Positions 1 to 64,000 of a stretch of 64,000 nt of DNA are shown here, one piece after another. Under the pieces are notes generated by a model. That model was not told the DNA's origin, did no database searches, and saw only the letters and a list, made by a program, of their open reading frames with translations. How positions within the stretch are numbered: position 1 is the stretch's first letter; the number at the start of each line of letters is the position of its first letter. The position numbers and the translations under genes are program-made. The stretch comes from Spinacia oleracea (Eukaryota > Streptophyta > Magnoliopsida > Caryophyllales > Amaranthaceae), in assembly GCF_020520425.1 (NCBI RefSeq), contig NC_079490.1, positions 57,390,517 through 57,454,516 on the forward strand. Reading direction: 5' to 3'.

Positions 1-207
1 CAAAGTGCTAGCTAGGTTCAATATGATGGAAGCCAAGAGAGGCCATCTACCCATGACACATGGCACATATCTAAGCAAGACTCAGTGTCCCAAGACATCT
101 GATAAGCGTAGAAAGATGAGTGGAATTCCATACGCTTCGGCTATTGGATCCATCATGTATGCTATGATTTGTACATGGCCGGATATTTCGTTCGCACTCA
201 GTGCAAC
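1..207 (+). pseudogene. Copia reverse transcriptase C-terminal fragment (partial)
   Basis: The reading frame encodes the stretch that links the Copia reverse transcriptase to RNase H, with the typical signatures SKTQCPKT, IPYASAIGSIMYAMICT and FALSAT. It closely parallels residues encoded at about 34440-34650 in Copia-1b, so it comes from a related Ty1/Copia element. It enters from the left edge of the window and stops abruptly at 207, where a Ty3 LTR begins. The catalytic YVDD motif and RNase H are absent. It is a cut fragment with no independent function; the last bases GCAAC (203-207) may be half of a 5-bp target duplication, but the other half was not found. Confidence 0.85.
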
Positions 208-1099
208 TGATGAGCGACATTTATGTTGCTCTTAGATTAGGATTTTAGTTAATTTTATTATTATTTTTGCTTAGTTTTATTGTTTTTAGTTCGTTTATCG
301 CATTTTTGCATTAATCGTAATATTTTCTCGTCTTGCGTATGTTTTAGTCGTTTTTGCTCTAAACGTGTCTTTTGTGCGCATTCTCATTGCGCAAGGCTCA
401 TTTTGAGCATTGACGTGATAAATAATGTGTCATTATGCTTGACGATGTTTAATATGATTTTACTATTTGTAAAAATGCGATGCGAATTAATAAAATGCTT
501 TCGACTTTTAATAATGTGCTTTGCGATTTGATAACTTGCTGTACGATTCTTTGCATATGCAGCGATGAAGCCTTGTGTGTGCATACCAACAGCAGCCTTG
601 CAGCAACACACACGAACATCAGCAGCCTTGCAAGTGCAGCCACAGTAGCTGCTGTACACGAGCACAAACAACAGCCATATCTGCTGTACACGAGCACAAA
701 CAACAGCTGTGCACGCCTTTGTAGCAGCCTCGTGAGCCCTCAAACTTGACCCTTGCGTCCCTTGATAGCAGCTGCACAAGAGCAAGCAAGCACAACCACA
801 ACACTGCAGAACACACACCATTACAGGATCTACACTCGAGCAGAAGTGAGAGCAAAGCAACACGCAAAACTGCAGTTTCCAGGGCTGTGCGTTCGCACAG
901 ATTTGCTGTGCGACCACACGGAGTTGCTCGACCGCACAAAACAACAAAAATCTTGCAGGAACTTCCCGCTTTCTTGTGCGAACGCACAGACCCCCTGTGC
1001 GTACACACGGCTACGCGGAATCGCTGATATAAATACGAATTCGCAGCATTTGTTCAGAAAGTAGTTTTGATAATTAGAATTAGTTCTTCCCAAATTAGT
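208..1099 (+). mobile_element. Ty3-A 5' LTR (Athila/Tat-type), recognised part
   Basis: The block starts TGATGAGCGACATTTATRTTG and is repeated at 15747-16603, which identifies it as an LTR. Compared with that copy it has small indels, for example extra bases near 340-360 and 700. A sequence rich in CACACGAAC/GCAGC words (about 570-800) and a block of TGTGCG-NTCGCACA words (about 885-1015) occur in both copies. The normal Ty3 primer site after an LTR (TGGCGCC...) was not found downstream, so the end of the LTR is not defined and the internal region was lost or displaced. Confidence 0.75.
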
Positions 1100-1708
1100 T
1101 TAGGCTTAGAGAGAGAAGTAGATTAGAGCTTAGATTATAGGATAGAATTTAGGATTCTTAGCTTAAACTTTTAATTTCTTAGTGAATTCAAACACACATT
1201 TCAATTTTTTTTCTCTTTAAGTTTGAGTTTAGTTCTTCAATTTCAGATTTCTTGTTCTTCAATTTTGGTCCAATTTAGATAATTCAAGGTATGATTCTAC
1301 TTTTTTCTTTAATTTTTTCTTTCATTCTTTAATTGCTTTATAAATTTCGTTCATGCTTGATTTCATTGTTAAATTTTAGAATAGGTTTCATATTTTGAAT
1401 TTCATTGATTTTTCCCTCATTTTTGATATTTAAATTTTCTGATTTTTGTGAATTCAATTAGTTTCATTAATTCAATTAGTTTCATGATTAGGATTAGTTT
1501 TATTTTAATCCTAGTCATAATCATGCTTATTGAATAGTTCATAGTCTAGAGATTTGGGTTGAAGCCTTGGATTATAATTAGGGATTTTGGAGATAATTTT
1601 GTGATTGATTTTGTGATTAAATGGATTAATTGATGTTTGATTCCATTTAATCACAAAATCAATCACAAAATCGAATAGTTCAAAGCCTTCATATGTTTGA
1701 TTAATTGA
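1100..1708 (+). other. Rest of Ty3-A LTR or leader, AT-rich, no gene
   Basis: The sequence continues smoothly from the LTR of Ty3-A but has no counterpart at the right-hand copy, which is cut at 16603. It is AT-rich with T-runs and no convincing coding potential. It ends at a sharp junction near 1709, where homology to the minus-strand Copia internal region begins (compare ACTTGTTGATATGG here and at about 52092). It contains a perfect 30-bp foldback listed separately. Confidence 0.5.
1596..1671. repeat. Perfect 30-bp inverted repeat (hairpin)
   Basis: Arms 1596-1625 and 1642-1671 are perfectly complementary by inspection, with a 16-nt loop (1626-1641). Each arm contains two GTGATT-type words. 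The size resembles a foldback or small-RNA precursor, but nothing shows that it is transcribed. The words around it (GAATAGTTCA at about 1532 and 1673) are also repeated directly. Confidence 0.8.
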
Positions 1709-4700
1709 AGACTTGTTGATATGGTCATATGATATTTCCAAAGATATGTGGAACACAAATCAAAATGTTTGATTTGAACCTTCTGAAGTTTGAGTGTGAA
1801 GAGATTCGTTTGTTTATTAATCAATCATATGACTCAACCCTTAAATGACCATTTCATTCAAATAAACACTTAACGAAGGTTTTTGTTTACTTTGAATGTG
1901 AGTCTTTCCGTTGTCCAAACAGAAATTGATTATGATGATTAATGGAACATAATACCATTAAGTTCCAGCCTTTAGAAGGACTTTAAAATAAACATGATGA
2001 CCGTACGATTATTGTAGCATAACTTTGCTTCATTTCCCACTTGTAGGTCAATAACCAGACTTAGCTCCCAGAATTTGAGTTCTTAACAAGAGTTTAGAAC
2101 CTCAAGCAGTAATCTAATACCATAGGAGTTTATTTGCAAAGTCGTTTCTCTTTAACATAAACTTCAAGGTAGAAATTGAATCTTGAATTCATTTCTTTTG
2201 TTCCCCTTTCCTATCCTTTCTAGAACGCTTTCTTATAGTCCTAAAGATTTTACTCTTTGCTTGATCTTCTTGCTTTGTTATGCGTACAAAGTCCCTTTTC
2301 TTTTATTCACTTTGAATGACATCATCCAATGAGTCTAATTCATCATCGAATCAAAAGAAAATTGGTTGTTAACCATTGGTTATACATGAGTCTTTAACTC
2401 AATACTCCATTATTCCAAAACTACCCAGTATTCTGAATATATGAGGTCCAATTGGTCTACCATTCAAATTTTAGTTTGAAAACAACCATGAAGATCACTA
2501 TAAGAAAATAGCATTCAAGATACGCTCTCACTCTCCTTTTCTTTGAGAATCGCTCTCAAAATAGTTACCAATCGATCGAGGAAATATCGCAGTTCTATTG
2601 TCCGAACGCAATAAAGTTGAAGATTTACGATTCTACAAAATGAACTAGCAAAGAAAAACACTTATCATACTTTAATAACTTGAAATAAAAGCATTCACGC
2701 AATTATCATCAAAGCTATTAAACATTTCATTCATGCAAAAAGAAAAAACATGGTCCAATGAATGAAACGATTCCAATACCCCAAAAGTCCTAAATCCTTA
2801 ACCTATTGCTAGTAATCTCCAAATTACTCTTGGTTAATAAATTAATGCCATAATTTATCCCATTGCCACAACATAATGCCATTGTTGTTTGAGTTGAAAC
2901 CACAATCAACGTGCTCCTTTAGGACGCCTTACCACCTAAGTCAACTAAAATAGCACCTCGCTTTAGCGGAAACCTACTATCTTAGATCCTTAGATTTTTG
3001 TAAGTGCTTGATTTGGAAGGCAATTTTTAAACTCAATATTACTTTGGACCTAGTTGTTTCTATGTTAGTTCGATTATTTAGTGAACTTAATCTAATCGAG
3101 TCATATGAAACAACCTATTCATGCAAAGCATACATACATTCATACATTCAAGCATAATATATATATTAAAGTGCATAAATAAATGGTGATCTAGTATGGC
3201 CCAAAACATCTTGTCTTGAAGCATCCAATCTTCATCACCTCCTTGTTAGCTTGGCATCGTCTTGAATCTTCGTTCAAATCCTAACTTAAAGTTCTAAACT
3301 TAGAAATACTTGAAAATAATAAAATTACATCAAAATTTCCATGGTACGCAGACCATATTTAAAACTTTACATTCAAAGATAGAACGGTACGCAGACCGTA
3401 TTTAACTATCCTAAATTGGCCATACTAGTCACTTGGAGTACCTGCATTGCATAAAATATATATTCTATGCATTCACCCATTCGTATGCTAAAACGAATGG
3501 CCCATGTTAATATGCAAGTATTTACGTGAATTAATTAAAATTCACATTCACATAAACGCGTCCTAAAAGATTAATCAATTTCCAAATTATTAATCCTTAG
3601 ACTTTATTCTAATTAAAATTGAATTTAATTAAAATAATGCGACCTACGAAATAATTAAAATAATTATTTCATTTTAATTTCATTTAGTGGCTCCCACTCA
3701 AACCAATAATTATTCCGGATAATTAATTATAAAATATTAAATTAAAACTCGCGGCCCGGCCCATGCAAATAAAATATTAAATTAAATATCCCGTTATCCC
3801 AAATTAATGCAAATATACGAAGCCCAACAAATTAAACGATTTTTAATAAAAAAAAGTCCAATTGCTAAATCGGCCTGAGCGCAATGGCCTCGTATGGCTT
3901 GACGAGCCATGCTCATGTTCGTGTTTTTGGTTCGTAATAGGGACCAACTTAATTAAAATTAAATTTAATTCACGAACTTGCATTAATTTTATTTTTCAAA
4001 AAGTTACGATTTTTATTTTCGAAAAACAACGATTTTTAACGATTTAATAAACTTTAACGGCAATCCAATTTCGTAAAATTATTAAATCAAGAGCTAACAA
4101 TATTCAAACTTTTATGAACGAATCAACATTAAAGTTTGAACTTTTAATTAATAAAATCCGAAGCTTTAAATCGTTCATAAACAATTAAATTTCAGATTAT
4201 TAATAATTTGGTTTAAGTGCGATTAAAATTAACGAAATCAATCAAAATTTTAATCCAATAATTTTTAAAATTAGCCACTGACCCATGAAATTATACCCCC
4301 TTCCCCAATTAACCGAATTATTAAACCAAAATTAATTAAAATTCAATTAGGGTTGAAAATTTTACGAATTGGGAAAAGGCAAAATTAGGGTTTATACTTA
4401 TCGGAAAAATCTGAAAGTTTTACCATTGATCAAGCATGTACCCAGCAACATTGTGTCAAAATTTCAAGCAATTTCGAGTAGTTTAGGTTGACCTATAATT
4501 GAATTACTTTCCGACACTTTTAATTTTTAATGAAAATTAACAAAAACGCCCAAAATACGATAATTCGAGGCCTGTTTTCGCAATTCTATTCTCATGAGTT
4601 GATCTTAGAAAATCGTTTTCCATCAGATTAGGGTTTTAAAAGTCGAAAAAGCGATGATTTTTGATTTCGGACCTGATTATACGCAATTCATCCAATAATT

Positions 4701-4793
4701 CGTAAAAAATTCCGAAAAATCAACAAAAAATCCAAAATTTCGACAGATGCAAAAACAATAATAATCATGCTAATTCATGCTTTGAATACATAA
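1709..4793 (-). mobile_element. Copia-2a internal region, left-truncated, non-coding/decayed
   Basis: Read on the minus strand this follows the primer site at 4794-4807. It aligns by eye with the leader of Copia-2b (for example 3640-3760 here against 46140-46270 there, and 2880-2960 against 57346-57430). Beyond the leader, 1709-2620 resembles the degraded gag-side sequence of Copia-1a and Copia-1c (GTTAACCATTGGT at about 2367, 10430 and 52830). No open frame longer than about 60 codons is credible. The 3' half, including pol and the 3' LTR, is missing: homology stops at 1709, where Ty3-A sequence begins. Phrases such as TGGTACGCAGACC mark the leader it shares with the other Copia copies. Confidence 0.75.
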
Positions 4794-4807
4794 GGCTCTG
4801 ATACCAC
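4794..4807 (-). other. Primer binding site of Copia-2a (initiator tRNA-Met)
   Basis: The minus strand reads GTGGTATCAGAGCC directly next to the LTR end, which contains the classic Ty1/Copia primer site TGGTATCAGAGC. Its position fixes the orientation of the element (minus) and the LTR boundary at 4808. Confidence 0.9.
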
Positions 4808-5804
4808 TGTAGGGGAATACAGTTAAACATAATAACATGTGCGGAACAATCCCCAAAGCCAAGAAACATGTATAAAGCACAGATTAAGCAAACTTACATT
4901 CGAAGCGTATTTTCCACAATAATATGTCAACGAACACGAACAAAGAACTCCACTTTTCGTTCCTCTACTTGGTTCACCGACACGTTCAGATCCGTCTTGA
5001 TTATCGTAGCTTAGACAATCGATCAAGAGTTTGTGCTTTTGGGAAGAACACATCCATGGAGGCTAAGAGAGAATTAGGGTTTCTCTCTCATCTTTAGGGT
5101 TTGATGTGTAATCTGAATTGTGTGTTAGGAAAAACATAAGTTTAGGTTATTAGAATAACCTAGATAATAAGCAAGCCAACCGACCAAGGCCTAAGGCCAT
5201 TGGCCGGCCAGCAAGCCCACGAAGGGTTTATGCGCGCAAAACAATGCGGGCCGCGAGTTGCTGCTCGCTTAGTGCCTTGCCCGCGCGCGCCACACAGCAG
5301 CGATGCCCATGGGCCAGCGCTACATTGCCATGCACGCTGCGCCCATCGGCCTTGCGCTTGTGCGCTCTGGCTCGTGGGTTGCTTTCGTATTACGATTAAA
5401 TTATCCTTCAACAATTTATTTATCGTTTCGTACTTGACGATCCAATGTTGTACGATACGATTATTCGTCTCGCCTAGCTTACAAATATACGCAATACGAT
5501 ATACGATTTTCACGATCCAAATTTTAATCGTATAATTATGTTTTTCCAAACTAATTTCCCGAAAAGCTATTAAATGACTTTCCGATTCATTTAATCCGGT
5601 GATCTGTTACGTGCCATTGGTGTGACCTTGTAGGTTCAGTCAAGAGTAAGTTGTGAGCTTAATATTCATTAGAACTCACCGATCGGAAGCATTGCTCCAG
5701 CTAGCTGTTCCGATCACTTGATCTCACTGAATTAATTGTTCGCAATTAATCTGAACCTTGGTATTAGACTTAATGCACCTTGGGTGAAGGACATATTTCC
5801 TTCA
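4808..5804 (-). mobile_element. Copia-2a 5' LTR
   Basis: In minus orientation the LTR begins TGAAGGAAATATGTCC (right end) and finishes CCCCTACA (left end, next to the primer site), with TG...CA termini. It matches the Copia-2b LTR at 43765-44804 in both ends and in most of its length. It contains a GC-rich patch (5200-5370) and a CGTATCGTACGA-type repeat block (5400-5530). It abuts a truncated Copia-1 LTR at 5805, which suggests that it inserted into that LTR. Confidence 0.9.
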
Positions 5805-5953
5805 ATTAATTCCACTTGAACTGAAGCGGCCTCTAGCTACACATTCAGCTCACTTGATCTCACTGAATTTATTAACTTGTCAATTAATACTGAACCGCAT
5901 TTATTAGACTTATCATCAAATGCATACTTGGACCAAGGGCATTATTTCCTTCA
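5805..5953 (-). mobile_element. Copia-1a 3' LTR stub
   Basis: These 149 bp match the right-hand end of the Copia-1 LTRs (compare 14735-14886), including the terminal word TTATTTCCTTCA. The rest of the LTR is replaced by Copia-2a. Confidence 0.88.
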
Positions 5954-5981
5954 GTCTCCCACTTGTCCTTAGGGACAAGTG
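5954..5981 (-). promoter_or_regulatory. Polypurine tract with flanking hairpin (Copia-1a)
   Basis: On the minus strand GGACAAGTG GGAGAC runs into the LTR, a purine-rich primer for plus-strand DNA synthesis. It forms one arm of a 9-bp perfect inverted repeat, CACTTGTCC/GGACAAGTG, with a 4-nt loop. The same arrangement is present in Copia-1b and Copia-1c. Confidence 0.7.
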
Positions 5982-6113
5982 TGCATTTCCTAATTCCTTT
6001 GTCGCTCGATGCTTGCTCTTGAACATAAGGTAAGAGATGTCATCCTTATTATGTCCAGAGGTGTTTCTCGGTTTCAGAGTTCAACTTATCAAATAAACAG
6101 ATAATCATAGCCT

Positions 6114-6338
6114 ATGATTCATCTGAGCACGGCCATGCATTTTACAGTTTCTAGCTCTCCGAGTGGACTTGTACAAATTTTCAGCATCTCATCCCAATTT
6201 AAGGGAGGACAATCCCAATCTTGCGATCTTGAGATTAGACTTCGTTTGATAGGCGATTACCTGAGCGTTGCCTTTATAGCCTCCTTTTACGGTGCGACGT
6301 TTGGTCAACGTCAAAGTAAGCAGTTCTCAAACAAGTAA
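6114..6338 (+). other. Conserved ORF antisense to Copia-1a 3' UTR (74 codons)
   Basis: A 74-codon frame beginning MIHLSTAMHF lies antisense to the element between the coding region and the polypurine tract. Frames of the same length or almost so occur at the same place in Copia-1b (35735-35965, minus) and Copia-1c (48514-48738, plus), with a shared core VAFIASFYGAT. The protein resembles no family I recognise. The ORF may simply be preserved because the copies are closely related. Confidence 0.3.
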
Positions 6339-6399
6339 TCTCAAATCACTCAGGTATTGAGGATTTAGTGTCTAATAATTTTAATGAAATTTACTTATG

Positions 6400-9300
6400 A
6401 TAGATTTTCATCTCTTACAGTAAAGTTTCATTGGTCTGTCCGATACTAGTCTTCCCAAAGTAAGTATCTATGCAAATGATTACGACATTGCCATGTCCAT
6501 ATAGTTTAAGAAACAGAATTACTAGTCATCTTGCATTCTAGTCGTCTAACGTTTTCTATGCGTCCATCTTTATAGAAAACTCCGACCAGGGACCATTTTC
6601 AACTTTTGACATTCAAGTTCACTTGATAGACATTTCTTAGTCACAGGACTGGTCCTGGCAGTCTATCTTGAATATATCGTCAAATTGAAGGGACTCATCA
6701 TTTAATACTAAACCAAGATTAAATGGAATATGAAAATACATTTCATATATGATAAATGTTCAACCCTAATGTTTTACAACCATGGGCCTCAAACCCATCT
6801 TTAAAACAGTTCATGGAATTCAAAGCTATGCTTGATTTCCAGTGCCACAATGTTAGTGTTGTTTCTCACTTGTTGCATAGGTTTAGTTATCATGCTTTGC
6901 CAATCTTAATATCCTTTTCATCGAATGTTCTTCGAGATAGATGATAAGATCTTTTGAGTATGTTTATTTTGTGATCAAGTCTTTCTTGCTACAATAGTGG
7001 TTCTACGCATTTTGCAATGAAGAACCATTAAGTCAATAGACATGTGATCTTCCCAAGTTCAATGAAGAACTTATTAATATAAACAACTCTGTTTTATTGC
7101 TTCTTAGGCAATAAGTACTTTTACTTCAACTGTTTAGGTTGCTGGTGATGCTTTGTTTGGATTTACTTATCCAAGCAGTTCACAGATATGTGGAAGACTT
7201 TCCAGTTGTATCTTAGAACATAGAAATTAATATTTAATTTCCCACGCAACAACTCATGGTCTCCGATCCATGTTGCCATTTCAAATCACGATGCTCTATA
7301 GCTCGCCCTTGCCAATGGTTAACTCCAAAGGGATCTTGCTTGATCATTTACCAGTGTTTATGCGTGTAACATCAATATTTAGCATATCTTTATTTCCTTG
7401 AATCAAAAACTATTCCTATGTACCTTTTCAAGTACCATAAGTATTCTTGATCTCAATCTAGTTGATCTTCACTTAGATCAATAGATATTGGTATATGTTC
7501 GTCATGCCTAAAGTCATACAATACGTTTTTGGCGATCCTCATATTATATCATACATGATAAATTCTTTTGAAGAATAATTCCCAATTAAATTCTATTCAT
7601 GTAACTTTAGCTCATTCTAGTTTCAGTAGATACTAAATCCAGCTAAATTCTTTGACATATAATATAGGTTAAGAATCTCACTTAGATCCTTTGATGTTTA
7701 ACTTAGTAAATGCTTATACATAGTTCAAACATTCATTACTTAGATTTATTCATATGGATCGAATATCTCCAATGGAGTCTTTCGTGTTTGATTTAGTAAA
7801 TGCCATTACTTAATCAAAAACAATATCATAAGATCTTTGTAAATAGATCTTAATACCCAGTATGTACTAAGTTTCGCCTTGGTCCATCATTGATGAATAA
7901 TTTCAAACCTAAGTTATTAGCATTTGAATGTTATTTCACAATAGAGAGATATGTGTGTGATACACATAGGACCAATTAAGTTTTTATGTACTCCCACTAA
8001 ACTTCTTATATATCTATAAGAATCATGTACACTTTATGAAACTAAAATACTTATTAGCTTCACTAAAATACAGTTTTAATTCCCAATTTGCTTGCTTAAA
8101 TCTGTACATAGATTTCATAAGCTTTCTTTCCTTTTCAAGTATTTATTTGGATCCACAAATCCTATGACATACCATGTACGTAGTTTCTTCCAACATTTGA
8201 TTGAGGAATTCGTTTTGTCATCCAATTGCCATATATACCAATATGCAATCATTGCTTGAATTATAGACTTAAGCATTACGATTTTGCATGAGGTTTCAAC
8301 ACAATCCTCACCGTGAATTTTCTTGTAACCTTTAGCAACTAATCTAGCTTTGTGTGTGAACACAATTTCATGTTTGATGGTTTTTATCCTTAAAACAAAC
8401 TTGCAACCAATAGGTGTGAAACTATTCTTGCAAATCAACAAAATTTCAATTTTGTAATCAAAACATTGAGTATGTTTTATGGCCTCTAACCATTTGAAAC
8501 ATTTGAGTCTACATATGGCCTCTAACCATTTTAGGGAATCTGGGTTTCGTCATAGCTTTCTCACAGGTCACAAACTCATGATAGTAGTTTGACTGCAAGT
8601 TGTAGGTTTCTTCACTATCTAATAGAAGAATCGCATAGCTTCAGTGACCTGAACTCCATGTTTCTTCACTATCTAATAGAAGATCTCATAGTTTCAGTGA
8701 CTTGAACTCTATGCCTACTTGGGTATAGAACATCAACCAATAGAATATCAATAGCCACTTGAAAGTCCTTTGAATATTCTGTTCTCCTTGAAGCACTTGT
8801 AAAGTCTTCTAAGAGATGTCTATTCTTTAAAGCCACTTCTAAAGTCCTTAAAGAATACATGTTCGAATTTTCCAAAGAACTTCGAAAAGCCTCCGGAATG
8901 TCCGTTATGTTTGTTGTTCGCCTCGAAGACTTTCGAGGTCTATTTTCTCCCACTTGTCATTTTGGAAACGAATCTCCAAAAGGACATTATTTCGAGCAAA
9001 CAAACATTATATTCTCTAAAATTCGTGGTAGAAACAATACCCTTGTGTCTCATCACAATGAAACATATATCTAGACTTGGGCCTTAGTTTGTTGAATAAC
9101 AAACACTAAGCTCCCACTGAGTTTAGCAACTCTTTAGATATATATGATTGAAAAGATATCCTGAAATTACTTTTCAATAGCTTTGACGAATTTGGTTTAG
9201 TTTGGTGGAAGTTGAGCATTTTGTTTTAGAAATTATAGGAAAAGCTTTTACGATTCATCATTGATCGAATCAAGTACAAATTGATTTCAACCATTCCAAC

Positions 9301-10800
9301 TTAGATATGTCATATCTTATGGAGCTAGATTTTGAAATTACAACACACAATCATTGATGATCATATTTGGTCTTAAAGCAATCATCGTCATGATCTAACC
9401 TAGATCTTAATGATTATTGCCATGCAAATTTTATACTTTTGAATCTTTGAACTAGCCAAACGGATTCAAAATTATATCACTTTGAGTAAATAAACCAATA
9501 TTCACTCAAATCTAGGTGAATTAATAAAGTCATAAAATCTCACTTTAGCTTTGAACTCTACTGTCTAGGCGTTCTAACAATAGTTCATATCTTTTGTTAC
9601 TTTCAACAAGTAAGACTAGCTTGTCTTGAATTGATCTAGAAATCAATCAACTTTCATAAGTCCATCAAAATAGAGCTTTTGAATGTTAACTTGTTGATAT
9701 GGTCTAAGAAACAATGCCAAAGATTAGTGGAACTCATATCAAAAGATTGATTTGAACCTGGTAAAGTTTTTATTGTTAAAGAGTTGTTTGTTTTAATCAA
9801 GCATATTGACTCAACCCGTAATTGACCATTTCATTCAAATAAACAAACAAACATTGTTTTTGTTTTTCTTAAATGTGAGTCTTTTTGTGTTTGAAAACAG
9901 AAATTTAGGCATGCTGATTATGGAACGAAATAGCAATTAAGTTCCAGTCTTTAAAGGACTTAAAACAAACCAGATGACCCTACAACTAATGTAGCATTGC
10001 CATGCTTCATCTCCCACTTGTAGGTCATTAGTGTAGCCTAGCTTCCATTGTTTGAGTTATTACCGAAGTAAGAACCTCAAGCGGTATATGATACCAAGGA
10101 AGTTTGATTACTAGGTCACTTCTCTTTAAACATAAACTTATAGGTAGAAACGAAATCGTTAAATTTCTTTTCATTTGTTCCTTGTTTTCCTATTTCTTGT
10201 ACCCTTACTTATAGTCTTAAGAATTAATTCTTTAGTGTTGACTTTTATACTTTGTTAGACATGTCCAATGTCACTGAAACAAAGTTCTTACCATTTTATT
10301 TATGTTGAATTATTTGTTTCAACTAGATGATCTTACCAGAAGCTTCCAAAGTTCTCTAAGCATCGATCTATTCGAATGTCTAGGGTCTAGACTCATTCGA
10401 GAATTAAATGGAAAAATATATTAGGTTGTTAACCATTGGTAAAGCTGAGCGTTTAAACTCAATGCTTTATGATATCAAAACTACATTGTATTTTGTATTC
10501 ACAAGCACCAATCGATTTTCCATTCGACTTTATTGATACTCGAAAACAACCATAAAAGTCGATATAAGAAACGTACATTTTAAATTGCTCACTTTCTCTC
10601 ATTTCCGTGAATCGTTCTTGGATTCACTACCAATCGAGGAAATTTACTGTTACCTTTCTAAAAGGATTTATTGCAGTGCAAGATATTTAATTATAAACAA
10701 TAATTAAAACATACATTGAAGCATGCAAATTCTAAACATTTATCATGAGTAATAACTTGAAAGTTAAAGCAATCATGCAATTTAAACAAGTTATTAGCAT
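6400..10800 (-). pseudogene. Copia-1a decayed gag-pol region
   Basis: This interval lies where Copia-1b carries gag-pol, in the same order relative to leader and 3' UTR and with about the same length. Only islands are recognisable: the RT relic at 8115-8441, and, at about 8930-8990, sequence whose complement matches the post-integrase region of Copia-1b near 33425-33480 (ACAAGTGGGAGAAAA followed by GACCTCGAA). Stops and frameshifts are everywhere. The same decay is seen in Copia-1c, so most of it predates the separation of the two copies. It makes no protein. Confidence 0.75.
8115..8441 (-). pseudogene. Reverse transcriptase relic in Copia-1a
   Basis: The minus-strand frame reads FVLRIKTIKHE...KARLVAKGY...MLKSI...WQLDDKT and corresponds to the N-terminal part of the Copia RT (KARLVAKGYRQVHG...MLKSI...IWQMDVKT in Copia-1b). 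The usual V-FSP stretch is replaced by CVETSCKIV, and after DDKT the frame loses all similarity, so the catalytic YVDD region is missing. The equivalent relic at 50578-50826 shares the same replacements. Confidence 0.8.
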
Positions 10801-13340
10801 TTTATTCGAGTTATGTGTTCCGGCGGGTGTGAATAAAATGATTCCAATATCCTAAAAACCATTGATGAATTAAGCACATTATGTATTTTGACTTAATTCT
10901 AAAATCTTTTAGGTAAGCAAAAGCCTTTTGCTAATAGTCTAGAAACTACTCTTGGTTGATAGGTACGTCTAAGAACTTATTAGGTAAACCTATCGATTTT
11001 TCCACGACATAAAAGGACTCCTTACTTATATCGTTGAGTTTCACCAAAACTAACATGTACTCACAATTATTTGTGTACCTTACCCCTTTAGGATCAATAA
11101 GTAACACCTCGCTGAGCGTAAAACTATTACTAGATTGATGTAAAGGTTATCCAATTAAGTGTTATTTTGGCATGGCACCTTTTAACTCAATTTTTTAAGT
11201 TTGGAACTTAAGGCTCTTACTATGTTGGTTAGATTTTAAGTGAACTAAAATCCTTAATCATGCAACATAATCAAGCTTCAATCTCATGCATATTTAAGAC
11301 ATATTTAAAAGCAATAAATAACTTAAAGCATGCATAAGATAAATGTGATCTAGTATGGCCCGACTTCATCTTGAAGCTTCAACTTCAAAATCCGTCTTGA
11401 AAATGGATTGGAAACTCCGTCTTGAATTTCACCGTGGGAGGCGCCATTTTCTTCAAATAGGATCAGCTATAATTAAACTAATTACAACTATTTGATGGTA
11501 CGCATACCATATTTGAATTGAAAAACAAATTTGGTGCATTAGACCAATTACATTCCAATTAATGGTACGCAGACCATATTTTCTATCCTATTTGGGCCAT
11601 ACTAGTCACTTCATAACCTGCAAAACAGTACATATACAATATATACCATTCACCCATTCATTATCATGAATGGCCCACATAGCTGGTTAGTAAAAACACG
11701 TACGTTGTATGCATCACATAAACATTTGCAGCAATTAATCAAGGGCACCAATAATCTACCAATTATTGATCAGTCCTTATTAATTCTAATCAAGTTGTTT
11801 AACCTTAAAGGATTTGTAGACCTAATCAAGAGTTTATGACTAAAATTGCTCCCACTTAAACCAATAACTTTATATGCTTTACTAATTTTAAACATAAAAT
11901 TGTATTTCTAGTCTAACCGGAAACATACAAGTTTAATTAAAATTTAAAGCTCATATAAAATTATAATCGAATCCATTTATTTAATTTACTTTTCAGTTGA
12001 ATTAAATAAATTTAAATTAATTCAAGGTTTAATTTTAGTAAAATAATTAGTATAAATTAAAATTTATAATAATTATAATATTCAAAATTAAAATCCGAGA
12101 AAACAATTTAAATTATTAATTTTAAAATTAATTAAAATTATTTCCGAACTGAAAATTTAAAATTAAAACGAAACGCATCAATAGTTTGCAAGACGAGGCA
12201 CTTGGGCTTGCTCCCAAGCCCCATCGAGCTACGAGGCCCATTGCCCCGTGCAATTGATCGTTGCCCATGGCTCGCACAGCGACATCGCACACACGCCCCA
12301 TCACCACGCACACACGCAGCCTTGAGGGCTACGCTGCCCGCAGCTTGGTGCTGTGTCGTGGCTGCCTACCCTTCGGCAGGCTTGGTGCGTCGTGGCGCAG
12401 CGCACTGCTGCCCACTCGCATCATGCTTAGCGCTGTGTGCCCACTGCCCTCGCCCATTGCCCAGCATGCACGACTAGGCCTAGAGCCTTGCGTGCCGCAT
12501 AGCTCGTTGCTCGCTGCATTCGTACCACACGGGCGACGAGCTCCCTTGCTCGTCGTCGCGTGCCCGCACTATACAACACCCCTTAAGGGTAACACGTAGC
12601 TTCCTTTGCTTTGTGCGTGCAACATTTATGGGCGTTTTCATAAAAATTTAAAATTTTTAATTTAAAATTAATGACAAATTAATAAATCATATTAATTTCA
12701 TAATTTTAGGGCTAAAAATCGAAAATTTATTAATCAATTAATTTCCGATTAACATGGATTCAAATCTAGGTCATAAAAATTTAAAACTTATCACACATTA
12801 ACAATTTTTATGGTGGATTTTAATCATGGATACCTAATTAAATTATTAATTAATTATGAAAATTAAATCAATTCTAAATTATTCGAATTTCAACCAATTA
12901 ATCATAATTACAAATTAGGTTGTATAATTAACAAGTCTAGGCATTCAAATTTGTTAAACATATATTGTAGGTCAATCAAAAACTCAAGATTTATCAACAA
13001 GAATCGCAAATATTCAATTTAACATCTTCAATTTACAAACTTTTGCGTTCGAAAAACTAAAACCTCTGAAAAGTCATAGTTAGGCTTCGAATTTGGGAAT
13101 TTGGGTTTCGGGGAAAAATATTGTTTTTGTCAAAATTTTAGAATGCCTTTTACATGCGAAATTGACACAAAAATCACTTGATTTGGTTGAGTAACGTATA
13201 TTCTGCCGAAAAACTGCGTACATATAATTAAATAAACGCAATTTGCAATTAATTACGAAAAATAATCACCCCTTTTAATTCTTTGCAAATTTGTAAAATT
13301 TAACCATGTTCATGCAATTTAGATTATGAAAATAATAAGA
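10801..13340 (-). other. Copia-1a 5' leader
   Basis: Non-coding leader between primer site and the former gag, matching the Copia-1b leader (28469-31190) and Copia-1c (53200-55897). Shared landmarks include TGGTACGCATACCATATTTG and the ATTCACCCATTCATTATCATG block. It is very AT-rich apart from a GC-rich island at about 12187-12600, which in this copy lacks the tandem array seen in Copia-1c. Confidence 0.75.
12187..12605. other. GC-rich island inside Copia-1a leader
   Basis: A sharply bounded GC-rich block in an otherwise AT-rich leader. It ends at the motif CACCCCTTAAGGGTAACACG, which also bounds the islands in Copia-1b (29218 side) and Copia-1c (about 55130-55147). Open frames exist on both strands because stop codons are rare in GC-rich DNA; they resemble no protein family. 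Confidence 0.75.
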
Positions 13341-13355
13341 GGCTCGTGATACCAC
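13341..13355 (-). other. Primer binding site of Copia-1a
   Basis: The minus strand reads GTGGTATCACGAGCC directly after the LTR. This is the initiator tRNA-Met primer site with one extra C compared with the usual TGGTATCAGAGCC; the same variant is found in Copia-1b and Copia-1c. Confidence 0.85.
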
Positions 13356-14886
13356 TGTTAGGTTATGATACATATGACAGAACATAAATCATGCGGAAAA
13401 CCTTAATGCCAGGAAACATATTATTTACACATAATCATTTAGCATAATTTAGGTGCATACACTTTGTAGCGTGCCTTCCCTAGTTGCGCTCGAACCGAAC
13501 AAAAACAAGTCTTTAGGACTCCAAGTGTCGTCCCTCCGTAGATAGTCCACATCACGTCCGGATCCGCCTTAAGCTTGACCAACTAGAATCGCCCTTAAGG
13601 TACCTAGGATTTTCGGCTAAAATGGTTGCAAGTGTTTGGCTGATTTTTGCTCCAAAATCTTACCTTTGAATACTTCAATATTGTATGTAAATATGTGACC
13701 CTAGGCACCTATTTATAGAGTTATGGAAAATGAATTATAATCCTATTAGAATACTAATTTATTTAGTTAGAATCCTGCTAGGAGTCTATTTAAATAAACT
13801 TTATCTGTTAGGATTAGGATTTAATCATATGACAAATTCTAATAGCTTTAGGATTTAATCATATAAGCCTATTAGAATACTAATTTATTTAGTTAGAATC
13901 CTGCTAGGAGTCTATTTAAATAAACTTTATCTGTTAGGATTAGGATTTAATCATATGACAAATTCTAATAGCTTTAGGATTCGTCTTGCACACAACCGTA
14001 CACGAGCATGAGCACGAGCACAACCCGCGCAAGCCTCGCGGCCCACGCGAGCTGCACTTGCTCGCAGCCCATTGTCGCAGCCCACGATTGCTCCGCGCGC
14101 GCCACAGGCCTTGGCTGGGCCTGGCCTTGCGCTGGGCCTGGTCGAGGCTTGGCGTGTGGTTTGTTGCGTGTGGCTTGCTGGGCGACGGCCTGGCTTCGTG
14201 CTGGGCCTTCGTCTAGCGAGCCTCGTCCGATGCTAATTCGTACGATACGCTTCCGATTAAATTCCCGATTCCGAAATTCATTTCCGATACGAACAATATT
14301 TAATATTTCCGATTCCGGAATTAATTTCCGTTTCGAACAAATATTTGATATTTCCATTTCCGGAATTATTTTCCGATTTCGATAATATTTCCGATTCTGA
14401 CAATATTTCCGTTTCCGGCAATATTTCCGATTCCAGCAATATTTCCATTTCCGATAATATTTTCCGATACATACCATGTTTTCGTTTCCGGCAACATCTA
14501 CGACTTGGATAACATTTATATTTCCGATACGATCCATATTTCCGTTTCCGGCAATATCATCGTTTCCGGAGTATTCATTTGCTTGCCTTTGACGATCTCA
14601 GCTCCCACTGAAACCAAGATCCGTCGATTCCGAATATCCATAGATGGAGTATTTAATGCCATTAAATACTTGATCCGTTTACGTACTATTTGTGTGACCC
14701 TACGGGTTCAGTTAAGAGTACGCTGTGGATTAATATCATTAATTCCACTTGAACTGAAGCGGCCTCTAGCTAGGCATTCAGCTCACTTGATCTCACTGAA
14801 TTTATTAACTTGTCAATTAATACTGAACCGCATTTATTAGACTTATCATCAAATGCATACTTGGACCAAGGGCATTATTTCCTTCA
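13356..14886 (-). mobile_element. Copia-1a 5' LTR, with 126-bp internal duplication
   Basis: Minus-strand LTR with ends TGAAGGAAATAATGCCC (right) and CCTAACA (left). At 1531 bp it is longer than the other Copia-1 LTRs (1362-1437 bp), mainly because a unit starting CCTATTAGAATAC at 13742 is repeated at 13868 (126-bp spacing). A TATA-like box TATAAATA lies at 13710-13717 on the minus strand. An array of TTCCGATTCC/AATATT words fills about 14262-14580 and is common to all Copia-1 LTRs. Next to it is a GC-rich patch (13985-14220). Confidence 0.9.
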
Positions 14887-15746
14887 GGGGGTGCCCCAAA
14901 TAAGTGGTGTGAATTTGTTTTAGTTCTATTTTCTTGAGTAAAGTTCATTTTGTGCTTCACTTTAGGATTGAGCACCAATTTCCAAATTTATTCCACGCTC
15001 TTACCCCTTGCCTAAACGTTTCACCATAAAAGCCCTCTTGACCCTTTTGAGTTGAGTCATTGTCGGTGGAGGGAGGATTTGGTCAAATTTATGGAGCGGG
15101 ATTGTCATGTCGAGATGTCGAGTAGCCTTCTTTCCTCTATTGCAATTTTTGTCTTTTCCGGCGCCTTCGTGGCGTCACGAGAAGCTATCTTTGAGGGTGA
15201 ATAGGATCTAGAGAGTTGACGCGGTAAGATCGGTTGAAGGGGAATAGATTAGTGCAAATCCTTAGTTCTCTATGCTTCAGACTTGAATCCTTCACTCGAC
15301 TTAGGACATTGATTAACATGCATTCTTTTATTGAATTTCTAATATTTGCATTCTTTTGTGCTCGTTCCATAATAAAAGCCTAGTTCTTGAATCTTTTTGT
15401 AGTTTGCTTTTCTTTTCTTTTCTTTCCTTTTCTTCTCTTTTCTTTGTTTGTTTTTAGTTTATTTTCCTTTTTAGGTCTTGCCTTGATTCAATTTTTGGAA
15501 GAGTTATGGGTTGAACTCTTTGGAAACCCTTGCGAGATCCCACTCGCCCTCATAAGCGATTGTGGGGTTTAAAGAGTTTGTTGCATGTGCTTAAATGCAA
15601 CCGTGATTCCTACGAAAGTGAGTTAGTGTGCATTCTTGTAGTTCTTATTTTCGTAATTTTGATTTTTAATAAACAAGCTCATTCTCCTTCCCGTTTCTCA
15701 TTCTAGCTTTGCTTGAGGACAAGCAAAGGTTTAGCTTGGGGGAGTT
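14887..15746 (+). mobile_element. Ty3-A 3' untranslated region and polypurine tract
   Basis: No credible coding sequence. The stretch ends with the sentence typical of plant Athila/Tat-type Ty3 elements, CTTGAGGACAAGCAAAGG then TTTAGCTTGGGGGAG, directly before the 3' LTR; the G-rich end (15733-15746) is the polypurine tract. A pyrimidine-rich run (TTTTCTTTTC words) lies at 15400-15450. The pol gene of this element is absent from the window. Confidence 0.75.
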
Positions 15747-16603
15747 TGATGAGCGACATTTATATTGCTCTTAGCTTAGGATTTTAGTTCATTAGCATTT
15801 TATTATTATTTTTGCTTTGTTTTATTGTTTTTAGTTCGTTTATCGCATTTTTTCATTAATCGTAATATTTTCTCGTCTTGTCATTTTTGCTCTAAACGTG
15901 CTTTTTGTGCGCATTTTCATTGCTTAAGGGTCGTTTTGAGCATTGACGTGTTAAATAATGTGTCATTATGCTTGATGATGTTTAATATGATTTTACTATT
16001 TGTAAAAATGCGATGCGAATTAATAAAATGCTTTTGACTTTTAATAACTTGCTTTGCGATTTGCTAACTTGCTATACGATTCTTTGCATGTGCAGCGACG
16101 AATCTTTGTGTGTGCATACCAACAGCAGCCTTGCAGCAACACACACGAACAACAATAGCCTTGCAAGTGCAGCCACAATAGCTGCTGTACACGAGCACAA
16201 ACAGCAGCTGTACATGCCTTTGTAGCAGCCTCGTGAGCCCTCCAACTTGACCCTTACATCCCTTGATAGCAGCTAAACAAGAGCAAGCAACCACAACCAC
16301 AACACTGCAGAACACACGCCATTACAGCATCTACACTCGAGCAGAAGTGAGAGCAAAGAAACACGCAAAATTGCAGTTTGCAGGGCTGTGCGTTCGCACG
16401 GCCTTGCTGTGCGACCACACGGAGTTGTTGGACCGCACAAAACAGCAAAACGCTTGCAAGAACTTCCCGCTTTCTTGTGTGAACGCACAGACTCGCCTGT
16501 GCGTACACACGGCTACGCGGAATCGCTGATATAAATACGAATTCGCAGCATTTGTTCGGAAAGTAGTTTTGATAATTAGAATTATTTCTTCCCAAATTAG
16601 TTT
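15747..16603 (+). mobile_element. Ty3-A 3' LTR, truncated at right
   Basis: Copy of the LTR starting at 208, with the same TGATGAGCGACATTTAT start and the same internal blocks. Homology stops at 16603, where the left copy would continue with GGCTTAGAGAGAG. Beyond it the sequence is the 3' flank of a host-type gene, so the end of this LTR was deleted. Confidence 0.8.
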
Positions 16604-16770
16604 ATACATCAGTATACAGCGTAACTATATCTAAGTTGGATTAAATCCTACATTTTCTAGGAATACCTCGCCGCAAAAGTAGGACATAAATCAACCTTCA
16701 TGGGGAATAGGAACACACGTATAGTTCGTAATAAATTAACAATAGTCAATAATTAGTCATTACCCTGGTT
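16604..16770 (-). other. Presumed 3' flank of the DUF7731-like gene
   Basis: These 167 bp lie between the truncated LTR and the stop codon of the minus-strand gene at 16771. They are not similar to the neighbouring repeats and may hold its 3' UTR. No clear polyadenylation signal was chosen. Confidence 0.4.
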
Positions 16771-17698
16771 TTACAGTAGTAATACAATTTGCCCTATGAT
16801 TGAAATCAGAATGTCAGACAGTACAGTCTTCGTAGCCTTGCTACCAATGATTCCCCTTCCTTCATCAGCTTCAATATGCTCTCCTATATCGAAGAACCCT
16901 GCACAAAAACCAAGAAGGAGACGCGGGTTATATTGGCAAAATTTAACCATACAAATCTAGTTCAGGTTTTAACTTAAAAAGTGAACTATTATTTTGGAAC
17001 GGACTATAATATAAATAATGTAGGATATTGCACTTCTTTTATCACCATGGCCACAACCATCTAGAATTGTTTCCCTAACATCCTGAGTGGTGGCCTTGTT
17101 AAAGAATATGAAGTGATCCATAATTCCATCTATGTAGTCTAACACAAGGTTTGTTTCCTCGAGGCAAGGTCCGCTACAAAACTCATCGACATGATCATGG
17201 GGTACGTGGAGCTCTCCTTTCGCTATCAGTATGCAGGACTCATCACATTGACTGTACAACTTCTACATACAAAAAAGAGAATAGAATTACTCTGTAATAC
17301 AAATCAATTACATAGAAGTTGATGTAGAAAGCTTTATGTGGACTTACATGTTTCTCGTGGAAGCACACCAAGGCTCCATCAATAATATGAGTTGGATCAG
17401 CACTCGTTCCATGATCTTCCTCATCCCCTTCATGGCCTTGGTCTTCCGCACCCTGCCCAGGATGCCCGCCTATAACTCCAATTTCTGGCTCATAATCATA
17501 TTCTTCTACCGCTGAATGAATAAAAAAAATTATGTTAAAAAAATAAAACTGAATCAATCTTCAATCAAATCTTAACTAACATAACTTAGAGAAATGCTGG
17601 TGTTTCAAGATCATACAACCTGAGAAGAAACTGATAATAACAGTACAAATAACTAAAGTCACCAGAACATATATTCCGATTTTGAGTGAGTATGCCAT
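16771..17698 (-). CDS. Small secreted/anchored cysteine protein, DUF7731-like (4 exons, 199 aa)
   Basis: I built this gene from four minus-strand exons: 17698-17620, 17511-17348, 17262-17034 and 16898-16771 (stop TAA). All introns are GT-AG, phases agree (79+164+229+128 = 600 nt), and the frame has no interruption. Residues 1-27 form a signal peptide (MAYSLKIG then a hydrophobic run, cleavage probably near FFSA). Residues 29-60 are rich in Glu, Asp and Gly. The core has six cysteines (C76, C87, C91, C110, C114, C151) in the context ALVCFHEKH, FCSGPCLEETNLVLDYID and FFNKATTQDVRETILDGC. The last 18 residues are hydrophobic, suggesting a membrane or GPI anchor. From memory the pattern matches the plant DUF7731 family, whose biochemical role is unknown to me. 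The third donor (A|GTGCAA) is weak. The protein probably enters the secretory pathway. It is the only apparently intact host gene here. Confidence 0.72.
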
Positions 17699-18110
17699 TA
17701 GCAAAAGTTATTCAAGTTCACAAAATTGTAAAGGACAGAATTACACCATAAAGTTCAGCTTAACTTATAAAGTATACCATTACTCGATATATTATGTACT
17801 TGCTAGCTATATTTGGAACAACAAACGTTCCTTTTTAGGTATCAGTAACCAATTCTCAGGAAAAATAACAGCACATACATTACAGACCAACCAATTTGGA
17901 AAGTAGTGACCTATCTTCTGCGGGAATTTAAGCTTTGAAATGTTGCATTGGTTTTCTTAACAAACTTAAGGGAAAGGAGGAATAGCTCCTTACAATTATA
18001 GTACAGTTGGAGAGGAAGTCACCAACTTTCACTTTTAAATCTAATTTCTGATTTGCTTTCTCCTCACACAAGCTACCTAACATAATTCTTATAAACAAAA
18101 AGAAAGTTAC
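17699..18110 (-). promoter_or_regulatory. Upstream region of the DUF7731-like gene
   Basis: This 412-bp gap separates the start codon of the DUF7731-like gene from the last recognisable exon of the GT31 pseudogene on the same strand. It should contain the gene's promoter or 5' UTR. It is AT-rich, and I could not single out a convincing TATA box. Confidence 0.35.
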
Positions 18111-18968
18111 CTTATAGACTAATCTTGAGTCAAGCAAACCTTGAGTCATTTCAGGCTGTAAAACTTTTTTCAGCATCAATATCTCTGTCAAACTGTCCCC
18201 ATGGTTTGCACTGCAAGATTGTTTAGTTTCAATTTAAGTTTAAGAAAACAAAAGTGATATTCAACATTTAACATAATTCCACACCAATAATAGAACATAC
18301 ACCTTTTTCCAATCACAAATCTCGGTACAATTCCATTCTCATTCTCCAGCTTTTTCAATGCATCTCCTACACACAACTGGAACTATAAGGTTACACCTAA
18401 ATTTCCCGTCTTCTATTTTTTAAAGGAATTTTTCATATTTACCACCTTTTAAGTTTAATATTTTTGTATTTACCACCTTATAAAATGTTATTTCATATTT
18501 ACCACCTTAATTTTATGAAAAGTTTCGTATTCACCACCTTTTAACGAATTTCATCAGATTTTTCATCCACGTGAACTCCACTTAACCAACTTCTTTAACT
18601 TTCTTCATCTTTTAGTAGGTTTTCAATTGAAGAAGTTAGTTAAACAAGGTTCACATGGACCGAAAATTTGATGAAAACCGCTAAGAGGTGGTGAATTTAA
18701 AATATTTTATAAGATTAAGGTGGTAAATATCAAAATATCTTTTTTATAAGGTGGTAAATACAAAAACATAAAACTTAAAAGGTGGTAAATACAAAAACAT
18801 AAAACTTAAAAGGTGGTAAATATCAAAATATCCTTTTTTAAAGATAAAGGCTACATCTAACTTTAATAACGAGGATTACAGATAGAACCCATTACCGGTT
18901 GGCATCCAAGCTTTTGGAATTGCATTTATGCTCCTCCTCCGACCAGAATGTGTAGAAATATATGACAT
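18111..18968 (-). pseudogene. GT31 family (hydroxyproline O-/beta-1,3-galactosyltransferase-like) gene remnant
   Basis: Three colinear minus-strand exons can be read: about 18968-18896 (SGRRRSINAIPKAWMPTG), 18366-18303 (GDALKKLENENGIVPRFVIG) and 18210-18111 (SANHGDS...). The splice sites are GT-AG, with compatible phases. The motifs match the start of the galactosyltransferase domain in plant GT31 proteins, which use UDP-galactose in the Golgi to glycosylate arabinogalactan proteins. In exon 3, one base is missing after GDS, so the expected continuation FDRDIDAE is in another frame and soon meets stops. The N-terminal anchor and the catalytic DXD half are absent. A foldback MITE sits in the intron between exons 1 and 2. 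This is a truncated pseudogene; family assignment is from memory of conserved motifs. Confidence 0.68.
18413..18847. mobile_element. Foldback MITE with TTTACCACCTT-type inverted ends
   Basis: The left end has TTAAAGGAATTTTTCATATTT then ACCACCTTTTAAG; the right end is its imperfect reverse complement (CTTAAAAGGTGGTAAAT...ATCCTTTTTTAAA). The motif ACCACCTT and its complement recur several times in each arm, and a unit AAGGTGGTAAATACAAAAAC is duplicated at about 18750 and 18779. No open frame exists. Exact ends and a target duplication were not settled. It lies in a GT31 pseudogene intron. Confidence 0.65.
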
Positions 18969-19789
18969 CTTACTAACCAAACATAGAAGAACTATTAATT
19001 ATTAATTACCATAAGAGATAAACAAACTTTCACAAAGGCGGAGATAAACAAGAAGCTTCTCTAAAACAATTTATTGTACATTTCATGTTATTTTTCAATG
19101 AACAAGAAAGAAACCAACTAATACGCAAAAGCATACATGTCGTTGGGGAAGGAAATCAATTGTACTATATTAATTGATGTAACTGTAACTTGGACACAAA
19201 AATTACAGAGTAGATTCTAGCAGCCCATATTAAAAAAAGAAGGACAACGTGCGGAGTATGACAGTGTAAAGTTGTCTCAAATACTTATCAAGTCAGAAAA
19301 TAGTAGCAAAAATGTATTATGCAGTGATGCCATAGCCATATATTGTCATGCTGACAGCACAAATAGGATGTTCCTTCTACTATGTTTGACAATATTACGT
19401 ATTGAAAGATAGATATAGTAGAAGGAACCAGATGAGGCTAAGTATTCTTTAGCACCGGCCACAATAATCTAACGCTAGAGGAAGTACGTCATCAGATGAA
19501 GAAGAGACACATGCAACATTATACACATAAATATAGTGGACTAGTGCTTATTTCTTTCAAATTATTCTTAGCACTAATAATAAACATTATGGTTCGTTAA
19601 ATGCAAAAGCAGACCATCTTTAATAATAAAGATTCACGTTAACATTGACAAACTGTTCAAAAATGAATATGATTATAAATCTGGGTCATTTCCCCAACTA
19701 ATCCTATTTTTTTTCAAAATAACATTATATTGGGGAGAGATTCTATGGAAACAGATGCAACATCATTAGATATTTAATAATAAATTTCT
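18969..19789. other. Intergenic stretch, one short hairpin, no gene seen
   Basis: AT-rich sequence without recognisable coding exons or transposon ends. A 14-bp perfect inverted repeat GTTCCTTCTACTAT / ATAGTAGAAGGAAC occurs at 19370-19383 and 19415-19428 with a 31-nt loop. The N-terminal exons that the GT31 pseudogene would need were not found here. Confidence 0.5.
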
Positions 19790-20229
19790 CTCTCTAACTT
19801 TCCTCTCCAGAAAAAAAACCCTCCTTCAAAACCCTAATCGCCGCCACCAAGAGCGGCTCGCTAGTGGTCGGAGCCTGTTGCTCGCTCACGATTGCCGGCG
19901 AGCCTGCTCCTTCCGTTCATCTTTTTTGTGTGGTTTTGTATTACATCGCTGGTTTTCACCGACAGGGAAGAAGAAGAGGAGCCAAGTTTTACTTGAAAAG
20001 AAGCTTTTCCCTCCTCTTAGTTTCCTTTCTTCTCGTCGGGCTTTGTAGTCATCGGAGTCGACAGTCAAACAAGAAAAGTTTAGCCACTCATTGTTTGGGT
20101 TGGAGGATTGTTCGATCGAGTTTTCAACCATTGGTTCTTAATTCAGATCTATCCTAAACGCCGCCACCGACAATCTCACCGGTAAAAGGTAAAAGTTTAG
20201 GGTTAGGGTTTCTTTTTGGATTAGGAATG
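19790..20229 (+). other. Leader-like start of an unidentified plus-strand gene
   Basis: The stretch has the look of a plant 5' transcript leader: CT-rich TCTCTCTCTAAC, AAACCCTCC, AAAACCCTAATCGCCGCCACC, then a second CGCCGCCACCGAC before GGTAAAAGG. A telomere-box-like TTTAGGGTTAGGGTTT lies near 20196-20211, as in many plant housekeeping gene leaders. Frames in it are open by chance and match no family I know. It continues beyond the hAT element at 21889. The rest of the gene is not recognisable and may have been lost when the Tat element arrived. Confidence 0.35.
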
Positions 20230-20397
20230 GCTAGTTGCAGGGCCGTCTCTAACCTTTTGGTGGCCTATGGGCGAAATAAAAAATTGAGGCCCACACTTCT
20301 TAAGGTACACGAATAAAACAGTTGCGCGTAGATATGACGTAGTTTTTATATTGAAAAAATGATGTAAATCACTAACATTTCACTTTTTAAGACATAA

Positions 20398-21051
20398 CTA
20401 GTGTGTGGCTCGGGCGATGCCCCGATTGCTACATTGAATAGTTAAAATTTTAGATTTTTCTTGAGAAAAATATTTGATAAGATACATGTAAAGCATTAAG
20501 TGAAAGCATTCATCAAGTTCGTCAACTACACAAACAAACTAAGTCATTTATCGTGAGAAATAATTTTTCAATTGCATCATCTTACAATTTGTATAATTTG
20601 TTTTCTAGTGGAAATAAGTGATTCAAAATTAACAAACACCAAATTAGATACATGCAGCCATGCAAGGCATTTCTGCAGTTGATGCTTAATTATGAGACTT
20701 ATGACATCATGGTTATTCATGGTTATCCTAATTCTTTAATTATTATTTTTTTCCAAAATAGTCAATAGAAAATAAAAAGTCACATAAAAGTTTAGTTGTT
20801 GTAAACTTCATGTTAACATTCATTTATAAATTAATGTGAAAAGATAAACCACAAATGGTTGTTGGTTAAGATGGTAATGAGAGTTATCCTCCACACTTGA
20901 GGTCTTGAGTTCGAACCTCATTGTATGTATTGATTTTTGGTTGTCCATGATATGACATATTATTTTGTGAGTGGATGATGTGGCACAAAGGGAAGAGTAC
21001 TACGTGCCACATAGACATTTTTCTCAACGCCTTTTAATATATTAGTATAGA
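20398..21051 (-). mobile_element. Helitron-like non-autonomous element
   Basis: In minus orientation it starts TCTATACTAATATATTAAAA and ends CTAG after the GC-rich word CGGGGCATCGCCCG, which can form the short terminal hairpin expected of Helitrons. It sits between a host A and a host T without target duplication, as expected for rolling-circle elements. It encodes nothing. Identification rests only on the ends. Confidence 0.55.
20860..20925 (+). other. tRNA-like (SINE-type) module inside the Helitron-like element
   Basis: TTGGTTAAGATGG resembles a polymerase III A box, and 40 bp later GAGTTCGAACCTC fits a B box. A tRNA cloverleaf cannot be drawn convincingly, so this is tRNA-derived at most. 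Confidence 0.35.
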
Positions 21052-21070
21052 TACGTACTACTCGGTACTA

Positions 21071-21335
21071 CTCCCTCCGTCCCGGAATACTCGCAACGGT
21101 TTGACTTTTTGCACTATTCACATAATTCACTTTGACCCTATTTTATTTATAGTATATGAAAATAAGTGTTAGCATATAATATATTGTTGGATTCATCTTA
21201 ATATATATATATATATTCAAAATATTAATAGTTTATAAGTTTTTATAATATATAATTGAAGATATTGATGGTCAAAATTATGCATTGGCAAGCGTGCTCA
21301 GTCAAACCGTTTCGAGTATTCCGGAACGGAGGGAG
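21071..21335. mobile_element. Stowaway-type MITE
   Basis: Terminal inverted repeats CTCCCTCCGTCCCGGAATAC and its near-perfect complement enclose 265 bp, flanked by TA at 21069-21070 and 21336-21337. These are the diagnostic ends and target of Tc1/mariner-derived Stowaway MITEs. There is no coding sequence. It lies within the hAT element. Confidence 0.95.
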
Positions 21336-21682
21336 TATACATTTAATTAAACTAGCCAAGAAAATTTTTACCTATTACAAAACAGGAAGAGATACTGAAA
21401 TTTAAATTAAACAACAATGATGTAGTAGCGGATCATCCAAGAGTTTTAACAAACCGGAATAATTTCTAAAGTAAAATAAAATTCCATTTTATTTCTTCTA
21501 AATTCCAAATTAAAACAAAAAAAATGAAAACATTACATGTCTCTACTTTTGGTGATGATCTAGATTCAAATTCGGTAATACAATGTAATTGCATAGTTAA
21601 CCGTAAGAAATTACAAAAATGAGGGGAAATCATTAGGTGAAAGAAACAAAAACAAATTGGATAAAAAAAAAAAACATTTGAT

Positions 21683-21746
21683 GGGAGTCGAACCCCGTAT
21701 GGCAGTCTCCAGCAAGTTTTTATTTTCAAGCGGGCAACACCACTGA
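21683..21746 (-). other. tRNA-like module with good A and B boxes inside the hAT element
   Basis: On the minus strand TCAGTGGTGTTGCCCG (A-box-like) is followed by GGGGTTCGACTCCC, a perfect B-box core GGTTCGANTCC. The flanks do not form an acceptor stem, so this is a tRNA-derived piece rather than a functional tRNA gene. Confidence 0.4.
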
Positions 21747-21888
21747 GGTGTATTGTTGAATACTTACTAAATTGCAAGGTAAATTATTTAACTCAATTTT
21801 AATTAGCTTAAGAGAATTTTGGGCTTTTTTCTGGGGCCCAGGGCGACGGCCCCTTATGCCCTGCCCCAGGACCGGGCCTGGCTAGTTG

Positions 21889-22780
21889 TAAGGTTGTGAT
21901 TCACTTTATAGGGTTTTTTGTTTAAATTTGAAGTTTTTCTTAGTCGCCGCCGTCTTGTAGTGATGGAAAACGCAGATCTTGACGGTTAAGGTAAAGACTT
22001 GGAGACGGGTTGACCAATTTCGTGTCCCTGAGGTTCTTGTCAGTGACTTGTTTCCTCTGTTTCTCCTCCCTGTTCGTGGGTTAGTGGTATCTGGTTTTAA
22101 TTGTTAGGTTTTGATGTTTTGGTTTGTTGGATTGATTTGTTATTGTTTTAGGTATGAGCAACTTTAGTTTTAGAATGATGTTTTGGATAGGTTTTGTTTG
22201 GGGTTCTCTTGTCATTGTTAGTGTTAACCCTTGTGTGATTGTTGGTTGTGGAATTTCCCTGTTGTTTCTGGGTTCAATTGGAAAAACTAAGAAGTTATTC
22301 TCAATTGGTAGATGGCGCGAGCATTGTGTGATTGCTCAAAGTGTGGTCTGGTTAGTTATGTTTGGGAAGTTCTTCAATGGTTTTATTTTCCCAAACGATG
22401 AAACAATCAATGAATTTAGTGATTGTGTAGTGTTTGTGTTAGGGGATATAGTGTTCTTTGAGTGTGAATTTGAGTTTGGCGCATATGAAGTATGTGTTAA
22501 GTTTATTCAGTTTTATACTTCAGTTTTAACATATCACATATGAAGTATATGTTAAGTTTATTCAGTTATTTGAGTTTTTGTAAGTAAAAAAATTAAAGGA
22601 TCATATGAAAGTATCTATATCCTCTTTATGTGGTGGACAAAATGTAGATGGAAAACCAGATAATAGAGGACTAACAAGTAGCTCTAATTCAAGTGCACAC
22701 AATCTCGCCATATATATATATATGTGTGACAAACACTTGTTACACAAGTATTAACATGATGCAATAGAGTACCAAGGGTA
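21889..22780 (+). other. Continuation of host-like leader/intron sequence
   Basis: After the hAT duplication the sequence continues with TTAGTCGCCGCCGTCTTG and T-rich intron-like DNA. A long open frame at 22154-22543 is Val/Phe-rich, resembles no protein and looks like a T/G-rich intron. A word CATATGAAGTATRTGTTAAG is repeated 53 bp apart at about 22486 and 22539. A TATATATA run lies at about 22712. Confidence 0.35.
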
Positions 22781-22797
22781 GTATAAAGTCCACATAC

Positions 22798-22910
22798 CTT
22801 GGTCATACGTTTCTCTATCTCACTGAAAACACGAGACTTGTCCACATTAGAAAGATAAAAGTCTATTTCTTTATTTGCCCAAGATAACTCCATTCGCAGT
22901 CTATGCTCTC
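22798..22910 (-). pseudogene. Possible exon fragment of an unidentified gene
   Basis: The minus strand encodes EHRLRMELSWANKEIDFYL and continues to EIEKRMTK, then a good donor AAG|GTATGT at 22798. The composition looks like genuine protein, rich in charged residues and leucine. I do not recognise the family. An in-frame TGA lies just upstream, and the Tat LTR starts 7 bp away at 22917, so the fragment may have been cut by that insertion. Confidence 0.35.
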
Positions 22911-22916
22911 AGTCGC

Positions 22917-24703
22917 TGTAGGGGTATTTTTGTCTTACTCTTTTTTTTTTGTATTTTCCCCTACGAAAGGCTTTGTATGTTTTTGGATTTTGAAGGAGTC
23001 GCCACCAAATAATTTTAAGGGTCCCGTTTGGAAAGACCAAAGTTGACTCTTTAGTGGATAAGGCATTGAATCTAAGAAACGGATGGGTGAGATTCGGGCA
23101 AGGGAACGAGATGCTTATTCCGCGAGCTTTAAAAATTGTATTCGAATACATGGAAAAGAGCATTTTCGAATATCCCTAGTCATGACCCTATGTGGGTTTG
23201 AACTTTGGATTTAGCACATAGAATTTCTACTTGTATTGTGACTACTTCGCTTTAAAGTTAATTTGAAGGAACCTAAGGCCGGTTTGTCCAAGAAATTATC
23301 TTTGTTAAGCGTGATGAAACTTTGTATTTTGTTGGATTTAGCATGTGAGGTGATGAAAGCAAAAAACAAGTAAAGCAACATCACAATAAAATAAAAGAAT
23401 TATTGAAAGTGCGTACAAAACCACATCATGTCAAAATGAGATGAGTAAAGAAATGCGGAATTGAAATAGCAATAGTAAAGGTACGATATTGAAATGCGTT
23501 ATTGAAATGTGCGATATTGAAATTTCGGTATTGAAAGGTGCGATATTGTAATTGAACTATTGTATTTGAGATCCGAACGCCAAACGACTACTTAATAATA
23601 AGTGCGTCCGACACGGATTCAAGTCTAAAAATCTCAACTTTAGGACAAGTTGCTCATCCAAAAGTGTCTTAGATTTTGGTTATAGAAATTGAACTTGAAA
23701 CATTGAATCTTGAATATTGAACATAAGAGTCTTGAATCTCAAAGATTAGAACTTTTATTGTTAAAAAGTTTCACCTTTCATGTTCTCCATAACTTGAAGA
23801 TGATTCTAGTTTAAGGAAGTGAATATAAACAACCTTAAATATTATAGAATCTTAAAAATGAAACTTGTACTTGAACATTGAAATGTGGAGTCTTGAATCT
23901 CAAAGATTTGACCTTTAAATGTTAAAAAGGCCTCACCTTTGATTTTCTCCATAACTTGAAAATGATTATAGTTTAAGGAAGTGATTACAAACAACCCTAA
24001 ACATCATGGAATCCATAACTTTGTACTTGAATCATAGAAAGAGTTGGTTTCGTCAAAATATGTGATTGTTGTAAGTAACACTTTTGATAGCAAAAGTGTC
24101 CACTTTACTAATCATTATGGAAGAAAAATTGAATCTTGCATGGTTTAATTGAAATGGTGTCTTTGGACAATCATTTGGAGAGGGTTTCAAGTATAAAACC
24201 TCCACAAAGATGACACATTTGTATGATTTTCCTAGTTATCAAAAGGTATGAACCCTAAATGGTAAAATCATAAGATTTTTGTATTAGGTAGAATACATAG
24301 TAGATTTAGGTAGGGATTCGGAATCACCTAGTTAGGGTTAGGTTAGAATTCCTTTTAGAGCTCCCAATTGCTTGAACACTTGAAATTGTATAGGAATTTG
24401 AAGATTGAAAGTTGATTTTTGTGTTTGATTTTTGAGATTGAATTTCAGAATTACGACGTTCTGATTATAATTTCGTGCCCCAAAATGCTTGGAAATCAGG
24501 GTTTAAATAGAAAACTAGATGGCTAAACGCCAAGTGCCAGCTGCGCCTAGTGCAGAGGCTGGCGTCTTGCACCGCTGACGTGGCACAAGAAACGCCAAAG
24601 CAAGGACGATGACACCGTCCTTGCATTTGGCTTTTGTGAACGTACCTTTGTACGAAATGTACGAACTTTGGTACGTAGCATTTGCTTAATGATTAAGGCT
24701 TTG
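22917..24703 (-). mobile_element. Tat/Ogre-type LTR in minus orientation, 5' end missing
   Basis: This block is an inverted copy of the plus-strand LTR at 24704-26937. Matching words include GGAGTCGCCACCAAATAATT, AGCGAG-type words near 23125 and AGTGCGTCCGACACGG. Its left end CTGTAGGGG corresponds to the LTR terminus CCCCTACAG. The first ~373 bp of the LTR, starting TGTAGACACC, are absent at the right, where the plus-strand LTR begins. No primer site lies on its left, so it is a 3' LTR or a solo LTR with host sequence beyond. Confidence 0.82.
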
Positions 24704-26937
24704 TGTAGACACCTAAATCGTGTCTCCCCATTGGGATGATGACGATACCATTATCCTTGTTAGGTGGTTGGAACAACTCCGTGCTGAAGTCCCAATTGCT
24801 AAAGCATATTCCAAAATCCAAGATCCAAAATCCAATTCCCGAGACCGTTCCCATTACGGAACTCGGTACAAAATTCAATTTCCGAAAATCAATTTCAAAA
24901 TCCAAGTACAATCTCACCCAATGGACCACTCCATTGGTTTTACAAGGCCTTTTCCAGTCAAAATGACACTAAGCAATCCAAATTCGGTCGCCGACCCACA
25001 AAACCGAGCAAGCCGGGCCTCGTCCCGTAAAACCGAATTCAAAAACCCGAAAAAGGCTAGTTATTTGTCGCAAAATCAAAGCCTTAACCATTAAGAAAAT
25101 GCTACATGCCAAATTTGGTACATTTCGTACAAAGGTACGCTCAAAAAGCCAAACGCAAGGAAGGTGTCATCGTCCTTGCTTGGCGTTTTCTATGCCACAT
25201 CAGCGACGCGCCGTTGCTGCGCTGGGCGCAGCTGTCATCTGGCGTTTAGCCATCCAATTTTCTATTTAAACCCTGATTTCCAAGCACTTTAGGGGACCAA
25301 ATTACAATCAGAACATCGTAATTCTGAAATTTCCCCTCAAAATTCAAATACAAAGACTTCAAAAATCTCATACAAATTAAATCTCATGTTTTCAAGCAAT
25401 TGGGAGCTCCAATAAGAATTCTAACCTAAACCTAACTAGGTAATTCCGAATCCCAATTCTAATCTACTATGTCTCTACAATTTCTCTTTCAAAATGATTA
25501 GTAAAGTTGGCACTTTTACTCTTAAAAGTGTCACTTACAATAATCACACATTTTTACAAAATCAACACTTTCTATGATTCAAATACAAAGTTATGGATTC
25601 CATGATGTTTAAGGTTGTTTGTAATCACTTCCTTAAACTAGAATCATCTGCAAAATATGGAGTAATCAAAGGTGAGGCCTTTTTAATATTTAAATGTCTA
25701 ATCTTTGAGATTCAAGACTCCTCATTTCAATATTCAAGTCCGAGTTTCATTTTCAAGGTTCTATGATGTTTAAGGTTGTTTGTAATATCTTCCTTAAACT
25801 AGAATAATTTTAAGTTATGGAGCACATCAAAGGTGAAACCTTTTCAACATTAAAAGGTCTAATCTTTGAGATTCAAGACTCTTCATTTCAATATTCAAGT
25901 ACAAGTTTCATTTTAAAGATTCTATGATGTTTAAGGTTGTTTGTAATCACTTCTTTAAACTAGAATCATTTCAGGATATGGAGCATATCAAAGATGAAAC
26001 CTTTTCAACATTAAAAGGTCTAATCTTTGAGATTCAAGACTCCTAAGTTTAATATTCAAGTTCAATATTCAAGATTCAATATTTCAAGTTCAATTTCTAT
26101 GTCCAAAATCTAAGACACTTTTGGATGAGCAACTTGTCCTAAAGTTGAAATTTTTAGACTTAAATCCGTGTCGGACGCACTTATTATTAAGTAGTCGTTT
26201 GGCGTTCGGATCTCAAATACAATAGTTCAATTTCAATATCGCATATTTTCAATTATGCACTTCAATATCGCTATTTCAATAATGTCTTTCAATTATGCAC
26301 TTCAATACTGCAATTTCAATAATGCCTTTAAATATTGCACCTTTCAATTCTGCACTTACTATTTATGCAACTTTACTTGCCTAGTCCTTCTAGGCAATGT
26401 GATTCCCACCTAATCCTTTTTCTAGGTGGTGATGTATCTTTACTAATTACGCACTTATTTCCTATTGTGATGTTGCTTTACTTATTTATTGTTTTCATCA
26501 CCTCACATGCTAAATACAACAACATGCAAGGTTACACCATGCTTAACAAAGATAATTTCCTGGACAAACCGGTCTTAGGTTCCCTTAAATTAACTTTAAA
26601 GAGAAGTGGTCACAGTACAAAGTAAAAATTCTATGTGCTAAAATTCTAAATCCAAACCCACATAGTGTCATGACTAGGGTTATTCGAAAACGTTCTATGC
26701 CATGCATTTGGATACAATTTCTAAGGCTCGCGGAATAAGCACCTCGTTCCCTTGCCCGGATCTCACCCATCCGTTTCTAAGATTCAATGCCTTATCCAAT
26801 ATAGAGTCAATTTTGGTCTTTCCAAACGGGACCCTTCAAATTGTTTGGTGGCGACTCCTTCGAAATCCAAAAACATAAAAAGCTCCAAGCCTATTTTCCG
26901 TAGGGGAAATCAAGAGCACGAAAAAAAACCCCCTACA
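24704..26937 (+). mobile_element. Tat-p 5' LTR (Tat/Ogre-type Ty3/Gypsy)
   Basis: The LTR starts TGTAGACACCTAAATCGTG and ends CCCCCTACA immediately before the primer site. It is 2234 bp long. The preceding CTTTG (24699-24703) may be one half of a 5-bp duplication produced on insertion into the minus-strand LTR. It contains about three copies of a ~160-bp unit with GATGTTTAAGGTTGTTTGTA (25600-26040) and shorter CAATATCGCA-type repeats (26230-26350). Confidence 0.85.
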
Positions 26938-26941
26938 ATTT

Positions 26942-26959
26942 TGGCGACTCCGCTGGGGA
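26942..26959 (+). other. Primer binding site of Tat-p (tRNA-Arg type)
   Basis: TGGCGACTCCGCTGGGGA follows the LTR by four bases. It is the arrangement known from plant Tat/Ogre elements, which prime from tRNA-Arg. It differs from the tRNA-Asp-type site at 60054. Confidence 0.8.
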
Positions 26960-27086
26960 CTTCTGATTTCAAATTCGATAATACGAGAATGCTTTGAGCA
27001 ACAAGCCACTGCCTTGCTTAAGTTCTGGATGCCAGCTCTGGCACCAGGCGCAGGCCCCTGCGCCAAACGCCACTTCCTGCATCCAG
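26960..27086 (+). mobile_element. Start of Tat-p internal region
   Basis: Leader sequence cut by Copia-1b. It continues on the other side at 37487; the 5-bp target CACAG is duplicated at 27087-27091 and 37482-37486. Confidence 0.8.
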
Positions 27087-27091
27087 CACAG

Positions 27092-28453
27092 TGAAGGAAA
27101 TAATGCCCTTGGTCCAAGTATGCATTCTATGTTAAGTCTAATAAGTGCGGTTCAGTATTAATTAACAAGTTAATAATTCAGTGAGATCAAGTGAGCTGAA
27201 TGCCTAGCTAGAGGCCGCTTCAGTTCAAGTGGAATTAATTATATTAATCCACAGCTTACTCTTGACTGAACCCGTAGGGTCACACAAATAGTACGTAAAT
27301 GGATCAAGTATTTAATGGCATTAAATACTCCATCTATGGATATTCGGAATCGACGGATCTTGGTTTCAGTGGGAGCTGAGATCGTCACAGGCAAGAAATG
27401 AATACTCCGGAAACGATGATATTGCCGGAAACGGAAATATGGATCGTATCGGAAATATAAATATTATCCAAGTCGTAGATGTTGCCGGAAACGGAAACAT
27501 GGTACGTATCGGGAAATATTATCGGAAATGGAAATATTGCCGGAATCAGAAATATTGCCGGAAACGGAAATATTGTCAGAATCGGAAATATTATCGGAAT
27601 CGGAAAATAATTCCGGAAACGGAAATATTAAATATTTGTTCGAAACGGAAATTAATTCCGGAATCGGAAATATTAAATGTTGTTCGTATCGGAAATGAAT
27701 TCCGGAATCGGGAATTTAATCGGAAGCGTATCGTACGAATTAGCATCGGACGAGGCCCGCTAGACGAAGGCCCAGCACGAAGCCAGGCCATCGTCCAGCG
27801 AGCCGCACGCAGCAACGCACGCCTCGACCAGGCCCAGCGCAAGGCCAGGCCCAGCCAAGGGCGCGCGCGCACGCAGCACCGCACATGGGCTGTGCGCTTG
27901 TCGTGGGCCGCAAGGCCTGCGCGGGTGCACGGCTTGTACGATGCGTGTGCGGGAAATCCTAATCCTATTAGGATTCGTGCGAAGATTAAAATCCTAATCC
28001 TATTAGATTTGCTTTGTTATTTAGAGTCCTAATAAAGTTCTAATTAACAAATCCACATCCTAGTAGGATTACAATTCCTTTTCCATACCTCTATAAATAA
28101 GGGTCTAGGGTCATTATTTGCATATACGATTCAAGTGTTCAAAGTGATTTTTGAGAGCAAAAATTCAGTAATATAATTGCCTACATTAGCCGAAAATTCT
28201 AAGTACCTTAAGGGCGATTCTAGTTGGTCAATCTTAAGGCGGATCCGGACGTGCTGTGGACTATCTACGGAGGGACGACACTTGGAGTCCTAAAGACTTG
28301 TTCTTGTTCGGTTCGGGCGCAGCTAGGGAGGGCACGCAACAAAGTGTATGCATCTAAACTATGCTAAATGATTATGTGTAAATAATATGTTTTCCTGACT
28401 TTATGGTTTTTTCCGCATGATTTATGAATTGTCATATGTATCATAACCTAACA
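27092..28453 (+). mobile_element. Copia-1b 5' LTR
   Basis: Starts TGAAGGAAATAATGCCCTTG and ends ATCATAACCTAACA. It holds an array of CGGAAATATTGC/CGGAATCGG words (about 27405-27735), a GC-rich patch (27750-27950), and a TATA box TATAAATA at 28092-28099 that would drive transcription of the element. Confidence 0.95.
28092..28099 (+). promoter_or_regulatory. TATA box of Copia-1b 5' LTR
   Basis: TATAAATA in the context CCTCTATAAATAAGGG. The same box is at 37120-37127 in the 3' LTR and, inverted, in the other Copia-1 LTRs (13710, 47271, 56267), so it is conserved in position. Confidence 0.65.
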
Positions 28454-28468
28454 GTGGTATCACGAGCC
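28454..28468 (+). other. Primer binding site of Copia-1b
   Basis: GTGGTATCACGAGCC directly abuts the LTR; an initiator tRNA-Met site with an extra C, identical in Copia-1a and Copia-1c. Confidence 0.88.
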
Positions 28469-31287
28469 TCTTATTATTTTCATAATCTAAATTGCATGAA
28501 CATGGTTAAATATTACAAATTTGCAAGAATTAAAAAGGGGTGATTAATTTTCGTAATTGTTAATTAATTGCAAATTGCGTTTATTTAATTATACGTACGC
28601 AGTTTTTCGGCAGTTTCTTCGTTACTCATCCAAATCGAGTGATTTTTGTGTCAATTCCGCATGTAAAAGGCATTCTAAAATTTTGACAAAAATAATTTTT
28701 TTCGGCCGAACCCAGAATTCTCAAATTCGAAGCCTAACTATGACTTTTCGGAGGTTTTAGTTTTTCGAATGCAAAATTTCGTAAATTTAAGATGTTAAAT
28801 TAAATATTTGCGATTCTTGTTGATAAATCTTGAATTTTTGATTGACCTACTGTATATGTTTAACAAGTTTGAATGCCTAGCCTTGTTAATTATGCAATCT
28901 AATTTGTAATTATGATTAATTTGTTGAAAATTGGAATAATTTAGAATTAATTTGATTTTCATAATTAGTTATAATTTAATTAGATACCTATGATTAAAAA
29001 CCACCATAAAAATTGTAAATTTATGTTAAATTTTAAATTTTTATGACCTAGACTTGAATCCATGTTAATTGGAAATCAATTAAATAATAAATTTTCGATT
29101 TTTCGCCCTAAAATTATGAAATTAATATTATTTATTAATTTGTCATTAATTTTGAATATAAATTTTTAATTTTTATGCAACTCGCTCATATAACTTGCAC
29201 GCACAAAGCAATGGACGTTACGTGTTACCCTTAAGGGGTGTTGTATAGTGCGGGCATGCGACGACGAGCAAGGGACCTCGTCGCCCATGCGGTACGAATG
29301 CAGCGAGCAAGAGCATGGTGCACGAGTACAAGGCAGCAGCCCTGCCTTGTGTCGTGGGCTGTGAGCAATGGGCGTGTGGGCAGGGGCGAGAGCAAGGCAC
29401 GAGCAGTCGCGTGTGGGCAGCAAGCGTGCTGCGCCACAGCGCGCACTGCCTCGCGCAAGCATGCGGAGCCTCGCGCGCAGCGAGCGCAAGCTCGCGTGCC
29501 ACGAGCGCTACGCACAGCGTCGATGGCTCGCGCGCAGCGAGCGTCAGCTCGCATACTGCTGCCTCGTGCGATGAGCGCAAGCTCGCGTGCGAGAAAGGCA
29601 GGCGCGAAGCGAGCGATGGCTCGCATGGATCGAGCGCTGGCGAGCGAGCGCAGCGAGCGATGGCTCGCGTGCATCGAGCGCTGGCGCGCGCAGCGAGCAC
29701 CAGCTCGCGTGTTCGATTGATGCCTTGCGATGGTGAGCAGCAGCGATGCGACGCAGCGCATGGGCTGCGCGCACATGGCCAGCGATGGCTGTGTGCGTGT
29801 GGCCCATGGGCGTGCGTTGCGTGGGATTGTTGCGTTGCGATTAGATCGTTTTGAAATTTTAATTTGAAATTTTCAGTTTACGTAATTTTAATTAATTTTA
29901 AAATTAATAATTTAAATTATTTTCTTGGATTTTAATTTTGAATATTGTAATTATAATAAATTTTATTTATTCTAATTATTTTACTAAAATTAAAATCATG
30001 AATTAATTTAAATACGACTGAAATTAAATTAAACTTTTTTGGATTCAATTATAAATTTATATGAGCTTTAAATTTTAATTAAATTTGTATATTTCCGGTT
30101 AGACTAGAAATACAATTTTATGTTTAAAATTAGTAAAGCATATGAATTTATTGGTTTAAGTGGGAGCCCTTTTTAGTCATAAACTCTTGATTAGGTCTAC
30201 AAATCCTTAAGGTTAAAACAACTTGATTAGAATTAATAAGGACTGAATAATTTGTAGATTATTGGTGCCCTTGATTAATTGCTGCAAATATTTATGTGAT
30301 GCATAATGTGTTTTACTAACCAGCTATGTGGGCCATTCATGATAATGAATGGGTGAATGGTATATATTGTATATGTACTGTTTTGCAGGTTATGAAGTGA
30401 CTAGTATGGCCCAAATAGGATAGAAAATATGGTCTGCGTACCATTAATTTGAATGTAATTGGTCTAAAGTACCAAAGTTGTTTTTCAATTCAAATATGGT
30501 CTGCGTACCATCAAATAGTTGTAATTAGTTTTAATTATAGCTTATCCTATTTGAAGAAAATGGTGCCTCCCACAGAGATTTTGAAGACGGACTTTGAAGT
30601 TAAAGCTTCAAGATGAAGTCGGGCCATACTAGATCACATTTATCTTATGCATGTTTTAAGTTATTTATTGCTTTTAAATATGTCTTAAAATGCATGAGAT
30701 CAAAAGCTTGATTATGTTGCATGATTAAGGATTTTAGTTCACTTAAGATCTAACCAACATAGTAAGAGCCTTAATTTCCAAACTTAAAAAAAAAATTGAG
30801 TTAAAAGGTGCCATGCCAAAATATACACTTGCTTGGATATCCTTTACATCAATCTAGTAATAGTTTTCGCTCAGCGAGGTGTTACTTATTGGTCCTAAAG
30901 GGGCAAGATACACAAATAATTGTGAGTACATGTTAGTTTTGGTGAAACTCAACGATATAAGTAAGGAGTCCTTTTATGTCGTGGCAAAATCGATAGGTTT
31001 ACCTAATAAGTTCTTAGACGTACCTATCAACCAAGAATAGTTTCTAGACTATTAGCAAAAGGCTTTTGCTTACCTAAGATGTTTTAGGACTAAGTCGACA
31101 AACTGTGCTTAGTTCTTCAATGATTTTAGGATCTTGGAATCATTTTATTCACACCTGCCGGAACACATAACTTGAATAAAATGCTTAATGAACATTGAAT
31201 TATGCATGTATGCTAGAATTTAAGTTTATTAAGAGAAACTGTGAATGGTTATTTATTTGTTTATTCTTTTCAATTGTAGTTTTAAAT
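28469..31287 (+). other. Copia-1b 5' leader
   Basis: 2.8 kb without convincing genes. It is AT-rich, except for a GC-rich island at 29218-29845. Two nearly identical GGTCTGCGTACCAT words flank about 30430-30512. The same leader is found in reverse in Copia-1a and Copia-1c, which suggests that packaging or translation signals are retained here. Confidence 0.7.
29218..29845. repeat. GC-rich repetitive island in Copia-1b leader
   Basis: Composed of variants of GCGAGCGATGGCTCGC and CATCGAGCGCTGG words. It is open in several frames on both strands, giving Ala/Arg/Ser-rich hypothetical proteins of up to 181 codons, which I regard as composition artefacts. It begins at TGTTACCCTTAAGGGGTG, the boundary motif shared with the other two copies. 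Confidence 0.75.
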
Positions 31288-34200
31288 ATGGCAAACAACA
31301 ATTCATTCAACATTCGATCAATTCTCGAAAAGGAGAAGTTGAGCGGGAAAAACTTCCTTGACTGGCAAAGGAACTTGCAAATAGTTCTTATGCAGGAAGA
31401 AAAGGAGTATGTCCTAGAAGAGGCGATGCCCGAAGCCGCAGGCGACGGGGTCACTCAGGCAGCCCTCAATCGTTGGATTGATGCCAACAAGGATGTGAAA
31501 TGTCTAATGCTCGCCACCATGAGTGCAGATCTGCAGAAAACGTTCATCAACTCAGATGCTTTCACAATCATCAATGAGTTGAAGAACATGTTCCAAGATC
31601 TGGCTCGAGTCGAAAGATTCGAGACTCATAGGCAAATTCTTGAGACCAAGCTTAAGAAAGGCGAGCCCGTAAGTCCACATGTTCTCAAAATGATTGGACT
31701 CATTGAGAATATGATTCGGCTGGATCAGCAATTTTCTCAGGAAATGGCTATAGACACCATCCTCCATTCTCTTCATAGCGGGTATGATCAGTTCAAACTG
31801 AACTACAGTATGAATAGTCTGGACAAAACGCTCACTGAGCTTCACGGTATGCTGAAGACCGCTGAAAAGACGCTCAAAAGTGATAAGCAGGATGTGCTTA
31901 TGGTGCGTGGGGGCAAGTTCAAGAAATCTGGAAAGAAGAGGAATGCTAAGAAAGGTGGCAACAAGGCCAGCCCAACTAAGCAAACTGGCGCCAAATCTGT
32001 AAAGAGGAAGGTCAGTCAACCCACTTCTGAATCCGAATGCTTCTACTGCAAGAAGAAGGGGCATTGGAAGAGAGATTGCTTGAAGCTAAAGGAAGATCAG
32101 AAGAACGGAACGGTCGTTCCATCTTCAGGTATTTTCGTTATAGACTGTATACTTGCTAATTCAACTTCTTGGGTATTAGATACAGGTTGTGGCTCACACT
32201 TATGTTCCAATCCACAGGGACTAAGAAGAAGTGGAAAGTTAAGCAAGGGTGAAGTCGACCTACGAGTGGGAAATGGAGCACGAATTGCTGCATTAGCTGT
32301 AGGAACTTATTATTTGTCGTTGCCCTCCGGGCTAGTTTTGGAACTGGAAGAGTGTTTCCATGTTCCAAGTCTTACTAAAAACATCATTTCAGTTTCTTGC
32401 TTAGATGCTAAGGGATTTTCCTTTTTTAATAAAAGACAATAGTTGTTCGTTTTATTTTAAAGAGATGTTTTATGGATCTGCTAGATTAGTCAATGGACTT
32501 TATTTATTAGATCACGACAAACAAGTATATAACATAAATACCAAAAAGGCCAAAAAGGATGATTCAGATCTCACCTATCTGTGGCATTGTCGATTAGGCC
32601 ATATAAACTTGAAACGCTTAGAAAGACTTCAAAAGGAAGGAATTCTAGAACCATTTGACTTAGAGGATTATGGTAAATGCGAATCATGTTTACTTGGCAA
32701 AATGACAAAGCAACCTTTCTCTAAAGTTGGAGAAAGGGCAAATGAACTATTGGGTTTAATCCATACAGATGTATGTGGACCAATGAGTACAAATGCTAGA
32801 GGTGGTTTCAGCTACTTTATCACTTTCACTGATGACTTCAGTAGAAATGGTTATGTCTACCTAATGAAGCATAAGTCTGAATCCTTTGACAAATTCAAGG
32901 AATTTCAGAGTGAAGTATAGAATCAATTAGGCAAGAAGATTAAGGCACTGCGGTCTGATAGAGGCGGTGAATATCTGAGCTATGAATTTGATGACCATAT
33001 GAAGGAATGTGGAATTCTATCAGAATTGACTCCTCCAGGAAAACCACAATGGAACGGTGTGTCGGAACGGAGGAACAGAACCTTGCTAGACATGGTCAGG
33101 TCAATGATGGGTCAGGCCAAACTTCCATTAGAATTTTGGGGACATGCACTAAATACAGCTGCACTCACTATAAATAGAGCTCCGTCTAAAGCTGTCGAAA
33201 AGACTCCATATGAATTATGGTTTGGAAAGCCTCCAAATGTGTCTTTTCTTAAGATTTGGGGATGTGAAGTATACGTCAAACGATTAATTTCAGACAAACT
33301 TCATCCAAAATCTGACAAATGTATCCTTGTGGGCTATCCAAAGGAAACAAAGGGGTATTACTTCTACAATACATCTGAGAACAAGGTGTTTGTTGCTCGA
33401 GATGGTGTCTTTTTGGAGAAAGATCACATTTCCAAAATGACAAGTGGGAGAAAAGTAGACCTCGAAGAAATTCGAGTCGAACAACAAACTCTAGAGAATG
33501 CTCAAGATGACATTCAGGATGAAACTCAGAGATCTTTAGAAGAATCTTGTGAGAATCATGGTCAATCTAGAAATGTTACCCCGCGTAGATCGCAAAGATA
33601 TAGATCTCAACCGGAAAGGTACTTAGGTATTTTGACGAACGAGAGCTATGACGTTCTATTACTTGAAAGTGATGAACCTGCGACTTACAAACAAGCTATG
33701 ACGAGCCCTAGCTCCAAGCAATGGCAAGAAGCCATGCAATCTGAATTAGACTCCATGTCTGAAAACCAAGTATGGGATTTGGTCGATTTGCCAGATGGCT
33801 ACCAAGCCATTGGAAGCAAATGGGTTTTCAAACTGAAAAAGGACAAGGATGGGAAACTTGAAGTTTTCAAAGCTAGATTGGTTGCAAAAGGTTACAGGCA
33901 AGTCCACGGTGTGGATTACGATGAAACCTTTTCACCAGTTGCAATGCTAAAGTCTATTCGGATAATGTTAGCAATCGCTGCATATTACGATTACGAAATA
34001 TGGCAGATGGATGTCAAAACTGCTTTCTTAAACGGCGTTTTAACAGAAACTGTGTTTATGACACAGCCTGAAGGTTTTGAGGATCCAAAGAATGCTAAAA
34101 AGGTATGCAAGCTAAAGAAGTCAATCTACGGATTGAAGCAGGCATCCAGGAGCTGGAATATACGTTTTGATGAAGCAGTCAGTGACTTTGGTTTCATCAA

Positions 34201-35254
34201 GAACGCAGACGAATCTTGTGTATACAAGAAGGTCAGTGGGAGCAAAATTGCTTTCCTAGTATTATATGTCGACGACATATTACTTATCAGAAATGACATT
34301 CCTATGTTGAACTCTGTCAAGATTTGGCTTGGAAAATGTTTTTCGATGAAAGATCTAGGAGAAGCACAGTACATATTGGGCATCAAGATTTACAGAGATA
34401 GATCTAAAAGGATGATTGGACTTAGTCAAAGCACTTATATCAATAAGGTGCTTGATAGGTTCAAGATGGCAGACTCCAAGCGAGGCTACCTACCCATGTC
34501 TCATGGAATAACTCTAAGCAAGACTCAGTGCCCAAAAACACTTGATGAGCGTAGACGAATGAATGGGATTCCGTATGCATCATTGATTGGTTCAATAATG
34601 TATGCTATGATATGTACACGCCCGTATGTTGCGTACGCACTCAGTGCTACGAGCAGATACCAGTAAGACCCAGGAGAGGCGCATTGGACTGCTGCCAAGA
34701 ATATTCTGAAGTACCTGAAAAGGCACAAAGATGACTTCCTGGTCTATGGTGGAGATGATGAATTAATTGTTAAAGGCTATACGGATGCAAGTTTCCAAAC
34801 CGACAAAGATGATTTCAGATCACAGTCTGGGTTTGTCTTCTGCCTCAACGGAGGTGCAGTAAGCTGGAAAAGTGCTAAGCAAAGCACCATTGCGGATTCT
34901 ACAACTGAAGCGGAGTACATTGCTGCACATGAAGCAGCAAAGGAAGCTATATGGCTAAGGAAGTTCATAGGTGAACTTGGTGTAGTCCCCTCCATTAAAG
35001 GACCAATAGCCCTGTATTGTGATAATAACGGAGCTATTGCACAGGCAAAGGAGCCTAGACACCACCAGAGAGTCAAGCATGTACTTCGTAGATTTCACCT
35101 TCTACGAGAGTTCGTTGAAAGAAAAGAAGTCGAGATAAACAAGATTGGAACTGATGATAACATATCAGATCCATTGACTAAACCTCTGCCGCAGGCGAAG
35201 CACAACTCGCACACTGCAGCTATGGGAATCAAGCATATTGGAGAATGGCTTTGA
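31288..35254 (+). pseudogene. Copia-1b gag-pol (three disabling lesions)
   Basis: One polyprotein region in Copia order. Gag starts MANNNSFNIRSILEKEKL and has a zinc knuckle CFYCKKKGHWKRDC (about 32038-32079). Protease has WVLDTGCGSH. Integrase has the HHCC part (HCRLGHINLKRL...CESCLLGK), then TDVCGP, SDRGGEY and the SERRNRT region. Reverse transcriptase has KARLVAKGY, WQMDVKTAFLNG and LYVDDILL (about 34260-34286). RNase H has YTDASF, STTEAEY and CDNNGAI, and ends KHIGEWL. Lesions are one extra base in a T-run near 32422, TAG at 32918-32920 in integrase and TAA at 34664-34666 between RT and RNase H. This copy therefore cannot make the whole polyprotein, but it is far better preserved than Copia-1a and Copia-1c. 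In intact relatives the protein makes particles, copies the RNA and integrates the DNA. Confidence 0.95.
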
Positions 35255-36119
35255 TATCCCTGTTTAATGTTTTAAAGTTTTAGAGTTTAAATCTTTGTAA
35301 AACATTATTGGTTAATCATTCACAATAAATGAAAAGAATTCATTTTTCCATTTAATTTGTGGTTTATTAAATGATGAGTCCCTTCAATTTGACGATATAT
35401 TCAAGATAGACTGTCAGGACCAGTCCTGTGACTAAGAAATGTCTATCAAGTGAACTTGAATGTCAAAGGTTGAAAATGGTCCCTAGTCGGAGTTTTCTAT
35501 AAAATTGGACGCATAGAAAACGTTAGACGATTAAAATGCAAGATGACTAGTAGTTCTGTTTCTTGAACTATGTAGACATGGCAATGTCATAATCATTTGC
35601 ATAGATACTTACTTTGGGAAGACTAGTATCGGACAAGACCTATGAAACTTTACTGTAAGAGATGAAAATCTGTCATAAGTAAATTTCATTAAAATTATTA
35701 GACACTAAATCCTCAATACCTGAGTGATTTGAGATTACTTGTTTGAGATCTGGTTGCTTTGACGTTGACCAACCGTCGCACCGTAAAAGGAGGCTATAAA
35801 GGCAACGCTCAGGTAATCACCTATCAAACGAAGTCTAATCCCAAGATCGCAAGATTGGGATTGTCCTCCCATAAATCGGGATGAGATGCTTAAAAGTTGT
35901 ACAAGGCCACTCGGAGAGCTAGAAACTGTGAAATGCATGGCCGTGCTCGGATGAATCATAGGCAATGATTATCTGTTTATTTGATCAGTTGAACTCTGAA
36001 ACCGAGGAACACCTCTGGACATAATAAGGATGACAACTCTTACCTTATGTTCAAGAGCAAGCATCGAGCGACAAAGGAATTAGGAAATGCACACTTGTCC
36101 CTAAGGACAAGTGGGAGAC
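35255..36119 (+). other. Copia-1b 3' UTR with polypurine tract
   Basis: Non-coding on the sense strand. It carries a conserved antisense frame (35735-35965). The final 28 bp contain the hairpin CACTTGTCC (36092-36100) / GGACAAGTG (36105-36113) and the purine run leading to the LTR at 36120. It matches 5954-6720 and 48354-49100 in inverse orientation. Confidence 0.85.
35735..35965 (-). other. Antisense ORF in Copia-1b 3' UTR
   Basis: The frame starts MPMIHPSTAMHF and has the core DYLSVAFIASFYGATVGQR. It is the counterpart of frames at 6114-6338 and 48514-48738. It overlaps no sense gene. No family recognised; coding is unproven. Confidence 0.3.
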
Positions 36120-37481
36120 TGAAGGAAATAATGCCCTTGGTCCAAATATGCATTCTATGTTAAGTCTAGTAAGTGCGGTTCAGTATTAATTAACAAGTTA
36201 ATAATTCAGTGAGATCAAGTGAGCTGAATGCCTAGCTAGAGGCCGCTTCAGTTCAAGTGGAATTAATTATATTAATCCACAGCTTACTCTTGACTGAATC
36301 CGTAGGGTCACACAAATAGTACGTAAACGGATCAAGTATTTAATGGCATTAAATACTCCATCTATGGATATTCGGAATCGACGGATCTTGGTTTCCGTGG
36401 GAGCTGAGATCGTCACAGGCAAGAAATGAATACTCCGGAAACGATGATATTGCCGGAAACGGAAATATGGATCGTATCGGAAATATTAATATTATCCAAG
36501 TCGTAGATGTTGCCGGAAACGGAAACATGGTACGTATCGGGAAATATTATCGGAAATGGAAATATTGCCGGAATCGGAAATATTGCTGGAAACGGAAATA
36601 TTGTCAGAATCGGAAATATTATCGGAATCGGAAAATAATTCCGGAAACGGAAATATTAAATATTTGTTCGAAACGGAAATTAATTCTGGAATCGGAAATA
36701 TTAAATGTTGTTCGTATCGGAAATGAATTACGGAATCGGGAATTTAATCGGAAGCGTATCGTACGAATTAGCATCGGACGAGGCCCGCTAGACGAAGGCC
36801 CAGCACGAAGCCAGGCCATCGCCCAGCGAGCCGCACGCAGCAACGCACGCCTCGACCAGGCCCAGCGCAAGGCCAGGCCCAGCCAAGGGCGCGCGCGTAC
36901 GCAACACCGCACATGGGCTGTGCGCTTGTCGTGGGCCGCAAGGCCTGCGCGGGTGCACGGCTTGTACGGTGCGTGTGCGGGAAATCCTAATCCTATTAGG
37001 ATTCGTGCGAAGATTAAAATCCTAATCCTATTAGATTTGCTTTGTTATTTAGAGTCCTAATAAAGTTCTAATTAACAAATCCACATCCTAGTAGGATTAC
37101 AATTCCTTTTCCATACCTCTATAAATAAGGGCCTAGGGTCATTATTTGCATATACGATTCAAGTATTCAAAGTGATTTTTGAGAACAAAAATTCAGTAAT
37201 ATAATTGCCTACATTAGCCGAAAATTCTAAGTACCTTAAGGGCGATTCTAGTTGGTCAAGCTTAAGGCGGATCCGGACGTGCTGTGGACTATCTACGGAG
37301 GGACGACACTTGGAGTCCTAAAGTCTTGTTCTTGTTCGGTTCGGGCGCAGCTAGGGAGGGCACGCAACAAAGTGTATGCATCTAAACTATGCTAAATGAT
37401 TATGTGTAAATAATATGCTTTCCTGGCTTTATGGTTTTTTCCGCATGATTTATGAATTGTCATATGTATCATAACCTAACA
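36120..37481 (+). mobile_element. Copia-1b 3' LTR
   Basis: Same length and structure as the 5' LTR, with ends TGAAGG and CCTAACA, followed by the CACAG duplication at 37482-37486. The TATA box lies at 37120-37127. Confidence 0.95.
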
Positions 37482-38213
37482 CACAGTGGCTTCTAGTGGC
37501 TGGTTACCCATGCTGCTCAAGTTTTCGAGTGGGAGTCAGTTCTGTTTTTGAATTTCGAAGGACACTCCCAAACCTTTCAAATACAATATTCAAATGCGAT
37601 TTTCAATTTTCAATTTCTAGGCATTTCATGCATATTTCGAAAACCATATTTGTGCAAAGCGAATTTCTACCTTTCCCAATACGGATGTGTTTTACATTCG
37701 AGCTAGCCCCGGGGGCAACGAAATGGTGATTCTCCATACGGTTCCTGACCAAAGTGTGTGACCATTTCCGCGCCTACCGAAACTTGGCATTTTCTTGACA
37801 TCCCCGATATCAAGTATGGAGGTCGTCTGCCGACACACACGTCCCTTAGGTGGATGTGCAAGTTGTTGCCGGATTCGCCTCTTAGTCAAGTACCCTTTTG
37901 ACACCTAAAGCCGACTACTTGCATCATACAAAACTTAGACCGACCTTAGGTTGAGAACTTTGCATGTCCCATTTCATATCCATGCTAGTGTGACAACGTG
38001 CTATTTGTGCATTGTGTGGGCGTCTTTGCACGCGTGAATGACTAACCTCGAGTTCTAGCTTTCCCAAAACCATTATCCTCCAACTAGGAAACCAAACCCC
38101 TAGGAGCATCATTCAAAATTCATGCTTCCAAAATCTCCGATTTAAACTCTTTTAGGAGTGCCATTCCATTTGATTCAAAACCCTTAAACACGCCTCATGC
38201 ACAAACGCCAAAT

Positions 38214-38580
38214 TCAAATTCAATCCAACGGCGTCATAATGCCGGATTTTCTAGTCCAAATTCCAAATGCCAAATTCAAATTCAAATTCAATCCAACGGT
38301 GTTATAATGCCGGATTTTCTAGTCCAAATTCCAAATTTCAATCTCAAATTCAATCCAACGGTGTCATAATGCCGGATTTTCTAGTCCAAATTTCAAATTT
38401 CAAATTCAAATTCAATCCAACGGCGTCATAATGCCGGATTTTCTAGTCCAAATTTCAAATTTCAAATTTAAATTCAATCCAACGGCGTCATAATGCCGGA
38501 TTTTCTAGTCCAAATTTCAAGTTCCAAATTCAAAATTCAATCCAACGGCGTCATAATGCCGGATTTTCTAGTTCAAGCAT
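38214..38580. repeat. Tandem array, six copies of a ~62-bp unit
   Basis: The word ATGCCGGATTTTCTAGT recurs with GCC at 38241, 38309, 38371, 38433, 38495 and 38558, so spacing is 62-68 bp. Each unit has AATCCAACGG then the word, joined by variable CAAATTTC runs. Decayed units follow at about 38695, 38795, 38991 and 39553. Confidence 0.9.
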
Positions 38581-38998
38581 TCAAACCTCCAAATTACATG
38601 TTCAAAACCTCAAGTTCAAATTCCTAAATCCATAATTGTCCATTCGACCATTCAAACCTCAAAACCTCAAGTTCAAATGTCTAAACTCATGATGGCGTAA
38701 TGCCAACTTTCCAATTACATCTTTCAAACCTCAAGTTCAAATTACCAATTCCAATCTCAAGCTTCAAGTTCAAATGTCCAAACTCATACCAGCATAATGC
38801 CGACTTTTCAATTCAACCTTTCAAACTTCACGACCGAATTCCTAAATTCAATCTTTCAAATTTCAAGTCCTATACTCAAGCACTTCAAATTCCCAAGTCC
38901 GCACTTCAAATTTCAAGTCCTATTCAAATCCCTTTGTCCAAAAGTCAAAGTTCCAAATCCAGTTTCACAAATCCTAGAATCCATGGCGGCGTAATGCC

Positions 38999-39552
38999 TA
39001 GGGGTGGCAATTTCATCCGAATCCGACGGATATCCGAACCACCCAAACCGAACATATGGATGAAAACCCGATAAAACACGGATGTTAAACGGGTGGCGGG
39101 TGGATCGGGTGATGGGTCGGGTCGGATTCGGGTGGAGGTTCATCCAACCCGTCACCCGATCCATCATCCGATCCATCCATCCATCCGTTAAAATTATTAA
39201 TTTTTTCACTAAAATTACTTAATTATTAATAGAATCTTGTATTTATTACCTAATAATTTTTTATTATTTGCATTTTAGGCTATTTTATAATGTAGATGTA
39301 TCAAATTTATACTTCATTGACCACTATATTACCACATATTACTTTACATTGATATTATAAATAAAAGTTGACGATGCTTTTAATTTCACCCGTTAATCAC
39401 CCGATCCACCCGATTCATCCGCGGATGATGGATGGGTCGGATGTGGATGGGGGTAAATCGGGTGATGGATGGGTTGGATGATGGATGAAAACTTGACGGA
39501 TGGAGGCGGATGAAGCTCCACCCAATCCACCTCCGATCCATTGCCACCCCTA
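38999..39552. mobile_element. Non-autonomous hAT MITE (554 bp)
   Basis: Terminal inverted repeats TAGGGGTGGCAAT and ATTGCCACCCCTA enclose 554 bp. A perfect 8-bp duplication GTAATGCC flanks it (38991-38998 and 39553-39560). The subterminal parts are rich in GGATGGAT/ATCCATCC and GGGTGATGGG words. No coding sequence. It inserted into a unit of the Tat-p tandem array. Confidence 0.92.
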
Positions 39553-39719
39553 GTAATGCCGGATTTTCAAGTCCACATTTTCAAATTGAAAGCCTCCTTT
39601 TCTATACAAATTGCATCTTTTCCATTTCCAAGCTAAAATTCCAAATCAAATTCAAATTTCAAATTCATCTTCAAACTACAAAAACTCTTGCTTTCCGTTG
39701 TTCCCAAATACAAAATTCA

Positions 39720-40340
39720 AAAATAATTCCAACGGGTTGAAAATCCCCAGAAATAATACAAATCCGACCTCCTAAAATATTTCCAATGGGTTGAAAATCT
39801 CTTGAAATAATACAAGTCCAACTTCCAAATTCTTCAACGGGTTGAAATTCCTAGAAATAGTACAAATCCAATGGGTTGAAATTCCCCTAAAATACTTCGA
39901 GATCCAATGGGTCGAAATCCCCCTAAAATATTCCAAGTCCTATCAACGGGTTGAAACTCCCCTAAAATAATACAAATTCGATTTTGCAAAAAATTTCCGA
40001 TGGGTTGAAATTCCCTTGAAATATTCCAAATTCCAATGGGTTGAAATTCCCCTAAAATATTCCAAATTCTATTAACGGGTTGAAAATCCCTTGAAATAAT
40101 CCAAACCTCATCCAAATTCTATCGGGTTGAAATTCCCCTAAAATATTCCATGCTCTATGTTGGGTCAAAACTCCCTCATAATATAAAAAATCCAATGGGT
40201 CTAAATCCCCTTTCAATATCCCAAGTTCTAGTACAAGGAGGATGCCTCCACAAAAGAATGAAGATCCTTTCAAATATTTCCAACGGGTTGTAAATCCCGA
40301 ATACAAATACGAAATCCAAAATCTCGAATCTTCGGAGTAG
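39720..40340. repeat. Degenerate tandem array around CAATGGGTTGAAATTCCCCT
   Basis: About a dozen units of roughly 35-65 bp contain (A)ACGGGTTGAAAATCCC or AATGGGTTGAAATTCCC followed by TAAAATATTCC. The minus strand reads open with ILGEFQPI repeats, which is an artefact of the array. Confidence 0.8.
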
Positions 40341-40459
40341 CACTTAGAGTCAAGTCTAGGTCTCATTCATTGCATGCATATCATATCATGTGTCGAGAAG
40401 TCCAAGTTCCAAATTCAAATCATGTGGTAACTAGGTGCTCGGACTCATTCTCTCAGAAT

Positions 40460-43400
40460 CCTATTCAAGATGGTTTCATTGGCAACGGCTGTAGCAGAGC
40501 TCTATGTAGCAGAGCTCTATGAAGAAGTTGAGGCTCGCATAAGGGCTCTCGAAGACAATTAAGAAACTCTTTTCCATGATGTGGGTCCTTTCGAGGTAGA
40601 GGAAATCTTTCATAACTAGAGGTCTGTGCCCTACCTTGTGAAACCAGATGAAAATTCAGAGTCCGGGTTTGTTACTAAACTACCTCAAGAAGACATTTGT
40701 GGGATATGGGCCAGCAACGATAAAGACATATACCAAGACCCTCCTATTGAGAACATCTCCGATGATGAATGCTAGGAAATTGTGAGCGCTGATTGGTACT
40801 TGGACACTAAGGCAGAGAACAGTGTTCAGGTCATGACTCGATCCGGTCGAATTCAAGAGCCAGTCAACAGGACATCACCGGCAACTAATGTCCCTCTACC
40901 TACCGAGGATAATCCTTTAATCAAACAATTAAAACTCACAAAGGCGGAGGTTAATATTAGGCAACTCATGGCTTCCTCTTTGGAGCACTGCACTGCTCTA
41001 ATCAATGCTCTGGTCAAGTTGAATGTCACCCCCGAAGTCACTCCTGACGAACTGATCGGGTTACTAACAAATCTGGAAGAGGGAATTACCTTTACAAATG
41101 AAGACCTCCCACCCGAGGGGGAAAGCCATCACAAGGCGCTCTATCTGACTGTTGAATACAAAGACAAAATCAACCCCATGACTCTAGTGGATAATGGGTC
41201 AGCCATCAATGTGTGTCCTCTCCGCACTGTTGAAAATTGGGCTTCACTCCTAGTGACTTTTCAAGTTCCTCCCAAGGTGTTCGTGCCTATGAAAACACTC
41301 GTCGGGAAGCAATGGGAACTCTCACCCTTCTACTCCGAAGAGGCCCAATTGAGCGCAAGGTGAGCATTCAAGTGTTCAACATCAAAGCAAGTTTCAATAT
41401 CCTTTTGGGGAGACCTTGGATCCATGACCTCAAAGTTGTGCCATCCTCACTCCACCAGAAAGTTCGAATGGAGGTCCAAGGAAATATCATTACTCTACAT
41501 GCATCCCATCCAAGAACAAAGATAGCTGACAGGGCTCTGATATTAATAGAACATGATGACAATGATGAAGACCTTTGGGGGTTCAGTGCTGAAGTAGGAG
41601 CCATCGAGTCAAAAATGAATCCCATGGCAAGGCACATAATGATTAAGCGTGGGCGCTTCTTGAGCACTACTCTGCCACCGCCTACCGAGTATCCTTTCAA
41701 GACCCATGGACAGACGAACTGTTGTGGTCTGGGATATAAACCGACTAAGTACAACAACAAGCAACAAGAGGCTAAGATAAGGGCCCGTTGAGCTGGTAAT
41801 GATCAATTCAAAGTACCTCCCCATCAGCGTACACTCAACGGGTAATTCATAAAAGAAGGAGAGGATGACCTGTACTTTGACTTTCCAGAACCTTTCTATG
41901 ATGCTACAAAAGGGGTCCTCTACCCTGGATTCGAGATCTTTAAAGACTGTCACTTCCTTAAGGATGCCCCTCCGGTACAAAACAAGGTCACACCTGAATG
42001 CTTTGATTCATCAGCCTTTGGTCTCTTGTTAGGCCAAGAAGTAACACCAATCATTCCTGAAGATACTATGGTTCAAATGATCACTCAAATCGAAGACTTT
42101 AACCCATCTAATATAATTACTCCAAGTGAGAAGATGGTTAATGGCTGGAGGAAGTCCTTCAAGATCTCTGCTCCAAATGGAAAAATGTTCAAGATTACTG
42201 TGGCGAAGGATCTATGATGAGCGAGTCCGAGTCAGAGGAGGAGTGTGGATCTGAGTCTAGTGATGAGTGTAAGAGTCTAGGGCTAGAGTCTTGCATCAAT
42301 CAAGAGCCGCTAAAGGTCGAACTTCAAGTTAAAGTTGTCGATGTAATGATTGCTAATTTCAATAATACTTCAATTTCCTCCTACTCTTCAAGTCCAAATT
42401 CAAAACACACTACTAATCCAAACAACTTTTCTTCACAAGAAACTGACCTTGAAATATTAAAATCTATTGAAAATCATGAAAACCGGACGCCCATAATTGA
42501 GGAAACAGAAAAAGTTAACCTTTCTAACAGCAGTGATCCAAAACTAGTTCAGATTGGCTTAACTCTATCTCAAGCAGAGCAGGATGATCTTATCAAGCTA
42601 CTTTCAGAGTACATAGACGTCTTCGCGTGGTCCTATCATGATATGCCAGGGGTTGATCCAAGCATCGGTCAGCATACAATTCCCCTCATCCCAGGTTCAA
42701 AGCCCATCAAGCAGAAACTCCGTCGCATGAAACCGGATGTTTCCCTCTAAATTCAAGAAGAAGTCTCTAAGCAGTTAGTTCGGTTTATTCGAGAAACCAA
42801 GTATCCAGAATGGATTGCAAATGTCGTCCCAGTTCCAAAGAAAGACGACAAAGCACGAATGTGTGTTGATTACAGAGATCTTAACAGGGCTAGCCCTAAA
42901 GACGGGTTTCCATTGCCTCACATCGACATCCTGGTCGACAACACCACAAATCAAGCCTTACTCTCTTTTATGGACGGGTATACAGGCTACAATCAGATTC
43001 CCATGGCAGAGGAAGATATGGAGAAGACAACCTTCATCACTCAGTGGGGTTCATATTGGTACACACTAATGCAGTTCGGACTAAAGAACGCAGGGGCTAC
43101 GTATCAAAGAACTGCCACAACCATTATGAGCGACATGATTCATAGAGAAATTAAGGTATATGTCGACGACATGATTGTCAAATCCAAAGAGAGACATGAG
43201 CATACCACAGTACTTCGAAAATTCTTCAATTGGCTCGGGCAATACAATATGAGGCTCAATCCTCAGAAATGTGCATTCGGGGTAACGTCAGGCAAGTTGC
43301 TGGGGTATGTCATCAGTTCTCGGGGGCATCGAGGCTGATCCTTCAAAAATCAAGGCCATTCTAGATATGAAACCGCCAGCGAATGAGAAAGAAATTTGGG

Positions 43401-43764
43401 GGTTCCTTGGAAAATTACAATACATCAGTAGGTTCATTTCAAAACTCACTATGATATGTGAACTAGTATTTCGAAAGCTCCGCAAGAGTGAGCCCAAGGT
43501 ATGGGACGAAGACTGTCAAGATGCGTTTGAAACCATCAAAGACTACCTTTCGAACCCGCCAGTGTTAAAGCCGGCAATACTGGGGGTTCCCCTCAGGCTT
43601 TACCTTACAACAACAGATTCAGAAGTGGGGGCCATGCTTGCCCAGGAGATTGAAGGCAAAGAGAATGCCGTATACTACATAAGCAAAAACTGCTCGAGTT
43701 TGAAACCAGATATACTCAACTCGAGAGGCTCAGTATCACCCAGGTTTGGGCCACAAGAAACTAC
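40460..43764 (+). pseudogene. Tat-p pol remnant (protease, RT, part of RNase H)
   Basis: Starting with a gag/pol linker (MTRSGRIQEPVNR near 40815), the frames give a Tat-type protease (LVDNGSAINVCPL, then FNILLGRPWIH after a frameshift near 41240), a linker, and reverse transcriptase. RT has WIANVVPVPKKD, CVDYRDLNRASPKDGFPLPH, MQFGLKNAGATYQR, VYVDDMIVKS and ADPSKIKAI, followed by an RNase H start (AVYYIS). Lesions are several in-frame stops before 40780, a frameshift near 41240, a stop at 42748-42750, an extra G near 43323, and a frameshift near 43690. RNase H and integrase are missing because Copia-2b enters at 43765. The spacing and motifs are those of the Tat/Ogre lineage. Confidence 0.9.
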
Positions 43765-44804
43765 TGAAGGAAATATGTCCTTCACCCAAGGTGAATAAAG
43801 TCTAATACCAAGGTTCATATTAATTGCGAACAATTAATTTAGTAAGATCAAGTGATCGGAACAGCTAGTTGGGGCAATGCTTCCGATTAGTGCATTCTAA
43901 TCTATATTAGGCTCACAACTTACTCTTGACTGAACCTATAAGGTCACACCAATGACATGTAACAGATCACCGGATTAAATGAATCGGAAATTCATTTAAT
44001 AGAATTTCGGGAATTAGTTTGGAAAAATGTATTATACGATACGACCTTGCATCAGAATCGTATATTGTATCGCGAATATTAGTAAGCTGGGCGAAAGGAA
44101 TAATCGTATCGTACGACGGTAATTTGTCGTGTACGATACGATAAATAATAGTCGTAAGGCGTTCGTCGCGAATACGAGCCGCAACGGAGCTGCCAGCACG
44201 TCGAGCCAAGCGCGCATGCGCGCAAGGCCCAACAAGCCAGCGAGCTCGCAACGCAGCAAGTAGGCCAGCCGGCCTGGCCACGGCAGTGCGCAGAAAGGCG
44301 CAGCAACACAGCAACGAGCAAAGCAAAGGCCCACGGCCCATGCTGCCCGGCTGCGCTGTGGGCTTCGGCCTGCCGTGTGTGTTGTGCGCATGGGCTGTGC
44401 GTGCGTGTGTGGTGTGTGGCCGGTCAAGGCCTTTGGTCTTGGCCGGTTACACTTAATATAACATTAGGTTATATTATTTTCCACACAACAAAATCAATTT
44501 TTCCAGTAACCTAAACCTAATTCTAAATTACGTTGTTCAGTTTTTCTCTCTACCCAAAAACTGTTCATTCCGAAAAGCAAACTCTCTTGTACGTTGTCTA
44601 AGCTACAATAATCAAGACGGATCTGAACGTACCGGTGAACCAAATAGAGGAACGATAATTGGAGTTCTTTTTTCGTGTTCGTTGATATTATACTCGGGAA
44701 AACACGCTTCAAATGTAAGTATGCTTAATCTGTGGTTTATACATGCTTCCTGGCTTTGGGGATGTTCCGCACATGTTATGTATGTTTAACTGTATTCCCC
44801 TACA
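43765..44804 (+). mobile_element. Copia-2b 5' LTR
   Basis: Starts TGAAGGAAATATGTCCTTCA and ends TATTCCCCTACA. It is inserted in the RNase H region of Tat-p. It is 1040 bp long against 997 bp for the Copia-2a LTR, and has a CGTATCGTACGA-type block (about 44030-44150) and a GC-rich patch (44160-44440). Confidence 0.92.
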
Positions 44805-44819
44805 GTGGTATCATGAGCC
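44805..44819 (+). other. Primer binding site of Copia-2b
   Basis: GTGGTATCATGAGCC directly after the LTR. This is the initiator tRNA-Met site with the same one-base insertion position as in Copia-1 (T instead of C), while Copia-2a has the canonical TGGTATCAGAGCC. Confidence 0.85.
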
Positions 44820-46916
44820 TTATGTATTCAAAGTATTCTTTAGCACGATTTATTGTTTTTGCTGTTGTCGAATTTTTTGAATTTTTATTGTATTTTTCCG
44901 AATTATTATGGAATATTGGATGAATCGTATAATATGTTCTGAATTCAAAAAATTTCGTATTTTCAACTTTTCTGACCCTAATCTGATTGAAAACGATTTT
45001 CTAAGATCAACTCAAGAGAACGGAATTGCTAAAACAGGCCTCGAAGTATGTGTGTTTGGGCGTTTTTGTTAATTTTCGTATTAAAATTAACAAATTCGAA
45101 AGTTTTTCAATTAATTGGTCAACCTAAACTACTCGGAACTGATTGAAATTTTGACACAATGATGTTTGGTATATTTTAAAATTGTGCTAAAACTTTCGGC
45201 CATTTTTGTTTAGTATAAACCTTAATTTTGCTTTCCCCAAATTCGTAAATTTTAGATCGCTAATTGATTTTTTAAATAATTTGGATCTAGAAATTTTGTT
45301 AATTGGGAAAGGGAATATAATTTCATGGAAAGTGGGAGATTTTAAAAATTATTGGATTAAAATTTTTATTAGATTCGTTAATTTTAATCAACACTTAAAC
45401 CAAATTCGTAAAAATCTGAAATTTAAATGTTTAGAACGATTTAAAGTTTTAGATTCGATTATTTAAAAGTTCAAATTTTTGGGTGAAATTGTTCGTTCTT
45501 AAAATTTGAATAAAGTTAGCTTAGATTTGATAAATTTAACAAAATCGGATTGTTGTAAAAATTAAATTAATTAAATCGTAAAGTCGTTATTTTTCGAAAA
45601 TAAAAATTGTTAATTTTGTGAAAAATAACTAAATGCAAATTTGTTCGTGATTTTTTTTTTTTAAATTAGTTGGTCCGTAGGCACGAACCAAAGGCACGAA
45701 CACGGGGGGTGTCTGTGCACGTGTGGCTCGTCGTAGCCATGCGGGCTACCTCACCACTGCCGAGCCACAACAACGCGGGCAGCAGCAAGCGTGTGGCGTG
45801 CCGCGCGCGCTGGGCGAGGAGAGCGAGCAAGGTAGGCATGCCTTGGCTTGCGAGCTGTGAGCAAGCAGGGGCAAGGCTGCCTTGCCTTGCGCGCAGCGTC
45901 GAGCACAACAACAACAACAATACCACATAGCTGCGCAAGGCTGCGGTTTGTGTGCGTGGGGCTTGCGGGGGCATGGGCGCAATGTTCGTGTGCCTAGTAG
46001 GCCACACATCACGAGCATTGCTGGGCTGGGCGCAAGCCTAGCCCGCATTGCACTTGGTCAATTTTTTTGTTTTCGTAGGGCTTGAAAATTTATGTTTGCA
46101 TTAAATTGGCTAACGGGATAATTAATAATTATTTTATTTAACTTGGAGCGGGCCGTGAGTTTAATTTAATATTTAAATATTTAATTATCCGGAATAATTA
46201 TTGGTTTGAGTGGGAGCCGCTGAATGAAATTAAAATAAAATAATTATTTTAATTATTTTCGTAGGTCACATTATTTTAATTAAATTAAATTTTAATTAGA
46301 ATAAATTCTAAGGATTAATAATTTGGAAATTGATTAATCTTTTAGGACGCGTTTATGTGAACGTGAATTTTAAATAATTCACGTAAATACATGCATAATT
46401 ATATGGGTCATTCGTTTTAGGATACGAATGGGTGAATACATAGAATATATATTTTATGTAATGCAGGTACTCCAAGTGACTAGTATGGCCAATCTAGGAT
46501 AGTTAAATACGGTATGCGAACCGTTTTATCTTTGAACGTAAAGTTTTAAATATGGTCTACATACCATTGAAATTTTGATGTAATTTTATTATTTCAAGTA
46601 TTTCTAGTTTAGAACTTTAAGTTAGCATTGAATGAAGATTCAAGACGATGCCAAGCTAACAAGATGGTGAAGAAGATTAGATGCTTCAAGACAAGAGTTT
46701 TGGGCCATACTAGTTCACCAATTTTATTTATGCTTTTATATATTGAATGAATGTATATTATGCATGAATGCGTTGTTTGTATGTTCGATTAGATTTAGTT
46801 CACTAAATAATCGAACCAACATAGAAACAACTAGGTCCAAAGTAATATTGAGTTCAAAAGTTTCCTTCCAAATCAAGCACTTACAAAAATCTAAGGATCT
46901 AACGTAGTAGGTTTAC
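44820..46916 (+). mobile_element. Copia-2b 5' leader, left part
   Basis: AT-rich leader, with a GC-rich island at about 45680-46060, that matches the inverted Copia-2a leader. It is interrupted at 46917 by Copia-1c; the final TTTAC (46912-46916) is the duplicated target. Confidence 0.85.
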
Positions 46917-48353
46917 TGTTAGGTTATGATTCATATGACATTACATAGATCATGCGGAAACAACCATTAACCCAGGACAACATATTATTTACACATAATC
47001 ATATAGCATAATTTAGATGCATACTCTTTGTTGCGTGCCTTCCCTAGCTGCGCCCGAACCGAACAAGAACAAGTCTTTAGGACTCCAAGTGTCGTCCCTC
47101 CGTAGATAGTCCACAGCACGTCCGGATCCGCCTTAAGATTGACCAACTAGAATCGCCCTTAAGGTACTATTATTTTCGGCACTTTATAGGCAAATGTGTG
47201 ACTGAATTTTTCTCTCAAAACTCACTTTGAATACTTTGAAACTCGTTATAAATTGTGAACCCAGGCCACATATTTATAGGGGTATGGAAAGGGAATTGGA
47301 ATCCTATTCAGATACAAATTAATTAAACCTAGAATTCTACAAGAACTCTAATTTAATTAATTTATCAATTAGAATTAGGAATTTAATCATTAACCGAACT
47401 CTGCATGTTTTAGGAAACGTGCACGAACACAAACACTTGCACACACACGCACGGCAGCCACGATGGGCTCCAATGCGTGCGCGCGAGAAGCAGCCCACGC
47501 AGCGCCCGCGCGCGCTGCGCGCTGCGCGTGCTTGCGCGCGCTGTGCGTGCTGTGCGTGCTGCGCGCGCTGTGCGCGCTGCGCAGCCTGCTGGGCCTGGCC
47601 TTGCGCTGGGCCTGGCGTGGCTTGTTTGTGCGGCGCGCTTGGCTTGCTGGGCGATGGCCTGGCTTCGTGCTGGGCCTCGTCCGGCAGGCCTCGTCCGATG
47701 CTTATTCGTACGATGCGCTTTCGATTAAATTTTCCGATTCCGGAATTCATTTCCGATACGAACAATATTTAATATTTCCGATTCCGGAATTAATTTCCGT
47801 TTCGAACAAATATTTAATATTTCCTTTTCCGGAATTATTTTCCGATTCCGGTAATATTTCCGATTCTGACAATATTTCCGTTTCCGGCAATATTTCCGAT
47901 TCTGGCAATATTTCCATTTCCGATAATATTTTCCGATACGTACCATGTTTCCGTTTCCGGCAACATCTACGACTTGGATAATATTTATATTTCCGATGCG
48001 ATCCATATTTCCGTTTCCGGCAATATCATCGTTTCCGGAGTATTCATTTCTTGCCTGTGACGATCTTAGCTCCCACTGAAACCAAGATCCGTCGGTTCCG
48101 AATATTCATAGATGGAGTATTTAATGCCATTAAATACTTGATCCGTTTACGTACTATTTGTGTGACCCTACGGGTTCAGTCAAGAGTAAGCTGTGGATTA
48201 ATATCATTAATTCCACTTGAACTGAAGCGGCCTCTAGCTAGGCATTCAGCTCACTTGATCTCACTGAATTATTAACTTGTTAATTAATACTGAACCGCAT
48301 TTATTAGACTTAACATAGAATGCATACTTGGACCAAGGGCATTATTTCCTTCA
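46917..48353 (-). mobile_element. Copia-1c 3' LTR
   Basis: 1437 bp, with ends TGTTAGGTT (left) and ATTTCCTTCA (right) in plus coordinates. It contains the Copia-1 repeat array (about 47745-48040), a GC-rich patch (47440-47700) and the inverted TATA box (47271-47278). Confidence 0.93.
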
Positions 48354-48381
48354 GTCTCCCACTTGTCCTTAGGGACAAGTG
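48354..48381 (-). promoter_or_regulatory. Polypurine tract with hairpin (Copia-1c)
   Basis: Same 9-bp inverted repeat CACTTGTCC/GGACAAGTG (48360-48368 and 48373-48381) and purine run as in Copia-1a and Copia-1b, next to the 3' LTR. Confidence 0.7.
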
Positions 48382-48513
48382 TGCATTTCCTAATTCCTTT
48401 GTCGCTCGATGCTTGCTCTTGAACATAAGGTAAGAGTTGTCATCCTTATTATGTCCAGAGGTGTTCCTCGGTTTCAGAGTTCAACTGATCAAATAAACAG
48501 ATAATCATAGCCT

Positions 48514-48738
48514 ATGATTCATCCGAGCACGGCCATGCATTTCACAGTTTCTAGCTCTCCGAGTGGCCTTGTACAACTTTTAAGCATCTCATCCCGATTT
48601 ATGGGAGGACAATCCCAATCTTGCGATCTTGAGATTAGACTTCGTTTGATAGGTGATTACCTGAGCGTTGCCTTTATAGCCTCCTTTTACGGTGCGACGG
48701 TTGGTCAACGTCAAAGCAACCAGTTCTCAAACAAGTAA
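48514..48738 (+). other. Antisense ORF in Copia-1c 3' UTR (74 codons)
   Basis: The frame begins MIHPSTAMHF and runs to QFSNK, nearly identical in length and sequence to those in Copia-1a and Copia-1b. It survives intact in an element whose sense genes are ruined. No similarity recognised. Confidence 0.3.
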
Positions 48739-49099
48739 TCTCAAATCACTCAGGTATTGAGGATTTAGTGTCTAATAATTTAATGAAATTTACTTATGAC
48801 AGACTTTCATCTCTTACAGTAAAGTTTCAGAGGTCTTGTCCGATACTAGTCTTCCCAAAGTAAGTATCTATGCAAATGATTATGACATTGCCATGTCCAC
48901 ATAGTTCAAGAAACAGAACTACTAGTCATCTTGCATTCTAGTCGTCTAACGTTTTCTATGCGTCCAATTTTATAGAAAACTCCGACTAGGGACCATTTTC
49001 AACTTTTGACATTCAAGTTCACTTGATAGACATTTCTTAGTCACAGGACTGGTCCTGACAGTCTATCTTGAATATATTGTCAAATTGAAGGGACTCATC

Positions 49100-52000
49100 A
49101 TTTAATACTAAACCAAGATTAAATGGAATATGAAAACACATTTCATATATGATAAATGTTCAACCCCAATGTTTTACAACCATGGGCCTCTAACCCATCT
49201 TTAAAACATTTCATGGAATTCAAAGCTATGTTTGATTTCCAGTGCTACAACGTGAGTGTTGCTTCTCACTTGTTGCATAGGTTTAGTTATCATGCTTTGC
49301 CAATCTTAATATCCTTTTCATCGAATGTTCTTCGAGATATGATGATAAGATCTTTTGAGTTTGTTTATTATGTGATCTAGTCTTTCTTACTTCGATAGTG
49401 GTTCTACGCATTTTGCAATGAAGAATCATCAAGTTAGCAGACATGTGATCCACCCAAGTTCAATGAAGAACTCATTAATATAAACAACTCTGTTTTATTG
49501 CTTCTTAGGCAATAAGTACTTTTACTTCAACTGTTTAGGTTGCTAGTGATGCTTTGTTTGGATTTGCTTATCCAAGCAGTTCACAGATATGTGGAAGACT
49601 TTCCAGCTATATCTTAGAACATATTTAATTTCCCACGCAACAACTCATGGTCTTCAATCCATGTTGCCATTTCAAAACGCGATGCTCTTTAGCTCGTCCT
49701 TGTCAATGGTTAACTCCAAAGGGTCTTGCTTGATCCTTTGCCAGTGTTTATGCGTGTAGCATCAATATTTAGCATATCTTTATTTCCTTGAATCAAGAAC
49801 TATTCCTATGTACCTTTTCAAGTACCATAAGTATTCTTGATCTCAATCTAGTTGATCTTTACTTAGATCAATAGAGATTGGTATATGTTCGTCATGCCTA
49901 AAGTCATACGATACGTTTTTGGCGATCCTCATATTATATCATACATGATAAATTCTTTTGCAGAATATTTCCCAATTGAATTCTATTCATGTAACTTTAG
50001 CTTATCTAGTTTCAGTAGATACTAAATTCAGCTAAATTCTTTGACATATAATATAGGTTAAGAATCTCATTTAGACTCTTTGATGTTTAACTTAGTAAAT
50101 GCTTATACATAGTTCAAACATCCTTTACTTAGATTTATTCACATGGGTCGAATATCTCCAATGGAGACTTTCGTGTTTGATTTAGTAAATGCCATTACTT
50201 AATCCAAAATAATATCATAAGATCTTTGTAAATAGATCTTAATACCCAGTATGTACTAAGTTTCGCCATGGTCCATTATTGATGAATAATTTCAAACCTA
50301 AGTCATTAGCATTTGAATGTTATTTCACAATAGAGAGATATGTGTGATACACATAGGACCAAATAAGTTTTATGTACTCCCACTAAACTTCTTATATATG
50401 TATAAGAATCATGTACATTTTATGAAACTAAAATACTTATTAGCTTCACTAAAATACATTTCCAATTCCCAATTGCTTGCTTAAATCTGTACTTAGATTT
50501 TATAAGCTAGCTTTCCTTTTCAAGCATTTATTTGGATCCACAAACTCTATGACATACCATGTACATATTGTATTCCATCATTTGATTGAGGAATACGTTT
50601 TGTCATCCAATTGCCATATGTACCAATATGCAATCATTGCTTGAATTATAGACTTAAGCATTACGATTTTGCATGAGGTTTCAACACAATCCATGCCATG
50701 AATTTGCTTGTAACCTTTAGCAACTAATGTAGCTTTGTGTGTGAACACAATTCCATGTTTGATGGTTTTTATCCTTAAAACAAACTTGCAACCAATAGGT
50801 GTGAAACTATTCTTGCAAATCAACAAAATTTCAATTTTGTCATCAAAACATTGAGTATGTTTTATGGCCTCTAACCATTTAAAACATTTGAGTCTATATA
50901 TGGCCTCTAACCATTTTAGGGAATCTGAGTTTCGTCATAGCTTTCTTACAAGTCACAAACTCATTAATCTACATGATAATAGTTTGACTGCAAGTTGTAG
51001 GTTTCTTCACTGATTAATAGAAGAATCTCATAGTTTCATTGACCTGATCTCTATGTTTCTTCACTATCTAATAGAAGAATCTCATAGTTTCAGTGACTTG
51101 AATTCTATGCCTACTTGGGTATAGAACATCAAACAATAGAATATCAATAGCCACTTGAAAGTCCTTTGAATATTCTGTTCTCCTTGAAGCACTTGTAAAG
51201 TCTTCTAAGAGATATCTATTCTTTAAAGCCACTTCTAAAGTCCTTAAAGAATAAGTTCGGATTTTCTGAAGCACTTCGAAAAGCCTCCGGAATGTCCGTT
51301 TATGTTTGTTGTTCGCCTCGAAAGTTTTCGAGGTCTATTTTCTCCCACTTGTCATTTTGGAAACGAATCTCCAAAAGGACATTATTTCGAGCAAACAAAC
51401 ATTATGTTCTCAAAAATTCGTGGTAGAAACAATACCCTTGTGTTTCATTTGAATAAATCACAATGAAACATATATCTATACTTGGGCCTTAGTTTGTTGA
51501 ATAACAAACAGTAAGCTCCCACTGAGTTTAGGAAGTATTTAGATATATTATGAAAAGATATTCTGAAATTACTTTTCAATAGCTTTGACGAATTTGGTTT
51601 AGTTTGGTGGTAGTTGAGCATTTTGTTTTAGAAATTATAGGAAAAGTCTTTATGATTCATCATTGATCGAATCAAGTACTAATTGACTTCGATCATTCCA
51701 ACGTAGATATGCCATATCTTATGGACCTAGATTGTGAAATTATAACACACAATCATTGATGATCATATTTGGTCTCAAGTAATCATCAACATGATCTAAC
51801 CTAGATCTTTATGATTTCTTGCCAAGTGGATTTTATACTTCTGAATCTTTGAACTAGCCAAACAGATTCAAACTTATATCAAATTGAGTAAATAAACCTA
51901 TATTCACTCAAATCTGTGTGAAATAATAAAGTCATAAAATCTTTCTTTAGCTTTGAACTCTATTGTCTAGGCGTTCTAACAATAGTTCATATCTTTTGTT

Positions 52001-53200
52001 ACTTTCAACAAGTAAGACTAGCTGTCTTAAAATGATCTAGAAATCAATCAACTTTCAAAAGTCCATCAAAATAGAGCTTATGAATGTTAACTTGTTGATA
52101 TGGTCTAAGCAACAATGCCAAAGATTAGTGGAACTCAAATCAAAGGATTGATTTGAACCTAGTAAAGTTCTTTAAAGAGTTGTTTGTTTTAATCAAGCAT
52201 ATTGACTCAACCTGTAATTGACCATTTCATTCAAATAAACAAACAAACATTGTTTTTGTTTTTCTTGAATGTGAGTCTTTCTGTGTTTGAAAACAGAAAT
52301 TTAGGTATGTTGATTATGGAACAAAATAGCCATTAAGTTCCAGCCTTTGAAAGGACTTAAAACAAACTTAGATGACCCTACAATTAATGTAGCATTGCCA
52401 TGCTTCATTTCCCACTTGTAGGTCATTAGTGTATCCTAGCTTCCATTGTTTGAGTTATTACCGAAGTAAGAACCTCAAGCGGTATATGATACCAAGGAAG
52501 TTTGATTGCTAGGTCACTTCTCTTTAAACATAAACTTATAGGTAGAAACGGAATCGTAAATTCCTTTCATTTGTTCCTCGTTTTCCTATTTCTTGTACCT
52601 TTTCTTATAGGCTTAAGAATTAAATTCTTTAGTGTTGACTTTTATACTTTGTTAGACATGTCCAATGTCACCAACAAGGTTCTTTACCATTTTAATTTAT
52701 GTTGAATATTTTGTTTCAACTAGATGATCTTACCAGAAGCTTCTAAAGTTCTCTAAGCATCGATCTATTCGAATGTCTAGGGACTAGACTCATTCGAGAA
52801 TTAAATGGACAAAGATATTAGGTTGTTAACCATTGGTAAAGCTGAGCGTATTAAACTCAATGCTTCATGATTTCAAAACTACAGTGTATTTTGAATTCAC
52901 AAGCACCAATTGGTTTGCCATTCGATTTTGATATTCGAAAACAACCATAAAAGTCGATATAAGAAACGTACATTTTAAATTGCTCACTTTCTCTCTTTTC
53001 CGTGAATCGTTCTTGGATTCACTACCAATCGAGAAAATTTACTGTTACCTTTCTAAAAGGATTTACTGCAGTGCAAGATATTTAATTATAAACAATAATT
53101 AAAACATACATTGAAGCATGCAAAGTCTAAACATTTATCATGAATAATAACTTGAAAATAAAAGCAATCATGCAATTTAAACAAGTCATTAGCATTTTAT
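49100..53200 (-). pseudogene. Copia-1c decayed gag-pol region
   Basis: Colinear with the decayed region of Copia-1a (for example TGATCTTACCAGAAGCTTC near 10328 and 52724). The RT relic (50578-50826) and the post-integrase relic (about 51310-51360) are the recognisable parts. The size, about 4.1 kb, equals the gag-pol of Copia-1b. No frame encodes a domain of useful length. Confidence 0.78.
50578..50826 (-). pseudogene. Reverse transcriptase relic in Copia-1c
   Basis: Reads FVLRIKTIKHG...LVAKGYKQIHG...MLKSI...WQLDDKT. It shares with Copia-1a the odd CVETSCKIV and DDKT segments, where Copia-1b has YDETFSPVA and DVKT. There is no YVDD motif. Confidence 0.8.
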
Positions 53201-55897
53201 TCGAATTATGTGTTCCGGCAGGTGTGAATAAAATGATTCCAAGATCCTAAAATCATTGAAGAACTAAGCACAGTTTGTCGACTTAATCCTAAAACATCTT
53301 AGGTAAGCAAAAGCCTTTTGCTAATAGTCTAGAAACTATTCTTGGTTGATAGGTACGTCTAAGAACTTATTAGGTAAACCTATCGATTTTGCCACGACAT
53401 AAAAGGACTCCTTACTTATATCGTTGAGTTTCACCAAAACTAACATGTACTCACAATTATTTGTGTACCTTGCCCCTTTAGGACCAACAAGTAACACCTC
53501 GCTGAGCGAAAACTATTACTAGATTGATGTAAAGGATATCCAAGCAAGTGTATATTTTGGCATGGCACCTTTTAACTCAATTTTTAAGTTTGGAACTTAA
53601 GGCTCTTACTATGTTGGTTAGATTTTAAGTGAACTAAAATCCTTAATCATGCAACATAATCAAGCTTTTGATCTCATGCATTTTAAGACATATTTAAAAG
53701 CAATAAATAACTTATAACATGCATAAGATATTTGTGATCTAGTATGGCCCGACTTCATCTTGAAGCTTTAACTTCAAAGTCCGTCTTGAAAATCTCCGTG
53801 GGAGGCACCATTTTCTTCAAATAGGATAAGCTATAACTAATTACAACTATTTGATGGTACGCAGACCATATTTGAATTGAAAAACAACTTTGGTACTTTA
53901 GACCAATTACATTCAAATTAATGGTACGCAGACCATATTTTCTATCCTATTTGGGCCATACTAGTCACTTCATAACCTGCAAAACAGTACATATACAATA
54001 TATACCATTCACCCATTCATTATCATGAATGGCCCACATAGCTGGTTAGTAAAACACATTATGCATCACGTAAACATTTGCAGCAATTAATCAAGGGCAC
54101 CAATAATCTACCAATTATTCAGTCCTTATTAATTCTAATCAAGTTGTTTTAACCTTAAGGATTTGTAGACCTAATCAAGAGTTTATGACTAAAAAGCGCT
54201 CCCACTTAAACCAATAAATTTATATGCTTTACTAATTTTAAACATAAAAATGTATTTCTAGTCCAACCGGAAACATACAAATTTAATTAAAATTTAAAGC
54301 TCATATCAATTTATAATTGAATCCAAAAAATTTAATTTAATTTCAGTCGTATTTAAATTAATTCATGATTTTAATTTTAGTAAAATAATTAGAATAAATA
54401 AAATTTATTATAATTATAATATTCAAAATTAAAATCCAAGAAAATAATTTAAATTATTAATTTTAAAATTAATTAAAATTACGTGAACTGAAATTTTCAA
54501 ATTAAACATTCAAAACGATCTAATCGTAACGCAAACACCCTACGCATTGCACGCCCATGGGCCGCACGCACACAGCCATTGCTGGCCATGTGCGCGCAGC
54601 CCATGCGCTCGTCGCATAGCTGCTGCATCCCCATCGCAAGCCTCCGCACGCATTGGTGCTCGCTGCGCGCGCCAGCGCTCATCGCACGCGAGCTATCGCT
54701 CGCAGTGCGCGCGCGACATCGCTCGCTGGGCGCGCGACATCGCTCGCTGGGCGCGCGACATCGCTCGCTGGGCGCGCGAGCCATCGCTCGCTGGGCGCGC
54801 GACATCGCTCGCTGGGCGGGCGACATCGCTCGCTGTGCGCGCGAGTAATGCTGGGCGCAGCGCTCGTGGCACGCGAGCTTGCGCTCGCTGCGCGCGAGGC
54901 TGCGCGCTCTTGTGCGAGGCAGCGCGCGTTGTGGCGCAGCTCGCTTGCTGCCCACACGCGACTGCCTTGGCTCGCCCTTCGCCCATGCCCATTCGTTCAT
55001 TGCTCGTGGCACACGACACAAGGCAGGGCTGCTGCCTTGTGCTCGTGCACTACGCCCTTGCTCATTGCATTCGTGCCGCACGGGCGACGAGCTCCCTTGC
55101 TCGTCGTCGCATGCCCGCATTATACAACACCCCTTAAGGGTAACACGAAGCGTCCATTGCTTCGTGCGTGCAAGTTTTATGAACGAATCGCATAAAATTT
55201 AAAATTTATATTTAAAATTAATGACAAATTAATAAATAATATTAATTTCATAATTTTAGGGCGAAAAATCGAAAATTTATTATCCAATTGATTTTCGATT
55301 GTTATGGATTCAAGTCTAGGTCATAAAAATTTAAAATTTATCATAAATTTACAATTTTTATAGTGGTTTTTAATCATAGGTTTCTAATTAAATTATAATT
55401 AATTATGAAAATCAAATTAATTCTAAATTATTCTAATTTTCAACAAATTAATCATAATTACAAATTAGATTGCATAATTAACAAGACTAGGCATTCAAAC
55501 TTGTTAAACATATGCAGTAGGTCAATCAAAAATTCAAGATTTATCAACAAGAATCGCAAATATTTAACTTAACATCTTAAATTTACGAAATTTTGCATTC
55601 GAAAAACTAAAACCTTCGAAAAGTCATAGTTAGGCTTCGAATTTGAGAATTCTGGGTTCGGCAGAAAAAAATTATTTTTGTCAAAATTTTAGAATGCCTT
55701 TTACATGCGGAATTGACACAAAAATCACTCAATTCGGATGAGTAACGAAGAAACTGCCGAAAAACTGCGTACGTATAATTAAATAAACGCAATTTGCAAT
55801 TAATTAACAATTACGAAAATTAATCACCCCTTTTAATTCTTGCAAATTTGTAATATTTAACCATGTTCATGCAATTTAGATTATGAAAATAATAAGG
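53201..55897 (-). other. Copia-1c 5' leader with GC-rich island
   Basis: Inverse of the Copia-1b leader, well conserved at both ends. The GC-rich island (about 54500-55147) carries a six-copy 21-bp tandem array. Confidence 0.8.
54707..54845. repeat. Six-copy 21-bp array (GCGCGACATCGCTCGCTGG)
   Basis: CATCGCTCGCTG recurs at 54718, 54739, 54760, 54782, 54803 and 54824, a 21-bp period with one 22-bp step. The period keeps a reading frame, so long Arg/Ala/Ser-type frames appear on both strands. The array is absent in Copia-1a. Confidence 0.9.
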
Positions 55898-55912
55898 GGC
55901 TCGTGATACCAC
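55898..55912 (-). other. Primer binding site of Copia-1c
   Basis: The minus strand reads GTGGTATCACGAGCC, identical to those of Copia-1a and Copia-1b. Confidence 0.88.
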
Positions 55913-57340
55913 TGTTAGGTTATGATTCATATGACATTACATAGATCATGCGGAAACAACCATTAACCCAGGACAACATATTATTTACACATAATCATAT
56001 AGCATAATTTAGATGCATACTCTTTGTTGCGTGCCTTCCCTAGCTGCGCCCGAACCGAACAAGAACAAGTCTTTAGGACTCCAAGTGTCGTCCCTCCGTA
56101 GATAGTCCACAGCACGTCCGGATCCGCCTTAAGATTGACCAACTAGAATCGCCCTTAAGGTACTATTATTTTCGGCACTTTATAGGCAAATGTGTGACTG
56201 AATTTTTCTCTCAAAACTCACTTTGAATACTTTGAAACTCGTTATAAATTGTGAACCCAGGCCACATATTTATAGGGGTATGGAAAGGGAATTGGAATCC
56301 TATTCAGATACAAATTAATTAAACCTAGAATTCTACAAGAACTCTAATTTAATTAATTTATCAATTAGAATTAGGAATTTAATCATTAACCGAACTCTGC
56401 ATGTTTTAGGAAACGTGCACGAACACAAACACTTGCACACACACGCACGGCAGCCACGATGGGCTCCAATGCGTGCGCGCGAGCAGCAGCCCACGCAGCG
56501 CCCGCGCGCGCTGCGCGCTGCGCGTGCTTGCGCGCGCTGTGCGTGCTGCGCGCGCTGTGCGCGCTGCGCAGCCTGCTGGGCCTGGCCTTGCGCTGGGCCT
56601 GGCGTGGCTTGTTTGTGCGGCGCGCTTGGCTTGCTGGGCGATGGCCTGGCTTCGTGCTGGGCCTCGTCCGGCAGGCCTCGTCCGATGCTTATTCGTACGA
56701 TGCGCTTCCGATTAAATTTTCCGATTCCGGAATTCATTTCCGATACGAACAATATTTAATATTTCCGATTCCGGAATTAATTTCCGTTTCGAACAAATAT
56801 TTAATATTTCCGTTTCCGGAATTATTTTCCGATTCCGGTAATATTTCCGATTCTGACAATATTTCCGTTTCCGGCAATATTTCCGATTCTGGCAATATTT
56901 CCATTTCCGATAATATTTTCCGATACGTACCATGTTTCCGTTTCCGGCAACATCTACGACTTGGATAATATTTATATTTCCGATGCGATCCATATTTCCG
57001 TTTCCGGCAATATCATCGTTTCCGGAGTATTCATTTCTTGCCTGTGACGATCTTAGCTCCCACTGAAACCAAGATCCGTCGGTTCCGAATATTCATAGAT
57101 GGAGTATTTAATGCCATTAAATACTTGATCCGTTTACGTACTATTTGTGTGACCCTACGGGTTCAGTCAAGAGTAAGCTGTGGATTAATATCATTAATTC
57201 CACTTGAACTGAAGCGGCCTCTAGCTAGGCATTCAGCTCACTTGATCTCACTGAATTATTAACTTGTTAATTAATACTGAACCGCATTTATTAGACTTAA
57301 CATAGAATGCATACTTGGACCAAGGGCATTATTTCCTTCA
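55913..57340 (-). mobile_element. Copia-1c 5' LTR
   Basis: 1428 bp, almost identical to the left LTR; the 9-bp difference is one GTGCGTGCT-type unit in the GC-rich patch. TATA box inverted at 56267-56274. It ends at the TTTAC duplication. Confidence 0.93.
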
Positions 57341-57345
57341 TTTAC

Positions 57346-57735
57346 GCCAAAGCGAGGTGCTATATTAGTTGACTTAGATGGTAAAGCGTCCCAAAGGAAC
57401 ACGTTGATTGTGGTTTCAACTCAAACAACAATGACATTATGTTCTGGCAATGGAATAAATTATGGTATTAATTTATTAACCAAGAGTAATTTGGAGATTA
57501 CTAGCAATAGGTTTTTCTTACCTAGAATCTTATAATACTTAAGACATGCAAAAGCTGCTTAAGGATTTAAGACATTTAGGGTCTTGGAATCGTTTCATTC
57601 ATTTTTGGACCTGTTTTTGCTTTTGCATGAATGAAATGTTTAATAGCTTTAATGATTGCATGCTAGCATTTATTTTAAAGTTATTAAGTTATGAATGGTT
57701 ATTCATTGCAAATTCTTTTCAAATGTAGTAATCAA
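57346..57735 (+). mobile_element. Copia-2b leader, right part
   Basis: Resumes the leader interrupted by Copia-1c and leads into gag at 57736. It matches Copia-2a (2640-2960) in inverse orientation. Confidence 0.8.
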
Positions 57736-58668
57736 ATGGCCGCAAACATAACAACAATCAAATCATCGAAAATTCTGGATGTCGAGTTAAAGTTGACTAA
57801 CTTTCTTGAATGGGAAAGGAAAATTATCGAAGTTTTAAAAGTTAACGACATGCACTATGTCATTGAACAACCTTTTCCTAGCTATAATGCGCAGGGTATG
57901 GCTCCAGAAAGGTACAGAAATTGGGCACTTCACAAGTACCTTGTCACGGAGTTTATCCTAAAATCTATTCCGAAAATTGGAGGGGGAGGTTCATCACTTT
58001 TGAGCCTCATGCTCTCCTAAGTCGACTTGGGGATAGATGTCGTGTGGGGTTTCAACCCAAGGGCCAAACTGGTGGCAACAGGGTAGATGAATTGGCTAAT
58101 TCAATGAGCAATCTCAAACTCATTACCCTACACAGGTCGTGTCTAGAGAACGAGCTTCTAGAGGCACAAAAGCGCATTTACTCAACTAAGATGGACAGAA
58201 ACACACCAATTCGGTCTCATGTGAATATGATGTCTGGATTATTTTTCACAATTGAGAGACTTGGTGGTTCCGTCAAAGAGTCAATAGTTATTGCACTGGT
58301 GCTGAATTCTCTTTATAGGGATTACGAGGGGTTTAAGATAAACTATCTCTTTAATTAGAAAGAGAGCACATTATGTGAACTTGTTGAATTGCTCGAGAAA
58401 TTCGAGAGAATCCTTAAGTTCAAGCAAGATCCTTTGAATGTGAGGTGCACTAAATTCAAGAAAGTGTGCAAGGGGAAGAAAAGCAAGGCTGCATCTTCAT
58501 CCACTCCCGGAGGGCAACTGGCGCCTTCTAAGAGCAAGATGAGGAAAAATGCTTCTCCTTCAACATCATAATGCTTCAATTGTAATAAAATTGGTCATTA
58601 CAAGCGAAATTTCCCTAAACTAAAGGAAGAGAAGAAGGACGGAAACATTGCTTCTCCTTCAGGGATGT
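57736..58668 (+). pseudogene. Copia-2b gag remnant
   Basis: The frame starts MAANITTIKSSKILDVELKL, like Copia Gag. It runs through LTNFLEWERKI and VNDMHYVIEQPFP, then shifts frame near 57950. It continues with LHRSCLENELLEAQKRIY, RSHVNMMSGLFFTIERLGG and a lysine-rich stretch, with stops at about 58356 and 58569. A zinc knuckle remnant CFNCNKIGHYKRNF lacks the last cysteine. It is cut by an Athila-like LTR at 58669. The protein would have formed the particle shell. Confidence 0.82.
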
Positions 58669-60048
58669 TGATATGTGTGTTTTATATAGATTTTTACCCC
58701 TGTCCCTTAGTACTTTTATGCATCAAATGAGCTCTTAGGAGCCTTTTTTAGTACTAATGTGTGTTATTGAGTGTGCCTTGAGTTTCAGGTTTGATTAGTG
58801 ATAAATTGGTCTTTTTAGACCCGTTTCATGGTGATTTAGGCCACTACACGAGCCCGAGGAAGTTCGGGATCATTATCGTCGACTTTCGGGAGCCTTAGAT
58901 GCTTATGGTTGGGCCCCGGGAGTTAGACTCGGTGATATGGGTGAAGGACGTTGATGATTGCAAATCGCTCTGTGAGCTGAGGGGGAAACGCGAAGATCGG
59001 GCGAAAAGAAAAGGGAATTAAAGTCTTCTGTGCGCGCCCGATCGGGCGCACTTCGCCCGGTCCGGATCGGGCGGCCATCTGGGAGCTGCTGTAAGCCTTT
59101 CGCAAACCGCCCGATCGGAGGGAATTTGGCTCGATCGGGCCGACTATCGAGCACATCCCCCGATCGGGCGACGCCAACCTCTGATGCTTATGCGCGTGTT
59201 ATATTTCCGATTTTTGGGCTTTATTTTTGGAAAACTATATATACTAGCCTTTGTTATTTTTAGAGATACATTATTTTCTAATATTGAAGAGTTAGATTAT
59301 TTTCCTTACCTTATTATTCTCTCTAATTTGTTCAAACACTTAGTTTTTATTTCCAATAAAAAATTCAAGCTTTATTATTTCGTTGTCCTTCAATTAGGTA
59401 TTGTTCTTTACTTTAATTTAATTTATCGCTTTAATCATGTTTTCCATTATATTATTCGCTTTGTTATTTGTTATCATGAGTGAGTAGTTTAATTTCTAGG
59501 GTTCAGGGGATCCATGAATGCATGATTGGGATTATATGTGGGCATGATTATTGATTGATTGATGATAATTTCTATAGCTTATTATTATTGCTCGTCAATT
59601 CTGTTAGGCCGGACTAATTTGATTTGAGTTTGAGTAACCTTAGATTATGCGCCGAGAGGTATAAATCTGATGTTTTTGATCTGTGGCTATTAGATAGGAA
59701 TTGTAATTAGTACATAGCGAGAGCCTGCTAGTTATAATTGCCTAAGGAATTCATAGGATTCGAGAGCCTGATTGTTAATTGATTGTTGTTGTCCGTTGTC
59801 CAATCCCGGTCTGCATTTGTGGTGAACCGCTTCCCTAGATTCCTTTATCATTGATATTTTCTATTTTAATTATTGCATTAGTTTAATCTACAAACCAATT
59901 CAAACCCTTTTGATACCAATAGTCTAGATTAGTTAATAAGTAATAGAAAGAACATTGTTTCCCTGTGGATTCGATCCTGACTTCCCTTTGCTACCTAGCT
60001 AGTGAACTTAAATTATTTTTGATTAGGTGATACGACTTTAGCGTATCA
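58669..60048 (+). mobile_element. Athila-like 5' LTR
   Basis: Starts TGATATGTGTGTTTTATATAG and ends TTAGCGTATCA. It is followed two bases later by TTTTGGCGCC. It contains a GC-rich patch built from GATCGGGCG words (59035-59175). GATGT (58664-58668) before it may be half of the target duplication. No second LTR is in the window. Confidence 0.82.
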
Positions 60049-60053
60049 AATTT

Positions 60054-60071
60054 TGGCGCCGTTGCCGGGGA
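60054..60071 (+). other. Primer binding site of the Athila-like element (tRNA-Asp)
   Basis: TGGCGCCGTTGCCGGGGA, the usual tRNA-Asp complement of Athila-type Ty3 elements, just after the LTR. Confidence 0.88.
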
Positions 60072-60185
60072 AACGGTTTTATTTTCTGTTGATGATTGTT
60101 TATTCTAGATTATTGTTTGTTACTACTCAAGGAACCCACGTTCCTTGAGACCGGATCTCACATTTTTTTTGTAGTTTCTTTTTCT

Positions 60186-61942
60186 ATGCCCAGGACCGTA
60201 GGTACTAGTAATCTTACTCCATTGGATCCTGAACCCGAAAGAACCTTTCGTAGACGAAGAACTTTCATTGCACAGTGTGGGAATTACTCTGATTCTGATC
60301 ATAATTTTGGCGATCTTTTTCCTTCAGATACAGATTCAGTTTCAGAGATAGAGATGGGTGACGAAACTCCACCACCACCTACCCCGCGGCTTACAGACTA
60401 TTCTAAGCCAAGTTTGTCTGTGCTACCAAAGGCAATCATGCCTGCTATGGCAGCTGAGACCTTCAAGATTGAGCCTGCATTAATTAACATGATTGAGAGA
60501 CGCCAGTACGGTGGGGAAGTAGGTGAAGATCCGAACCTTCACATTCAGTCCTTCATCCAATATTGTTCCACCATCAAGCAAAAGGGATTGACTCCGGAGC
60601 AGACTATGGAGATACTTTTCTCCTTCTCTCTGAGTGGGAAAGCAAAGTTGTGGATCAATGGGTTGAATCGGGCGGCTATGAAAATCACTAATTGGGAGTC
60701 CTTGGCCCTTGCATTCTATGTTAAATATTTCCCACCTGAGAAGACCGCTAGTCTGAGGGGTCAGATAATTTCTATTTCTCAACATGCAGATGAGAGTTTG
60801 TTCGAGGTTTGGGAGAGATTCAAGGACTTGCAGAGAGAGTGCCCGCACCATGGTTTGGATGACTGGTTCTTGATTCAACAGTTTTATAATGGTCTGGGTA
60901 ATGAGTCTAGACTTGTTTTGGATTCGACCGCCAGTGGGAGGTTCATGCAGCTGGAGGTACCTAGAGCCATGGAGGTGATTGAGGAGATGGAAATTCATAA
61001 TGCCCAGTATGGGAATCCTAGAGTCCTAGCTAACAAGGGTGGTAAGCATGATTTGAATTCCATAGAACAATTAACTGCCCAATTGACTGCTTTACATTAT
61101 AAGTTTGATAATATGCAAGCAGCAAATGCTCAATCTGCCCAACCTGTTAGTGTAGCTGCAATGGGTGCTCAAACTGCTAATGTCTGTGAAAGTTGTGGAA
61201 TGTCTGGTCATTATGCAAAGGAATGTAGGAGCTCTATTGAACAATGTAACGCATTCCAGTCCTACAAACAAAATAACCCATTCTCCAACTCTTACAATGA
61301 GGGCTACAAAAACAACCCTCTACTATCTTATAGGAGCAACAATATCCAGAACCCCCATCAAGTCCAACATCCACCACCACAACAACCATACCAACCCCCA
61401 CAACAACAATAATAACAACCACAAAACAACTACAACCAACAGTCTAGTGGACCACCTGGGTTCCCTAGACAACACACATCACCACAACCTCAAGTCACAC
61501 AGTCTGACCCTATGCTAGTAGAGATGAGAAATATGATGCTACAAATGCAAAAATCTCTAAGTGAAAAGGATGCGAAAATCTATGCTCTTACTACTCACAA
61601 CAAGATCATTGATACACAGTTGGCACAGATGGATACTACTATTCCAGGGAGGTCCCCCGACCAGCTTCCTTCACAGCCTGTAAATAGGGAAACTGTGAAT
61701 GCTATTACATTGAGGAGTGGTAGAGGTTATGATGGTCCCTCTATGCCCGTTGAGGTTGATTCTGGGGTGTCTGCTAGTGGTCTGGTTAGTGAGGAAGTCC
61801 CAGAGATAGTCATGGATGGTAAGGAAGCTGAAAAGGTAGTCAGTGAGAATGAGCCTACAACTGAGGTTAAGAAGGGGACAGATATTCAAGTACCACCTAT
61901 TGTACTCCCCTTCCCAAACCGGCAACTCAAGAATAAGCTCAC
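60186..61942 (+). pseudogene. Athila-like gag, interrupted by stops and a CACTA insertion
   Basis: Gag starts MPRTVGTSNLTPLDPEPERT (60186), then an acidic/proline region, then the capsid core with FSLSGKAKLWINGL, FYVKYFPPEKT and QQFYNGLGNESRLVLDSTASG. A zinc knuckle CESCGMSGHYAKEC follows. After the Pro/Gln-rich linker, two adjacent TAA codons (61410-61415) interrupt the frame, which resumes in the same phase. It goes on with MLQMQKSLSEKDAKI and NAITLRSGRGYDGP, the usual linker before protease. The frame is then cut at 61943 by CACTACA. Apart from the TAA pair, the frame is uninterrupted, so the insertion is not ancient. An in-frame ATG at 60096 exists, but 60186 agrees better with Gag starts. 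Confidence 0.9.
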
Positions 61943-64000
61943 CACTACATTTTTTATCAGATGCAACGGTCAAGAAAAGGCTAATGCGACACCTTACTGA
62001 GAACCGTTGCAATAGAGAAGGCTAATGCAACGGTATCTTTTATACAATTCAGAAATCTGGGCTAATGCGACGGTATGTCTGAAGCCGTTGCAATAGGGGG
62101 TCAAATGCGACGGCATATTAGGCTAATGCGACGGGTGTGCCAATTTACTTTATTCCCTCCCATTAACTTTATTTTTGTGCCTACCATTTTTGCTTATTCC
62201 CTCCCATTATTTCCCTAAAATTTCAAAACCTGGCCACACTTTAATTTTCGGTAAAAAAAAATTGGAAAAGTAAATTAAAACACACACACAAACACTGCCT
62301 TAGACTGAGAGAAAATAGGATCATTTTTTTAGGGTTTCATCAAAATTTTGGGCAAATTCTAACGATTTGGTCCGGAATTCGCAATTAGGGCTCCAGATTA
62401 ATCGAATTTCTTGGCTGCGACATTATCTCACGTTGCTTGCTTGCTGTTCATCGAGCAGGAGGATTGAATTGGGGTTTCTCATAACAATTCGAACAACTTA
62501 AGAGGAGGTATGTAATCTGTTCACACTCTGTTGTTATTCCCGGTATGTTATCGATGTTTGTATGGGGTTCGTCGCGTTCTTTACAAGCATTATGTTTGAT
62601 AGATTTGAATCATTTGTGAGGTTGAAATTTGGACGTTTGTTTTGTGTTGTGGTAGATTATTGTTGCAATATTAGCTATTTTCTTCGATTTTGTTTTGAAT
62701 GAGTGCAAAATTGACTGTGTTCGATGAGATTATCGATGTACCGGATGGTCGAAATTGATTAAAACATCGAATCCTAGTTATGAGATAGATTAATTAGGGG
62801 TTTTGCAGAACAACCTTGGCGGGTCAAAATGTTGCTGCTATGTGAATGTGGTGATCGTTGTAGCTGAATAAAATTGGGCTCTGTAACACCCAAAATTAAT
62901 CTATATAACACCCATTTCTGAAATAAATCTGTGTTTACTCTTGATTCCTCAACATTAATTTCTAATGCTTCGTATATTGTAAAAAAGGTATAGCTATAGC
63001 CAGAAACAGAACAGCTTACCGTAGTCATAGGTGTGACCTGATAACCCTCTTTGATTGATTAACATGTTGAGTTTGTTTTGATGGCGAAGAAGATGAGGGT
63101 TAATCGATTTCAGTTCCCTGTATCCTGCTTATAATGAATTTATTATCTAGCTTCCATTACTGGTTTAATTCTCCCTGATTTTGTGAAGTTCTCAGCTTGT
63201 GATCAGAAATGTTTTGGGTGTTTCTATTCATTTCTTACTAGGGAGTGTTTTATATGAATATGATGATTAAGTAGTTGCTCGTTATACAAGAGCACAAGGT
63301 GAAAGAAATTATACAATGCATTTAACTATTTAAGAATTGCTGACTTGGGGTTCCTTGGGTCAGATTTCTCCAGTTTGGAAATTTACGGGAGTAGCAAAAG
63401 TTATAAAAGGTTTTACAGTGGAAAAATTCCTAAGCTGATCACACCATCTTTTCATGGGAAGCCGATATGTGAGTGAGATATGGAATATTTGTATTGTAAA
63501 TGTATTGTTAGTCAAAGTGAACGCACCATCTTTTCATGGGAAGCAGATTGGTGAGTGAGATGTGCAATATTTGTATTGTTAGTCAAAGTTTCATATGCTA
63601 GGCTTTTCATTTTGCTTTATTTCTGAGCATGGTCTTTCAGCCATCATGTTGTAGTTGTATAGAGCTTCAAGCTTTTGAGATGATTATAGTTGATATATGC
63701 TAGGTAACAAGAACTATAATTTGACTTCTTGGGTTGCTGGATGCGAGCCTGGATGGGCATTTGGTTACATTTAGAGACTGGCCCTAAGACTTTGATTACT
63801 GATATTCTGATCTGCACACACTGGCAGTTAATATGCTATTTCACATGATACATCTTGTTATTGTCAGCTTCAGACATGTAAAGATTAATATATGCTCTCC
63901 TTTCCCTTCATGCGAATAATGCTGAGTAGGAGTACTCAATAAATACACTCTACCCCCAACTATTTATATAATTCCAACCGATACAGCTAAGCTCATTTAT
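61943..64000 (+). mobile_element. CACTA (En/Spm) DNA transposon, 5' part, runs off the window
   Basis: The element begins CACTACATTTTTTATC, the diagnostic CACTA terminus, inside the Athila-like gag-pol. The previous CAC may be the 3-bp target copy. A subterminal repeat cluster follows to about 62140. From about 62280 the sequence looks like a transcribed plant leader (AGGGTTTCATC, AATTGGGGTTTC, possible donor GAG|GTATGT near 62508), as expected before a transposase gene. 62520-64000 shows no recognisable exon; T-rich, intron-like DNA prevails, with short repeated words such as CACCATCTTTTCATGGGAAG at 63442 and 63524. The other end is outside. Confidence 0.85.
61961..62140. repeat. CACTA subterminal repeats (AATGCRACGGT)
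   Basis: Eight copies in both orientations within 180 bp, for example ATGCAACGGT (61961), ACCGTTGCAAT (about 62002), AATGCAACGGTA (about 62023), AATGCGACGGTA (about 62065) and CCGTTGCAAT (about 62085). Such clusters bind the transposase in CACTA elements. Confidence 0.9.

What the first reader, a model, noticed from the sequence alone, without database searches (positions are those of the whole stretch)
46917..57340. Very recent insertion of a Copia element without usable proteins (trans-mobilisation)
Copia-1c has a perfect TTTAC duplication and LTRs that differ by only about three substitutions and one 9-bp unit, yet its gag-pol zone is thoroughly decayed. That decay cannot have happened after insertion. 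The element must have been copied by proteins from another element while keeping LTR, primer site, leader and polypurine tract. The decayed ballast, about 4 kb, has been kept at the same length as gag-pol.
Basis: partly seen in the sequence, partly recalled or inferred. Interest (0 to 1): 0.75.

Follow-up and report, generated by a model that had tools for sequence, protein, structure and literature searches.

The report
Dead retrotransposon moved by helpers
A plant jumping gene whose own protein genes died long ago nevertheless inserted recently, apparently carried by the proteins of a related element whose ends it resembles; this is a clear new example of a known kind of genetic parasitism.

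Summary
Element 1c (46917-57340, minus sense) has a perfect TTTAC duplication, LTRs differing by 3 substitutions in 1428 plus one 9-bp gap, and the PBS and PPT of its relatives; its 4.08-kb core is a collinear, stop-riddled gag-pol relic. The decay predates insertion: 1a (5805-14886) carries the same relic at 94.5%, with 257 shared stop triplets and the same 36-bp duplication, and a protein database holds a cluster of 85 sequences of it. So the family multiplied after its proteins died, most likely in trans. In four end segments it is 98% identical to the nearly intact 1b (27092-37481), but in the coding zone they share only patches. With an outgroup the ends group 1b with 1c (22 sites against 2 for 1a with 1c); the core groups 1a with 1c. 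A second LTR family repeats this: 2L and 2R share LTR and leader, yet 2L carries a core related to 1c's (71-78%) where 2R has gag. So one dead body has been paired with two sets of ends. This resembles wheat RLC_Angela host switching: new in this plant (probably spinach), not a new kind. Genome-wide copies could not be searched.

The parts
46912..46916 (.). target-site duplication TTTAC, low-coordinate copy
   Evidence: empty-site paralogue
57341..57345 (.). target-site duplication TTTAC, high-coordinate copy
55913..57340 (-). 1c 5' LTR, 1428 bp, TG...CA
46917..48353 (-). 1c 3' LTR, 1437 bp; 3 substitutions and a 9-bp gap against the 5' LTR
55899..55912 (-). 1c primer binding site GTGGTATCACGAGC (initiator-Met type; type recalled)
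53184..55912 (-). 1c 2.7-kb leader; last 1.3 kb 98% identical to 1b (24 differences in 1307)
49108..53183 (-). 1c core ('ballast'): collinear gag-pol relic, about 100 stops per frame; 94.5% identical to 1a, only patchily similar to 1b
52387..52640 (-). relic of the gag zinc-knuckle / protease stretch (72% to 1b 32014-32293 over 242 aligned bases); protease named from a recalled motif
50452..50964 (-). RT relic with a 36-bp duplication that 1a and some database clusters share
48354..49107 (-). 1c 3' untranslated region ending in PPT AAGTGGGAGAC; 10 differences from 1b in 752
27092..37481 (+). 1b: full-length coding relative, TSD CACAG, LTRs 21 substitutions in 1362
31288..35254 (+). 1b gag-pol zone: Pfam matches to gag, zinc knuckle, GAG-pre-integrase, SH3 and RVT_2 (rve below cut-off; last piece 34667-35251 no match); broken by one frame change near 32405-32442 and stops at 32918-32920 and 34664-34666
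5805..14886 (-). 1a: second copy of the dead element; its 3' LTR is interrupted at 5804/5805 by 2L
1711..5804 (-). 2L: non-coding member of a second LTR family; LTR from 5804, PBS near 4806, core below 2637 homologous to the 1c core
43765..46916 (+). 2R, upstream part: LTR and leader of the second family, into which 1c inserted
57346..58690 (+). 2R, downstream part: end of leader and decayed gag

Best explanation
1c is a recent insertion of a non-autonomous Ty1/Copia LTR retrotransposon family whose gag-pol died before 1a and 1c separated. Its RNA is made from its own LTR promoter, packaged and reverse-transcribed by Gag-Pol of coding Copia-1 elements, of which 1b is a slightly damaged copy, and integrated by their integrase. 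It can use those proteins because its U3, PBS, leader, 3' region and PPT are nearly those of the coding partner. That match is kept by recombination, most simply template switching between two RNAs in one particle, with switches just outside the coding zone. Shown: recent insertion, ancestral decay, multiplication, mosaic structure. Inferred: trans-supply of proteins and template switching as the exchange route.
Against: No helper with an intact gag-pol is in the window: 1b has three lesions and older LTRs than 1c. The pol search listed no Spinacia protein among its best 120 of 7971, best identities 54-71%; it could not return proteins longer than about 1017 aa. 1c is not uniformly like 1b: the last 470 bp of the LTR are 84% alike, the early leader 90-98% by window, and the GC-rich parts of LTR and leader vary more. 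Sites private to 1c in the four end segments (34 of 3403) are no fewer than those private to 1b (31), so outside the LTRs they only bound the age. No expression, particle or new-insertion data. Only three family-1 and two family-2 elements were available as DNA.
Confidence: 0.86

Rival explanations
1. 1c is old; its gag-pol decayed in place and its two LTRs look alike only because gene conversion homogenised them.
For: LTR-LTR conversion is known in general (recalled); the TSD is only 5 bp; sites private to 1c in the end segments (34 of 3403) allow an age above that given by the LTRs.
Against: Those 1.0% private sites still leave no room for decay of the core in place, and the decay is shared with 1a, an independent insertion.
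Confidence: 0.04
2. 1c inserted as a coding element and its core was replaced afterwards by gene conversion from a dead copy.
For: 1a and 1b lie in the same 64 kb; the homologous ends could anchor a conversion tract.
Against: 1a has the same core with the same boundaries, so the arrangement exists without 1c; a 4-kb replacement would have to fall within the short time allowed by the LTRs.
Confidence: 0.05
3. The ends of the 1b and 1c lineages were exchanged by gene conversion between chromosomal copies and not by template switching in particles.
For: Ectopic conversion gives the same mosaic; the wheat paper names both routes (PMC9744471, section 17).
Against: Exchange on both sides of the core fits two switches in one reverse-transcription round simply; ONSEN recombines often during bursts (PMC5668417, listing and passages). 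The 2% difference between 1b and 1c ends (69 of 3403) speaks against conversion of 1c by 1b itself since insertion, not against older conversion. Not excluded.
Confidence: 0.2
4. The core is captured foreign DNA or a functional non-coding module and not a gag-pol relic.
For: The gag part is barely recognisable, no integrase core relic was found, and the core is conserved across two LTR families.
Against: Collinear remnants of the knuckle/protease stretch, SH3 region, RT and RNase H end in the right order. Differences between 1a and 1c in the RT relic fall evenly on codon positions, 9, 10 and 11.
Confidence: 0.06

Closest known systems
Non-autonomous RLC_Angela sub-populations of wheat (PMC9744471; passages, sections 11 and 17 read)
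   Same: Copia elements of about full size with a thoroughly degenerate coding region; LTR tree and interior tree disagree; the authors suggest host switches by gene conversion or template switching.
   Different: The wheat non-autonomous elements are stated to be over 85% identical to autonomous ones; here the cores are only patchily alike while tested end segments are 98% alike, and the shared part includes leader and 3' region. Membership in the Angela lineage was not tested.
Soybean SNRE/SARE LTR swapping (Du et al. 2010; not held, known from citations in PMC5668417 and PMC3701649 and recall)
   Same: Autonomous and non-autonomous partners re-paired by exchange of terminal sequences (title of the cited paper).
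   Different: Recalled as Gypsy elements; details could not be checked.
Dasheng / RIRE2 of rice (PMC9033089, passage)
   Same: Defective element with ends like those of a complete helper.
   Different: RIRE2 is Gypsy (passage); Dasheng is recalled as lacking a coding relic.
LARD, large retrotransposon derivative (definition in PMC9033089, passage)
   Same: Internal sequence over 4 kb, non-coding or reminiscent of retrotransposon domains, needs functions in trans.
   Different: 1c is nearer to a degenerate full-size copy than to a featureless LARD (my recall of typical LARDs).
RLG_Cereba / RLG_Quinta of einkorn (PMC11302176, passages)
   Same: Autonomous and non-autonomous pair recognised by shared LTR parts, PBS and PPT.
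   Different: Gypsy-type names; Quinta still encodes GAG, 1c encodes nothing usable.
BARE-2 of barley (described in PMC9744471 section 17)
   Same: Parasite of a Copia helper.
   Different: Only gag is disrupted in BARE-2.

Membership tests
Ty1/Copia LTR retrotransposon | LTRs TG...CA, 5-bp TSD, PBS and PPT | tested here: met
Ty1/Copia LTR retrotransposon | gag-pol with integrase region before RT | tested here: met
   1b: gag, GAG-pre-integrase, rve below its cut-off, SH3, then RVT_2. 1c relic: SH3 region before RT; an integrase core relic was not found
LARD (broad definition) | internal region longer than 4 kb without usable proteins | tested here: met
   interior 48354-55912; stops
LARD (broad definition) | multiplied although non-coding | tested here: met
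   two copies in the window; 85-member protein cluster of the relic
LARD (broad definition) | trans-mobilisation shown by experiment | not testable with these tools
   inferred only
Autonomous/non-autonomous pair with exchanged ends (wheat RLC_Angela type) | ends and interior give conflicting groupings | tested here: met
Autonomous/non-autonomous pair with exchanged ends (wheat RLC_Angela type) | paired activity in time across many copies | not tested
   The genome search did not complete
Angela lineage of Copia | RT phylogeny with Angela references | not tested
   no reference sequences at hand; suggested only by PMC6337768 (Angela over 70% of full-length spinach Copia; passages)

The most novel reading that the evidence does not exclude
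The traffic of ends runs from parasite to helper: the dead lineage (1a, 1c) has descended whole, ends and core together, and the coding element 1b wears ends taken from it. Support: since parting from 1a, the 1c lineage has about the same branch length in its ends (22 changes shared with 1b plus 6 private, of 1603 polarised LTR and leader sites, 1.7%) as in the first kilobase of its core (17 of 904, 1.9%) (sites where the outgroup matches neither state left aside). Undivided descent predicts this; capture of ends from the helper would make it a coincidence. A stable dead body would then be a reservoir of the cis-acting ends.
Probability: 0.25. Interest if true: 0.65.

Novelty: new member of a known kind. 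Interest (0 to 1): 0.42.

Why it matters
It is an unusually legible case of retrotransposon parasitism: within 64 kb lie dead and coding members of two LTR families, and the dead members share a body while each shares its ends with a coding member. It allows a direct genome-wide test of how non-autonomous elements stay matched to their helpers, and in which direction the cis-acting ends move. It also warns that LTR-based and core-based family assignment can disagree in this genome.

Tried and rejected
Own-genome search for further copies: the genome search with the 1c LTR was sent unchanged twelve times and never answered. A PBS-leader pattern gave 0 matches in viral contigs and 0 in genome contigs, collections not meant for plant genomes. 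A model in which neutral relics diverge from 1b faster than constrained ends was rejected: 1a and 1c differ about equally in the core (224 of 4048, 5.5%) and in four end segments (189 of 3403, 5.6%), so the core is not evolving fast, yet 1b and 1c differ by 2% in those segments (69 of 3403) and hardly align in the core. Selection on the RT relic: pN/pS 0.65 from 28 differences, differences even over codon positions, read as no support for selection. The idea that 1a has a truncated LTR was dropped: 2L sits in it (its TSD lies outside the window). Tryptophans of P0121 at places where 1a and 1c have stops (TGA, or TAA in 1c at the third) are read as TGA under another code; this is inference. Left out of the counts: the LTR beyond its first 640 bp and the GC-rich part of the leader (1c 54501-55199). 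One search used only columns where 2L and 2R agree; of 67 sites where 1a differs from 1b and 1c, 18 matched neither state.

Full report
Observation. Element 1c occupies 46917-57340 and reads on the minus strand, with 5' LTR 57340-55913 and 3' LTR 48353-46917. Its LTRs differ by 3 substitutions in 1428 aligned columns and one 9-bp gap in a GC-rich repeat. At substitution rates that I recall for plants (7e-9 to 1.3e-8 per site and year) this is 0.08-0.15 My. The flanks carry TTTAC on both sides. The insertion interrupts another Copia relic (2R) in its leader, and the related relic 2L shows the uninterrupted site once. PBS and PPT are those of 1a and 1b. Gag of 1b is 94% identical to a Spinacia oleracea protein over 73% of the query, so the genome is probably spinach.

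The core is dead and was dead before insertion. Between 53183 and 49108 the sense strand has 94-105 stops per frame and no open stretch above 118 aa. Remnants are collinear with 1b gag-pol: a knuckle/protease stretch, an SH3-region and RT stretches at about 39% amino-acid identity, and the RNase H end at 44% over 25 aa; no integrase core relic was found. Element 1a, a separate insertion, has the same core at 94.5% over 4048 aligned bases with 24 indel runs; 257 stop triplets (any frame) are shared, 37 are only in 1c and 45 only in 1a. A 36-bp duplication in the RT relic is in both and not in 1b. A search with the 144-aa open piece of the 1a relic found 42 proteins; the first, P0121, is a cluster of 85 sequences at 93% identity, and P0122-P0128 hold 13 more at 67-93%. 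Of these eight, P0121, P0122 and P0125 show both copies of the duplicated motif, P0123, P0124 and P0126 one, P0127 and P0128 none; only cluster representatives were seen. These are short contigs of unnamed source, so the count is of sequences and not of genomic copies. The family multiplied with a broken RT, and trans-supply of proteins follows as an inference.

Mosaic structure. 1c and 1b are 97-99% identical by window in the last 1.3 kb of the leader and 98-99% from 49107 through the 3' region; the early leader gives 90-98% and its GC-rich part less. Inside the coding zone the windows give 42-69% with many gaps. The boundaries lie about 94 bp before the 1b gag start and about 110 bp after its pol stop, and 1a has the same boundaries. 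In four end segments, 1b and 1c agree against 1a at 151 columns, 1a and 1c against 1b at 31, and 1a and 1b against 1c at 34; in the core the figures are 63, 1516 and 73 (sums). Using agreement of 2L and 2R as outgroup, derived states shared by 1b and 1c number 22, by 1a and 1c 2, by 1a and 1b 6, of 1603 columns (sign test 22 against 2, 3.6e-5). Unequal rates cannot explain this, because 1a and 1c differ as much in the end segments (5.6%) as in the core (5.5%). Against a wholesale match: the last 470 bp of the LTR of 1c are only 84% identical to 1b and 83% to 1a, so the LTR itself has a mixed history.

Mechanism. Most likely two RNAs, one dead and one coding, are packaged together by coding-element Gag; reverse transcriptase switches templates in the homologous leader and 3' region, and the integrase inserts the product. 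Shown: the mosaic, the shared decay, the recent insertion. Inferred: co-packaging, trans-supply, template switching. Conversion between chromosomal copies is the main rival for the exchange step.

Known context. Wheat RLC_Angela contains full-size non-autonomous sub-populations with degenerate coding regions, LTR and interior trees that disagree, and suggested host switches (PMC9744471; passages and sections 11 and 17). Einkorn RLG_Cereba/RLG_Quinta is another pair (PMC11302176, passages). Recombination during bursts is reported for ONSEN (PMC5668417, listing and passages), abnormal template switching for Triticeae complex elements (PMC1950507, abstract), and homogenised non-coding regulatory regions for non-autonomous pararetroviruses (PMC5491270, abstract). 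Soybean LTR swapping (Du et al. 2010) was not held. In the listings of searches (each capped at 8-15 papers) I saw no title or abstract start on such a family in spinach; of the two papers holding all terms, PMC6337768 was read in passages and PMC7840529 only seen in the listing.

Length. Core lengths are 4076 (1c), 4085 (1a) and 4171 bp (1b).

Verdict. A new member of a known kind.

Noticed in passing
5784-5824: 2L begins exactly inside the 3' LTR of 1a after its first 150 bp, so 1a looks interrupted by a nested insertion and not truncated; the rest would lie left of the window.
   Followed up: partly
2-208 and 208-1102 with 15747-16604: A plus-strand Copia RT fragment (72% to 1b over 69 aa) is followed at once by a 0.9-kb repeat that recurs at 15747-16604 (88%).
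   Followed up: no
22970-24703 and 25077-26883: A large inverted repeat with arms 81-87% alike.
   Followed up: no
38203-38574: Tandem repeat of 62-bp units.
   Followed up: no
40776-43798 and 60096-62000: Open frames that look like Gypsy pol and gag next to the second Copia family (recalled from motifs, not scanned).
   Followed up: no
54560-55137 and the middle of the Copia-1 LTRs: GC-rich short repeats that vary strongly among 1a, 1b and 1c, much more than most of the sequence around them.
   Followed up: no
55899-55912, 44806, 4806: The primer site differs by element: TGGTATCAGAGCC in 2L, one extra base in 2R (TGGTATCATGAGCC) and in Copia-1 (TGGTATCACGAGCC).
   Followed up: no
P0121-P0125 against 1a 8082-8579: Database proteins show tryptophan where 1a and 1c have stops, probably plant relics translated under a code reading TGA as tryptophan.
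   Followed up: no
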